Below are positions 1-43,278 of a DNA stretch of 43,278 bases, piece by piece; position 1 is the stretch's first letter, and each line of letters starts with the position of its first letter. The notes under the pieces are model-generated. The model was given only the letters and a program-made list of their open reading frames with translations. It searched no databases and was not told the DNA's origin. The translations under genes and the position numbers were made by a program. Source of the stretch: Bordetella parapertussis (GTDB lineage Bacteria > Pseudomonadota > Gammaproteobacteria > Burkholderiales > Burkholderiaceae_E); assembly GCA_945872335.1 (NCBI GenBank), contig CAMBZS010000004.1:1-43278 (forward strand). The letters run 5' to 3'.

Positions 1-1
1 C

Positions 2-766
2 GCCGGATCATTCGCAAAGCCGGTTGCGGTCGGCAAAGCTGCGATGAACGGGTTGCTTGCGGCCGAGATGGCTGCAGCCGGCATCGCCGCCCCGGACGGC
101 CTGCTTGATGATCCAGTCCGTGGCTTGTTCGGCACCCTTCTGCAAGAGCCCCGTGCGGCAGTCGCGAGCCTCGATGCCCACTGGCTCACGTTGGAAAATA
201 CCTATAAGCCCTATCCCAGTTGTCAGTTGACGCACGCGGCCCACGAGGCAGCGCTGGAGGCGGGCCGTTCGCGCAGAGGCCGAATGCCTGACGCCGTGGT
301 GCTCACGGTCCATCCGCTTGCGCCGGTGATTGCATGCCATCAATCCCCTAAAACTGTACTCGAGGCTCGCTTCAGCCTGCCTTACAACGTGGCGATCGGA
401 TTGCAGGGGCGGCGCGCCGTGCTGGCGGAGTTTTCGGATCAGGGCTTGTCGGATGCTGCGCGGCAAGCGTTGGCCAGCCGGGTTCGGGTGACAACGGATC
501 CCGGGGTGGCCCGCTGGTCGGCCCGATTGCATGTGGAATACCCAGACGGAACGACGTCGAGCGTGGACGTTCCTGCGGCGCTTGGCAGTCTTGATCGACC
601 GATGGGGTGGGCCGATCTCGAGAAGAAGTTCATGGATACGGTGGAACCCCTCATGCGTGCAGAGGCTCCCCGACTGCTCGACGCCTTGAAGCGATTTGAC
701 TCGGTCGGTGCACCCGATGAGGTGGCGGCGCTGATCAGCGGGACAGTTGTTCGAAATGAACGCTGA
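2..766 (+). CDS. MmgE/PrpD family protein (3' part)
   Basis: The reading frame is already open at the first bases of the window, so the 5' end lies outside it and only the C-terminal part (about 254 residues) is visible. The visible start (GSFAKPVAVGKAAMNGLLAA) matches the family segment usually written as K-P-x-x-x-G-x-A-A-x-N-G. The segment KPYPSCQLTHAAHEAAL is the hallmark K-P-Y-P-x-C-x-x-T-H motif. Family members include 2-methylcitrate dehydratase (PrpD) and cis-aconitate decarboxylase; many bacterial members have no known substrate. It is followed after 66 bases by a Bug receptor and then an Asp/Glu racemase-like gene, suggesting a small-acid catabolic operon. No prpB or prpC is nearby, so 2-methylcitrate should not be assumed. 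The family call is firm; the substrate is unknown. Confidence 0.85.
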   Translation, partial: AGSFAKPVAVGKAAMNGLLAAEMAAAGIAAPDGLLDDPVRGLFGTLLQEPRAAVASLDAHWLTLENTYKPYPSCQLTHAAHEAALEAGRSRRGRMPDAVVLTVHPLAPVIACHQSPKTVLEARFSLPYNVAIGLQGRRAVLAEFSDQGLSDAARQALASRVRVTTDPGVARWSARLHVEYPDGTTSSVDVPAALGSLDRPMGWADLEKKFMDTVEPLMRAEAPRLLDALKRFDSVGAPDEVAALISGTVVRNER

Positions 767-832
767 GATTCCATCCCCGCCGGCCTTCCGTTACGCTTGA
801 CGTTTGCGGTGTATTCACCACGGAGATTGACG

Positions 833-1816
833 ATGCTTCGGTTCAATCGCAAGGCGTTGCTTGCGGGGGGCGCCCTGATCAGTTTGCTTCTCAACTCGGC
901 GATCGCCGTCGCGCAGGGCTGGCCCAATCGACCGGTCCGGATGGTGATTCCTTATCCTGCGGGTGGAAGTGTCGACCTGTCGGGCCGTCGGCTGATCGAG
1001 GATCTGTCGGCGGAGCTGGGGCAAGCGGTCACCGTCGATAACCGCAGCGGAGCAAATGGCATCATCGGAACCGATCTGGTCGCCAAGTCGCCGCCCGATG
1101 GCTACACCTTCCTGGTGAGTACGCTATCTGCGCACGCGGGCAATCCCTTCGTGGTCAAGTCCCTGCCCTTTCACCCGCTCAACGACTTCGCGCCGGTCAC
1201 GGTGATCAACACGGTGCCGCAGGTGCTGGTGGCCCACCCGGACTTCCCTGCGCTCACCATTGCCGCCCTGATCCGTGCGGCGCGCGAGCAGCCGGGACGC
1301 ATCACCTATGCCTCCTTCGGCACCGGGGGCATGGCGCATCTCGCAATGGTTCAACTCGAGCTTCGCGGCGACGTCCGGCTGTCTCACGTGCCTTACAAGG
1401 GCGGGGCGCCCGCGCTTGCCGATGTCATGGGCGGACATGTGCCGCTTTATTTTTCGGGTGTGAATTCGGTCCTGCCACACCTCAAGAACGGAAAGCTCAA
1501 GGCGGTGGCGGTGACCAGTCTGGAGCGCCTGACCGCGCTTCCCGACGTTCCCGCCATTGCCGAAACCTACCCCGGCTTCGAAGCTGGCGTCACCCCTGCG
1601 GTATGGCTGCCGGCCCGTACGCCGCCCGAGATCATCGAGCGGCTCCACTCTGCCATCGTCAAAGTCATCCGTACGCCCAAGTTTCTCCAGGCCGCGGAGC
1701 GTGCGGGCGAGGGGGGACCGGTCGGGAACCGGCCCGAGGAGATGGCTGAAGTCGTTCGAAAGGATCTGGAGCGATACGCCGTTCTGATCAAGGCGGCCGG
1801 TATCCGGCCGGAATGA
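833..1816 (+). CDS. Bug-family (TctC-like) periplasmic solute receptor
   Basis: This is a periplasmic binding protein of the Bug/TctC family, typically binding small carboxylates. It has a signal peptide (RKALLAGGALISLLLNSAIAVAQG, cleaved near AVA-QG), then WPNRPVRMVIPYPAGG, the family's first ligand-binding loop. The later segments DNRSGANG, AKSPPDGYTFL and HVPYKGGAPALADVMGGHV are also typical. I chose ATG 833 over the upstream TTG at 797 because CGGAG at 821-825 lies eight bases before it and the protein then begins directly with its signal peptide. About 327 residues is the normal length. The stop codon overlaps a possible ATG for the next gene. No TctA or TctB membrane component is in the window, so this is an orphan receptor. 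The ligand is unknown. Confidence 0.92.
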   Translation: MLRFNRKALLAGGALISLLLNSAIAVAQGWPNRPVRMVIPYPAGGSVDLSGRRLIEDLSAELGQAVTVDNRSGANGIIGTDLVAKSPPDGYTFLVSTLSAHAGNPFVVKSLPFHPLNDFAPVTVINTVPQVLVAHPDFPALTIAALIRAAREQPGRITYASFGTGGMAHLAMVQLELRGDVRLSHVPYKGGAPALADVMGGHVPLYFSGVNSVLPHLKNGKLKAVAVTSLERLTALPDVPAIAETYPGFEAGVTPAVWLPARTPPEIIERLHSAIVKVIRTPKFLQAAERAGEGGPVGNRPEEMAEVVRKDLERYAVLIKAAGIRPE

Positions 1817-1845
1817 GCCTGTACATGCAACCAGGAGATCAAGTC

Positions 1846-2601
1846 ATGCAGAGAGTCGTCAAACAGCAACGGGTGGGGCTGCTGGTGCCTTCCTCCAATT
1901 CCACTCAGGAGCCTGAATTCGCATCCACGCTGCCCTCGAGCGTGTCGCTGCACGTGACCCGCCTGGGTCTGGCGAGCGTTGATCCCGATTCAACGCTCAA
2001 GATCGTGGCTGAGCTGGAAAAAGAAGCGCGCAAGCTTGCCGACGCTGACGTGGATGTCATTCTGCTGGCTGCCACTGCGCCCTCCACCCGCATGGGCAAG
2101 GGGTATGACGCACAACTGATTCAGCGCATTCATGATGCAACGGGGCGACGGGCCACGACCGCGGCAACCGCCATGATCGCTGCCATGGGCGCCTATCATG
2201 CTCGTAAGGTGGCCCTGGCCGGTCCCTGGTCGTCGCAGACCAATCAGCAGGTGGCCGACTTTCTGCATTCGCACGGCATCGAGGTGGTGTCCCAGGTGGC
2301 TGCTGAGGTGACACGCAACAACGATATCGGTCGCCTGCCGCCCGAGTCGGCCATCGAACTGGGCCTGAAGGCCGATCGGCCAGACGCCGACGTGCTGTTT
2401 CTCGCCTGTGGTAACTGGTGGACGGTGCCCATCATCGAGGCGCTGGAGGCCCGGGTAGGCAAGCCCGTTCTCACCACCAACAATGTGGCCATCTGGCAGG
2501 TGCTCAGTATGCTGGGTGGCCACCGCAGCGTGCCGGGCTTTGGCCAACTCTTGAGAGAAATGCCCGCTGTACCCGGTGCCTCCGCCGAGAAGGCCGCCTG
2601 A
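1846..2601 (+). CDS. Asp/Glu racemase-fold enzyme (maleate isomerase / arylmalonate decarboxylase-like)
   Basis: This 251-residue protein belongs to the Asp/Glu/hydantoin racemase superfamily, close to maleate cis-trans isomerase and arylmalonate decarboxylase (AMDase). The start is at 1846, preceded by AGGAG at 1833-1837; an ATG at 1813 overlapping the previous stop has no such site. The N-terminal RVGLLVPSSNST is the first ligand-binding loop. The second catalytic cysteine is present in ACGNWWT (Cys188). The first cysteine, needed for two-base racemisation or maleate isomerisation, is absent: the corresponding loop reads LLAATAPSTRMGKG. From memory, AMDase also has a single catalytic cysteine, also numbered 188. 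The gene sits directly behind a Bug receptor, so it may act on the imported acid. A malonate-type decarboxylase is possible but not shown by the sequence. Confidence 0.82.
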   Translation: MQRVVKQQRVGLLVPSSNSTQEPEFASTLPSSVSLHVTRLGLASVDPDSTLKIVAELEKEARKLADADVDVILLAATAPSTRMGKGYDAQLIQRIHDATGRRATTAATAMIAAMGAYHARKVALAGPWSSQTNQQVADFLHSHGIEVVSQVAAEVTRNNDIGRLPPESAIELGLKADRPDADVLFLACGNWWTVPIIEALEARVGKPVLTTNNVAIWQVLSMLGGHRSVPGFGQLLREMPAVPGASAEKAA

Positions 2602-2688
2602 GGCGTCTGCAGGCGCCCGGAGGTTAGGGTTGGGTGCGTTGGCATCATTAAAATCTGGTCATCTTTCGATTGAGTTCGGGAATTCAAA

Positions 2689-4455
2689 ATGACGATGGTG
2701 GTTGAAGAATCGGTTCAGAATGTCGCAGCGGCACGCTGGCTCGAATCGTTTTCGGCGGCGCTCGCGGGGGGGAATCGTCAGGCCTTGACGGCGTTATTTC
2801 ATGCCGATTCGCACTGGCGCGACATGGTGACCTTCACCGGTCGGATCGCCACCTTGAGCGGCGGGGCAGACATCGCCAGCGCCTTGGCAACCGCGAGCCG
2901 GGCGAACCAGACTCGTGCGTTTGCCATCGATCCGCAACGCTCGGCGCCGGCACAGGCTTCGCGGGCCGGCTACACCGTGCTGGAAGTGTTCTTCAAGTTT
3001 GAGACGGCCACTGCGCGTGCGCGCGGCATCGTTCGGCTTGATCCCGCCACGCTGGAGGGCGATGCACCCAAGGCCTGGACGCTCTTTACCGAGGTCGATG
3101 AATTCAAGGGCTACGAGGAGACGGTTGGGCGCAGGCGGCCCAAGGGGGAAGTCTACTCACGTGATTTCAGCGGACCGAACTGGCTTGACCGTCGGGCGTC
3201 CTCGTCTCGCTATGAAGATCGTGATCCGACCGTACTCGTGGTGGGTGGGGGGCAGGCCGGATTGTCGATTGCTGCCCGCCTTCGCCAGCTCGAGGTGGAC
3301 GCGCTGGTGATCGACCGGCTGGGCCGTGTCGGCGACAACTGGCGGCTGCGCTATCACGCGCTCACCCTGCACAACCAGGTGTATGCGAATCACCTGCCCT
3401 ACATGCCGTTTCCACCCAACTTTCCCACCTACCTTCCCAAGGACAAACTCGCCAGCTGGTTCGAAGCCTATGTTGACTCGATGGAAATCAACTACTGGAC
3501 TCGTACCGAGTTTCTGGGCGCGGAGCGTGATGAAGCCAACGACTGCTGGGTGGCGCGCATTCGGCGCGATGGTGTCGAACGCACGCTGCGTCCCCGTCAT
3601 CTCATCATGGCCACCGGCGCGAGCGACACCCCCCAGCTGCCCGATATCAAGGGCCTGAGCGATTTTCGTGGCCTCGCGGTTCACTCCAGCCGCTACGAAG
3701 ACCCGACGCCCTGGAAAGGTCGACATGCGGTGGTGATTGGAACCGGTACCAGTGCCCACGACATTGCCCAGGACCTGTACTCAAACGGGGTATCGGTCAC
3801 CATGGTGCAGCGAAGCCCCACCTTGATTGTGAGTGTCGAGCCCGCCGGCCAGTTGCCCTACACGCTCTATCACGAAGGACGCTCGCTTGATGAGTGCGAC
3901 CAGGTCGCAGCATCGATGCCGCTCGCCTGGTTTGAAAAGCTTCATCGGATGCTTGCTGTGCAGGCCCGCGAACTCGACCGCGATCTCATCGATGCGTTGA
4001 AGCGAGTCGGATTCCAGATCAACGAGGAAGATGAAACCGGCTGGCAATTCATGTACCTGAACCGCGGCGGCGGTTATTACTTCAACGTAGGCTGCTCAAA
4101 CCTGATTGCCGAAGGAAAGATTCCGCTGCGTCAGTACGCCGACATTGAGCGGGTGGTGCCTGAGGGCATTCAATTCCGCGACGGTCTCCTGCCTGCCGAC
4201 CTGATCGTATGCGCCACGGGCTATCTGGGCCCGGAGCATGTGGTGGGTCAGTTGTTTGGCGCCGACGTCGCTGCCCGTGTTGGGCGCGTCTGGGGCATCA
4301 ACCCGCAAACTCAGGAGCTGAACTCGGTCTTCAACCGGACCGGGCAACGGGGTCTTTGGTTCATTGCGGGCAGCTTTGCGCAGTGCCGCATCATGTCGAA
4401 GTATCTGGCCCTGCAGGTGAAGGCGACCGAAGCCGGGATCGCCGCCAGCCTCTGA
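2689..4455 (+). CDS. Flavin-containing monooxygenase with N-terminal NTF2/SnoaL-like domain
   Basis: This 588-residue fusion has an N-terminal NTF2/SnoaL-like domain (about residues 10-145, with ALFHADSHWRDM and FTGRI). A two-dinucleotide-binding FAD/NAD(P)H monooxygenase follows. The FAD Rossmann motif is VLVVGGGQAGLSIAARL (around 182-198). The NADPH motif is AVVIGTGTSAHDIAQDL (around 347-363). The conserved ATG segments are LIMATGASDTPQLP and LIVCATGYLGPEH near the C terminus. Such enzymes insert one oxygen atom into nucleophilic or carbonyl substrates. The gene starts 87 bases after the racemase-like gene, so it may be in the same transcript, although the gap contains a small GC-rich inverted repeat (2602-2617). 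It converges with the PLP-enzyme gene with only five bases between. The substrate is unknown. Confidence 0.9.
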   Translation: MTMVVEESVQNVAAARWLESFSAALAGGNRQALTALFHADSHWRDMVTFTGRIATLSGGADIASALATASRANQTRAFAIDPQRSAPAQASRAGYTVLEVFFKFETATARARGIVRLDPATLEGDAPKAWTLFTEVDEFKGYEETVGRRRPKGEVYSRDFSGPNWLDRRASSSRYEDRDPTVLVVGGGQAGLSIAARLRQLEVDALVIDRLGRVGDNWRLRYHALTLHNQVYANHLPYMPFPPNFPTYLPKDKLASWFEAYVDSMEINYWTRTEFLGAERDEANDCWVARIRRDGVERTLRPRHLIMATGASDTPQLPDIKGLSDFRGLAVHSSRYEDPTPWKGRHAVVIGTGTSAHDIAQDLYSNGVSVTMVQRSPTLIVSVEPAGQLPYTLYHEGRSLDECDQVAASMPLAWFEKLHRMLAVQARELDRDLIDALKRVGFQINEEDETGWQFMYLNRGGGYYFNVGCSNLIAEGKIPLRQYADIERVVPEGIQFRDGLLPADLIVCATGYLGPEHVVGQLFGADVAARVGRVWGINPQTQELNSVFNRTGQRGLWFIAGSFAQCRIMSKYLALQVKATEAGIAASL

Positions 4456-4460
4456 CCGCT

Positions 4461-5516
4461 TCAGCCCGCGGCGCCCGGCGCGGGCGGGCTGCCGATTTTG
4501 CCAAGCACCACGTCTTCATACATGTGGAGGGCGGGCAGCCCGCCTGTGTGCATGAACAGCACGCGCTCACCGGGTTTGAGTCGTCCCTGGCGGGCAAGCC
4601 CGATCAGCCCTGCCATGACCTTGCCGGTGTAGACGGGGTCGAGCAGAATCGCTTCGGTGCGCGCGAGCAGCTGCACCGCCTCGACCATGGCCGAGTTGGG
4701 CAGCGAATATTTTGGCTGCCACCATCCGCCCACACAGCGAACTGCGCTGGCCTGAACGGTGAGAGGGATGCCAAGCAGATCGAGCACCGACTGCGCTTCA
4801 CGCTGCACCAGCGGAACCTGATCAACCGGGTCGCGGCTCACGCCAATGCCGATCAACGAGTTGGCCAGGTGGCAACCGAGAAATCCAGCCAGCATGCCGC
4901 CGTGCGTGCCTGAACTGCCCGACCCGACCACCACATGGTCGGGCGACCAGCCCAGGTCAAACCATTGCTGCTGCATCTCCTGGACGCAGGCCACATAGCC
5001 CAGTCCGCCGATGGCGTTGGAACCACCACCCGGAATGATGTAGCCCCGACGCCCCTGCGCAGCGAGTTGTGCCGCGACGGCTTCCATGGCCGGGCCCATG
5101 GGCGTTCCGGCCGGGACCACCACGATATCTTCCACGCCCATCAGCCGATAGAGGAAATGATTGCCGCTTGCGGTGTCGGAGTAGGTGCCCGGCACCCGTT
5201 CCTCGATCACAAATCGGCAGGCGAGGCCTTCACGAGCTGCCGCCGCCAGCGTGATGCGACAGTGATTCGATTGCGGAGCGCCGCAGGTGATGAGGGTGTC
5301 GGCGCCACGAGCAAGGGCATCGGCCACCAGGAATTCGAGCTTGCGGGTTTTGTTGCCACCTGGAAAGAGCCCGAGCATGTCATCGCGCTTGACCCAGACC
5401 TCTGGTCCGCGTCCGCCAGGGCAGGTGGCTGCAAGCGCGGCGCTGAATCGCGGGAGGGGTTCGATAGCGGTAGGGCCCGCGGTGTAGCGTCGGCGAGGAA
5501 AGCGGGAGAGATCCAT
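4461..5516 (-). CDS. PLP-dependent D-cysteine desulfhydrase / L-cysteate lyase family enzyme
   Basis: This is a 351-residue fold-type II PLP enzyme of the ACC deaminase / D-cysteine desulfhydrase family. The PLP lysine is Lys56 in PGGNKTRKLEFL. Ser83, Asn84 and His85 form the QSNH motif, and GGGSNAIGGLGY binds phosphate. At the two positions said to separate ACC deaminase (Glu and Leu) from desulfhydrases, it has Thr297 (PVYTGK) and Thr324 (HTGG). It should therefore be a beta-eliminating lyase, not an ACC deaminase. The TCGAPQSNHC and EERVPGTY segments resemble what I remember of L-cysteate sulfo-lyase (CuyA), which would release sulfite, ammonia and pyruvate; I could not verify this. I chose start 5516 because protein similarity begins at MDLSRFPRRRY; the ribosome site is weak. 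It is the last gene of the TRAP operon, 19 bases after dctM. Confidence 0.87.
   Translation of the reverse strand: MDLSRFPRRRYTAGPTAIEPLPRFSAALAATCPGGRGPEVWVKRDDMLGLFPGGNKTRKLEFLVADALARGADTLITCGAPQSNHCRITLAAAAREGLACRFVIEERVPGTYSDTASGNHFLYRLMGVEDIVVVPAGTPMGPAMEAVAAQLAAQGRRGYIIPGGGSNAIGGLGYVACVQEMQQQWFDLGWSPDHVVVGSGSSGTHGGMLAGFLGCHLANSLIGIGVSRDPVDQVPLVQREAQSVLDLLGIPLTVQASAVRCVGGWWQPKYSLPNSAMVEAVQLLARTEAILLDPVYTGKVMAGLIGLARQGRLKPGERVLFMHTGGLPALHMYEDVVLGKIGSPPAPGAAG
4464..4485. terminator. GC-rich hairpin at a convergent gene junction
   Basis: GCCCGCG (4464-4470) pairs with CGCGGGC (4479-4485) across an eight-base loop. It begins nine bases after the monooxygenase stop codon and lies inside the last codons of the opposing PLP-enzyme gene. 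A TTTT run occurs only eleven bases further on the plus strand, so it is not a textbook intrinsic terminator, but it is placed where one would end plus-strand transcription. Confidence 0.3.
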
Positions 5517-5535
5517 GAGTGTCTTAATGCAGGCG

Positions 5536-6834
5536 TCAGAACAGGATCTGGGGAAGCAGGGTAGCCATTTGGGGAAACGCAACCAGCAGCACCACGAAGA
5601 CCAGCATGATCGCGAAGAAGGGGAACGCAGCCCGCGATACAAAGCCAAGATCACGACCCGACATCATCTGCATGATGAAGAGATTGAGCCCCACCGGAGG
5701 GGTGACCATGGACATTTCCACCATCAGAACCATGAAAACACCGAACCAGATCAGGTCGATGCCAGCTGCCTGTACCGTGGGCAGCAGGAGCGAACTCGCC
5801 AGCACCACGATCGATACGCCATCGAGGAAGCAGCCCAGAATCGCAAACAGTATTGTGAGTGTCAGCAGCAGGCCATTGGGCGAGAGTGCAAACGAATCGA
5901 TGAACTTCGCGATTTCATGTGGCAGGCCGGTGAAGTCGACTGCTGCCGACAGAAACATCGACCCCATGATGATGAAAGCGATCATGCAGGAGGTGCGGAC
6001 GGCCTCGCGAATGCTCTCAATAAACGTGGTCCAGCTGAGTGTGCCGGAGACGGCTGAAAGAATGAGCGCACCGGCCACGCCCAGCGCGGCCGATTCTGTG
6101 GGCGTGGCAATGCCTGTATAGATGGAGCCGATCACCAGCGCGATGAGCAGCACCACCGGAATCAGATGTCGGCTGCTTCTCAGCTTCTCGATAAATTTTG
6201 AGCCGGGTTCGGCGGGCGGCATCTGACTTGAATGGGTGAGCGCCCAGACCATCAGATAGCCCATGAAGAGCAGCATCAGCACAAGGCCCGGGACGATGCC
6301 CGCGGCAAACAGCTTGGCAATGGAGACCTCGGCCGACACGCCATACACGATGAACGTGATCGACGGCGGGATCATGATGCCCAGCGTGCCGGCGCTGGTG
6401 AGGGCGCCCATGCTGACGCTTGCCGGGTAACCGCGCCGCTGGAGTTCGGGCAACGAGATGCGTCCGATGGTGGCCATGGTGGCGGCAGACGATCCGCAGG
6501 CGGCCGCGAAGATGCCGCAGCCCAGTACGTTCACATGCAGCAATCGGCCGGGCAGCCAGCCCAGCCAGGGTGCGAGTCCGCGAAACATTTCGTCGCTGAG
6601 GCGGCTGCGAAAAAGGATTTCGCCCATCCAGATGAAAACCGGCAGCGCAGTGAGGGTCCAGCTTGCGCTGCTGCCCCAGATGGTGGTGGCCATGATGCTG
6701 CCAGCCGGTGAAGTGGTGCCAGCGAAAAAAACGAAGAGACCGGTTCCCAGGAGCGCCACGGCGATCCAAAGCCCGCTGCCCAGCATCAGGAGCAGAACCA
6801 GCAGTACGAGCGTGGCGAAATGCCCCGGATCCAT
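5536..6834 (-). CDS. TRAP transporter large permease (DctM/SiaM family)
   Basis: This 432-residue, roughly twelve-helix membrane protein is the transport subunit of a tripartite ATP-independent periplasmic transporter. Hydrophobic helices run throughout. The typical TRAP-M segment GCGIFAAACGSSAATMATIG lies near residues 105-125. ALTSAGTLGIMIPPSITFIVYG and the C-terminal MVEMSMVTPPVGLNLFIMQ are the paired family motifs around the substrate and sodium sites. It starts five bases after the dctQ stop. The next gene is a PLP lyase 19 bases downstream, which suggests that the imported compound is the lyase substrate or a precursor. The family is certain; the transported compound is not known. Confidence 0.95.
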   Translation of the reverse strand: MDPGHFATLVLLVLLLMLGSGLWIAVALLGTGLFVFFAGTTSPAGSIMATTIWGSSASWTLTALPVFIWMGEILFRSRLSDEMFRGLAPWLGWLPGRLLHVNVLGCGIFAAACGSSAATMATIGRISLPELQRRGYPASVSMGALTSAGTLGIMIPPSITFIVYGVSAEVSIAKLFAAGIVPGLVLMLLFMGYLMVWALTHSSQMPPAEPGSKFIEKLRSSRHLIPVVLLIALVIGSIYTGIATPTESAALGVAGALILSAVSGTLSWTTFIESIREAVRTSCMIAFIIMGSMFLSAAVDFTGLPHEIAKFIDSFALSPNGLLLTLTILFAILGCFLDGVSIVVLASSLLLPTVQAAGIDLIWFGVFMVLMVEMSMVTPPVGLNLFIMQMMSGRDLGFVSRAAFPFFAIMLVFVVLLVAFPQMATLLPQILF

Positions 6835-6839
6835 GGCGC

Positions 6840-7352
6840 TCAGACCGCAGACGGCTGATCGCCGCCGCGTGGGTACAGCGTGGTTTCATCGATCAGATGA
6901 CACACCAGGCTGTCGACCAGGCTGACCCAGAGCGCCAGCACCCCCAGCGCCATCCAGAGTTGCGGGATCCAGAGCGGAATGGCGACTACGCCCTGTCCCA
7001 TTTCATTGAACTGCCAGGAGTCCCACACCATGGCGCAGGTCCACCAGCAGAAGTAACCGCTGATAAGGCTTGCGATCGCCAGACAGCCGCGCTCGACCCA
7101 GCGTTGCGCTGCCGGGGGTAATCGGTCAAGGAGGAGCGCCACCCGGATATGGCCGCCGGTATTGAGCGTGTAGGCGAGCCCGAGGAACGACGATGCGGCC
7201 ATGGAATAGCCGGCGATTTCAGCCGTCCAGGACACCACCACGCCGGCCGCACGTGCGCCAATCTGAAGCAGGACGCAGGCCACGATACCCACCAGCGCGA
7301 GGCCGGACAGGACACCACACCCGGTGTAAAAACCGTTCAGCAGTCTGCGCAT
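6840..7352 (-). CDS. TRAP transporter small permease (DctQ family)
   Basis: This 170-residue protein has about four membrane helices. The first is near residues 12-35. The following segment WTAEIAGYSMAASSFLGLAYTLNTGGHIRV matches the DctQ pattern of a Trp-Thr-Glu helix, a helix with Gly/Ala-rich start, and a Gly-His-Ile-Arg-Val loop. DctQ partners DctM in the inner membrane. The gene lies between the receptor gene (24-base gap) and dctM (5-base gap), in the usual P-Q-M order, so all three should be made from one transcript. Confidence 0.92.
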   Translation of the reverse strand: MRRLLNGFYTGCGVLSGLALVGIVACVLLQIGARAAGVVVSWTAEIAGYSMAASSFLGLAYTLNTGGHIRVALLLDRLPPAAQRWVERGCLAIASLISGYFCWWTCAMVWDSWQFNEMGQGVVAIPLWIPQLWMALGVLALWVSLVDSLVCHLIDETTLYPRGGDQPSAV

Positions 7353-7376
7353 GAGGCAACGACCTGCCAGACCGAT

Positions 7377-8375
7377 TTAACGCCGGCCCGCCAGGTACTC
7401 CTTGAGGACGGCTGCGCCGTCGGGTCCGGCGCGCTTTTCCCAATCCTGGGCGAGCCGCTCGCCGACCTTGCGCAGGTCGGCCACGAAGGCGGCGTCCGGG
7501 GTGAGAATGGTGACGCCCTCCTTGACCAGGCGCGCCTTGGTTTCCTCGCCCTCGCGCTTGCTCCAGTCCCAGCCGCGCTTTTCTGCGTTGGCCGATGCCG
7601 TGAGGATGATTTGCTGTAGCTCTGCGGGCAGACCCTTGAAGGTGGCCGTGTTGATGATGATGGTGTCCTTGGAGTGGGCAGCCTGAAAGTCGATGAAGAA
7701 CTTCGCGTAATCCCAGGACTGGGTGGCAACCGCGGTGGTGGAGGACGTGAGCGTGGCATCAACGATCCCGACCGTAAATGCCTGACTCAGTTCCGAGGCT
7801 TGCAGCACAGTGGGCGTGGCGCCCACGAGCTCGGCGAAGCGCGAGGCGGCCGGGCCCCAGCTGCGGTGCTTCATGCCTTTGAGGTCTTCAATTTTCGTGA
7901 TGGCCTTCTTGCTTACCATGCCCATGCCGGGGAAGGGTACGGTGTAGAGGATGGTGATGCCCTGTGCGTTCAGGCGTTTGTCGAGGTAGGGTTTGGAAAG
8001 TTTCCAGAGTCGGGCGGCCGATTCATAGCCGCTGTCCAGGAACAGGATGCCGTCGATATCGAAGAACGCATATTCATTGCCGTAGGCGGGCAGGTTGGTC
8101 TCCGCGATCGGCACCTGTCCGGTTTGAACGGCTCGCTTGATTTCGGGCAGCTTGAAGAGCGAGCCGTTCGAATGCACTGTGATGTCGATTCGGCCGTTGG
8201 ACGCACTCTTTACTTCGTCGGCGAACATCCGCGTGTTCTTGGTGTGGAAGCTGCCGTCTGCGTAAGGGGTGGGCATGTTCCACTTGTACACCTGCTGGGC
8301 GCAGGCCGGACCCGCGGCCAGCGCGATCGCGCCAGCCAGGACATGAAACAGCGAGCAGCGTTTGACGGGGTTCAT
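7377..8375 (-). CDS. TRAP transporter periplasmic receptor (DctP family)
   Basis: This 332-residue periplasmic binding protein has a signal peptide ending near ACA-QQV. The mature part begins with YKWNMPTPYADGSFHT. KMHRSWGP-like text near the middle (seen as GMKHRSWGPAASRF) contains the arginine that in this family usually grips the ligand carboxylate. The start at 8375 is supported by GGAGG eight bases upstream (minus strand). The segment SELSQAFTVGIVDATLTSSTTAVATQSWDY is the later family motif, with aspartate and threonine instead of the common DG-x-E-N. This unusual pocket suggests a ligand other than C4-dicarboxylates. The gene is preceded by a cupin gene 29 bases upstream and followed by dctQ and dctM. 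Confidence 0.92.
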   Translation of the reverse strand: MNPVKRCSLFHVLAGAIALAAGPACAQQVYKWNMPTPYADGSFHTKNTRMFADEVKSASNGRIDITVHSNGSLFKLPEIKRAVQTGQVPIAETNLPAYGNEYAFFDIDGILFLDSGYESAARLWKLSKPYLDKRLNAQGITILYTVPFPGMGMVSKKAITKIEDLKGMKHRSWGPAASRFAELVGATPTVLQASELSQAFTVGIVDATLTSSTTAVATQSWDYAKFFIDFQAAHSKDTIIINTATFKGLPAELQQIILTASANAEKRGWDWSKREGEETKARLVKEGVTILTPDAAFVADLRKVGERLAQDWEKRAGPDGAAVLKEYLAGRR

Positions 8376-8404
8376 CGGGAAGGCCTCCGCAGTTGAAGTG
8401 AGGT

Positions 8405-8812
8405 TCAGAGCTCGTTGAACCAGACCACTTCGTCAAAGAATTTGTTCGGCTTGGTAAAGAAGGAAATCGACAAGCAGCCATTCGGTGCATGCGCAATGTG
8501 CGTATTGCCACCCGGACGCCACACAAAATTGCCTGCAGTGGCCGATCCTTGCTCGTCATCGAGGCTGCCTTCCAGGATGTAGGTCTGCTCGATTTCGGTA
8601 TGGGTGTGCAGCGGAATGGTGGAGCCCGGCTCCATTTTGGAGAGCACGGTCAGCATGCCGTTTTCGTCCTGGAAAAGAATTTTCACTTGAACGCCGGGAA
8701 ACTTGGAGGGCTTCCAGGGCATGTTCAGTACGTCGACGAAGGTTGAGCGCGGCGTGGCGATGATTTCTTCGTGAGTGGGGCGGCGCTTCTGTGAAACCAG
8801 GGCTTCAGCCAT
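8405..8812 (-). CDS. Small cupin-domain protein
   Basis: This 135-residue single-domain cupin shows both motifs. The first is GSTIPLHTHTEIEQTYILEG, with His, His and Glu as metal ligands. The second is GNFVWRPGGNTHIAHAPNG, with the third His. The start at 8812 has GGGAG six bases upstream on the minus strand. It is the first gene of the operon that continues into the TRAP transporter and the PLP lyase. Small cupins in such operons may be dioxygenases, isomerases, lyases or plain binding proteins; the sequence alone does not decide. The conserved metal ligands argue that it binds a metal. Confidence 0.88.
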   Translation of the reverse strand: MAEALVSQKRRPTHEEIIATPRSTFVDVLNMPWKPSKFPGVQVKILFQDENGMLTVLSKMEPGSTIPLHTHTEIEQTYILEGSLDDEQGSATAGNFVWRPGGNTHIAHAPNGCLSISFFTKPNKFFDEVVWFNEL

Positions 8813-8879
8813 GACTGTCTCCCAGGGAGGGTGGATGATGCTGCACTGTACACACCGATCGCGCGGCGCTGCAACGTCT

Positions 8880-8909
8880 GTGATTCGATTCCTGAAAGAA
8901 ACGATTCAC
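8880..8909. promoter_or_regulatory. Long inverted repeat in divergent promoter region (likely operator)
   Basis: The arms GTGATTCGATTC (8880-8891) and GAAACGATTCAC (8898-8909) are inverted repeats matching at 10 of 12 positions, separated by CTGAAA. The repeat sits in the 193-base gap between the minus-strand cupin/TRAP operon and the plus-strand acyl-CoA synthetase operon. A TATAGT that could be a -10 box lies just beyond it at 8932-8937. The size and symmetry suit a dimeric repressor or activator controlling one or both operons. No regulator gene is in the window, so the protein that binds it is unknown. Confidence 0.55.
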
Positions 8910-9005
8910 GCGGTGCCGCGTGCGCTCCGGCTATAGTCAATGTCCGGGGCAAACGGAACGCTCGCGAAGCGTGGTCCGCGATCAACCCTGACTGGAGATG
9001 GTTGA

Positions 9006-10664
9006 GTGATGCGAAGCGGACACTCCGACGCCCGGTTTCCTGCAACACGAACCGAGCTGGTGTATGGCGACCGGCTGGTGCGGTGTTTCAAGGATCGGCC
9101 CCGTTCGCTCTTCGGGATGCTTGAACAGGCGGTCAGGCGTTCGCCGCAGGGCGTGGCCCTGATATGCGGCAGCCAGCGACTCACGTACAGCGAACTCGAT
9201 CATGAGGTCTCGAAGGCGGCCCGGGCGTTGCAGGCTTCAGGGATTGTTTGCGGCGATCGGGTTGCGCTCCTTCTGGGGAACCGGATCGAGTTTGTGGTGC
9301 TGTTGTTCGCTGCCGCACGCGTTGGCGCCATCGTCGTGCCGCTCAGCACCCGGGAGGTCAGGCCTGGCATCGCCTATGCACTTGGCCAATGTGGCGCGCG
9401 TCTGCTGGTGCACGAGCGCGACTTGTCCGACCAGGTGCCCGACGACAGCGAGCTGCCAGCGCCGCTTGCGCGGGTCTGGGTGGGCGATGCGCCGGAGGGC
9501 GGCGATGTCACCCACCCGGCGGCCTGGCTGGGCTGGCTGAACGCAGCGGCGAGCGCGCCGCTGGCTGAGCCCGCACTGCCTGCCGAGTTCGACACAGCGG
9601 CCATACTCTATACGTCCGGCACGACGGGTCGACCCAAGGGCGCGATGCTCACCCATCTGGGGCTGGTGCACTCCGCGCTTCATTTCGTTCACGCCATGTC
9701 GCTTGGCCCCCGCGACACCTCGATTGCCACGGTGCCGCTCAGCCATGTCACCGGACTGGTTGCATTGATCTGCACCATGGTGATGGCCGCGGGCAAGCTG
9801 GTGGTGATGCCGTCGTTTCGCGCCTCGGCGTTCATCGAGCTTGCGCAAGCCGAACGCATGACACACACGCTCATGGTGCCTGCGATGTACAAGCTCTGCC
9901 TGATGGCCCCCGAGTTTGAGCAGGCCGATCTGTCGGCATGGCGGGTCGGTGCCTACGGGGGGGCGCCGATGCCGGCGGCAACGATTGCCGAGCTCACCCA
10001 GCGCATGCCGCAACTGATGCTCATGAATTGCTACGGATCGACCGAGACCACGTCCCCCGCCACGCTCATGCCGCCAGGCCAGAACGCAGGGCGGATCGAT
10101 AGTGTCGGCTGCCCTCTGCCGTGCGCCGAGATTCGTGTGATGGACGATTCCGGCCGAGAGTGCGAGGCCGGTGAACTTGGCGAGATCTGGATCGGTGGCC
10201 CCATGGTCATCCCCGGTTACTGGAATCAGCCGGAGGCCACCCGAAGTGCGATCGTGGGCGGTTTCTGGCGCTCGGGGGATCTGGGATGGGTTGATGCCGA
10301 GGGTTACCTGCGGGTGGTCGATCGGATCAAGGACATGATCAATCGGGGCGGCTACAAGGTGTTCACCATCGAGGTCGAGAATGTGCTCTACGAGCACGAG
10401 CAGGTGATTGAGTGCGCGGTGGTGCCAGTGCCGTGTCCGGTCCTGGGTGAGCGCGTGCAGGCGGTGGTGTATGCCCGGGACGGATCTGCGGAATCGGTTC
10501 GGCTGAATCGCGAACTGGGCGCACACTGCGCCGCACGATTGGCAGACTACAAGCGGCCGGAGCGTTTCGTCGTGGTGGATCAGCCGTTGCCGCGCAACGC
10601 CAACGGCAAACTTCTCAAACGCCAGATTCGGGAGACATTGCGCCATGAGCAGCAGCCGGTATGA
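9006..10664 (+). CDS. Acyl-CoA synthetase (class I adenylate-forming enzyme)
   Basis: This 552-residue AMP-forming ligase activates a carboxylic acid to its CoA thioester. The phosphate loop is YTSGTTGRPKG (202-212). The A5 motif is NCYGSTETTS (341-350), and RSGDLGWVDAEGYLRVVDR (around 422-440) carries the ATP-binding aspartate. INRGGYKVFTIEVENVL follows, and the C-terminal catalytic lysine is Lys535 in RNANGKLLKRQ. GGAG at 8994-8997 fits either the GTG at 9006 or the adjacent ATG at 9009. It overlaps the MaoC-like gene by 20 bases, and an SDR follows, so the three act together. The fatty, aromatic or short-chain acid preference cannot be read from sequence. Confidence 0.93.
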   Translation: MMRSGHSDARFPATRTELVYGDRLVRCFKDRPRSLFGMLEQAVRRSPQGVALICGSQRLTYSELDHEVSKAARALQASGIVCGDRVALLLGNRIEFVVLLFAAARVGAIVVPLSTREVRPGIAYALGQCGARLLVHERDLSDQVPDDSELPAPLARVWVGDAPEGGDVTHPAAWLGWLNAAASAPLAEPALPAEFDTAAILYTSGTTGRPKGAMLTHLGLVHSALHFVHAMSLGPRDTSIATVPLSHVTGLVALICTMVMAAGKLVVMPSFRASAFIELAQAERMTHTLMVPAMYKLCLMAPEFEQADLSAWRVGAYGGAPMPAATIAELTQRMPQLMLMNCYGSTETTSPATLMPPGQNAGRIDSVGCPLPCAEIRVMDDSGRECEAGELGEIWIGGPMVIPGYWNQPEATRSAIVGGFWRSGDLGWVDAEGYLRVVDRIKDMINRGGYKVFTIEVENVLYEHEQVIECAVVPVPCPVLGERVQAVVYARDGSAESVRLNRELGAHCAARLADYKRPERFVVVDQPLPRNANGKLLKRQIRETLRHEQQPV

Positions 10665-11118
10665 CACACTCGAGGCGCTGCGCGCTGCGGTGGGCACCGA
10701 AGCATTTCTGTCCGACTGGGTGTTGATCGATCAACGCAGGATCGATCTGTTCGCCGAGGCCACCGATGACCCGCAGTGGATTCATGTCGATACCGACCGG
10801 GCGGCGCGCGAGTCACCCTTCGGCGGCACGATCGCGCACGGGTTTCTCACCCTGTCTCTGCTCGGGCGCTTCTATGACCGGCATCTCGCGTTGCCGTTCT
10901 GCGCAATGGGCATCAACTACGGGCTGAACCGGGTTCGCTTCACCCGCCCGGTTCGTTCTGGGCAGCGGGTGCGCGGGCGATTTCTGTTGACATCGCTCGA
11001 CGACATCGCGGGTGGGATCCAGATGTCATTCACCGTCACCATCGAAATCGATGGCGAGGACAAGCCCGCGTGTGTGGCGGAGTCCCTGGTGCGGCAATAT
11101 TTTCCAACCTCAGGCTGA
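10645..11118 (+). CDS. NodN-like MaoC-family hydratase/dehydratase
   Basis: This 157-residue hot-dog-fold protein belongs to the MaoC family, close to NodN. The segment EATDDPQWIHVDTDRA (around 38-53) followed by SPFGGTIAHGFLTLSLL (57-73) is the NodN-type active-site signature, with an acidic residue in TDD and His65. MaoC hydratases add or remove water at the 2,3 double bond of enoyl-CoA thioesters. The gene overlaps the acyl-CoA synthetase and is followed after 12 bases by an SDR. This gives a ligase, hydratase and dehydrogenase set like a short beta-oxidation segment with no thiolase. The family is secure; the chain type is unknown. Confidence 0.9.
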   Translation: MSSSRYDTLEALRAAVGTEAFLSDWVLIDQRRIDLFAEATDDPQWIHVDTDRAARESPFGGTIAHGFLTLSLLGRFYDRHLALPFCAMGINYGLNRVRFTRPVRSGQRVRGRFLLTSLDDIAGGIQMSFTVTIEIDGEDKPACVAESLVRQYFPTSG

Positions 11119-11130
11119 GCGGAGGCCTTG

Positions 11131-11913
11131 ATGCAGCAGGAACAACCGCGGGTGGCGATTGTGAGTGGTGCAGCTGGCAGTGTGGGCGCAGCGTGCGCGC
11201 GGATGCTGGCCGAGCGCGGCTATCGCCTCGCGCTTCATTACGCGAGGCGCGCCGAGGCGGCCGAGCGGGTTGCTGATGAGTGTCGGGCGCTGGGTGCCGA
11301 CTGCTTCATGGTCGCGGGTGACCTCGCGAGTGATGCCGATTGTCGCGCGATCGTTGAGTCGGCATTCGCACGGTGGGGCCGGGTGGACGCGCTCGCCAAT
11401 TGCGCGGGTACAACCGTGTTTCTGCCAATGGCCCGGATCGATGAGGCCGATGACGAGGGGTTTCTTCAGGTCTTTCAGGTGAATGCCCTGGGGCCCTTCA
11501 AGATGTCTCGCGCGGCGGCAAAGCGCATGGAGACTGATTCCGCAATCGTGAATGTGTCGTCCATTGCGGGTGAAAGCGGTCGAGGCAGTTCCTACGCCTA
11601 TGTGGCCTCGAAGGCAGCGCTTAACGCGTTGACCCTGAGCCTCGCGCGCTCGCTTGCGCCCAAAGTGAGGGTCAACGCAGTCTTGCCGGGAATGATAGAC
11701 GGCCGGTGGATGCGAGAGGGGCTGGGCGAGGCATCGTTTGAGCGCGTGCGACAGGATTTTTCCTCGCTCTCGGCGCTCGAGCGGATCTGTCAGCCAGAGG
11801 ATATCGCGCAGGCGATCGTCTGGCTGCTGGAGCCCGGATCGGTGGTGACCGGGCAACTGATCCGCGTCGATGCAGGCTATACGCTTGGGCGCGATCGCAA
11901 TCAGAGCAGCTAG
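11131..11913 (+). CDS. Short-chain dehydrogenase/reductase (SDR)
   Basis: This 260-residue classical SDR uses NAD(P)H. The cofactor motif is SGAAGSVGAACARML (12-26). NCAG follows at 90-93, then NVSS (141-144) and the catalytic Tyr157 and Lys161 in YAYVASK. The C-terminal VTGQLIRVDAGYT is the usual family ending. The ATG at 11131 is chosen because GGAGG lies at 11121-11125. Position 33 onward (LALHYARRAEAAE) has Arg residues typical of NADP preference, but this is only suggestive. It is the last gene of the acyl-CoA operon and probably acts on the 3-hydroxyacyl or a related alcohol. It converges with iorB after 18 bases. Confidence 0.92.
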   Translation: MQQEQPRVAIVSGAAGSVGAACARMLAERGYRLALHYARRAEAAERVADECRALGADCFMVAGDLASDADCRAIVESAFARWGRVDALANCAGTTVFLPMARIDEADDEGFLQVFQVNALGPFKMSRAAAKRMETDSAIVNVSSIAGESGRGSSYAYVASKAALNALTLSLARSLAPKVRVNAVLPGMIDGRWMREGLGEASFERVRQDFSSLSALERICQPEDIAQAIVWLLEPGSVVTGQLIRVDAGYTLGRDRNQSS

Positions 11914-11931
11914 CGCGCGACCAGGCCCGGT

Positions 11932-13500
11932 TTAAATGGGCGCGAGCGCCAGCGCCTGCCGCTGGCGCTCGAGTGCCGCGCCCTGCGCATCGGCGAGCGA
12001 CGCGGCAAGGAGCGAGGCAAGCGCATCGGCAGCGTCCGGTCGACCCTGCAGTTGGGCGGCTGCGCGCATCAGGCGGTCAAAGCGGCTCATGCCGCGTGCA
12101 TGCGTGTCGCTATAGCCCTTGATTGCACGCCTCAGCCGGATGACCTCCACTGCAAACCGGTAGTCATGGGCGAAGGCCTGCTCCACCCGGGCGAGCCAGG
12201 CCTCCAGGTGCTGCTGCTCGCGCTGGTGGCGCAGGCTTGAACGGCGCATGAAGCGAAGCGATGCGAGTGCGTGCAGCATCAGCTGACCCGTGATGGTGTG
12301 CGAGCGAACCCGGCGACCTTTCGACAGGCGGCGTTCGATCCAGGCGCTTAGTCCGGGCGACTGCTCGATTTTGTGCGCAAGGCCCACGGGTAGCAGCGAG
12401 GTGACCTCTTCGAGCCTGGGATGGAAATATTCGGTGGCACCGACCACTTCCGAATCGCTGGCGCCGACCTCGCGCCGGATCCGCTCGAAGCGCTCGCTTC
12501 GCGACTTGAGATCAGCGACCCGGATGATGTCGTCATAGGCCATGGCCACCGCGACCCAGCGGGCGGCTTCAATGGTGGCCAGATGACCGTGGGCCTCTCC
12601 GCCGCTTCCCGCTGCAGTGCGGTGGACATGAGCAACACGGTTGAGATATTCCGCGCCGTACTCGAGGTCCTGGTATTCCAGCACGCGCTGCAACCCAGCC
12701 CCCAGCATGGGATGGGCTACGGCCGGGAACTCGGCCACGATTCGCTCGCGCAGGCGCTCGACTTCGGGCGATGCAGCGCGTGCGGGGAGCGGGGCGGGAT
12801 CGCCCGGCAGAGGTGGCTGTTCGGCCGCGGTACGAATAGGCTCGCGAATCGCGTTGCATCCCGCCTGCCAGGCACGCAGGCTGGGCTCGGCCCCGACACC
12901 AGCGCGGCGAATGGTGTCGCGGAAAGCGTCATCCGTGAACGGCAATTCGCCGCTGCCTGCGAGCGCACCGAAGAGCGCGGCGGAAATCACGCTGCCTTCG
13001 CGGCGCGCGAGTTGCTGCATGTCGTCGTGGAGAAAGCGCTGGGCATAGCGGGTGCCCGCTTCGAGGACCGCAGCGGTATCGGCGATGCCATTTCCCGGCA
13101 CGACTTTCTCGAGCGTGCCGAAGTCGCGGTGCGTGGATGCGATCAGCGTGGTGCGTTCGTGACTGACCAGTCCCCGCTGGATGGCACGGCCAGCCTCCAT
13201 CAGTTCGGCTGCGATCACGATATCGACCTCGCCTGGTACGGGCATGAGGGCGAACACGGGTTGGGCGCCGCGCGCTTGCCCATGCGCGGCATTGAGCAGC
13301 TCAACGTAGTAGATGGTGGCGCCGGTTCGCTGCGCTACCCCTGGCACGGAGGTGGACTGCGCGAGATAGCCATTGTTTTCAGCGAGGTCGACGATCCAGT
13401 CGACCAGCACGCCGCCGCCCTGTCCCCCCATCGCCATGATGGCGATGGTGATGGGGCGGTCGGGGCGGGCGCCTCGGACGGTGATGCCGGGTGCGCTCAT
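11932..13500 (-). CDS. iorB: Indolepyruvate:ferredoxin oxidoreductase beta subunit, long form
   Basis: This 522-residue protein is the gamma/beta component of a 2-oxoacid:ferredoxin oxidoreductase. The N-terminal part (about 15-210) is the conserved domain that begins IAIMAMGGQGGGVLVDWIV and contains STSVPGVAQRTGATIYYVE. A C-terminal, mostly helical domain of about 300 residues (ending LERQRQALALAPI) is absent from short archaeal IorB but usual in proteobacterial ones. The start at 13500 overlaps the iorA stop as ATGA, with GGAGG and GGAGA upstream; the frame is open further upstream, but that would run far into iorA. With IorA it oxidatively decarboxylates arylpyruvates or other 2-oxoacids to acyl-CoA, passing electrons to ferredoxin. 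Confidence 0.9.
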   Translation of the reverse strand: MSAPGITVRGARPDRPITIAIMAMGGQGGGVLVDWIVDLAENNGYLAQSTSVPGVAQRTGATIYYVELLNAAHGQARGAQPVFALMPVPGEVDIVIAAELMEAGRAIQRGLVSHERTTLIASTHRDFGTLEKVVPGNGIADTAAVLEAGTRYAQRFLHDDMQQLARREGSVISAALFGALAGSGELPFTDDAFRDTIRRAGVGAEPSLRAWQAGCNAIREPIRTAAEQPPLPGDPAPLPARAASPEVERLRERIVAEFPAVAHPMLGAGLQRVLEYQDLEYGAEYLNRVAHVHRTAAGSGGEAHGHLATIEAARWVAVAMAYDDIIRVADLKSRSERFERIRREVGASDSEVVGATEYFHPRLEEVTSLLPVGLAHKIEQSPGLSAWIERRLSKGRRVRSHTITGQLMLHALASLRFMRRSSLRHQREQQHLEAWLARVEQAFAHDYRFAVEVIRLRRAIKGYSDTHARGMSRFDRLMRAAAQLQGRPDAADALASLLAASLADAQGAALERQRQALALAPI

Positions 13501-15698
13501 CGGGTTGTCTCCGCCTCCAGTGAACGGGCGGCAAGCGAACGGTTGCGGCGCGTTTGCAGCCAGCCGGCAACACCTCGACGCACCCGATCGACGCCACGCT
13601 CGAAAGCGCTGGCGTTTCGGACCCACTCGATCCGGTAGAACGACGGACAGAGCACCGCGGCATCAGCGACCTCGCCACAATGTCCGCACGCCACACAACT
13701 GTCGTCGACGGCGGCGACTGGGTCGGGCTTGAGCGGATCGCCACTCGGCTTGAGCGAGAGCGAGGGGCAGCCCGAGACGCGCATGCAAGCATGGTCGCCG
13801 CTGCAGACCGCGGCATCGACGCCGAATTTCTCCTTCAGCACCCGTTCGCCGCGGGCCGCAGCCTGCGTCTTCTGGGGTCGTTCGCGGCGCTGCCGGTTCA
13901 ACATGCACTCGCTCTGCGCAATCACCACCTTGGGGCCGCGAAAATCGGTGGTGAGTGCCTCCTTGAGCGCATCGCGCATGGTGCGCACATCATAGGTGTC
14001 GGTGATGGTTCGAACCCACTGGACGCCCACACCCCGCACGGCCGCTTCGATTGGGTGGTAGGTGCTGCGGTTCGGGTTGTCGGCGCGTGATGACGGGATG
14101 TCCTGTCCGCCGGTCGCGGCCGAGTAGTTGTTGTCGACAATGACAATCACACCGTCGGATTTGTTGAACACCGCGTTGGCAATACCGCTGGTGAGGCCGT
14201 TATGCCAGAAGCCTCCGTCACCCATGATCGAGATCGCGCGCTTGGAGCCCTCGATGCCGAAGGCGGCTGCGCTCGAGGCGCCGAGCCCGTAGCCCATGGT
14301 GGAGGCGCCCAGATGAAACGGCGGCATGGCTGCAAACAGATGGCAGCCGATATCGCCTGCGATGTGGTGTTCGCCCAGATCCTGCTGCAGGAGCGTGAGC
14401 GCAGAAAAGATCGGACGCTCGGGGCAGCCGGTACAGAAGCTGGGCGGGCGCGCAGGAATAATGTCGTTGAGTTCAGGCGCAGCGCGGCGCATGTTGGCGC
14501 CTGCAGCCGCCGCAGCACTAGGCGGACGCTCTCGCTTGATCGAGATGGGGACCGCGGTTGCGACCGAGGCCGGCCGGTAGCGGCTGGCAAATGCCTTGAC
14601 ACCCGAGCGCAGTTCGGCCACGGTGTATTCGCCTGCCATCGTGAGCAGGTCTTTGCCATGGACGGTCGTGCCGAGCCCCGCGCGGCTCAGGACCGCGCGG
14701 ATGGCCTGCTCGTGATAGTCGGGCTGGCCTTCTTCTACGATCAGCACCGCCTTCTTGCCTTCGCAGAAACGAAGCACCTCGGCGTCGATCACGGGATAGG
14801 CGACGTTGAGCACGTACATTGGAATGCGTGACTGCCCGTACAGATCAGCAAGCTCCTCATGCATCAGGGCCCGGAGCGTGTTGTTGTAGAGGCCGCCCAG
14901 CACGATCACGCCCAGCTCACCGATATCGCCATCGAAGAATTCGTTGAGCTGATTGTCTTGAATATATTTCACCGCGGCAGGCCAGCGATCGAGCACCTTC
15001 TCGTGCTCGTGCATGAACGCGGCCGGTGGCAGAACAATACGGCTGGTGTCGCGGCGTGGAGCCTCCAGGGCCTGGCGCAGATTGAAGGCAGGCGGGCGGT
15101 TTTCACGCGTGACAAAACTTCCGTGCACATGACAGGCACGGATTCGCAGTTCCAGCATGACCGGAGTGTTGCTCGCCTCGGACAGCGCGAAGCCGTGGTG
15201 GACCGCATTCACGATAGAGGGAAGGTTGGGGCGCGGGTCGAGCAGCCAGATTTGCGACTTCATTGCAAAGGCGTGTGTGCGCTCCTGCATGATCGAGGAA
15301 CCCTCGCCGTAGTCTTCCCCAATGATGATGAGCGCGCCGCCAATCACGCCACCCGAGGCGAGGTTGGCGAGCGCGTCCGACGCGACATTGGTGCCGACCG
15401 TGGATTTCCAGGTGACCGCGCCGCGGATCGGGTAAGTCATGGAGGGCGCAAGGGTTGCGGCGGCGCAGGCCTCGCTCGCGCTCGATTCGAAATGCACGCC
15501 CATCTGGTCGAGGATGGGGCGCGCATCGGCCAGCACATCCATGAGATGCGAGATGGGCGCGCCCTGGTAACCGGCAACGTACCCGACCCCGCACTCGAGC
15601 AACGCCTTGGTGACCGCGAGGATGCCTTCGCCCCGGAATACCGTGCCGGCGGGAACCAGCAACTGCTCGACTTCTTTCTTGAACGAACGTTCAGCCAT
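13497..15698 (-). CDS. iorA: Indolepyruvate:ferredoxin oxidoreductase alpha subunit
   Basis: This 733-residue catalytic subunit combines pyrimidine-binding (N-terminal), middle and TPP pyrophosphate-binding domains with a C-terminal iron-sulfur domain. The segment GYQGAPISHLMDVLADA lies near residue 45. The TPP site is GDGGFWHNGLTSGIANAV plus DNNYSAATGGQ. FCTGCPERP is the IorA hallmark in the middle. Near the C terminus CVACGHCG ... VLCPSFYR gives one classical 4Fe-4S pattern, and an earlier cysteine-bearing stretch (CSGDHACMRVSGCPSL) suits a second cluster. Seven bases separate it from the upstream 2-hydroxyacid dehydrogenase. In bacteria, IorAB converts indolepyruvate or phenylpyruvate to arylacetyl-CoA. 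The neighbours suggest a 2-oxoacid made from a 2-hydroxyacid. Confidence 0.93.
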   Translation of the reverse strand: MAERSFKKEVEQLLVPAGTVFRGEGILAVTKALLECGVGYVAGYQGAPISHLMDVLADARPILDQMGVHFESSASEACAAATLAPSMTYPIRGAVTWKSTVGTNVASDALANLASGGVIGGALIIIGEDYGEGSSIMQERTHAFAMKSQIWLLDPRPNLPSIVNAVHHGFALSEASNTPVMLELRIRACHVHGSFVTRENRPPAFNLRQALEAPRRDTSRIVLPPAAFMHEHEKVLDRWPAAVKYIQDNQLNEFFDGDIGELGVIVLGGLYNNTLRALMHEELADLYGQSRIPMYVLNVAYPVIDAEVLRFCEGKKAVLIVEEGQPDYHEQAIRAVLSRAGLGTTVHGKDLLTMAGEYTVAELRSGVKAFASRYRPASVATAVPISIKRERPPSAAAAAGANMRRAAPELNDIIPARPPSFCTGCPERPIFSALTLLQQDLGEHHIAGDIGCHLFAAMPPFHLGASTMGYGLGASSAAAFGIEGSKRAISIMGDGGFWHNGLTSGIANAVFNKSDGVIVIVDNNYSAATGGQDIPSSRADNPNRSTYHPIEAAVRGVGVQWVRTITDTYDVRTMRDALKEALTTDFRGPKVVIAQSECMLNRQRRERPQKTQAAARGERVLKEKFGVDAAVCSGDHACMRVSGCPSLSLKPSGDPLKPDPVAAVDDSCVACGHCGEVADAAVLCPSFYRIEWVRNASAFERGVDRVRRGVAGWLQTRRNRSLAARSLEAETTR

Positions 15699-15704
15699 GA
15701 TGAC

Positions 15705-16688
15705 TCATCCTGCCTTGACAACCGAGCGGGGCGTTCGGCCCGCTGCGAAATCCACCAGACACCCCAGCCCTTCGCGGGCAATGGCGTCGAAACACTCGTC
15801 GGTCCAGCAGAGTGCATGCGGGGTGACAATGACCTGCTCCATCGACAACAGGGGGTTGTTGGGGTCAACCGGCTCCTGTTCAAAGACATCGAGCCCCGCG
15901 CCCGCGATCCGACCGGCGCGAAGCGCATCGATCAGCGCCGTTTCGTCGGCCACCGGGCCGCGTGCAACATTGATGAAAAAGGCCTCGGGCTTCATCTGTG
16001 CAAAGCGCTGCGCATTCATCAGATGGCGAGTCTGGTCATTGAGGATGCAGCACGCGACGACAAAATCGGAGCGGGCGAGCAACTGATCGAGTGCGACGGG
16101 TTCGCCCTGTAGCGCCCGAATATCCGTGGAATCGGCGAAAGGATCGGACACCAGCATCTTCCAGCCGAAGGGCGCAGCGAGGGAGAGAATTTCCCGGCCA
16201 ATGCCGCCAGCGCCAATGATGCCAAGCGTGCGACGGGTCAGGCCCAGCCCCATGTGGCTGGTGCGTTCGTTCCAGCGGCCCGTCCGGGTGAGGCGATCTT
16301 TGGTGAAGAGCCGGCCGGCGAGCGCAAAGATGAGTGTGAGCGTGGCGACCGCAACGGGCCGGCGAACTGCCACCGGTGTGTTGGTCAGCGTGATGCCGCG
16401 CTCAGCCAGCGCGGCGCAGTCAACCGAGTCGTAGCCCACGCCGTGGCGCGCCACGATTCGTACGCGGCAGTCGCTGCGCGCAACGCTGGCCCGCGTAACG
16501 CGCGGCGCGTTAACGTAAAGACCATCATAGCGGGCCGCCACGTCGGGCGTGATCTCACTCAAGGTCTCGGGGATGAGTTCCCAGGTGAGGTCGGGCGCGT
16601 TGTTCAACAGCTCGAGTGGGCCTCGCCCAAACGAGGGCTCGCCGTCAGCCTTGATGAGATCGCGGGTCAGTCCGATTCGAAAGCTCAT
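15705..16688 (-). CDS. D-isomer-specific 2-hydroxyacid dehydrogenase
   Basis: This 327-residue NAD(P)-dependent enzyme interconverts a 2-hydroxyacid and a 2-oxoacid. The cofactor motif is GIIGAGGIG (156-164). Catalytic residues are Arg243 in NVARGPV, Glu272 in FEQEP and His291 in TPHALCW. The N-terminal substrate domain contains RIVARHGVGYDSVD. The gene lies three bases after the aldolase gene and seven bases before iorA. A product 2-oxoacid could be passed directly to IorAB, or the enzyme could reduce the aldolase product. The overall look is of the glyoxylate/hydroxypyruvate reductase and phosphoglycerate dehydrogenase branch, but substrate identity cannot be assigned. Confidence 0.92.
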   Translation of the reverse strand: MSFRIGLTRDLIKADGEPSFGRGPLELLNNAPDLTWELIPETLSEITPDVAARYDGLYVNAPRVTRASVARSDCRVRIVARHGVGYDSVDCAALAERGITLTNTPVAVRRPVAVATLTLIFALAGRLFTKDRLTRTGRWNERTSHMGLGLTRRTLGIIGAGGIGREILSLAAPFGWKMLVSDPFADSTDIRALQGEPVALDQLLARSDFVVACCILNDQTRHLMNAQRFAQMKPEAFFINVARGPVADETALIDALRAGRIAGAGLDVFEQEPVDPNNPLLSMEQVIVTPHALCWTDECFDAIAREGLGCLVDFAAGRTPRSVVKAG

Positions 16689-16691
16689 GAG

Positions 16692-17468
16692 TCAGCTCCC
16701 GCTGCGTCCGGCGTAGGCCGTGAGTTCGCTGGTGGCGGCCGCAAGCAACCCGGTATCGGTGCCGATCGCAAGCATGTTGTAGCCGAGCTTGCGCGCGCGG
16801 TCGATCCAGGCGCGGTCGGTCGCCATGAAACCAGCGGATTTGCCATGAGCCCGCGCGACCCGCGCGATTTTCAGCATGGCGGCATCGAACTCGGGGTGAT
16901 CGAACTGTGCCGGAATGCCCATGAAGTTGGAGAGGTCGAAGTGCCCAAGCCACAGCACATCGATGCCAGGCACCTGGGCGATGGCCTCGAGGTTGGCAAG
17001 CCCGCGTTCGGTTTCAATCTGCGCGATGACCGTGGTTCGCTGATTGGCGATCTGAATCTTCTGCCCGACATCGCCACCCAGGTAGTCGCATTGGGCAAAA
17101 CCGAATCCCGCGCCCCGTCGCCCGACTGGCGGATAGCGGCAGGCATCGACGATTTCCCTCGCCTGCTCGGCCGATTCCACCATGGGAATCATCACGCCGC
17201 GGGCGCCAATATCGAGCGCCCGGGCCAGATAGGGATATTGCCCGCGCGGCACCCGCACCATGGGTTCGATCGGCAACCCCCGGCAGGTTGAAAACAGCCA
17301 CTTGAGGGTTTCAAAGCCCAACCCTGTGTGCTCCATGTCGTAGATGACGAAGCGGCATCCGGAATTGGCCAGAATGGCGGACATGCCGGGCGAAAAGAAC
17401 TCGAAGGTCATGGCGCCGACCACGGTTTCGCCGGCGGCAAGGGGGGCCTGGAGCGGGTTGGGTTTCAT
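16692..17468 (-). CDS. HpcH/HpaI family aldolase
   Basis: This 258-residue class II (divalent-metal) aldolase makes or breaks a C-C bond next to a 2-oxoacid such as pyruvate, or glyoxylate. The catalytic His47 is in YDMEHTGLG, and Arg72 is in VRVPRG. The metal ligands are Glu152 in QIETERG and Asp178 in GHFDLSNFMG. The usual G-P-x-D-L-S is here G-H-F-D-L-S. The start at 17468 is taken from the point where family similarity begins (MKPNPLQ); the frame is open to 17585 but that part would overlap the divergent promoter. It leads the operon with the 2-hydroxyacid dehydrogenase and iorAB, and diverges from a TRAP transporter. Confidence 0.9.
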   Translation of the reverse strand: MKPNPLQAPLAAGETVVGAMTFEFFSPGMSAILANSGCRFVIYDMEHTGLGFETLKWLFSTCRGLPIEPMVRVPRGQYPYLARALDIGARGVMIPMVESAEQAREIVDACRYPPVGRRGAGFGFAQCDYLGGDVGQKIQIANQRTTVIAQIETERGLANLEAIAQVPGIDVLWLGHFDLSNFMGIPAQFDHPEFDAAMLKIARVARAHGKSAGFMATDRAWIDRARKLGYNMLAIGTDTGLLAAATSELTAYAGRSGS

Positions 17469-17516
17469 TGTTTTCCGCTTGAGTCGGTAGGAAATGACGA
17501 ATAAGCTTCCGGGCGA

Positions 17517-17534
17517 ACCCCATTTCAGAGGGGT
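17517..17534. promoter_or_regulatory. Inverted repeat in the aldolase/TRAP divergent promoter
   Basis: ACCCC (17517-17521) and GGGGT (17530-17534) flank ATTTCAGA, and the outer CGAA/TTCG bases extend the symmetry with a short bulge. It lies in the 151-base gap between the aldolase and TRAP receptor genes, where an operator would be expected. It could equally be a small hairpin in the 5' leader. No convincing -35/-10 pair was identified here. Confidence 0.25.
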
Positions 17535-17619
17535 CGGTTCGGGCAAAGGCGCGGGCGCCGTGGTGCCGCCCCGGAACCTGGACACAACTATTCAACCACA
17601 TCCGCCAGGAGACAAGATC

Positions 17620-18612
17620 ATGTTCAACAGAATTTCGGCCGCCGGACGGGGATGGCTCGTTGCTGCATCGCTTGCCGCGTTGCCCTTGGCTGCGTCGGCT
17701 CAGACCGTTCTCAAGTTCGGTTTCGGTCTTCCTACCGAGGCGCACTACGGCGTAGGCGCCGCCTATATGCAGAAGGCAGTCGCCGAGCGCATGGGCGGGC
17801 GCTACAAGATCGAATTGTTCCCCAACTTCCAGCTGGGCGGCGAGCGCGAAATGACCGAGGGTGCCCAGCTTGGCACCATCGACCTGGTCACCACCTCGAC
17901 CGGCCCGGTGGGCAATTTTGTTCCCGACACGCTGATCACCGATATCCCCTTCCTGTTTCGCGACTACGCACATGCCCGGGGCGTGCTCGACGGTCCGATC
18001 GGTCAGGCGATTCTCGACAAATGTCCGTCCAAGGGACTGGTCTGCCTTGCCTGGTCTGAAAACGGTTTCCGCCACATGACGAACAACCGTCGCGAGGTGA
18101 AGTCGCCTGCGGATGCCAAGGGTCTGAAGATCCGCACGATGGAAAATCAGGTGCATATGACGGCCTTCCGCACGCTGGGCGCGCTGCCTACGCCCATGGC
18201 CTTTCCCGAGCTGTTCAGCGCGCTTCAGCAAGGGACGGTAGACGGCCAGGAAAATCCCATCGGCGTGATTGTCTCGGCCAAGTTCGTCCAGGTTCAAAAG
18301 CACCTCACGCTCTCCGGCCACCTCTATTCGCCCGCCCTGGTGCTGATGTCGCCCGCGGCTTACAACAAGATGTCGCCCGATGACCGCAAGCTGATCGTTC
18401 AGATTGCCCGGGAAGGGGCGGTGGTGTCGCGTCAGCGGGTTGAGCAACTCGAGCGTGAGGGGGTGGAGTCGCTGAAGGCTGCGGGGATGCAGATCCGTGC
18501 GCTCAGCCCTGACGAGAAGGCTGCGTTCCAGAACTCGCTCGCGCCGGCTTACGCCGAATACGCGAAGCGTTTCGGCCAGGCCAACATCGACGCCATCCGC
18601 AACGCGAAGTAA
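17620..18612 (+). CDS. TRAP transporter periplasmic receptor (DctP family)
   Basis: This 330-residue periplasmic solute-binding protein has a signal peptide (FNRISAAGRGWLVAASLAAL ... ASA-QT). The mature part begins VLKFGFGLPTEAHYGVGAAY. The family core includes SPADAKGLKIRTMENQVHMT (with the ligand-gripping Arg), PTPMAFPELFSALQQGTVDG and QENP. This is the standard DctP pocket, unlike the receptor at 7377-8375. Start 17620 has AGGAGA just upstream, and the signal peptide follows at once. A hairpin separates it from the membrane subunits. The divergent aldolase operon probably metabolises what it imports. Confidence 0.94.
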   Translation: MFNRISAAGRGWLVAASLAALPLAASAQTVLKFGFGLPTEAHYGVGAAYMQKAVAERMGGRYKIELFPNFQLGGEREMTEGAQLGTIDLVTTSTGPVGNFVPDTLITDIPFLFRDYAHARGVLDGPIGQAILDKCPSKGLVCLAWSENGFRHMTNNRREVKSPADAKGLKIRTMENQVHMTAFRTLGALPTPMAFPELFSALQQGTVDGQENPIGVIVSAKFVQVQKHLTLSGHLYSPALVLMSPAAYNKMSPDDRKLIVQIAREGAVVSRQRVEQLEREGVESLKAAGMQIRALSPDEKAAFQNSLAPAYAEYAKRFGQANIDAIRNAK

Positions 18613-18636
18613 GGGCTGCGCTCGCGCGCGGCCTGT

Positions 18637-18668
18637 CCGGCGCAACCCCTAAGGCTGGGGTGCGCCGG
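18637..18668 (+). other. Strong intercistronic hairpin between receptor and permease genes
   Basis: CCGGCGC (18637-18643) plus ACCCC (18645-18649) pair with GGGGT (18657-18661) plus GCGCCGG (18662-18668). The single A at 18644 is bulged and the loop is TAAGGCT. This 12-bp stem lies in the 86-base gap between the receptor stop and the dctQ start. No T-run follows, so it is unlikely to be a full terminator. Comparable hairpins after binding-protein genes are known to protect the upstream message and give excess receptor over membrane subunits. That role is inferred here. Confidence 0.6.
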
Positions 18669-18698
18669 CTTGCGCTGCGCTCAACTGGAGGGCTCATC

Positions 18699-19193
18699 GT
18701 GCGGCAGTGGATTCTCGCAGCCGACCGGGTGGTCGGTCGGTTCGTTCTTGCCCTGGCGTGCATCACGCTCGCCATCGCTGCGCTCTGCGGCGGCTATCAG
18801 ATCATCGCCCGCTTCGTGCTGCAGGAACCCTCCACCTGGACGGAGGTGCTTACCCGGACGCTCATGATCTGGAGCGTATTCCTGGGGCTCAGCGCAGCGC
18901 TGCGCGGCGGGGCGTTGCTGTCGGTTGATCTGCTCTACCGAACAGTGGCAAAAACGAAGTACCTGCCGGTTCTTCACTTTTCGATCACTGCGGTCACCAT
19001 GCTGTTTCTGCTGGTGGTGGTCTGGTACGGCTGGGACGTGGTGTACCGGGTGCGCTTTCAGAACCTGGCCGGGCTTGAGATCCCCATTTCATGGGCCTAC
19101 GCAGCCATTCCGGTGGGCGCCATGTTCGGGGTGCTGGGGTTGCTCGCGAACTACCTGGATCCCAGGCGCGGCGAGCTCGAAACGCAGCAGTAA
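18699..19193 (+). CDS. TRAP transporter small permease (DctQ family)
   Basis: This 164-residue protein has four predicted membrane helices, with the DctQ signature STWTEVLTRTLMIWSVFLGL (about 45-64). The GTG at 18699 is chosen because GGAGG at 18687-18691 is seven bases upstream; the in-frame ATG at 18660 falls inside the intercistronic hairpin. The RGGALLSVDLLY segment stands where other DctQ proteins have G-H-I-x-V-D. It precedes dctM by 27 bases and forms the inner-membrane complex with it. Confidence 0.92.
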   Translation: MRQWILAADRVVGRFVLALACITLAIAALCGGYQIIARFVLQEPSTWTEVLTRTLMIWSVFLGLSAALRGGALLSVDLLYRTVAKTKYLPVLHFSITAVTMLFLLVVVWYGWDVVYRVRFQNLAGLEIPISWAYAAIPVGAMFGVLGLLANYLDPRRGELETQQ

Positions 19194-19220
19194 TTCACTG
19201 ACTTACCAGGAGCGGCGCTC

Positions 19221-20498
19221 ATGGTTCCGGCAATCTTCACCATTTTCCTCGCGCTGCTTGCGCTCAGCGTACCGGTTGCGGTGGCGATCGGTCTCGCCTC
19301 CATTGCCGGCATTCAATTTTTCTCCAACATGCCGATGCTGGAGTCGGCCCGGCAACTCTTCACCTCGATCGACAAGTTCCCGCTGGTGGCGATTCCCTTC
19401 TTCATCCTGTCGGGAAATCTCATGGAGGCGGGCGGCATTTCCGAGCGCCTGGTGAATCTGGCGCGAGCCCTGGTGGGTGGCGTGCAGGGCGGGCTTGCGA
19501 TGAGTTGCGTGCTCACCTGCATGATCTTCGCGGCGGTGTCGGGGTCCAGTGTGGCCACCACCTTTGCCATTGGCGCGATCCTCATTCCGGCGATGGTTCG
19601 CTATGGCTACCCGGTTCAGCGCGCGGCGGCGCTTCAGGCCTCGTCGGCTGAACTCGGCGTGATCATTCCCCCTTCCATCCCGATGATTCTCTACGGGGTA
19701 TCTGCCGAGGTGTCGGTGGGCGAGATGTTCATCGCCGGGTTCGGTCCGGGACTTCTGATCGGTGGCGCGCTGATCCTGTTCATCTTCGTCTGGTGCAAGG
19801 TCACCGGACATGGCAAGCGTGACGGCGAGGGCCGGTTGGAACTGGCGGTGGCTTTCAGGCAGGCGAGTCTCGCGCTCCTCATGCCGGTGGTGGTGCTGGG
19901 CGGTATTTACGGCGGCGTATTCACCCCTACCGAGGCGTCAGTCACTGCGGTGTTTTACGCGCTGATCGTCGGCATGTTCGTCTATCGAAAAATCGGCTGG
20001 CAGGATCTGGTGCGCGCGCTCAAGAAAACGGTGGTGTCCACCACGGTGATCATGCTGATCATCGCGACCGCAGGCCTGTTCGCGTTCCTCATCACGCGCG
20101 CGGGCGTGCCCGCTGCAGTCGGCAACTGGGTCGCGGCAAATTTTGATGGCCCGATTGCCTATCTGATCGGGGTGAATGCGTTCCTGTTCGTGATCGGCAT
20201 GTTCATCGAGACCGGTGCTGCGATTGTGGTGCTCGCGCCGATCCTGGCCCCGGTCGCCATTCAGTTCGGGATTGATCCCGTGCACTTCGGCATCATCATG
20301 GTGGTGAACCTGGCGCTTGGCATGATCACGCCGCCGTTCGGTGTGAACCTGTTTGCGGCCTGTACGGTCGCGAAGATCTCGTACGACGAGATCATCCCGC
20401 CTATCATGCCGTACGTGGCGGTGGTGGTGGCCTGCCTGGCGGTGATCACGTTCGTGCCCGAACTGAGTCTGTGGCTGCGCGATCTGGTGTATCGCTAG
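19221..20498 (+). CDS. TRAP transporter large permease (DctM family)
   Basis: This 425-residue membrane protein is the transport channel of the second TRAP system. AGGAG lies upstream of its ATG. Diagnostic segments are PFFILSGNLMEAGGISERL, CMIFAAVSGSSVATTFAIG, AELGVIIPPSIPMILYG and the C-terminal NLALGMITPPFGVNLFAA. It ends the operon and converges with the czcA-like gene after 25 bases. Together with 17620-18612 and 18699-19193 it makes a complete P-Q-M transporter, driven by an ion gradient as in other TRAP systems. Confidence 0.95.
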   Translation: MVPAIFTIFLALLALSVPVAVAIGLASIAGIQFFSNMPMLESARQLFTSIDKFPLVAIPFFILSGNLMEAGGISERLVNLARALVGGVQGGLAMSCVLTCMIFAAVSGSSVATTFAIGAILIPAMVRYGYPVQRAAALQASSAELGVIIPPSIPMILYGVSAEVSVGEMFIAGFGPGLLIGGALILFIFVWCKVTGHGKRDGEGRLELAVAFRQASLALLMPVVVLGGIYGGVFTPTEASVTAVFYALIVGMFVYRKIGWQDLVRALKKTVVSTTVIMLIIATAGLFAFLITRAGVPAAVGNWVAANFDGPIAYLIGVNAFLFVIGMFIETGAAIVVLAPILAPVAIQFGIDPVHFGIIMVVNLALGMITPPFGVNLFAACTVAKISYDEIIPPIMPYVAVVVACLAVITFVPELSLWLRDLVYR

Positions 20499-20523
20499 CG
20501 GGCAGCTGCCACACGAAGCGATC

Positions 20524-23500
20524 TCACGCAGCCGGCACTTTGGCGAGGGGCGTTGCCCCTTCCGATCGACCGAACCACATTGCATAAAGCACGGGCAGCA
20601 CGAGCAGAGTGAGTAGTGTGGCCGAGGCCAGTCCGCCAATCACCACGATGGCGAGCGGACGCTGGGTCTCAGCGCCAATCGCTGTGCTGACTGCCATGGG
20701 CAACAGCCCCAGCGCAGCGAGAAAGGCCGTCATCAGCACCGTTCGTAGCCGCTGCATTGCGCCTTCGGTGATTGCCTCGATCAGACTCATTCCGCTTGCG
20801 CGCAGCTGCTGAAACACCGAAAGCATGACCACGCCGTTCAGCACTGCCTGCCCGGACAGTGCAATGAATCCAATGGCCGCCGAGACCGACAAGGGAATGT
20901 TGAAGAGGGTCAACGCGACGAAGCCTCCGATGAGGGCAAGCGGCACATTGACCAGAATCAGCAGCGCAGCTTTCAGCGATTTGAATGCATCAAAAAGCAG
21001 CACGAAGATCAGCGCGAGCGAAAGTGGCACCACCACGCTCAGCCGTTTCATTGCGCGTTCCTGGTTTTCGAATTCACCGGACCAGCTGAGTACGTAGCCG
21101 CGCGGAATCTGAACATGGCGATCCACCCGTTGCTTCATGTCGGCAACGACTGACCCCATGTCGCGCCCGCGGATGAAAATGCCGATGGCCATGGTGCGGC
21201 GACCGGCCTCCCGCGCAATATTCATCGCGCCCCCGGCTTCCCGCAGGGTTGCAACCGCCGACAGTGCCACGTAGCCGCCATCGGGGGTAGGGATGGGAAT
21301 ATTGGCGAGCTGCGATAGCGATCGCTGGCTTGGCGCCAAGCGAACCGCGAGTCCGAACCGGCGCTCGCCCTCCCAGATGCTGGTGACCGGCCGCCCGGCG
21401 AGTGCGGCTTCGATCACATCCTGAATGTCCGCTACGTTGAGTCCGTAGCGACCCACGCGGTCCCGGTCGATTTCGATCAGCAACTGAGGCAGTTCGCCTA
21501 GCCGATCGATTTCCGCCCGATACACCCCCTGAACCTGCTTCACCTCGTGCTCGATCGCCTGCATGGCGCTGCGAAGCACGGCCAGATCGTCGCCGGCAAG
21601 CTTGATCACGATCTGGCCGTCGATCTGCGAGATGGACTCGAGCACGTTGTCTCGAATCGGCTGCGAGAAAGTGGGCTCCATGCCTGGAATGGATTGCACC
21701 GCACGTTCCAGTTCTTCAAGGAGCCGCTCGCGCGTGAGGCCTCGCCGCCATTCCTCGGGTGGCTTCAGGTCAACAAACATTTCCGCCATCGCGATGGTTT
21801 TCGGATCGGTGCCGTCCTCGGGCTTTCCCGCCTTTGAAACAACGGTGCGAACTTCCGGAATGCGGCGCATTGCCGATCTAAGCTGATGGAGTACCGCCTG
21901 CGCTTCCTCGATGGATACGCTGGCCGGCAGGCGCACGTTGACCCAGAGCGTGCCCTCGTTCAGTTCGGGGAGAAATTCCGAGCCGAGGCGGGTGGCAACA
22001 CCCATCGCCGCCGCAAACGCAACCAGCGCCGCGATCACGACCGTTTTTCGCCAGGCAAGGGCCCAGCCAAGAACGGGGCGATAGATGCGCTTTGAGAAAG
22101 TGACCAGCCGATTGTCGTGGTGCGGTAGCCGTCGCCTTAGCATTTGTCGGGCGAGCAAGGGCAATAATGTGAGCGAAAGAATCAACGAGGTAATGAGCGC
22201 CGCCACCACCGACAACGCCATGGGCTGGAAGATTCGGCCTTCATGCCGCTCCAAAGCGAAGATCGGAATATGGGCTGCGATGATGATGAGCATCGAGAAG
22301 AGTGTGGGCCGGCCGACTTCGTTAGCGGCTGATTCAATCAGCTTGGTGCGCTCGCGCTCGCTCATGCCTTCGCCGCGCAAGGAGAGCCGATACATGATGT
22401 TTTCAATCACGATGACCGCGCCATCAACGATGATGCCGAAATCAAGCGCGCCCAGGCTCAGCAGGTTCGCGGGAATTCCCATGATCCGCAGGCCCAGGAA
22501 CGTGGCAAGGAGCGATAGCGGAATGATCATGACCACCAGCAGGCTGGCCCGCAGGTTTGACAGAAACAGATAGAGCACCAGCGCGACCAGGATGGCGCCC
22601 TCCAGCAGGTTGGTGAACACCGAGCGTAGCGTGCGCTCCATCAGCCATGTTCGGTCATAGAACGGTGCGATCTGTACGCCGGGAGGCAGTCCGCGTGCGT
22701 TCAGGTCGGCGATGCGTTGCTTCACCCGGCGCAGCACCTCGGAGGGATTTTCACCGCGGCGCATGATGACAATCCCGGTGACCACGTCGTTATCGTCGTC
22801 CTGCCCGACCGTGCCCAGGCGCGGTACTTCGCCAATTCGAACCTGTGCCACGTCAGAGACCAGAATGGGTGTGCTGTTTCGTGTGGCAATGGCGATCCGG
22901 CCAATGTCATCGGTGCTACGCAGGAGCCCGATGCCGCGAATGGTGAACTGTTGCCCGCCCTGCGAGACATAGCTCCCGCCAGCATTGGCGTTGCCGCGGC
23001 CCAGCGCCTCGAGCAGTTGCTGGTAGGTGAGCTTGTAGGCGCGCATTCGGTCGGGGTCGGGTTGAACCTCGTATTGTTTGATGGCGCCGCCCATCGCGAT
23101 GACATCGGCAACCCCAGGTACCTGTCGCAATGAGCGTTCAACCACCCAGTCTTCGATTGAACGCAACTCAATCGGGCTGTAGCCCTCGCCCCGCAGACGG
23201 TAGCGAAGTACCTCGCCGACCGGCGTGGCGTTTGGCGCGATGGTGGCTTCCACCCCCGCGGGCAGCGGCACCCCTCGCAGACGTTCATTGACTTGCTGAC
23301 GAATGATGTTGACGTTGGCGTGGTCGTCGTAGGTGATGACGTTGAACGACAGACCGAACTGCGTGTGGGAGAACAGCCGGATGGAATTGGGTAGCCCCGA
23401 AAGCGCGACCTCGATCGGGAGGGTGACCTGCTTTTCAACCTCCTCGGCTGCGGCGCCGGGGTAAAGCGCGATCACCGTGACCTGTGTATCGGTGACGTCT

Positions 23501-23616
23501 GGAAAGGCCTCAACCGGGAGTTGTCGGAAAGCGACGATGCCCGCAATGACAAAGAGCAGCGTACCGATCAGAACCAGAAGCGGCTGCTTCAGCGAATAAC
23601 GGATCAGCCGTTTCAT
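20524..23616 (-). CDS. czcA: Heavy-metal efflux RND transporter (CzcA/CusA family)
   Basis: This 1030-residue inner-membrane proton-driven pump belongs to the heavy-metal-efflux RND class. The N-terminal helix is followed by FPDVTDTQV and PGAAAEEVEKQVTLPIE, typical of CzcA. The membrane motif LDFGIIVDGAVIVIEN (391-406) contains Asp392, Asp398 and Glu405, matching the DFG-x-x-x-DG-x-x-x-x-x-EN signature of divalent-cation (Zn/Co/Cd) pumps. Twelve membrane helices and two large periplasmic loops are visible. Its start overlaps the czcB stop as ATGA. The metal cannot be named with certainty. Because the outer-membrane gene of the operon is broken, function depends on another outer-membrane channel in the cell. 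Confidence 0.93.
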   Translation of the reverse strand: MKRLIRYSLKQPLLVLIGTLLFVIAGIVAFRQLPVEAFPDVTDTQVTVIALYPGAAAEEVEKQVTLPIEVALSGLPNSIRLFSHTQFGLSFNVITYDDHANVNIIRQQVNERLRGVPLPAGVEATIAPNATPVGEVLRYRLRGEGYSPIELRSIEDWVVERSLRQVPGVADVIAMGGAIKQYEVQPDPDRMRAYKLTYQQLLEALGRGNANAGGSYVSQGGQQFTIRGIGLLRSTDDIGRIAIATRNSTPILVSDVAQVRIGEVPRLGTVGQDDDNDVVTGIVIMRRGENPSEVLRRVKQRIADLNARGLPPGVQIAPFYDRTWLMERTLRSVFTNLLEGAILVALVLYLFLSNLRASLLVVMIIPLSLLATFLGLRIMGIPANLLSLGALDFGIIVDGAVIVIENIMYRLSLRGEGMSERERTKLIESAANEVGRPTLFSMLIIIAAHIPIFALERHEGRIFQPMALSVVAALITSLILSLTLLPLLARQMLRRRLPHHDNRLVTFSKRIYRPVLGWALAWRKTVVIAALVAFAAAMGVATRLGSEFLPELNEGTLWVNVRLPASVSIEEAQAVLHQLRSAMRRIPEVRTVVSKAGKPEDGTDPKTIAMAEMFVDLKPPEEWRRGLTRERLLEELERAVQSIPGMEPTFSQPIRDNVLESISQIDGQIVIKLAGDDLAVLRSAMQAIEHEVKQVQGVYRAEIDRLGELPQLLIEIDRDRVGRYGLNVADIQDVIEAALAGRPVTSIWEGERRFGLAVRLAPSQRSLSQLANIPIPTPDGGYVALSAVATLREAGGAMNIAREAGRRTMAIGIFIRGRDMGSVVADMKQRVDRHVQIPRGYVLSWSGEFENQERAMKRLSVVVPLSLALIFVLLFDAFKSLKAALLILVNVPLALIGGFVALTLFNIPLSVSAAIGFIALSGQAVLNGVVMLSVFQQLRASGMSLIEAITEGAMQRLRTVLMTAFLAALGLLPMAVSTAIGAETQRPLAIVVIGGLASATLLTLLVLPVLYAMWFGRSEGATPLAKVPAA

Positions 23617-24800
23617 CGAGCCGCACCTCGACCCGATGTCGAGGTGCGCTCGTTGGCGTCGGCTGCGCCACGATAGATTCTGGCGAGCAGCAGCGTATTT
23701 TCGACCAGCACCTGCTCGCCGGTGCGAAGCGCGTCGCGGATCAGCACCCGCTCTGACCCGAGATAGGTGATCTCGGTTTGCCGGGGTTCGAATTCGCCCG
23801 GGTTGGGGGACACGTAGATCCAGTGCGTGTTGTCCTGGCTCACTACGGCGGAGGCTGGCACGACTGCACCCTGTCCAGGCGACTGGCTGACCCGCACCCG
23901 GCCCAGCATCTCCACCTTGAGCAAGCGGGCGGTGTTGTCGACCCGGGCTCTGACCTTGAGGGTTCGCGTGATGGGGTCGATGGCGTCACCCACTGCCATG
24001 ATCTCGGCGGGAAAGCTGCGATCAGGGTAGGCGTTGGCGATGAATTCAACGCGGCGACCTGGCGCCACCTGCGACAGATCGCCTTCGCGAACGTCAACCT
24101 GCAGCCAGAGCCGGGTGGGGTCGGTCAGCACAAACAGTGCAGTCGAGCCGGGTCCGAATTGCTCGGGACGCAGTTCCTGGCCGGGGTTGAGATTGCGTTC
24201 AACCACCACGCCGGTAATGCCCGCTGTGATCGCCAGACGCTGATTGATGGCCTCTGACCCGCCATACAGCTGCGTTCGGGCCTGCGTGCGGTCGAGTTCG
24301 GTTTGCGCGCGCAGGGCATCCGTTTCTGCCTGCTCGAGCTCCTTTCGCGCGGCGATGCCTATCGCGTGCAGATCGCGAACCCGGTCGAGCTGGCGATTTG
24401 CCTGGACGAGGTCTGCGCGGGCCCGGCTGGCATCGGCCTGCGCGACGCCAAATTCCGGAGAGGCCAGCTCGGCCAGAACCTGACCTACTGCGACGCGGCC
24501 TCCGACGTCGGCGCGAATCGCAGAGATTCTCCCAGCAAGTGCCGGATAAATGCGTTGCGTGCGGTCTTCGTCCCAGATCACCCGCGCGGGGATGTCGACG
24601 TTGACCGGGCGTGCCGGCTCGGCGGCCACGGTTTTCAGCGCACCGAGTTGCGGATGCCCGGTCGGAAAGCGCAGCGTGCTGCCCGTGAGGATAGGCCGTG
24701 GGGGCGGGGGTTGACCCGAGGGGGCATCCTGGCAGCCAGCCAGCAGGAGGGCGACAAGGGTCGCAGCAGGAATCAGGCAGATCAGGCGCTTCGAAACCAC
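23613..24800 (-). CDS. czcB: RND efflux periplasmic adaptor lipoprotein (CzcB-like)
   Basis: This 395-residue membrane-fusion protein links the RND pump to an outer-membrane channel. I chose GTG at 24800: it starts a lipoprotein signal (KRLICLIPAATLVALLLAGC) with Cys23 as the lipid-modified residue, 26 bases after the czcC remnant stop. The longer frame upstream would overlap czcC. The protein shows lipoyl/barrel-sandwich halves (GRISAIRADVGGRVAVGQVLAEL and GITGVVVERNLNPGQEL) flanking a coiled-coil hairpin (about residues 120-190), then beta-barrel and membrane-proximal domains. It overlaps czcA. No His-rich metal-binding N-terminus was seen. Confidence 0.9.
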   Translation of the reverse strand: MVSKRLICLIPAATLVALLLAGCQDAPSGQPPPPRPILTGSTLRFPTGHPQLGALKTVAAEPARPVNVDIPARVIWDEDRTQRIYPALAGRISAIRADVGGRVAVGQVLAELASPEFGVAQADASRARADLVQANRQLDRVRDLHAIGIAARKELEQAETDALRAQTELDRTQARTQLYGGSEAINQRLAITAGITGVVVERNLNPGQELRPEQFGPGSTALFVLTDPTRLWLQVDVREGDLSQVAPGRRVEFIANAYPDRSFPAEIMAVGDAIDPITRTLKVRARVDNTARLLKVEMLGRVRVSQSPGQGAVVPASAVVSQDNTHWIYVSPNPGEFEPRQTEITYLGSERVLIRDALRTGEQVLVENTLLLARIYRGAADANERTSTSGRGAAR

Positions 24801-24826
24801 GTGGCGTCCAGTGTGTGTGTCCAGCG

Positions 24827-25132
24827 TTATGGCACGACGCTCAGCGAACGCAAACGCCATTCGGTATCGGCGCGTGCTGCATCGAGCCGTGCCTGGACCG
24901 CGTCGAGTCGTACGGCCCTGAAGGTGCGACGTGCGTCGAGCAGATCGGTGAGTGAGGTGGCGCCCCGTGCGTAGGCTGCCTCGGCCCGCTCCAGAACTTC
25001 ACGGGAGCGCTCAAGAATGCGTGTCTCGATGCTGTCCAAGCGCGCAGCCGTGGCGATGCGCCGGAGGTGGAGCGACGTCAACTCGGACTCGGCGGCCACT
25101 GTTGTCTGGCTGAGTGACGCTTCGGCCCTCTG
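24827..25132 (-). pseudogene. czcC: Truncated outer-membrane efflux channel gene (czcC/TolC family), 3' fragment
   Basis: Only about the last 100 residues of an outer-membrane factor remain; the family normally has around 400 or more. The visible part runs from roughly QRAEASLSQTT through a long helix to LERAEAAYARGATSLTDLLD, the conserved C-terminal repeat motif of these channels, and ends ...TEWRLRSLSVVP. Upstream of about 25132 the similarity stops abruptly and the antisense of a histidine kinase begins. The signal peptide, beta-barrel strands and the first coiled-coil repeat are missing, so no working channel can be made. An in-frame ATG at 25195 lies within the antisense of the kinase and is not a genuine start. 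Confidence 0.8.
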
Positions 25133-25137
25133 TAAAA

Positions 25138-25532
25138 CCGATGCGCCCGTCGAGGTGCTCGGCAACGCGGCGCTGCTCGAGGGCGTGGTCAACAATCTGC
25201 TCGATAACGCCTGTCGCCACGCGTTTGGTTCGTCTCCCGGTGGGCAGCCTCAGTTGACGGTGAGCGTTGAAGCGAAAGAGGGTGGCGCTGGCACGGGAGC
25301 CAGGGTCACGCTGTCGGTGATTGACAACGGCATCGGTTTACCGGAAACGCGGCGTGCCGACATGATGCAACGTTGGCGCCGAACCTCGCGCGAGCCCATG
25401 CTGCGCGAAGGCGCGGGTCTGGGCCTTGCCATCGTGAGCGAATATGTGCGGCTTCTGGGCGCGCGACTGTCGCTTCACGCCGGGCCAGATGGCACTGGTC
25501 TGTCGGTAAGCATTGAACTCGACCGCGCCTGA
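25138..25532 (+). pseudogene. Truncated sensor histidine kinase gene, 3' fragment (HATPase domain)
   Basis: From about position 25140 the plus strand encodes the ATP-binding domain of a sensor kinase. The N box is VVNNLLDNACRHAF, the G1 box is DNGIGLP and the G2 box is GAGLGLAIVSEYVRLLGA. The sensor, membrane and HisKA (phosphoacceptor His) domains are absent. The frame is open further left to an ATG at 25017, but that stretch is the antisense of the czcC fragment. The style (MQRWRRTSRE ... EGAGLGLAIV) is that of TctE/QseC-like kinases. No response regulator gene lies nearby. It is most likely the remains of the kinase once paired with the metal-efflux operon; this is inferred from position. 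Confidence 0.8.
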
Positions 25533-25553
25533 GGGCGCATGCGGGCCGGAGGA

Positions 25554-26696
25554 TCAGGCAATTCTGCCGGTGCGCGCGAGCGACACTGCGGCCGCCACGA
25601 TCACCAGCACACATCCGGCGAGCGCAAAAACCGCGGTGACCTCTGTGAGCTGGCGCCGCTCGAGCGTAAGGCGCGAGCTGAGCTCTTTGTAGATTCGGCG
25701 CAGGTCGAGAGCGTCGTTCGCACGGAAATAGTCGCCCAGTGTGATGTCGGCGATCTTCTTCAGTGCCTCCTCATCGAGTCGCACCCGCATCGACATGCCT
25801 TGAGCGTTGAGCGTGATGCCTTCTGGCGTACCCACCCCGACGGTGAAGATGCGAACGCCTTGCTGCGCGGCGAGTTCGGCCATCTTGAGCGTATCGGGCC
25901 CGGTATTGCCCTGGCCGTCGGTGAGCAGGACGATTGCCGCACTGCGGTTGGATCCTGGCTCCGCCGGGGGGCTGGTTTTGGGTGGCTCCTGGCTTCCTGA
26001 GCGGGCGCCCGACGCTGTGCCGCCCGCCGTGCCGGCGCTGTCGCGTCCCGGCGCTCCGCGCAGCGGCGTGCCACCAGCGCCCGGGCGAGGTCCGTCGCCC
26101 GAGGCCTCGTTGAGAATTTTCTGTACGTCGATGCCTGCGCCCGGCAACAACTCGGCGAGGCTCACCAGGATGCCGCTCCCGATGGCCGAGCCACGCTGAA
26201 GCTGCAGTGAGTCGATCGCCTGGTAGAGATCGTCCCGCTCGGTCGTGGGAGACTGGACGACCGCCGCGGTGCCGGAGATGGCGACCACACCGACCCGCAG
26301 CCGCGATGGCATGCCATCTATGAAACTGCGGGCAGCCGCCTGAGCGGCTTCGATACGACTGGGTTTGACGTCGGCAGCGCGCATGCTGCCTGACGTGTCG
26401 ATCGCCAGGATGACCGACTCGACCGCCGTGGGCATGAGCAGCATGGCCCGGGGGCGAGCCACGGCGATGAGGAGCAGCGCGAGCCCGGCCAGCGCGATCA
26501 AGCCCGGACCATAGCGACCCAGGAAACCCCAAAGGCCCGAGTGCGTAAGCGCCTGAGGGACCATGCCTGGGTAGCGGGAATGGGCGCGCGAACGGGTGAA
26601 ACGAAGCAGCAGCATGGCGAGCGCTGCCAGCGGCACGATTGCGAGCAGCCAGAGAAGTATCGGCCACAGAAAGCTGAGGGTCCGCAGATCAATCAT
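25554..26696 (-). CDS. VWA-domain membrane protein (BatA-like)
   Basis: This 380-residue protein has two N-terminal membrane helices (about 12-31 and 63-80), a von Willebrand factor A domain and a C-terminal helix (about 350-375). The metal-dependent adhesion site is intact: AIDTSGSM (Asp100, Ser102, Ser104). A glycine/proline/serine-rich insert of about 50 residues (199-252) interrupts the VWA domain before AAIVLLTDGQGNTG. It overlaps the DUF58 gene by ATGA. VWA proteins next to MoxR and DUF58 are thought to form a membrane complex with the MoxR ATPase; the cellular role in this group is mostly unknown. It converges with the kinase fragment after 21 bases. Confidence 0.9.
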   Translation of the reverse strand: MIDLRTLSFLWPILLWLLAIVPLAALAMLLLRFTRSRAHSRYPGMVPQALTHSGLWGFLGRYGPGLIALAGLALLLIAVARPRAMLLMPTAVESVILAIDTSGSMRAADVKPSRIEAAQAAARSFIDGMPSRLRVGVVAISGTAAVVQSPTTERDDLYQAIDSLQLQRGSAIGSGILVSLAELLPGAGIDVQKILNEASGDGPRPGAGGTPLRGAPGRDSAGTAGGTASGARSGSQEPPKTSPPAEPGSNRSAAIVLLTDGQGNTGPDTLKMAELAAQQGVRIFTVGVGTPEGITLNAQGMSMRVRLDEEALKKIADITLGDYFRANDALDLRRIYKELSSRLTLERRQLTEVTAVFALAGCVLVIVAAAVSLARTGRIA

Positions 26697-27745
26697 GGCA
26701 CGCGGTCCCGTCCGGCCGGACGCGATGCGGCGGCCGCACCGAACGCGCCGGCCGACAGCTGCGAGCGGCGCTTTCGCAGTTGCAGGAAGCGGAGCAGCGA
26801 TTCATCGAGCGGCTCATCGGTGGCAAGTTCCAGGCAATCCACGCCGCTGCGCGCCAGTGCTTCGCGGAGCTGCGTTTCACGCCCGCTCGCGGCCTGGGCG
26901 AAGCGCTCGCGAAAGCGGGGGTCGCTGCTGTCCACCCAAAGCAACTCGCCGGTTTCGGCGTCCTGCAGGGCGATCATCCCGAGGTCGGGCAGCTCGACTT
27001 CAAGCGGATCGAAGAGCCGCACCGCCACCACGTCGTGGCGTCGGGCGAGTTGCGACAGCGCCTGATCCCAACCGGGCAGGCTGATGAAATCGGACACGAC
27101 AAACACCACCGACCGACGCTTGATTGCTGCCAGCGCATCAGAGAGCAGCGCGCCGAGTTCGGTGGCATCGTGCGGCGTGCCGCCGGTTTGCGCAGCATCA
27201 ATGCTTCGCATCAGATGGAGTACATGCCGACGCCCCGACCGCGCTTGTACGAAAGCGTTGTCGTGATGACTGCCCGCGTGGATCAGCGCACCGATCCGGT
27301 TGCCGCGGCGTGTGAGCAGCCTAGCCACTACGGCGCTGAATTCGAGTGCAAGCGTGCGCTTGGAAATCTGCCCGGATCCGAAGTCGACCGAGCCCGAAAG
27401 ATCAAGCAGCAGCCACGCTGCCACCTCGCGGTCTTCCTGATGCTCGCGCACATGGGGAACCTGCAACCGCGCTGTGACGTTCCAGTCGATGTGGCGCACA
27501 TCATCGTGTGGCATGTATTCGCGCAGATCGGCCAGGTCAAAGCCGCTGCCTCGGAAGAGCGTGCGGTAATCGCCCTGCAGAATGCCGTCGAGCCGGCGCA
27601 CGACTGTCCACTCCAGCTTCTTCAGCAGCCGCTCGGGATCGGTTCTGACCGTTTGCAGAGACGGCCCGCCCGCAGCCGCCAAGGCCCCGGTCGCGTTCGA
27701 TTCAGAGCCTGGGTCGGGCGCGCGCTTGCGGAACCAGCCAAACAT
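26693..27745 (-). CDS. DUF58 domain protein
   Basis: This 350-residue soluble protein has the DUF58 signature: FRGSGFDLADLREYMPHDD followed by VRHIDWNVTAR (about residues 65-95), then a VWA-like fold with LLLDLSGSVDFGSG and SVVFVVSDFISLPGW. Start 27745 (MFGWFRKRA) is preceded by GGAAAG at a suitable distance and lies 28 bases after the moxR stop; a longer start at 27799 would overlap moxR. DUF58 proteins almost always neighbour MoxR ATPases, as here. They are presumed partners in complex assembly or maturation, but no reaction is known. Confidence 0.9.
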   Translation of the reverse strand: MFGWFRKRAPDPGSESNATGALAAAGGPSLQTVRTDPERLLKKLEWTVVRRLDGILQGDYRTLFRGSGFDLADLREYMPHDDVRHIDWNVTARLQVPHVREHQEDREVAAWLLLDLSGSVDFGSGQISKRTLALEFSAVVARLLTRRGNRIGALIHAGSHHDNAFVQARSGRRHVLHLMRSIDAAQTGGTPHDATELGALLSDALAAIKRRSVVFVVSDFISLPGWDQALSQLARRHDVVAVRLFDPLEVELPDLGMIALQDAETGELLWVDSSDPRFRERFAQAASGRETQLREALARSGVDCLELATDEPLDESLLRFLQLRKRRSQLSAGAFGAAAASRPAGRDRVP

Positions 27746-27773
27746 GGGAGGGCGCTTTCCGAAGCCGGCCGGA

Positions 27774-28823
27774 TCAGGCCGACTCTCCCAGTCGGACATG
27801 GGTGGAGAGCGGCGTGTCGGGCGCAGGGATGGCTCTCAGCAGCTTGCCGATCAGTTGATCGGGGGAGAGGTTCTCGGAGAGCGCCTCGTAGCTCAGCACC
27901 AGGCGGTGACGAAGCACATCGGCCACCAGGTCGATCACATCGGCAGGCAGCACGTAGCTGCGTCCCCGCAGCAGGGCGAGGGCGCGGGCGCCTTCAATCA
28001 TGCTGATCGTGGCACGTGGGCTGGCCCCGAAGCCGATGTAGCGCGCGAGCTCCGGCAGACCACAAGCTGCAGGGTTGCGGGTGGCAGCCACGATTTTCAC
28101 TGCAAACTGCACCAGCGCCGGATCGACATAGACGCGCCGGCATTCGGCCTGCAGCGTGGCGAGCTCCTCCGTGGTGGCCACCGGCGACACCTCAATCGCC
28201 GGACCGGTGACGCGCTCAACGATGACGAACTCTTCCTCTTCGGAGGGGTAGCCGACCAGCACTTTCATCATGAAGCGGTCGACCTGGGCCTCGGGCAGCG
28301 GGTAGGTGCCCTCGGTTTCGATCGGATTCTGTGTGGCCATCACAAGGAAGGGGTTCGGCAACCGATGGGTTTCGCCAGCGATGGTGACCTGGCGTTCCTG
28401 CATCACTTCGAGGAGTGCACTCTGCACCTTCGCGGGCGCGCGATTGATTTCATCGGCGAGCAGGAGGTTGGTGAAGACCGGCCCCAATGCAGTGGAGAAC
28501 TCGCTGGTTTTCTGGTTGAAGACGCGCGTTCCGACCAGATCGGCGGGCAGCAGATCGGGCGTGAACTGGATGCGCTTGAAGCTGCCGCGCAGTGTTCGCG
28601 CGAGCGTGTTCACGGTGAGCGTTTTAGCGAGGCCGGGCACACCCTCAACCAGCAGATGACCTCGGGCCAGCATGGCCACCAGCACGCGCTCCAGGAAGGC
28701 ATCCTGTCCCACGACAACGCGTTTGACCTCATAGAGCACCTGCTCCATTCGGGCGGCGACTTCATTGCGCAGCGGGGCGGTGCCCGGCCGGTTCCAGGCG
28801 GGGTTCGATTCCTGGGCTTGCAT
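27774..28823 (-). CDS. moxR: MoxR-family AAA+ ATPase
   Basis: This 349-residue AAA+ ATPase has Walker A in LVEGVPGLAKTLTVNTLA, Walker B in LLLADEINRAPAKVQSALLEVM and sensor 1 in LVMATQNPIETEGTYPLPEAQ, then the AAA lid. The start at 28823 has AGGAAG nine bases upstream on the minus strand. MoxR proteins act as chaperone-like ATPases helping assemble or activate metal enzymes and envelope complexes with VWA partners. The operon order is S1C protease, moxR, DUF58, VWA, which suggests a proteolysis and remodelling module in the envelope. Confidence 0.94.
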   Translation of the reverse strand: MQAQESNPAWNRPGTAPLRNEVAARMEQVLYEVKRVVVGQDAFLERVLVAMLARGHLLVEGVPGLAKTLTVNTLARTLRGSFKRIQFTPDLLPADLVGTRVFNQKTSEFSTALGPVFTNLLLADEINRAPAKVQSALLEVMQERQVTIAGETHRLPNPFLVMATQNPIETEGTYPLPEAQVDRFMMKVLVGYPSEEEEFVIVERVTGPAIEVSPVATTEELATLQAECRRVYVDPALVQFAVKIVAATRNPAACGLPELARYIGFGASPRATISMIEGARALALLRGRSYVLPADVIDLVADVLRHRLVLSYEALSENLSPDQLIGKLLRAIPAPDTPLSTHVRLGESA

Positions 28824-28843
28824 GGGACAGACTTCCTGTAAGT

Positions 28844-29842
28844 TCAGAACGGGGGAATGCCGATCGCGGTGCCGGCACTTTCGATGGTGACAGCAAAGCC
28901 GATGCCTACGAATGTTCGCGCAGAGGTGGGGTTGAGAATGGCGGTGACGATACCCACCACTTCACCCGACAGGGTGACGAGCGGGCCACCTGAATTGCCA
29001 GGGTTCGCCGCCGCGTCGAACTGAATGAGGCCTTTCAACGGGCGCTCGCCCTCTTCGGATTTGAATTCGCGATTGAGGCCCGACACCACGCCGGCGCTGA
29101 CTGATGGGCCAATGCCAAACGGAAAGCCAACGGCCACCACCTCGTCGCCCGGCGCCAGGCGGTTGCTCGCGCCGAGCGTGGCCGGAGGTAGGTCATCGGG
29201 AATTTCCTTGGGCTTGAGCACGGCAAGATCATTGTCAGGCTGGGCGCCTGCGAGCGTGGCAGTGGTTTCGCTGCCGTCAAAAAACGTGACGCGAAGTTCC
29301 TCGGCGCCCGCCACCACATGCAGATTGGTGAGCAGCGTGCCGTCTTCCATGATCACCACGCCGGTGCCCGTGCCCCGCTCCTTCAGCCCGGCCTCGGGCT
29401 CACTGGGGTCGATCGCGTAGCCGCGAATTCTCACAACCGATTGCCGGACGGCTTCGGCTGCGCGCGCGGCGCGCGAGGGCAGATCGCGGGTTTCAAGGGT
29501 GTGGAGCACCGCTGCGTCGATGTCTTCCTGGGTGAGCTGGGTTTGGGGTGGGGCCAGCGCATCGCGGATCAGAACAATGGCGAGAGCCAGTACGATGCCG
29601 GCAAAAAATGCCGAGACCTGACCATATTTCGCCAGACGCGAACGCAGGCGAGCGCGCAAACCCTGCGCACTTGGGCCTTCCGGGTGGCTGCTGGGGCTGA
29701 CGCGCTCGCCGGGTTTGGGCGGGCTGCTGGGTAAGGGCGCGCGACTAACCGCCGGCTCCGATCGGCGCATGGCGCCGCTACTCCCCGGGGAGCGGTCTTC
29801 GCTGGGACGTGACCGGCTGCTGTAGAGCGAACCGCGGCGCAT
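28844..29842 (-). CDS. Membrane-anchored trypsin-like serine protease (S1C/HtrA family, no PDZ)
   Basis: This 332-residue protein begins with a proline/serine-rich cytoplasmic tail (1-60), then a basic stretch and a single membrane helix (about 76-93). The protease domain has the full catalytic triad: His175 in LTNLHVVAG, Asp205 in QPDNDLAVL and Ser284 in NPGNSGGPL. It ends shortly after the protease domain, with no PDZ domain, unlike DegP/DegS. A later start at 29770 is possible because the ribosome site at 29842 is weak. It lies 20 bases upstream of moxR and diverges from a second VWA gene across only 51 bases. Confidence 0.9.
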   Translation of the reverse strand: MRRGSLYSSRSRPSEDRSPGSSGAMRRSEPAVSRAPLPSSPPKPGERVSPSSHPEGPSAQGLRARLRSRLAKYGQVSAFFAGIVLALAIVLIRDALAPPQTQLTQEDIDAAVLHTLETRDLPSRAARAAEAVRQSVVRIRGYAIDPSEPEAGLKERGTGTGVVIMEDGTLLTNLHVVAGAEELRVTFFDGSETTATLAGAQPDNDLAVLKPKEIPDDLPPATLGASNRLAPGDEVVAVGFPFGIGPSVSAGVVSGLNREFKSEEGERPLKGLIQFDAAANPGNSGGPLVTLSGEVVGIVTAILNPTSARTFVGIGFAVTIESAGTAIGIPPF

Positions 29843-29893
29843 GGCTGGAAGCTGACCCTGGATGGCTGTCGGTGGTAGAGTGGGACACTAGCA

Positions 29894-30985
29894 TTGAATC
29901 CAAAAGCCGTGCGATTCATCTGGCCCGATTTTCTCTGGGGTCTGCTGGCGCTGCCGCTCCTGGTGGCGCTCTATGTATGGCTCCTTCGCCGCCGACGGCG
30001 AAACGCTGTGCGCTACGCGAGCCTGACCCTGATCCGACAGGCGATTGGGCCGGGTCAGCGCTGGCGTCGTCACGTGCCGCCCGCGCTGCTCTTGGTCAGC
30101 ATTGCGGCCGGTTTGGTTGCGGCCGCGCGTCCGGCAGCCAATGTGGTGTTGCCCGCCGATTACATGACGATCGTGCTGGCGATCGATGTGTCGCGCAGCA
30201 TGCTCGCCAACGACGTCGAGCCCAACCGCATTCACGCAGCCCAGGTAGCGGCGCGCGAATTCATCCGTGAGCTTCCCGACGGTATCCGGGTGGGGATTGT
30301 CACCTTCGCCGGGTCGGCCCAGGTCGTGCAGGGTGTCACTGACCGGAAGGAAGACCTGCTTGCGGCCATCGACCGGTTCCAGCTGCAGCGCGCCACCGCC
30401 ACCGGTAGCGGCCTGCTGGTGGCACTTGCCACGCTCATGCCCGAAGCGGGTATCGATCTGGAGTCACTGCTCTATGGCCAGGGATTCGGCCGAGACGGCG
30501 GCCGCGCCAAGGGCGCGATTGAAAGCCGAGCCGCGCCACCCCCTCCCAAGGCTGCGCCCAAGGCGCCGGCTGCGGCGGTCGCCCCAGGCACTTACACCGG
30601 TGGGGCCATTGTGCTGCTGTCCGATGGCCGGCGAACCAACGGTCCCGACCCGGTGATGGCTGCGCGCAAAGCGGCCGAGCTGGGGGTCCGGGTCTACACC
30701 GTGGGATTTGGCACCCCGAATGGCTCCATTCCTGGCTATGAGGGCTGGTCGTTTTACGTACGATTGGATGAAGAGGCGCTGAAAGCGGTTGCGAAGGTCA
30801 CCGAGGCCGAATATTTCTATGCGGGGTCTGCGGTCGATCTGCGCAAGGTCTATCAGCACCTCACTTCGCGCTTTGCGCTCGAACGCCGCGACACGGAAAT
30901 CGGCGCGTTGTTCGCGGCCGCTTCTGCCTTGCTGGGGTTGCTCGCCTTCGGGTTGTCCGCGATCTGGTTTCGGCGCTCGGTCTGA
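29894..30985 (+). CDS. VWA-domain membrane protein (BatA-like), second paralogue
   Basis: This 363-residue paralogue of the VWA protein at 25554-26696 shares its layout. It has N-terminal helices (about 12-30 and 62-78), a VWA domain and a C-terminal helix. The metal site reads AIDVSRSM (Asp98, Ser100, Ser102) and the following LANDVEPNRIHAAQVAAREFI closely tracks the sister's AADVKPSRIEAAQAAARSFI. It too carries a low-complexity alanine/proline insert before GAIVLLSDGRRTNGPDP. The start is uncertain: TTG at 29894 keeps the conserved N-terminus, and GTG at 29909 is an alternative. It is transcribed away from the protease/moxR operon. Confidence 0.88.
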   Translation: MNPKAVRFIWPDFLWGLLALPLLVALYVWLLRRRRRNAVRYASLTLIRQAIGPGQRWRRHVPPALLLVSIAAGLVAAARPAANVVLPADYMTIVLAIDVSRSMLANDVEPNRIHAAQVAAREFIRELPDGIRVGIVTFAGSAQVVQGVTDRKEDLLAAIDRFQLQRATATGSGLLVALATLMPEAGIDLESLLYGQGFGRDGGRAKGAIESRAAPPPPKAAPKAPAAAVAPGTYTGGAIVLLSDGRRTNGPDPVMAARKAAELGVRVYTVGFGTPNGSIPGYEGWSFYVRLDEEALKAVAKVTEAEYFYAGSAVDLRKVYQHLTSRFALERRDTEIGALFAAASALLGLLAFGLSAIWFRRSV

Positions 30986-31034
30986 AAGGTTCGCCCGGGT
31001 TTCGAACGGCACCTCGCGCATGACCCAGCAGGTT

Positions 31035-31056
31035 CCCCGCCGCCCGTCAGGCGGGG
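31035..31056. terminator. GC hairpin between convergent VWA and enoyl-CoA hydratase genes
   Basis: CCCCGCC (31035-31041) pairs with GGCGGGG (31050-31056) over an eight-base loop that contains the stop codon of the enoyl-CoA hydratase gene. Neither strand has a T-run after the stem, so termination may depend on Rho, but its position at a convergent junction fits a shared end. Confidence 0.4.
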
Positions 31057-31865
31057 TCTGCAAACTGCGCCGTACGCTTTTCCAGTTGCGCGCGCACCGC
31101 TTCGCGCTGGTTGGGGCGTTCCATGATCGCAATCTGTGCGTCGGACTCGCGCTGCAGGCGGGTGGCCTGATTCCCGGAGTAGGCGGCCGCCACCAACGCC
31201 TTGCTGGCACGGATGGCGTCGGGGTTGCGCGAGGCGATGTCCCGGGCCATGGCGAGTGCTGTGTCCAGCGGTGCATCGCTCAACTGGGTGGCGAGCCCCA
31301 TCGAGACCGCTTCGGCGCCACTGACGGTGCGTCCGGTGTAGGCGAGGTCTCGAATCCGGTCGGCGGGCATGAGTTCAGGCAGCACAATGAACGCGCCCAT
31401 GTCGGGGATGATTCCCCAGCGGATTTCCAGAAGCCCCAGCTTGGCCTCGGGCGATACGAGCCGAACGTCGGCGCCGAGGGCGATCTGCAGACCGCCGCCC
31501 AGGGCGGCGCCGTGAACGGCGGCGATGACGGGCACAGGAAGGCTCCGCCAGACCATCGCGGCATACTGCGGCACGTTGCAGTCTCCGTGCGAGCGGGGGC
31601 CCAGCCGCAGTGATGCGGCACTGTCGGCCTGACTGGCCATGGCCTGGAAGCGCCCCATGTCGAGCCCTGCGCAGAAAGCCTTGCCCACACCCGACAGCAC
31701 GACCGCCCGCAGGCCCGGCAGGGTCCGCAGCCGATCGCCCGTTGCGATCAGCGCATCGAACATGGCGCTGTCAAGCGCGTTGAGCTTGTCTGGACGATTG
31801 AGCCGGACGTCGGCCACCCCCTGGTCGATCGTGACCAGAACCCGCGTGTCGTCGATCGCTGACAT
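31047..31865 (-). CDS. Enoyl-CoA hydratase/isomerase family protein (crotonase)
   Basis: This 272-residue crotonase-fold enzyme has VRLNRPDKLNALDSAM near the N-terminus. The first oxyanion-hole segment is GKAFCAGLDMGRF and the second is VHGAALGGGLQIALGADVRL. The downstream WGIIPDMGAF has Asp where classical hydratases have a catalytic Glu (and P-D-M-G at that place is common in non-hydratase members), so hydration of enoyl-CoA should not be assumed. The start at 31865 has CGGAG upstream. It lies 32 bases after the CnoX-like gene and may be cotranscribed with it. Confidence 0.88.
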   Translation of the reverse strand: MSAIDDTRVLVTIDQGVADVRLNRPDKLNALDSAMFDALIATGDRLRTLPGLRAVVLSGVGKAFCAGLDMGRFQAMASQADSAASLRLGPRSHGDCNVPQYAAMVWRSLPVPVIAAVHGAALGGGLQIALGADVRLVSPEAKLGLLEIRWGIIPDMGAFIVLPELMPADRIRDLAYTGRTVSGAEAVSMGLATQLSDAPLDTALAMARDIASRNPDAIRASKALVAAAYSGNQATRLQRESDAQIAIMERPNQREAVRAQLEKRTAQFADPA

Positions 31866-31897
31866 GTCCGGTTCTCCGGCTGCAATGCTGAAGTGGG

Positions 31898-32749
31898 TCA
31901 GTATAGGCCCGCGCTTAACCGCCTGCGGTAGGTGCCCACGAGGGGTGGATCGCCGCACAACTCAAACGCCGCCAGCATGACTTTGCGCGCTGCGTCCTCA
32001 CGAAATTTTCGGTCGCGCCCGATGATCTCCAGGCACAGATCCATGCACGCTTGCCACCGGCTCTGTAGAAGCAGCCACTGTGCGAGCAGCAGTCGGTTCT
32101 CGAGAGTGTCGGAGGCTTCAAGCGCGCGCCGTAGCTCGCTTTCGTCTCGGCCGTGCTCGGGCAGCGCGGAGATGGCCTGCGCGGCGTCCAGCAGTTGCGC
32201 CACGGCCGCGAGCGCCAGGTCGCTTCGGGCTGCGACGCGAAGCGGCTCGAACGCTGTGGCCGCGTCGGTAGTTCGATTCATCGAGATCAGCAGTCGAACG
32301 TAGTCGGCGCGGACTTTGTCTTGCGCCGGATTGATGGCCAGTGCGGTGGCGTAGGCAGACGCTGCGTCCTCCAGGCGTCCCGCCGCCACCGCGTCCTGTG
32401 CCTCACGAACCTGATCGTCGCCCGGGCGGGGCAGATGCGGCGCGAGAAAGGCGTGAATCTGGCCCTCCGGCTTGGCGCCGACAAAACTGTCTACCGGTGC
32501 CCCATCACGAAACAACATCACCAGCGGGATGCTGCGGACCCGGAAACGGGCTGAGAGCTGTGGGTTCTCATCAGAGTTGATCTTGACCAGCCGGACCTGG
32601 CCCTCCAGCGCCTTTTCCACCCGCTCGAGCGCAGGGCCAAGCATCCGGCAGGGGCCGCACCACGGCGCCCAGAAGTCGACCAGAACGGGTTGAGTAAAGG
32701 AGACGCGAATGACTTCGCTTTCGAAGGATTGTTCGTTGACATCAATCAT
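31898..32749 (-). CDS. Thioredoxin-TPR fusion protein (CnoX/YbbN-like)
   Basis: This 283-residue protein has an N-terminal thioredoxin domain and a C-terminal tetratricopeptide-like helical half (about 120-283). The active site WCGPC (30-34) is complete, followed by cis-proline in VRSIPLVMLF. The E. coli homologue CnoX (YbbN) lacks the first cysteine and acts as a chaperone that hands substrates to GroEL; a full CxxC here suggests redox activity as well. It diverges from a YbbP-like permease across 114 bases. In E. coli, ybbN and ybbP also belong to one chromosomal neighbourhood, so this association is conserved. Confidence 0.92.
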   Translation of the reverse strand: MIDVNEQSFESEVIRVSFTQPVLVDFWAPWCGPCRMLGPALERVEKALEGQVRLVKINSDENPQLSARFRVRSIPLVMLFRDGAPVDSFVGAKPEGQIHAFLAPHLPRPGDDQVREAQDAVAAGRLEDAASAYATALAINPAQDKVRADYVRLLISMNRTTDAATAFEPLRVAARSDLALAAVAQLLDAAQAISALPEHGRDESELRRALEASDTLENRLLLAQWLLLQSRWQACMDLCLEIIGRDRKFREDAARKVMLAAFELCGDPPLVGTYRRRLSAGLY

Positions 32750-32863
32750 GGAAGTGTTGGAGAGGACGGGTTGAATGGCTGAGGTGCTGCGTCATCCTTG
32801 TCGATTTTAGGGCGAGCGGCGCAGCCTTCAAGTGTCCCGGGTATCCTCCGAGACAATCCCATC

Positions 32864-35350
32864 ATGAATGACCTCTCATTATCTTTGCGTCTGGCGGCGC
32901 GCGACTGGCGTGCGGGGGAGCTTCGCCTTTTGATTGCTGCGCTGGTGATCGCGGTCGCTGCGATTGCGAGCGTGGGCCTGTTCGTCGATCGGATGCGTAC
33001 CGCCCTGTCCCTTCAGGCGCGCCAGCTGCTGGGCGCCGATCTGGTGCTGGCGGCGGGCCGCGAGCCTGATGCCGCCCTGTTGCGCGAGGCCGCGTCGGCG
33101 TCGCTCGCGGTGGTTCGAACCGTGTCTTTCCCGAGCATGGCGTTGGCCGGCGAGCGTTCGATTCTGGTCTCGCTCAAGGCGGTCGAGCAAGGCTATCCGC
33201 TGCGTGGCGCAATTCGAGTGACCAACCAACCTGGTGCGCCGGACGCGCCGGCCGAGTCGATTCCCGCGCGCGGTGAGGCCTGGGTGGACGCGTCGCTCCT
33301 TTCGCCGCTCGAGATTAGCGTGGGCGACCGAATCGAACTGGGCGACAGATCCTTTCGGGTCACACGGCTGGTCACCCTCGAACCTGACCGTGGCGCGAGC
33401 TTCGTCAACTTCGCTCCGCGGGTGCTGATTGCACTGGATGATCTCGCGGCGACCGGCCTTGTCCAGCCGGCCAGCCGGGTCAGCTGGCGCCTGCTGGTGG
33501 CGGGTTCAACCCAGGCCGTCGGGCGGTTCGAGCAGCGTGTCCGTGAATTCGCCAGTCAGAATCTTCGGATCGAAACGGTCGACAACGGACGCCCCGAACT
33601 CGGCGCCACGCTGAACAGGGCGGAGCGCTTCCTGTCGCTGGTTGCGCTACTGACCGTTCTGATTGCAGCAGTGGCGATCGCCCTGGGGGCGCGCCGATTC
33701 GCTGAACGGCATCTGGATGGCTGCGCGGTCATGAAGGCGGCCGGTCTGGGTCAACGGCGACTGGTGCGGCTCCTTCTGCTCGAATTGCTCTGGGTTGGGG
33801 TAGTGGGCGGGCTGGTGGGTGCGGCCCTTGGCGCGGTGTTTCAGCAGTTTCTGGCTGATGCGGTCGCACCGATGCTGGGTGTGAGGCTGCCAGCGCCAGG
33901 GTGGGTGCCGTTTGCGCAGGCGCTGATCACTGGCCTCATCCTCCTCCTGGGGTTCGGTGGCTGGCCGGTTCTCAGACTCGCCGGCGTGCCGCCTCTGCGC
34001 GTTCTGCGACGCGAGTACGCGCCTTCGCGTGCCAACCTGTGGGGCGCAGTAGTAGTGGCTGTTCTGGCGTTTTCGACGCTGCTCGCGTGGCTTGCCGGCG
34101 ATCGCCAGCTTGCCCTGATTGCTGCGAGCGGGTTCGCTGCGGCGACCCTGATGTTCATTGCGGTCTCGGCGCTGGCCGTCTGGGTGGTCACCCTGATCCG
34201 GCGCGCCGGCCCGGTGGCACGTCGTCCGCTGCTCCGCCTTTCAATCGCGTCCTGGAGCCGCCGGCGCGCGCTTGCGATCGCCCAGACCGCCGCGCTTTCA
34301 GCCGGCATCATGGCGCTGCTGCTCCTCACCATCACGCGGACCGACCTGATCGACGCCTGGCGTCGCGCGAGTCCGCCTGATGCGCCCAACCGATTCGTCA
34401 TCAATATCCAGCCGGATCAGCGCGAAGCGGTCGAACAGGCACTGGCGGCAGGGCGTATTGCGGCCGACCTGCAGCCCATGGTGCGAGGGCGGCTGATCGA
34501 GGTGAATGGAAAAGACGCCACGCAGCATGTTCCGGTGGGGGAGCGCGCGCAACGTCTCGTCGAGCGCGAGTTCAACCTCTCCTATGGCGCGCAGCCGCCC
34601 GCTCACAACACGGTCGTGGCCGGGCGCTGGTTCGATGCGTCGGCGATGGAGGTCTCGGCCGAACTGGGCATCCTGAAGACACTGGGCCTCAAGATGGGCG
34701 ATACGGTGGTGTTCGATGTGGCCGGAGAGCGGGTCGAGGTACGCATCACCAGCGTTCGCAAACTCGCCTGGGATTCCATGCGTGCGAACTTCTTCATGAT
34801 CCTGTCGCCGGCTGCGCTTGACGATCGGCCCACCACCTTCCTCACCGCGTTCCATCTGCCGGCTGCCTCGCCGGCATTGGATCAGCAACTGGTCCGTCGA
34901 TTCCCCAACCTCACGGTGTTCGACACCGGACATCTGGTGCGGCAGGTGCAGCTGATGCTCGATCAGGTGGTCGCAGCGGTGCAGTTCCTGTTTGTGCTCA
35001 CGCTCGCTGCAGGGCTCACCGTGCTCTGGGGGGCGTTACTGTCATCGAGGGACGAGCGAATCCGTGAGGCTGCGCTCATGCGTTCGCTGGGCGCCTCGTC
35101 GCGTTTCCTGTCGCGGGCGCAGCATGCGGAGCTTGCGTTCGGCGGCGCGCTGGCCGGACTGCTGGGCGCGGTGGGTGCCATCGCGGTGGGCTGGACGCTG
35201 GCCGAGGTGATTTTCGAATTCGACTATCAGCCGCGCTGGCAGGTGATCCCCATGGCCATGGTTGCAACCGCATTTCTCACGGTGCTCGCTGGCTGGCTGG
35301 GGCTGCGCGGCGTGCTGCGCGCGCCGGTTCGCACGAGTCTTTCCTCATGA
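32864..35350 (+). CDS. FtsX/MacB-type ABC permease (YbbP-like)
   Basis: This 828-residue inner-membrane protein belongs to the YbbP branch of ABC permeases. It has an N-terminal helix (LRLLIAALVIAVAAIASVGLF), a large periplasmic domain containing ARQLLGADLVLAAGREP, a first FtsX block (around 270-410), a central segment of more helices, a second periplasmic domain and a final FtsX block (VAAVQFLFVLTLAAGLTVLW onward). ATG 32864 is chosen because the family begins NDLSLSLRLAARDWRAGEL; the longer frame from 32798 adds unrelated residues. No ATP-binding partner (YbbA-like) or tesA gene is in the window. It overlaps the globin gene by ATGA. Confidence 0.9.
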   Translation: MNDLSLSLRLAARDWRAGELRLLIAALVIAVAAIASVGLFVDRMRTALSLQARQLLGADLVLAAGREPDAALLREAASASLAVVRTVSFPSMALAGERSILVSLKAVEQGYPLRGAIRVTNQPGAPDAPAESIPARGEAWVDASLLSPLEISVGDRIELGDRSFRVTRLVTLEPDRGASFVNFAPRVLIALDDLAATGLVQPASRVSWRLLVAGSTQAVGRFEQRVREFASQNLRIETVDNGRPELGATLNRAERFLSLVALLTVLIAAVAIALGARRFAERHLDGCAVMKAAGLGQRRLVRLLLLELLWVGVVGGLVGAALGAVFQQFLADAVAPMLGVRLPAPGWVPFAQALITGLILLLGFGGWPVLRLAGVPPLRVLRREYAPSRANLWGAVVVAVLAFSTLLAWLAGDRQLALIAASGFAAATLMFIAVSALAVWVVTLIRRAGPVARRPLLRLSIASWSRRRALAIAQTAALSAGIMALLLLTITRTDLIDAWRRASPPDAPNRFVINIQPDQREAVEQALAAGRIAADLQPMVRGRLIEVNGKDATQHVPVGERAQRLVEREFNLSYGAQPPAHNTVVAGRWFDASAMEVSAELGILKTLGLKMGDTVVFDVAGERVEVRITSVRKLAWDSMRANFFMILSPAALDDRPTTFLTAFHLPAASPALDQQLVRRFPNLTVFDTGHLVRQVQLMLDQVVAAVQFLFVLTLAAGLTVLWGALLSSRDERIREAALMRSLGASSRFLSRAQHAELAFGGALAGLLGAVGAIAVGWTLAEVIFEFDYQPRWQVIPMAMVATAFLTVLAGWLGLRGVLRAPVRTSLSS

Positions 35351-35736
35351 GTGACGATTCCACGGCATTCGATGCGCTGGGCGGAGAATCCGCTGTGCGG
35401 GCGCTGGTCGACCGCTTTTACGATCTGATGGACCTGGAAGCCGACTACGCCGGCATCCGTGCGCTGCATCCGCCCGAACTCGATTCTTCGCGCGACAAGT
35501 TGTTCTGGTTTCTGTGTGGCTGGCTGGGTGGGCCGTCGCACTATGTCGAGCGATTCGGCCATCCGCGGCTACGCGCCCGCCATCTGCCATTTGCCATTGG
35601 CATCCGTGAACGCGATCAATGGCTCACCTGCATGGCGCAGGCGATGAGGGAGCTCGACATTGATCCTGTGCTGAGCGATCGGTTGGCCGAAGCCTTCCAC
35701 GGCACGGCCGACTGGATGCGCAACCGTGCCGGCTGA
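35347..35736 (+). CDS. Group II truncated haemoglobin
   Basis: This 129-residue haem protein belongs to the 2-on-2 globins of group II. The segment YVERFGHPRLRARHLPFAIG contains the proximal histidine region typical of this group (F-G-H-P-x-L-R-x-R-H). DQWLTCMAQAM includes the conserved Trp of helix G. Such globins bind oxygen or NO and can serve in NO detoxification or redox sensing. The start overlaps the permease stop as ATGA, so the two are translationally coupled. A short GC palindrome (CCCCGCGGGG) lies just after the stop. Confidence 0.92.
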   Translation: MSDDSTAFDALGGESAVRALVDRFYDLMDLEADYAGIRALHPPELDSSRDKLFWFLCGWLGGPSHYVERFGHPRLRARHLPFAIGIRERDQWLTCMAQAMRELDIDPVLSDRLAEAFHGTADWMRNRAG

Positions 35737-35806
35737 CAAGCCCCGCGGGGTTGGCTGTAGCCGTGTGAGCGAAACCTTCCCTCGCGTTGCGCCCCGAAAG
35801 GCCCTC

Positions 35807-35837
35807 AGGCACCGACAGGGCGTTGAAACGCGTGCCT
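35807..35837. terminator. Imperfect hairpin between convergent globin and phosphatase genes
   Basis: AGGCAC (35807-35812) pairs with GTGCCT (35832-35837), enclosing a seven-base bulge and an inner stem GCGT/ACGC with loop TGAA. It lies in the 111-base convergent gap. No T-tract follows, so terminator function is only suggested. Confidence 0.3.
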
Positions 35838-35847
35838 CAATCGTTGG

Positions 35848-36180
35848 CTAGCCCGCGCTTTTAGCGAGCGAGTACACCGTTGTGCTTCGCGCGCCCGAGC
35901 GGCAGTAGGCGAGGATCGGCTTGGGCAGGCGGGCGAGTTCCTGCTTGAGCGTGACTGCTGCACCCTCGGCTGGGTAGGCTGCCCCGACTGGCAGATAGAC
36001 ATATTGCAGCCCCGCAGCGACGGCTGCGGCCTGCATTTGCGCGCTGGGTGTCTGAGCGGAATCTTCGCCATCCGGGCGATTGTTGATGACGCTGCGAAAC
36101 CCTGCGTCGGCAAGCTGCTTCATGTGTTCGGGGGCCAACTGGCCGGCAACCGCGTAGTCGCTGTCGATATAGCGAATCAT
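35848..36180 (-). CDS. TIGR01244-type dual-specificity phosphatase-like protein
   Basis: This 110-residue protein carries the protein-tyrosine-phosphatase-like active-site loop YCRSGARSTT (Cys-x5-Arg). Upstream are DAGFRSVINNRPDGED and VYLPVGAAYPAEG, typical of the TIGR01244 family, which often stands alone or fused to a beta-lactamase-like sulfur dioxygenase. Suggested roles include sulfur transfer or phosphatase action; none is proven. The start at 36180 has AGGA just upstream on the minus strand. It diverges from aceA over a 259-base AT-rich region. Confidence 0.85.
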   Translation of the reverse strand: MIRYIDSDYAVAGQLAPEHMKQLADAGFRSVINNRPDGEDSAQTPSAQMQAAAVAAGLQYVYLPVGAAYPAEGAAVTLKQELARLPKPILAYCRSGARSTTVYSLAKSAG

Positions 36181-36256
36181 GATGGTCCTGTCGCGTGAAA
36201 GTCGGCTCGTATTTTACCGGGTGAAGCCTGGATTCCGCATCGTGAAATTTCGATGT

Positions 36257-36384
36257 TGCTTCGCAGCGTTAATTTGTCTCGTTGTGAAAAACAGATTGTC
36301 ATAATATGAAATTAAAATATAAATAGTTGATTTAATTGCATTTATTTGGTGGTTGATTTTCGGTCTTTCATCCTGCTTCGCAGC
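36257..36384. repeat. Paired 11-base direct repeat flanking the aceA promoter region
   Basis: TGCTTCGCAGC occurs at 36257-36267 and again at 36374-36384, one copy on each side of the AT-rich block. Each copy is itself weakly symmetric (GCT-TCGC-AGC). Two identical sites around a promoter suggest regulator binding with looping, but chance repetition cannot be excluded. Confidence 0.4.
36296..36323 (+). promoter_or_regulatory. Predicted sigma-70 promoter for aceA
   Basis: TTGTCA (36296-36301) and TATAAA (36318-36323) are separated by 16 bases and stand in a markedly AT-rich tract (about 36270-36360), unusual in this GC-rich sequence. Transcription would begin near 36330 and give a leader of roughly 110 bases before aceA. 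Confidence 0.5.
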
Positions 36385-36439
36385 ATGTGCGCCCCTAAGC
36401 TGAAGGCTGTCTTTAACCTGCCTCTCCAGGAGCCCCAGC

Positions 36440-37762
36440 ATGTCCTCCCGTGAACTCGACGCTCAGAAACTCCAGAAAGATTGGTCTGAAAGCCCGCGCT
36501 GGCGTGGCATCAAGCGCGGCTACAGCGCCGACGATGTGGTTCGCCTGCGGGGTTCCACCCCGGTTGAGTATTCGTTGGCCCGCCGCGGCGCCGACAAACT
36601 CTGGCGTTTGCTGCACGAGGAGCCGTTCGTCAACAGCCTCGGTGCGCTGACCGGCAATCAGGCGATGCAGCAGGTGAAAGCGGGCCTGAAGGCGATTTAC
36701 CTGTCGGGCTGGCAGGTGGCGGGCGACGCCAACCTGTCGGGCGAAATGTATCCGGACCAGTCGCTTTACCCGGCCAACTCTGTGCCCGCGGTCGTCAAGC
36801 GCATCAACAACACCCTGACGCGCGCTGACCAGATTCAGTGGATGGAGGGCAAGAACCCGAATGATGCCGGCTACGTCGATTATTTCGCCCCCGTGGTGGC
36901 CGATGCCGAGGCGGGTTTTGGCGGCGTCCTGAACGCCTTCGAGCTGATGAAATCCATGATCGAGGCGGGCGCTTCGGGCGTTCACTTTGAAGATCAGCTT
37001 GCTTCCGCCAAGAAGTGTGGCCACATGGGTGGCAAAGTACTGGTGCCCACCCGCGAGGCGGTGGCAAAGCTGGTGGCTGCGCGACTGGCCGCCGACGTGT
37101 TGGGCGTGCCCACACTGCTGCTCGCGCGCACCGATGCGGAGGCCGCCGACCTGGTCACCACTGACGTTGACGAAAACGACCGGCCCTACCTGACTGGTGA
37201 GCGCACCGTGGAGGGTTTTTTCCGTACACGCAAAGGCTTTGATCAGGCGGTGTCGCGCGGGCTCGCCTACGCACCCTATGCTGATCTGATCTGGTGCGAA
37301 ACCGGAACCCCGGATCTCGAGTTCGCCCGCAAATTTGCCGAAGCCATCCATCGCCAGTTTCCTGGGAAGATGCTGGCCTACAACTGCTCGCCTTCATTTA
37401 ACTGGAAGAAAAACCTCGACGAGTCGACCATCGCCAAGTTTCAGCGCGAACTCGGTGCCATGGGCTATAAGTTCCAGTTCATCACGCTCGCAGGTTTCCA
37501 TTCGCTCAACTACTCGATGTTCGAGCTTGCGCATGGCTATGCCCGCGACAACATGTCAGCGTTCGTACGACTCCAGGAAGCGGAGTTCGCGGCTGCCGAC
37601 AAGGGCTTCACTGCGGTCAAACATCAGCGTGAAGTGGGCACAGGCTATTTCGACGCCGTCACCACCACCGTTGAGCGCGAGGCCTCAACCGCAGCGCTGA
37701 AGGGCTCCACCGAAGACGAGCAGTTCTTCGACTCGCACGGTCAGCAGCGAAAGGCCGCCTGA
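36440..37762 (+). CDS. aceA: Isocitrate lyase
   Basis: Cleaves isocitrate to glyoxylate and succinate, the first step of the glyoxylate shunt, needed for growth on acetate and fatty acids. The 440-residue protein carries the catalytic loop [15 protein letters not shown] with Cys193, preceded by [10 protein letters not shown] and HFEDQ, the magnesium and substrate-binding segments. [11 protein letters not shown] near the C-terminal half is also fully conserved. GGAG lies upstream of the ATG. Malate synthase is not in the window. It stands alone between its own promoter region and a strong terminator, so it is a single-gene unit that many acyl-CoA catabolic routes would need. Confidence 0.97.
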
Positions 37763-37782
37763 TCAGTGCAGGTAGCCTGATA

Positions 37783-37815
37783 CCCCCCGGTCGCTCAGGC
37801 GCCGGGGGGCGTTTT
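37783..37815 (+). terminator. Intrinsic terminator of aceA
   Basis: CCCCCCGG (37783-37790) pairs perfectly with CCGGGGGG (37802-37809) over an 11-base loop, followed by CG and TTTT (37812-37815). It lies 20 bases after the aceA stop and just before the end of the opposing receptor gene. This is the clearest intrinsic terminator in the window. Confidence 0.85.
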
Positions 37816-37819
37816 CAAG

Positions 37820-38794
37820 TCAGTCGAGCTTTGCGCCCGAGTCTTTCACCACCTTGGCCCACTTGGCTATTTCGCCATCTACGAATTTGCCCATGTCCTC
37901 GGGTGGCTGGCCCCCGGCCTCTGCACCCAGACTTTCCCAGATCCCTTTCAACTCGGCGCCAGAAAGCGCCTTGGCGATTTCCTGCTGCAGCCGATTGACG
38001 ATGTCGCGCGGCGTGCCGGCGGGCGCCCACACTGCATACCAGGTGCGTGCGTCGTAGCCCTTCACCCCGAGTTCATCAAGCGTAGGGATGTCAGGAAGCG
38101 CAAACGAGCGCTTGGCCGATGACACAGCAAGCGGAATCAGACGCCCCGATTTGATGTGCTGAATCGAACTGCCCATGCCGTCAAACATGAAGTCGACCTG
38201 GCCTGCGAGCAGGTCCTGCATGGCTGGGCCTGCGCCCCGGTAAGGGATGTGGGCAGCAAAGCTCCCCGTAAGGGTCTTCCAAAGCTCTACCGTGAGGTGA
38301 TGCGTGGTGCCGTTGCCGGCCGAGGCGTAATTGAGTCTGCCCGGGTTGGCCTTTACATACTCCGCAAAGCTTGCGTAGCTGCGCGCCGCCACCCGCTGCG
38401 GGTTCACCACCACAACGTTGGGCACGTAGGAGAGCACAGTGACGGGCGTCAGATCTTTCTGCAGGTCATAGCCGAGCCGCGGATACATGCTCACCGCAAT
38501 GGTGTGATGCACTGCACCCACCAGGAGCGTGTAGCCGTCCGGAGCCGACTTGGCGGCCACCTCGGCGCCCAGCGTGCCGCCTGCGCCGCCGCGGTTATCA
38601 ATGACGAATGACTGCCCCAGGTTTGCCGACAGCACCTTGGTGAGCGGGCGTGCAAACGCGTCGGTGCCACCGCCGGGCGGGAAGGGCACGACCAAGCGTA
38701 CCGGTTTGGTTGGATAGCTCTGCGCTTGAATGGAAAATGGCGACGCGAGTGCAAGGGTCGCGGCGACGCTCAACAGTAATCGACGATTTTTCAC
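37820..38794 (-). CDS. Bug-family (TctC-like) periplasmic solute receptor, second copy
   Basis: This 324-residue periplasmic binding protein has a signal peptide (KNRRLLLSVAATLALASPFS ... IQA-QS). YPTKPVRLVVPFPPGGGTDA is the Bug ligand loop. DNRGGAGGTLGAEVAAKSAP and HIPYRGAGPAMQDLLAGQVD follow in order. Start GTG 38794 is chosen over an ATG at 38836 because GAGGAG precedes it at the right distance and the signal peptide starts there. No TctA/TctB or catabolic gene adjoins it, so this is another orphan receptor. Ligand unknown. Confidence 0.93.
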   Translation of the reverse strand: MKNRRLLLSVAATLALASPFSIQAQSYPTKPVRLVVPFPPGGGTDAFARPLTKVLSANLGQSFVIDNRGGAGGTLGAEVAAKSAPDGYTLLVGAVHHTIAVSMYPRLGYDLQKDLTPVTVLSYVPNVVVVNPQRVAARSYASFAEYVKANPGRLNYASAGNGTTHHLTVELWKTLTGSFAAHIPYRGAGPAMQDLLAGQVDFMFDGMGSSIQHIKSGRLIPLAVSSAKRSFALPDIPTLDELGVKGYDARTWYAVWAPAGTPRDIVNRLQQEIAKALSGAELKGIWESLGAEAGGQPPEDMGKFVDGEIAKWAKVVKDSGAKLD

Positions 38795-38941
38795 GGCGGT
38801 CTCCTCTCTGCTTGAATCGGCCGGATGATAGAGCAATCCCTGATCGGGGCAGCAATTCCGGGGGTGCCATAGGCGTTGTCGCGGCGCGACGGGCCGCCGT
38901 CGTATGGTCGATCATCCGGACTAGGCTTTTACGCTCAAGCT

Positions 38942-38953
38942 GCGGCAAGCCGC
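38942..38953. promoter_or_regulatory. Short perfect hairpin upstream of the Flp pilin gene
   Basis: GCGGC and GCCGC flank AA in the 272-base region between the receptor gene (38794) and flp (39067). CTAGGC near 38922 and GCCTAG near 38989 form a further, more widely spaced inverted pair. These could be operator elements of the pilus operon, but the support is limited to symmetry. Apart from these and the promoter below, I see no gene in this stretch. Confidence 0.2.
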
Positions 38954-39007
38954 GCCGATCCTGGGCGTTTGCGTTGTCGCGCGCCTGGCCTAGACCGCTC
39001 TGACGAA

Positions 39008-39036
39008 TTGTTCATATCGGCTCGGATCTCTCTAAT
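39008..39036 (+). promoter_or_regulatory. Predicted promoter of the Flp/Tad operon
   Basis: TTGTTC (39008-39013) and TCTAAT (39031-39036) are spaced by exactly 17 bases, 30 bases upstream of the flp start. AAGGAGAT at 39057-39064 is a strong ribosome binding site. The match to the sigma-70 consensus is moderate. Confidence 0.4.
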
Positions 39037-39066
39037 GGGTTCGTCGTTTCCACCCAAGGAGATCCC

Positions 39067-39351
39067 ATGAAATCACCCGCTTCCGGTCTGTTCGCGTTCC
39101 GTGCCCGTCGCCAGGCGGGCCAGGGCATGACCGAATATCTCATTGTGGTCGCGCTCATTGCCGTGGCTGCGATCGGCGTCTACAGCCTCTTCGGTCAGAC
39201 ACTGCGCAGCCAGACCGCTGGGCTCGCCATGGAAATCTCGGGCCAGTCCTCGGGCACGGCAGTTTCCTCTGCGCAGGGCAGTGCGAGCAGCGCGCAGTCG
39301 TCCTCGTCGCAGCGAAAGGGCCTCGGCAACTATGGGCTCGATAACCAATAG
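39067..39351 (+). CDS. flp: Flp-family type IVb pilin
   Basis: This 94-residue prepilin has a positively charged leader (RARRQAG) cleaved after Gly18. The mature protein starts QGMTEYLIVVALIAVAAIGV, with Glu at position 5 and Tyr at 6, the Flp signature recognised by TadV-type prepilin peptidase. The C-terminal half is rich in serine, alanine and glutamine and longer than the shortest Flp pilins, perhaps a surface-exposed or glycosylated tail. A very strong ribosome site precedes it, as suits an abundant subunit. The last 20 bases overlap the TadG-like gene. Confidence 0.9.
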   Translation: MKSPASGLFAFRARRQAGQGMTEYLIVVALIAVAAIGVYSLFGQTLRSQTAGLAMEISGQSSGTAVSSAQGSASSAQSSSSQRKGLGNYGLDNQ

Positions 39352-40678
39352 CCGCCGCCGGCGCGCGCAGTCTGGGCAGGCGCTGGTCTTGGCCCTGCTG
39401 TTGATCGTGGGCGGAGCTTTTCTCCTGCTTGCGGTGTTCAGCAGCGGACGTGTGCTTACCACCCGCCAGAGTCTCAACGACGCGGCCGATGCCGCTGCCC
39501 TCAGCGCCGCCACCTGGCGCGCCCGTGTCCTCAACTATGCCGCCTACACCAACCGTGCGATGGTCGCCCAGGAAGTGGCGCTGGCGCAGGCGGTCACCAT
39601 CGCGTCCTGGGCCCGCTATTTCGATGCGCTTGCCGGCAACGCCCAGTCGGCGGCTGCGGCTTATCCACCGGCGGCGCTTGCCCTTGCAGCAATCGCGTCC
39701 GGGGCCGATGTTGCGCGTGCTGCAACCGAGCAGGCAGCATCCGCTGAGCTGGAATGGCGGGCACATGAACAACTCGGCTACAAGGTCTGGCTTGAGCGAA
39801 GCCAGGCCGCGCTGCTGAGGTCCGCCCAGGTGTTCGGATTGGGCGCCATCGCCAACGAAGTGGTGCGCAGCGGCGACCCCCGGTTTTTCGCCTTTGCGCT
39901 GGGTGATGCCGGTGCGTTTGCTGCGTTCACGCAGCCGCAGGTGGGCGCTGAAGACAAGGCAAGGTTTCGCGAGGTGGTGCTCCAATCCCTCGACCCCTTC
40001 ACCGCCAACCCGCGAAGCGCAGATCACCGGCTGCCGCTGCCGTCCTCGTGCGTGGGGCGAAGCGCAGACCTTGACAAGTGGACACTGTGGCTTCGTCGTC
40101 GAGGAGGCACCGCGCTCCATGACTCCCTTGAAACCTGGTCCGCCGTTGACACCCTTTCGCTTCACGACTGGCGGGCAGGCGGCTTTCTCGGACTCGGTGC
40201 ATGCCGCGATCGCGAGGTCGGGGCGGCGGGCTGGGGGAGCGCAGGTGCCACCCCGGCTTGGAACGACGCGCAGTTGCAGAGCGCGCACACCAATCCCGGC
40301 GCGACCGCGTTGGCGCTCTTCGGATCGTCTGGCGATACGGCCTCGCTCGCAGGCCTCCCAAAGGTTCACGATCTGGGTGCCCAGATCCGACTCGGCGAGG
40401 CGCCTGCAGTGTCCCAGTTGGCCGTGATGGCGCGGGTCGAAGTGCGCGACATCGGAACCGCCGATGCGCTTGCGGTCACCAAAGGCCGGATGCAACTCAG
40501 TGATGGTGCGCATGGGCGCTACCTGTGGGCGCTCTCGGCAGCCGAGGTCTATTTCAGCCCACCGCCTGAGGCCTCCACACCAGCACAGCTTCCCAGCCTG
40601 TTCAGTCCGTTCTGGCAGGCGCGACTCATTTCACCGACGGAGGCGCATCGTGCAGCGGCGGCAACCTATGCGCGCTGA
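39332..40678 (+). CDS. TadG-like pilus assembly protein
   Basis: This 448-residue protein has a cytoplasmic basic start (SRRRRAQSGQ), one membrane helix (about 17-38) and a large periplasmic part. The segment QSLNDAADAAALSAATWRAR followed by VLNYAAYTNRAMVAQEVALAQ is characteristic of the TadE/G-like N-terminal domain family. The start at 39332, overlapping flp, is chosen because upstream frame sequence is the antisense-like shadow of flp and has no pilus features. The role is membrane anchoring or pseudopilin-like in the Tad machine; no VWA domain was recognised. Confidence 0.82.
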   Translation: MGSITNSRRRRAQSGQALVLALLLIVGGAFLLLAVFSSGRVLTTRQSLNDAADAAALSAATWRARVLNYAAYTNRAMVAQEVALAQAVTIASWARYFDALAGNAQSAAAAYPPAALALAAIASGADVARAATEQAASAELEWRAHEQLGYKVWLERSQAALLRSAQVFGLGAIANEVVRSGDPRFFAFALGDAGAFAAFTQPQVGAEDKARFREVVLQSLDPFTANPRSADHRLPLPSSCVGRSADLDKWTLWLRRRGGTALHDSLETWSAVDTLSLHDWRAGGFLGLGACRDREVGAAGWGSAGATPAWNDAQLQSAHTNPGATALALFGSSGDTASLAGLPKVHDLGAQIRLGEAPAVSQLAVMARVEVRDIGTADALAVTKGRMQLSDGAHGRYLWALSAAEVYFSPPPEASTPAQLPSLFSPFWQARLISPTEAHRAAAATYAR

Positions 40679-41570
40679 TCACTGCCGCCAGACGCGCCGG
40701 GTGGCACGGCAGCCCGAGGCAGCTCCCCGGCCGTATCACGCCGGTCGGCAGCATGGGCAGGCCCTGATCGAAACCCTGGTCTTCACGCTTGCGGCGCTTA
40801 CGCTGTTGTTCGCGGTGTTGATGATCGGACGCCTGCACGCGATTCAGGCGAGCGCCGCGGGTGCGGTGCGGGCGCTTGCGTTTGAGTGCAGGCTCGAGAG
40901 TGCCGGCTGTGATGATCCCGCGCGTGCGGCCGACCTTGCCGCTGCGATTCGTGTGCGTCATTTCGGCTGGCTGCAGGGCGATGCGGCGCATTCTGCACGG
41001 TCCGGTGCGTCGTCAAGTGAGGGCGCAAGCCCCCACCCGTTCTGGACCAACCCCGACGGCACCCGAATGGTCGAGTCGCTGCAATCAGTCTCGCTATCCT
41101 CGATTCGAAAGCCGCTCGATGCAGGTATCAATGTGGCTGCGACTGCGCAACCCTGGCTCGCCATGCCGGGGCTACCCGCGTTACCGGTCGGGACTCAGCG
41201 CTTTGGTCTGGATGCAACGGCAGGTCTGCGTACCTCGCAGGTCGAGGTTCCGGTTCGCCTGTCGCTGTCAGGCGCATCGAGCGTAAACGGCGGGACACCG
41301 CTCGCCGTGCGTCTGAAGGCGCGCCTCGCCGTGCTGGGGGATGAATGGAATGCCAGTCAGTCGCTGGGCTCACACGAGAGTTCGGTAGCGTCGCGGGTTG
41401 AACGCGGAAGCCGTCTGGATCCTTTCCGCGAATCCGCGCTCGATGCCGGCTATGCGCTCACGCGAGGCATGCTGAATCTGGCCGACTCGCTGGGGTTCGA
41501 ACCGGGTGGGGCTGCGCTCTCGTCCCCCCGGCTCGATATCACGATCGTTCCGCAGGATAGGCGGCAATGA
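40650..41570 (+). CDS. TadE-like pseudopilin
   Basis: This 306-residue protein carries the class IVb prepilin-type site G36-QALIETLVF, with Glu at position 5 after the cleavage glycine, then a membrane helix (about 41-60). GTG 40650 is chosen because GGAGG at 40639-40643 lies six bases upstream. It overlaps the TadG-like gene by 29 bases. The periplasmic part (60-306) is unusually long for TadE and has no recognised domain. It is likely processed by the same peptidase as Flp and would sit at the base or tip of the pilus. Confidence 0.78.
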   Translation: MQRRQPMRADHCRQTRRVARQPEAAPRPYHAGRQHGQALIETLVFTLAALTLLFAVLMIGRLHAIQASAAGAVRALAFECRLESAGCDDPARAADLAAAIRVRHFGWLQGDAAHSARSGASSSEGASPHPFWTNPDGTRMVESLQSVSLSSIRKPLDAGINVAATAQPWLAMPGLPALPVGTQRFGLDATAGLRTSQVEVPVRLSLSGASSVNGGTPLAVRLKARLAVLGDEWNASQSLGSHESSVASRVERGSRLDPFRESALDAGYALTRGMLNLADSLGFEPGGAALSSPRLDITIVPQDRRQ

Positions 41571-42370
41571 TGCACTCAGCATGTCGCCAGGCGGTTCGAC
41601 GGCGCGCTCAGGCGTTGATGCTGGCAGGCGTTGGGCTATTGGCTGGAGCGCTTGACGGCGCCGCCTTCGCAGGCGATCAGGTCACTCTGTCTCGTCCCGC
41701 TCAAGGGCAACCTCCCGACCTGCCTGCGCATCTCGTGACCCAGCTGATCAACCAACAACTCGAGATTGATCGCAGGGTTACGAGTGTGTGGTCGATAGCG
41801 GGTCACGGCAATGCTGCGCAGACCCTTGCTGACATTCAAGCGCATTGGGGGCGGGCGGCAGGTGATGCCGTATGGCAAGGCCAACATGCGGGCTGGCTGA
41901 TGATCGCCCGCCGCGCGGGCGACCGGTTCGATTCGGTTCAGATACGCGAACAGGGAGATCAGATCACCGGGTATGTCACGCGGTGGCGCGACGTGGCGGG
42001 GGGCGCGCGCGCTGTGCAGGCTGGTCGTTCCTGGTTGCCGCCCTCGGTCGAGGCTGTGACTGAAGTGGTCTCGGGCGATGCGGGCAGTCGCGTCACAACC
42101 TGGGTGGGGTCGTCAAACCACCGGCCTGACAGGCTGCTTGAGCAGTTTGGCGACATTGCACGAGCGCAGGGCTTGCGGCCGGCGGCGCAAGCGCCAGGCC
42201 GGTCGGCTTTGCCCAGGTCGTCGGCGTCTGACGCGCGCGCTGCGGCAAAGGCGCCGCTTGGCCCCCAGATCGAGCGCTACGTTGGGCCATCGCTCGAATT
42301 TGTCGTCACCCTTGAGGCCACGACCGGCAAAACCGCTGTTGTTGCCCATCGCATGGAGTTCAACCGATGA
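41567..42370 (+). CDS. Unrecognised exported protein of the Tad locus
   Basis: I do not recognise this 267-residue protein. It has an N-terminal signal peptide (about 1-35, cleavable near AFA-GD), so it is exported. Two similar halves are visible: residues 71-141 and 175-265 each show a strand, a helix (TLADIQAHW; RLLEQFGDIARAQGL) and a pair of strands (GWLMIARRAGDRFDSVQI; SLEFVVTLEATTGKTAVV). An alanine-rich linker (205-232) lies in the second half. The start overlaps the TadE-like stop, and its end overlaps the next gene as ATGA, so it is an integral part of the pilus operon. A periplasmic assembly factor is a guess. Confidence 0.7.
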   Translation: MMHSACRQAVRRRAQALMLAGVGLLAGALDGAAFAGDQVTLSRPAQGQPPDLPAHLVTQLINQQLEIDRRVTSVWSIAGHGNAAQTLADIQAHWGRAAGDAVWQGQHAGWLMIARRAGDRFDSVQIREQGDQITGYVTRWRDVAGGARAVQAGRSWLPPSVEAVTEVVSGDAGSRVTTWVGSSNHRPDRLLEQFGDIARAQGLRPAAQAPGRSALPRSSASDARAAAKAPLGPQIERYVGPSLEFVVTLEATTGKTAVVAHRMEFNR

Positions 42371-42567
42371 GTCACTCCCTTGAACGGCGTACGCGGATTG
42401 CGGTGCCGGCGCGCCGTATCGCTGGCCAGGCTGCGGCTGAAGTGATGCTGATCTTGTCGCTGGTGATCATGGCCCTGGTTTTGATGCCCGATAACGTCAT
42501 CGAACGCTTGATGCTTGCAATCGAAGGGCGGTACCAGGCAATCCTCAACCATGCGGGGAAACCATGA
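42367..42567 (+). CDS. Small pilin-like protein (66 residues)
   Basis: This short protein has a basic leader (ERRTRIAVPARRIAG20) then QAAAEVMLILSLVIMALVLM, a class IVb prepilin-like site with Glu at position 5 but Val where Flp has Tyr. A single membrane helix (about 26-41) and a 25-residue tail follow. It overlaps both neighbours by ATGA. It may be a minor pilin or a membrane peptide of the Tad machine. Its position between an unknown exported protein and cpaB supports a real gene. Confidence 0.72.
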   Translation: MSHSLERRTRIAVPARRIAGQAAAEVMLILSLVIMALVLMPDNVIERLMLAIEGRYQAILNHAGKP

Positions 42568-43278
42568 CCACCGCCCAGTCGCGTCCGGCGCGGTCCGTAC
42601 TCCGCCTCGCATTGTTGGGCGCTGCGGCGCTTGGCTTTGCCGGGCTGTCCGTAGTGCTCGCAGACCGCCATGTGAGCGAAACCATTGCCCGACAGCAGGC
42701 TGCGGCCAAGGTTGCGCCGCCAGCCACAGTGCCGGTGGTGGTCGCCAAGTTCGATCTCATCGCGGGCGAGGCGGTCTCGGCCGACAACATGGCGGTTCGT
42801 CCGATTCCGGTCGATCTCGCACCCGGGTCGGCGTTGCGCCCTGAACAGTTTGACGCCAAGTCCGGAATGCGGCTCGCCAGGGGGCTTCGAAGCGGTGAGC
42901 CGCTGCTTGCCGAGATCCTTCAGCCTGCTGAAACCGGTGGCCTGTCGGCGCGCGTGAGGCAGGGCATTCGTGCGCTCACTATTTCGGTCGACGACGTGAA
43001 TGCGGTATCGGGCATGCTCCGACCGGGGGATCGCATCGACCTTCTGTTTTCGGCGCGAGCCCAGGGTGCGGACGCGGGAGCAGCGGTTGAGACGGCGCGG
43101 GTCCTGGTACAAAACGTGGCTGTTCTGGCCACCGGTCGGCAACTGAGGCCGGGAGCCGACGAGGGCGGGGCTCGGCCGTTCACCTCAATTACGGTTGAAC
43201 TTTCCCCCGAGGACGCCACACGGCTGGTGGTGGCGCAACGCACTGGCCGGATTACCGCGCTCCTGAGAAACCCCGATG
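42564..43278 (+). CDS. cpaB: CpaB/RcpC family Flp pilus assembly protein (5' part)
   Basis: The frame runs off the right end of the window; 238 residues are visible. A membrane helix (about 12-32) is followed by an SAF domain (VVVAKFDLIAGEAVSADNM, about 53-115) and by the family hallmark RALTISVDDVNAVSGMLRPGDRIDLLF. CpaB is a periplasmic component at the base of the Tad pilus that works with the CpaC secretin, which should lie just beyond the window. The start overlaps the preceding stop as ATGA. Confidence 0.93.
   Translation, partial: MTTAQSRPARSVLRLALLGAAALGFAGLSVVLADRHVSETIARQQAAAKVAPPATVPVVVAKFDLIAGEAVSADNMAVRPIPVDLAPGSALRPEQFDAKSGMRLARGLRSGEPLLAEILQPAETGGLSARVRQGIRALTISVDDVNAVSGMLRPGDRIDLLFSARAQGADAGAAVETARVLVQNVAVLATGRQLRPGADEGGARPFTSITVELSPEDATRLVVAQRTGRITALLRNPD

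Follow-up and report, generated by a model that had tools for sequence, protein, structure and literature searches.

A metal-efflux gene cluster has very probably lost about 2.8 kb in a recent deletion, most simply a single event, which left the adaptor and pump genes czcB and czcA (czcBA) without their regulators and outer-membrane channel and most likely heading to loss. As comparison with relatives shows, the ancestral cluster would have run from vwa1 through a kinase/regulator pair, divergently into czcCBA and on to dctM. The missing segment would have held the 5' part of czcC, the divergent promoter region between the two units, the complete regulator gene and the first two thirds of the kinase gene. 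The window, i.e., the whole stretch of 43,278 nucleotides that was analysed, is contig C4 of draft genome G000, from a lake bacterium (3.88 Mb in 323 contigs, 90.9% complete), and the genus sample consisted of five genomes (G000 to G004), all of which were examined.

Gene remnants at the probable deletion junction

Two C-terminal gene fragments face each other in the window. The first is the 3' remnant of czcC (24827-25135, minus strand), the outer-membrane channel gene, of which 102 codons and the stop are left and about 330 codons at the 5' end are gone. The second is the 3' remnant of a histidine kinase gene (25140-25532, plus strand), in which the ATPase domain is kept and the sensor and HisKA domains are gone. 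The deletion junction, a feature without strand, lies at 25136-25140 and is uncertain by a few bases; a sequence-only reading of this DNA had placed the meeting point of the two fragments at about 25125-25140. The minus-strand open reading frame at 24827-25195 gives a Pfam OEP match that covers only profile positions 91-183 of 187 (E 6.9e-07), and the plus-strand frame at 25017-25532 matches HATPase_c (E 1.8e-18). Compared with czcC of the related genome G004, the remnant has 91% DNA identity to the copy on contig C486, stopping at 25135, and 84.7% to the copy on C272, stopping at 25132. The kinase homology of the window begins at 25137. What remains is residues 330-433 of a 433-residue CzcC and, relative to the kinase of G003, the part from about residue 344 of 501, in keeping with the earlier claim that both genes had lost their 5' parts. 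The window operon holds no intact outer-membrane channel gene, and no intact regulator and kinase lie beside it.

The two remnants are not chance open reading frames, since their dN/dS values against G004 are low and of coding type (0.073 over 102 codons for czcC; 0.133 over 105 codons for the kinase, the latter being a pairwise value that is not assigned to a branch) and since they break off where the genes of relatives run on. Both reading frames are open. A 171-codon open frame (25017-25532, plus strand) passes from antisense czcC across the junction into the kinase ATPase domain; this frame is probably meaningless, though a gene caller could report it.

No long shared sequence was seen at the joint when the window, the G004 czcC and the G003 kinase were compared by eye. 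Direct repeats form 35 families in the G003 locus (L062) and 18 in the G004 C272 locus (L064), which are imperfect and scattered. No pair at both break points was found among the 20 of 35 L062 families shown and the 18 L064 families, a comparison limited by the G004 kinase segment beside the joint, which is unassembled. A hairpin at the junction was ruled out as a deletion signal (z-score -0.66; 44 of 200 shuffles fold equally well or better).

The undeleted cluster in relatives

CzcB and the kinase remnant were each queried against 61 genomes (G000 and 60 relatives), and the best matches of both outside G000 were genomes of the genus. The undeleted order spans one contig in G003 (C173, locus L062), where vwa1 is followed by the kinase (-), the regulator (-), czcC (+), czcB (+) and czcA (+), and the contig ends inside czcA, at codon 898. 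In G004 the kinase is split over two contigs, with residues of about 244-369 unassembled: C272 carries the N-terminal part of the kinase, the regulator, czcC, czcB, czcA and the 3' end of dctM, and the C-terminal part of the kinase is on C155, together with vwa1 and the genes behind it. The segment missing from the window is thus held between the same flanks in both relatives, on one contig in G003 and in pieces with a kinase gap in G004. A second version of czcCBA, closer in sequence to the window than that of C272 (L064), lies on a further G004 contig, C486 (L063), whose end truncates czcC. As C486 and C272 end at the same dctM codon, the two G004 versions of czcCBA look like mixed strains, not a duplication.

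Because czcC and the kinase gene are neighbours in these relatives, a single deletion of about 2.8 kb explains the window. The sequence-only reading had proposed one deletion for the loss of the czcC 5' part, shared promoter, regulator and kinase 5' part, and had suggested an alignment with relatives. The order in G003 and G004, which as far as assembled carry the undeleted cluster with a divergent two-component pair, supports that proposal, and the case named as speaking against it, czcC and kinase in unrelated loci of relatives, does not apply to these genomes. By subtraction, about 2.8 kb of G003 is missing from the window (L062, about 6349 to 9161). The lost part of the kinase is roughly residues 1-343, which in G003 includes the 2CSK_N and HisKA domains. 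Also lost are the entire regulator, the gap between it and czcC, and about the first 330 of the 433 czcC codons.

The G003 regulator finds a 75% match in G004, and its best match in G000, G001 and G002 is a 43-44% paralogue. For czcC, there is no match at E 0.001 in G001 and G002, and G000 has only the remnant and a 28% paralogue. The regulator, the czcC 5' part and the kinase 5' part were not found elsewhere in the 3.88 Mb of G000, an absence that is not absolute at a completeness of 90.9%.

Five genomes outside the genus, picked for matches to both parts of the cluster, were also compared. In four of them (G012, G018, G023 and G026; the G012 cluster is split over two contigs, with the break inside czcC) the two-component pair and the pump operon diverge, and in G010 the pair follows the pump on the same strand. 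In G023, which belongs to another genus of the same family, the regulator/kinase pair is directly divergent from czcB and this locus has no czcC (L067, G023:C67, about 5380-5720). Further relatives were sought among the loci of the 80 out of 150 relatives retained by a contig scan, of which L091-L094 are the four congeners and the others have at most 52% identity. Within the 28 of these 80 loci that were scanned (L091-L118, E 1e-6), no match to kinase, regulator, czcB or czcC was obtained outside the congeners, and six loci gave czcA matches of 25-32% identity; several of the loci are short, and the flank is not always reached. A plasmid location of the cluster was rejected: 3463 plasmid records match CzcB, all with less than 60% identity, so no recent plasmid source is seen. 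Among the publications listed by literature searches, none deals with this locus in its title or the opening of its abstract.

Identity of the regulator and the lost intergenic repeat

The name CzcRS should not be used for the two-component pair, since among NCBIfam models the intact G003 proteins fit TctD (regulator) and QseC (kinase) best, both below their cut-offs, and the heavy-metal cut-offs are missed (TIGR01387, 141.6 bits for the regulator against 279.2; TIGR01386, 104.4 bits for the kinase against 292.55). A repeat, GGTCAG-N5-GGTCAG, is exact between regulator and czcC in both G003 and G012 and in the regulator-czcB gap of G023, and is present with two mismatches in the gap of G004. 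It is a candidate binding site of the regulator. Positions 20000-27000 of the window hold no site at 0 or 1 mismatch and one with two mismatches, at 23887. The segments examined in G010, G018 and G026 have none at 0-2 mismatches, and the repeat is therefore a mark of near relatives only. G023 appears to represent a separate loss of the channel gene at this locus, in which the repeat was kept.

Remaining pump genes and conserved flanks

The periplasmic adaptor gene czcB (23613-24860, minus strand) is open, with an uncertain true start that is probably near 24818-24780. Its product is an RND periplasmic adaptor by TIGR01730 (128.7 bits; cut-off 94.9) and scores 104.6 bits under the narrower CzcB/NccB model TIGR00999, below the cut-off of 319.3. 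The identity of the window czcB is 95% to G004 C486 and 62% to G003. The pump gene czcA (20524-23616, minus strand) is likewise open and encodes a CzcA/CusA-type RND pump of 1030 amino acids, which TIGR00914 places in the CzcA/CusA subfamily of RND permeases (1025.9 bits; cut-off 701.45). At residue 392, CzcA has the stretch DFGIIVDGAVIVIEN, which we take to be tied to Zn/Co/Cd pumps. That czcB and czcA are open and intact, as previously stated from the sequence, is confirmed by these frames and scores.

One conserved flank is vwa1, a VWA-domain gene (25554-26696, minus strand; Pfam VWA) that ends a same-strand run close to czcB. It adjoins the kinase 3' end in G002, G003 and G004, and a scar in G001. 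The two genes upstream of it (26693-28823, minus strand), presumably of DUF58 type and MoxR type, have the same order in all five genus genomes. The other conserved flank is dctM, a TRAP transporter gene (19221-20498, plus strand; Pfam DctM) convergent with czcA, which adjoins czcA in G004 and G002 and a scar in G001; the G003 contig stops short of it. A second VWA-domain gene (29894-30985, plus strand), about 47% identical to vwa1, is also present in all five genus genomes, and the gene between it and the vwa1 side is presumably trypsin-like.

Other deletions of the cluster in the genus

The cluster is undeleted, as far as assembled, in G003 and G004, and G000, G001 and G002 carry three different deletions. 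In G002 (VGHA01000020.1), the last 43 kinase codons are joined to czcA codon 34; czcB, czcC, the regulator and the czcA start are gone, about 4.7 kb by subtraction in G003 coordinates. In G001 (SYIM01000318.1; L092, 10925-11157), vwa1 and dctM end only about 230 bp apart. This interval holds two scars: 150 bases running from the vwa1 end into the kinase end, with a 75% match to the window, and 73 bases with a 75% match to the czcA 3' part. Local alignment scores them at 52.5 and 56.0, whereas 500 shuffles of each, preserving base content only, reach no more than 31 and 35. These larger, different deletions in two sister species indicate that the cluster is dispensable in the genus. The comparison adds two refinements to the sequence-only reading: czcBA moved close behind a same-strand run, and two sister species have other deletions of the cluster.

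A tree rooted on G003 and built from DNA spanning the trypsin-like gene through vwa1 has the form (G003,(G002,(G000,(G001,G004)))), with support of 100 for the G000-G001-G004 group and 70 for G001-G004. Identity is uneven along this region, so recombination is possible. Because the undeleted G004 falls inside the group with support of 100, G002 and G000 lost their segments independently, unless G004 took the cluster back up by transfer. The loss in G001 could have passed through a smaller deletion. The nested deletions of the same cluster in these sister genomes also speak for a window state reached by two or more successive deletions, yet such a course is unlikely: both remnants in the window are undecayed and meet at one joint, and no intermediate of the window state occurs among the five genus genomes. 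The scars of G001 are degraded; the remnants in the window are not.

Age of the probable deletion and selection

Selection was examined by a parsimony count of silent and replacement changes in three genes with one outgroup, ambiguous changes being dropped (3 in czcC, 18 in czcB, 33 in czcA). In the czcC remnant, the window branch carries 7 silent changes and 1 replacement, the other branch 12 and 4 (p 0.63); by our estimate, roughly three replacement changes per silent change would be expected had it been unconstrained since the split. This undecayed state indicates a recent deletion, and an assembly artefact would look equally fresh. For czcA, the counts are 113 silent and 16 replacement on the window branch and 100 and 12 on the other (p 0.84). 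For czcB (23613-24818), they are 29 and 15 on the window branch against 37 and 5 on the G004 branch (Fisher p 0.02, uncorrected, for one of three genes tested), a weak hint of early relaxation after the deletion. The dN/dS of czcA against G004 C486 is 0.036; a value of about 0.04 fits a recent deletion and also a still-working pump, as expected if either holds.

Expression and function of the residual genes

With the promoter region, regulator and kinase gone, czcBA would be unable to answer metal by the old route. The czcC and kinase remnants would be inert, and czcBA most likely yield hardly any metal-responsive pump, or none, and are in the course of being lost. Residual expression, if any, would come by read-through from the same-strand genes ending in vwa1, and any residual export would need a borrowed outer-membrane channel. 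Between the stop of vwa1 and the start of czcB, measured on the same strand, lie about 0.7 kb in the window against about 3.7 kb in G003. When 23500-27000 was scanned, the interval from vwa1 to czcB proved free of minus-strand terminator-like sites; such sites lie on that strand inside vwa1 (26629-26607) and inside the preceding gene (26960-26947), and both strands together have 4 sites against a shuffle mean of 2.0. No promoter-like site was found in 23500-27000, a result that says little because the shuffle mean was 0.2. At most, weak read-through into czcBA appears possible.

Eleven other loci in G000 carry two OEP halves each, one of which, on C124, lies beside an adaptor gene and a pump gene 39% identical to czcA. 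The loss of the dedicated channel may be softened by these loci. The earlier claim that czcBA would have no native channel or regulation holds for the truncated czcC and the absent regulator orthologue, but needs qualification as to what the loss of the channel entails.

It is possible, though distinctly improbable, that czcBA now work as a rewired pump: placed after a transcription unit whose last gene is vwa1, they would be expressed without metal control and would use another outer-membrane channel. The shortened distance to vwa1, the terminator-free interval, the other OEP loci and the strong constraint on czcA all fit such a pump. Furthermore, in Cupriavidus metallidurans AE104, czcBA with czcC deleted kept zinc resistance and efflux, probably via CzcC2, and did not keep cadmium and cobalt resistance, according to the available portion of that report (PMC10127602). 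However, the terminator-like sites in vwa1 and the preceding gene stand against it, the replacement excess in czcB hints at relaxation, and the recent date of the deletion accounts for constraint without function. The state of the sister genomes also speaks for loss, the czcA start being gone in G002 and nearly the entire cluster in G001. The more specific version, in which the deletion turned czcBA into an unregulated zinc exporter with a borrowed channel, as one of several routes by which channel and sensing are lost (compare G023), is more doubtful. Loss of function in progress is the most likely reading.

Finally, the cluster could really be intact and its joint a product of the assembler or of a chimeric library molecule. 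Such an assembly or library chimera would suit a draft of 323 contigs and 90.9% completeness and the undecayed remnants, but it is very unlikely: neither the regulator nor the missing 5' parts of czcC and the kinase were found anywhere in the 3.88 Mb, the joint shares at most a few bases by eye where a graph misjoin needs about 20, and differing deletions of this cluster occur in two further draft genomes, one of which shows degraded scars.

Comparison with known systems and significance

The undeleted cluster resembles the czcRS-czcCBA system of Pseudomonas, a pump/adaptor/channel operon for Zn/Cd/Co efflux under two-component control, in which, as far as described in the available part of the source, the regulator/kinase pair and the operon share an intergenic region and the regulator activates both units (PMC10393844). 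Unlike that system, the window retains only the 3' ends of czcC and of the kinase gene and has neither regulator nor intergenic region, and the intact G003 pair scores best against TctD and QseC, below the heavy-metal cut-offs. The recessive metal-resistance determinants of C. metallidurans are likewise partly broken RND efflux operons that have been retained; in the portion of the report available, it is the central RND or adaptor gene that is broken and the adaptor, channel and two-component genes that are kept, which is the reverse of the window (PMC10127602). The AE104 czcBA construct is alike in having adaptor and pump without their own channel (PMC10127602), whereas the deletion in the window is natural and also took the promoter region and regulator. 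Overlapping large deletions that recur in related genomes, as here, have been described in C. metallidurans mutants; in the accessible text these are cultured mutants with deletions in genomic islands or near transposon-associated genes (PMC13192273), unlike the genus deletions, which affect one chromosomal cluster in different species.

The window is a new example of ordinary, repeated gene erosion, and an unusually well documented one. For annotators, an entry of "czcCBA present" would be wrong for G000 despite the presence of czcA and czcB. If czcBA still work, they would constitute a pump freed from metal control by deletion. For the freshwater genus as a whole, the five sister genomes show the dismantling of a metal-resistance operon in undeleted, partly deleted and almost erased states.
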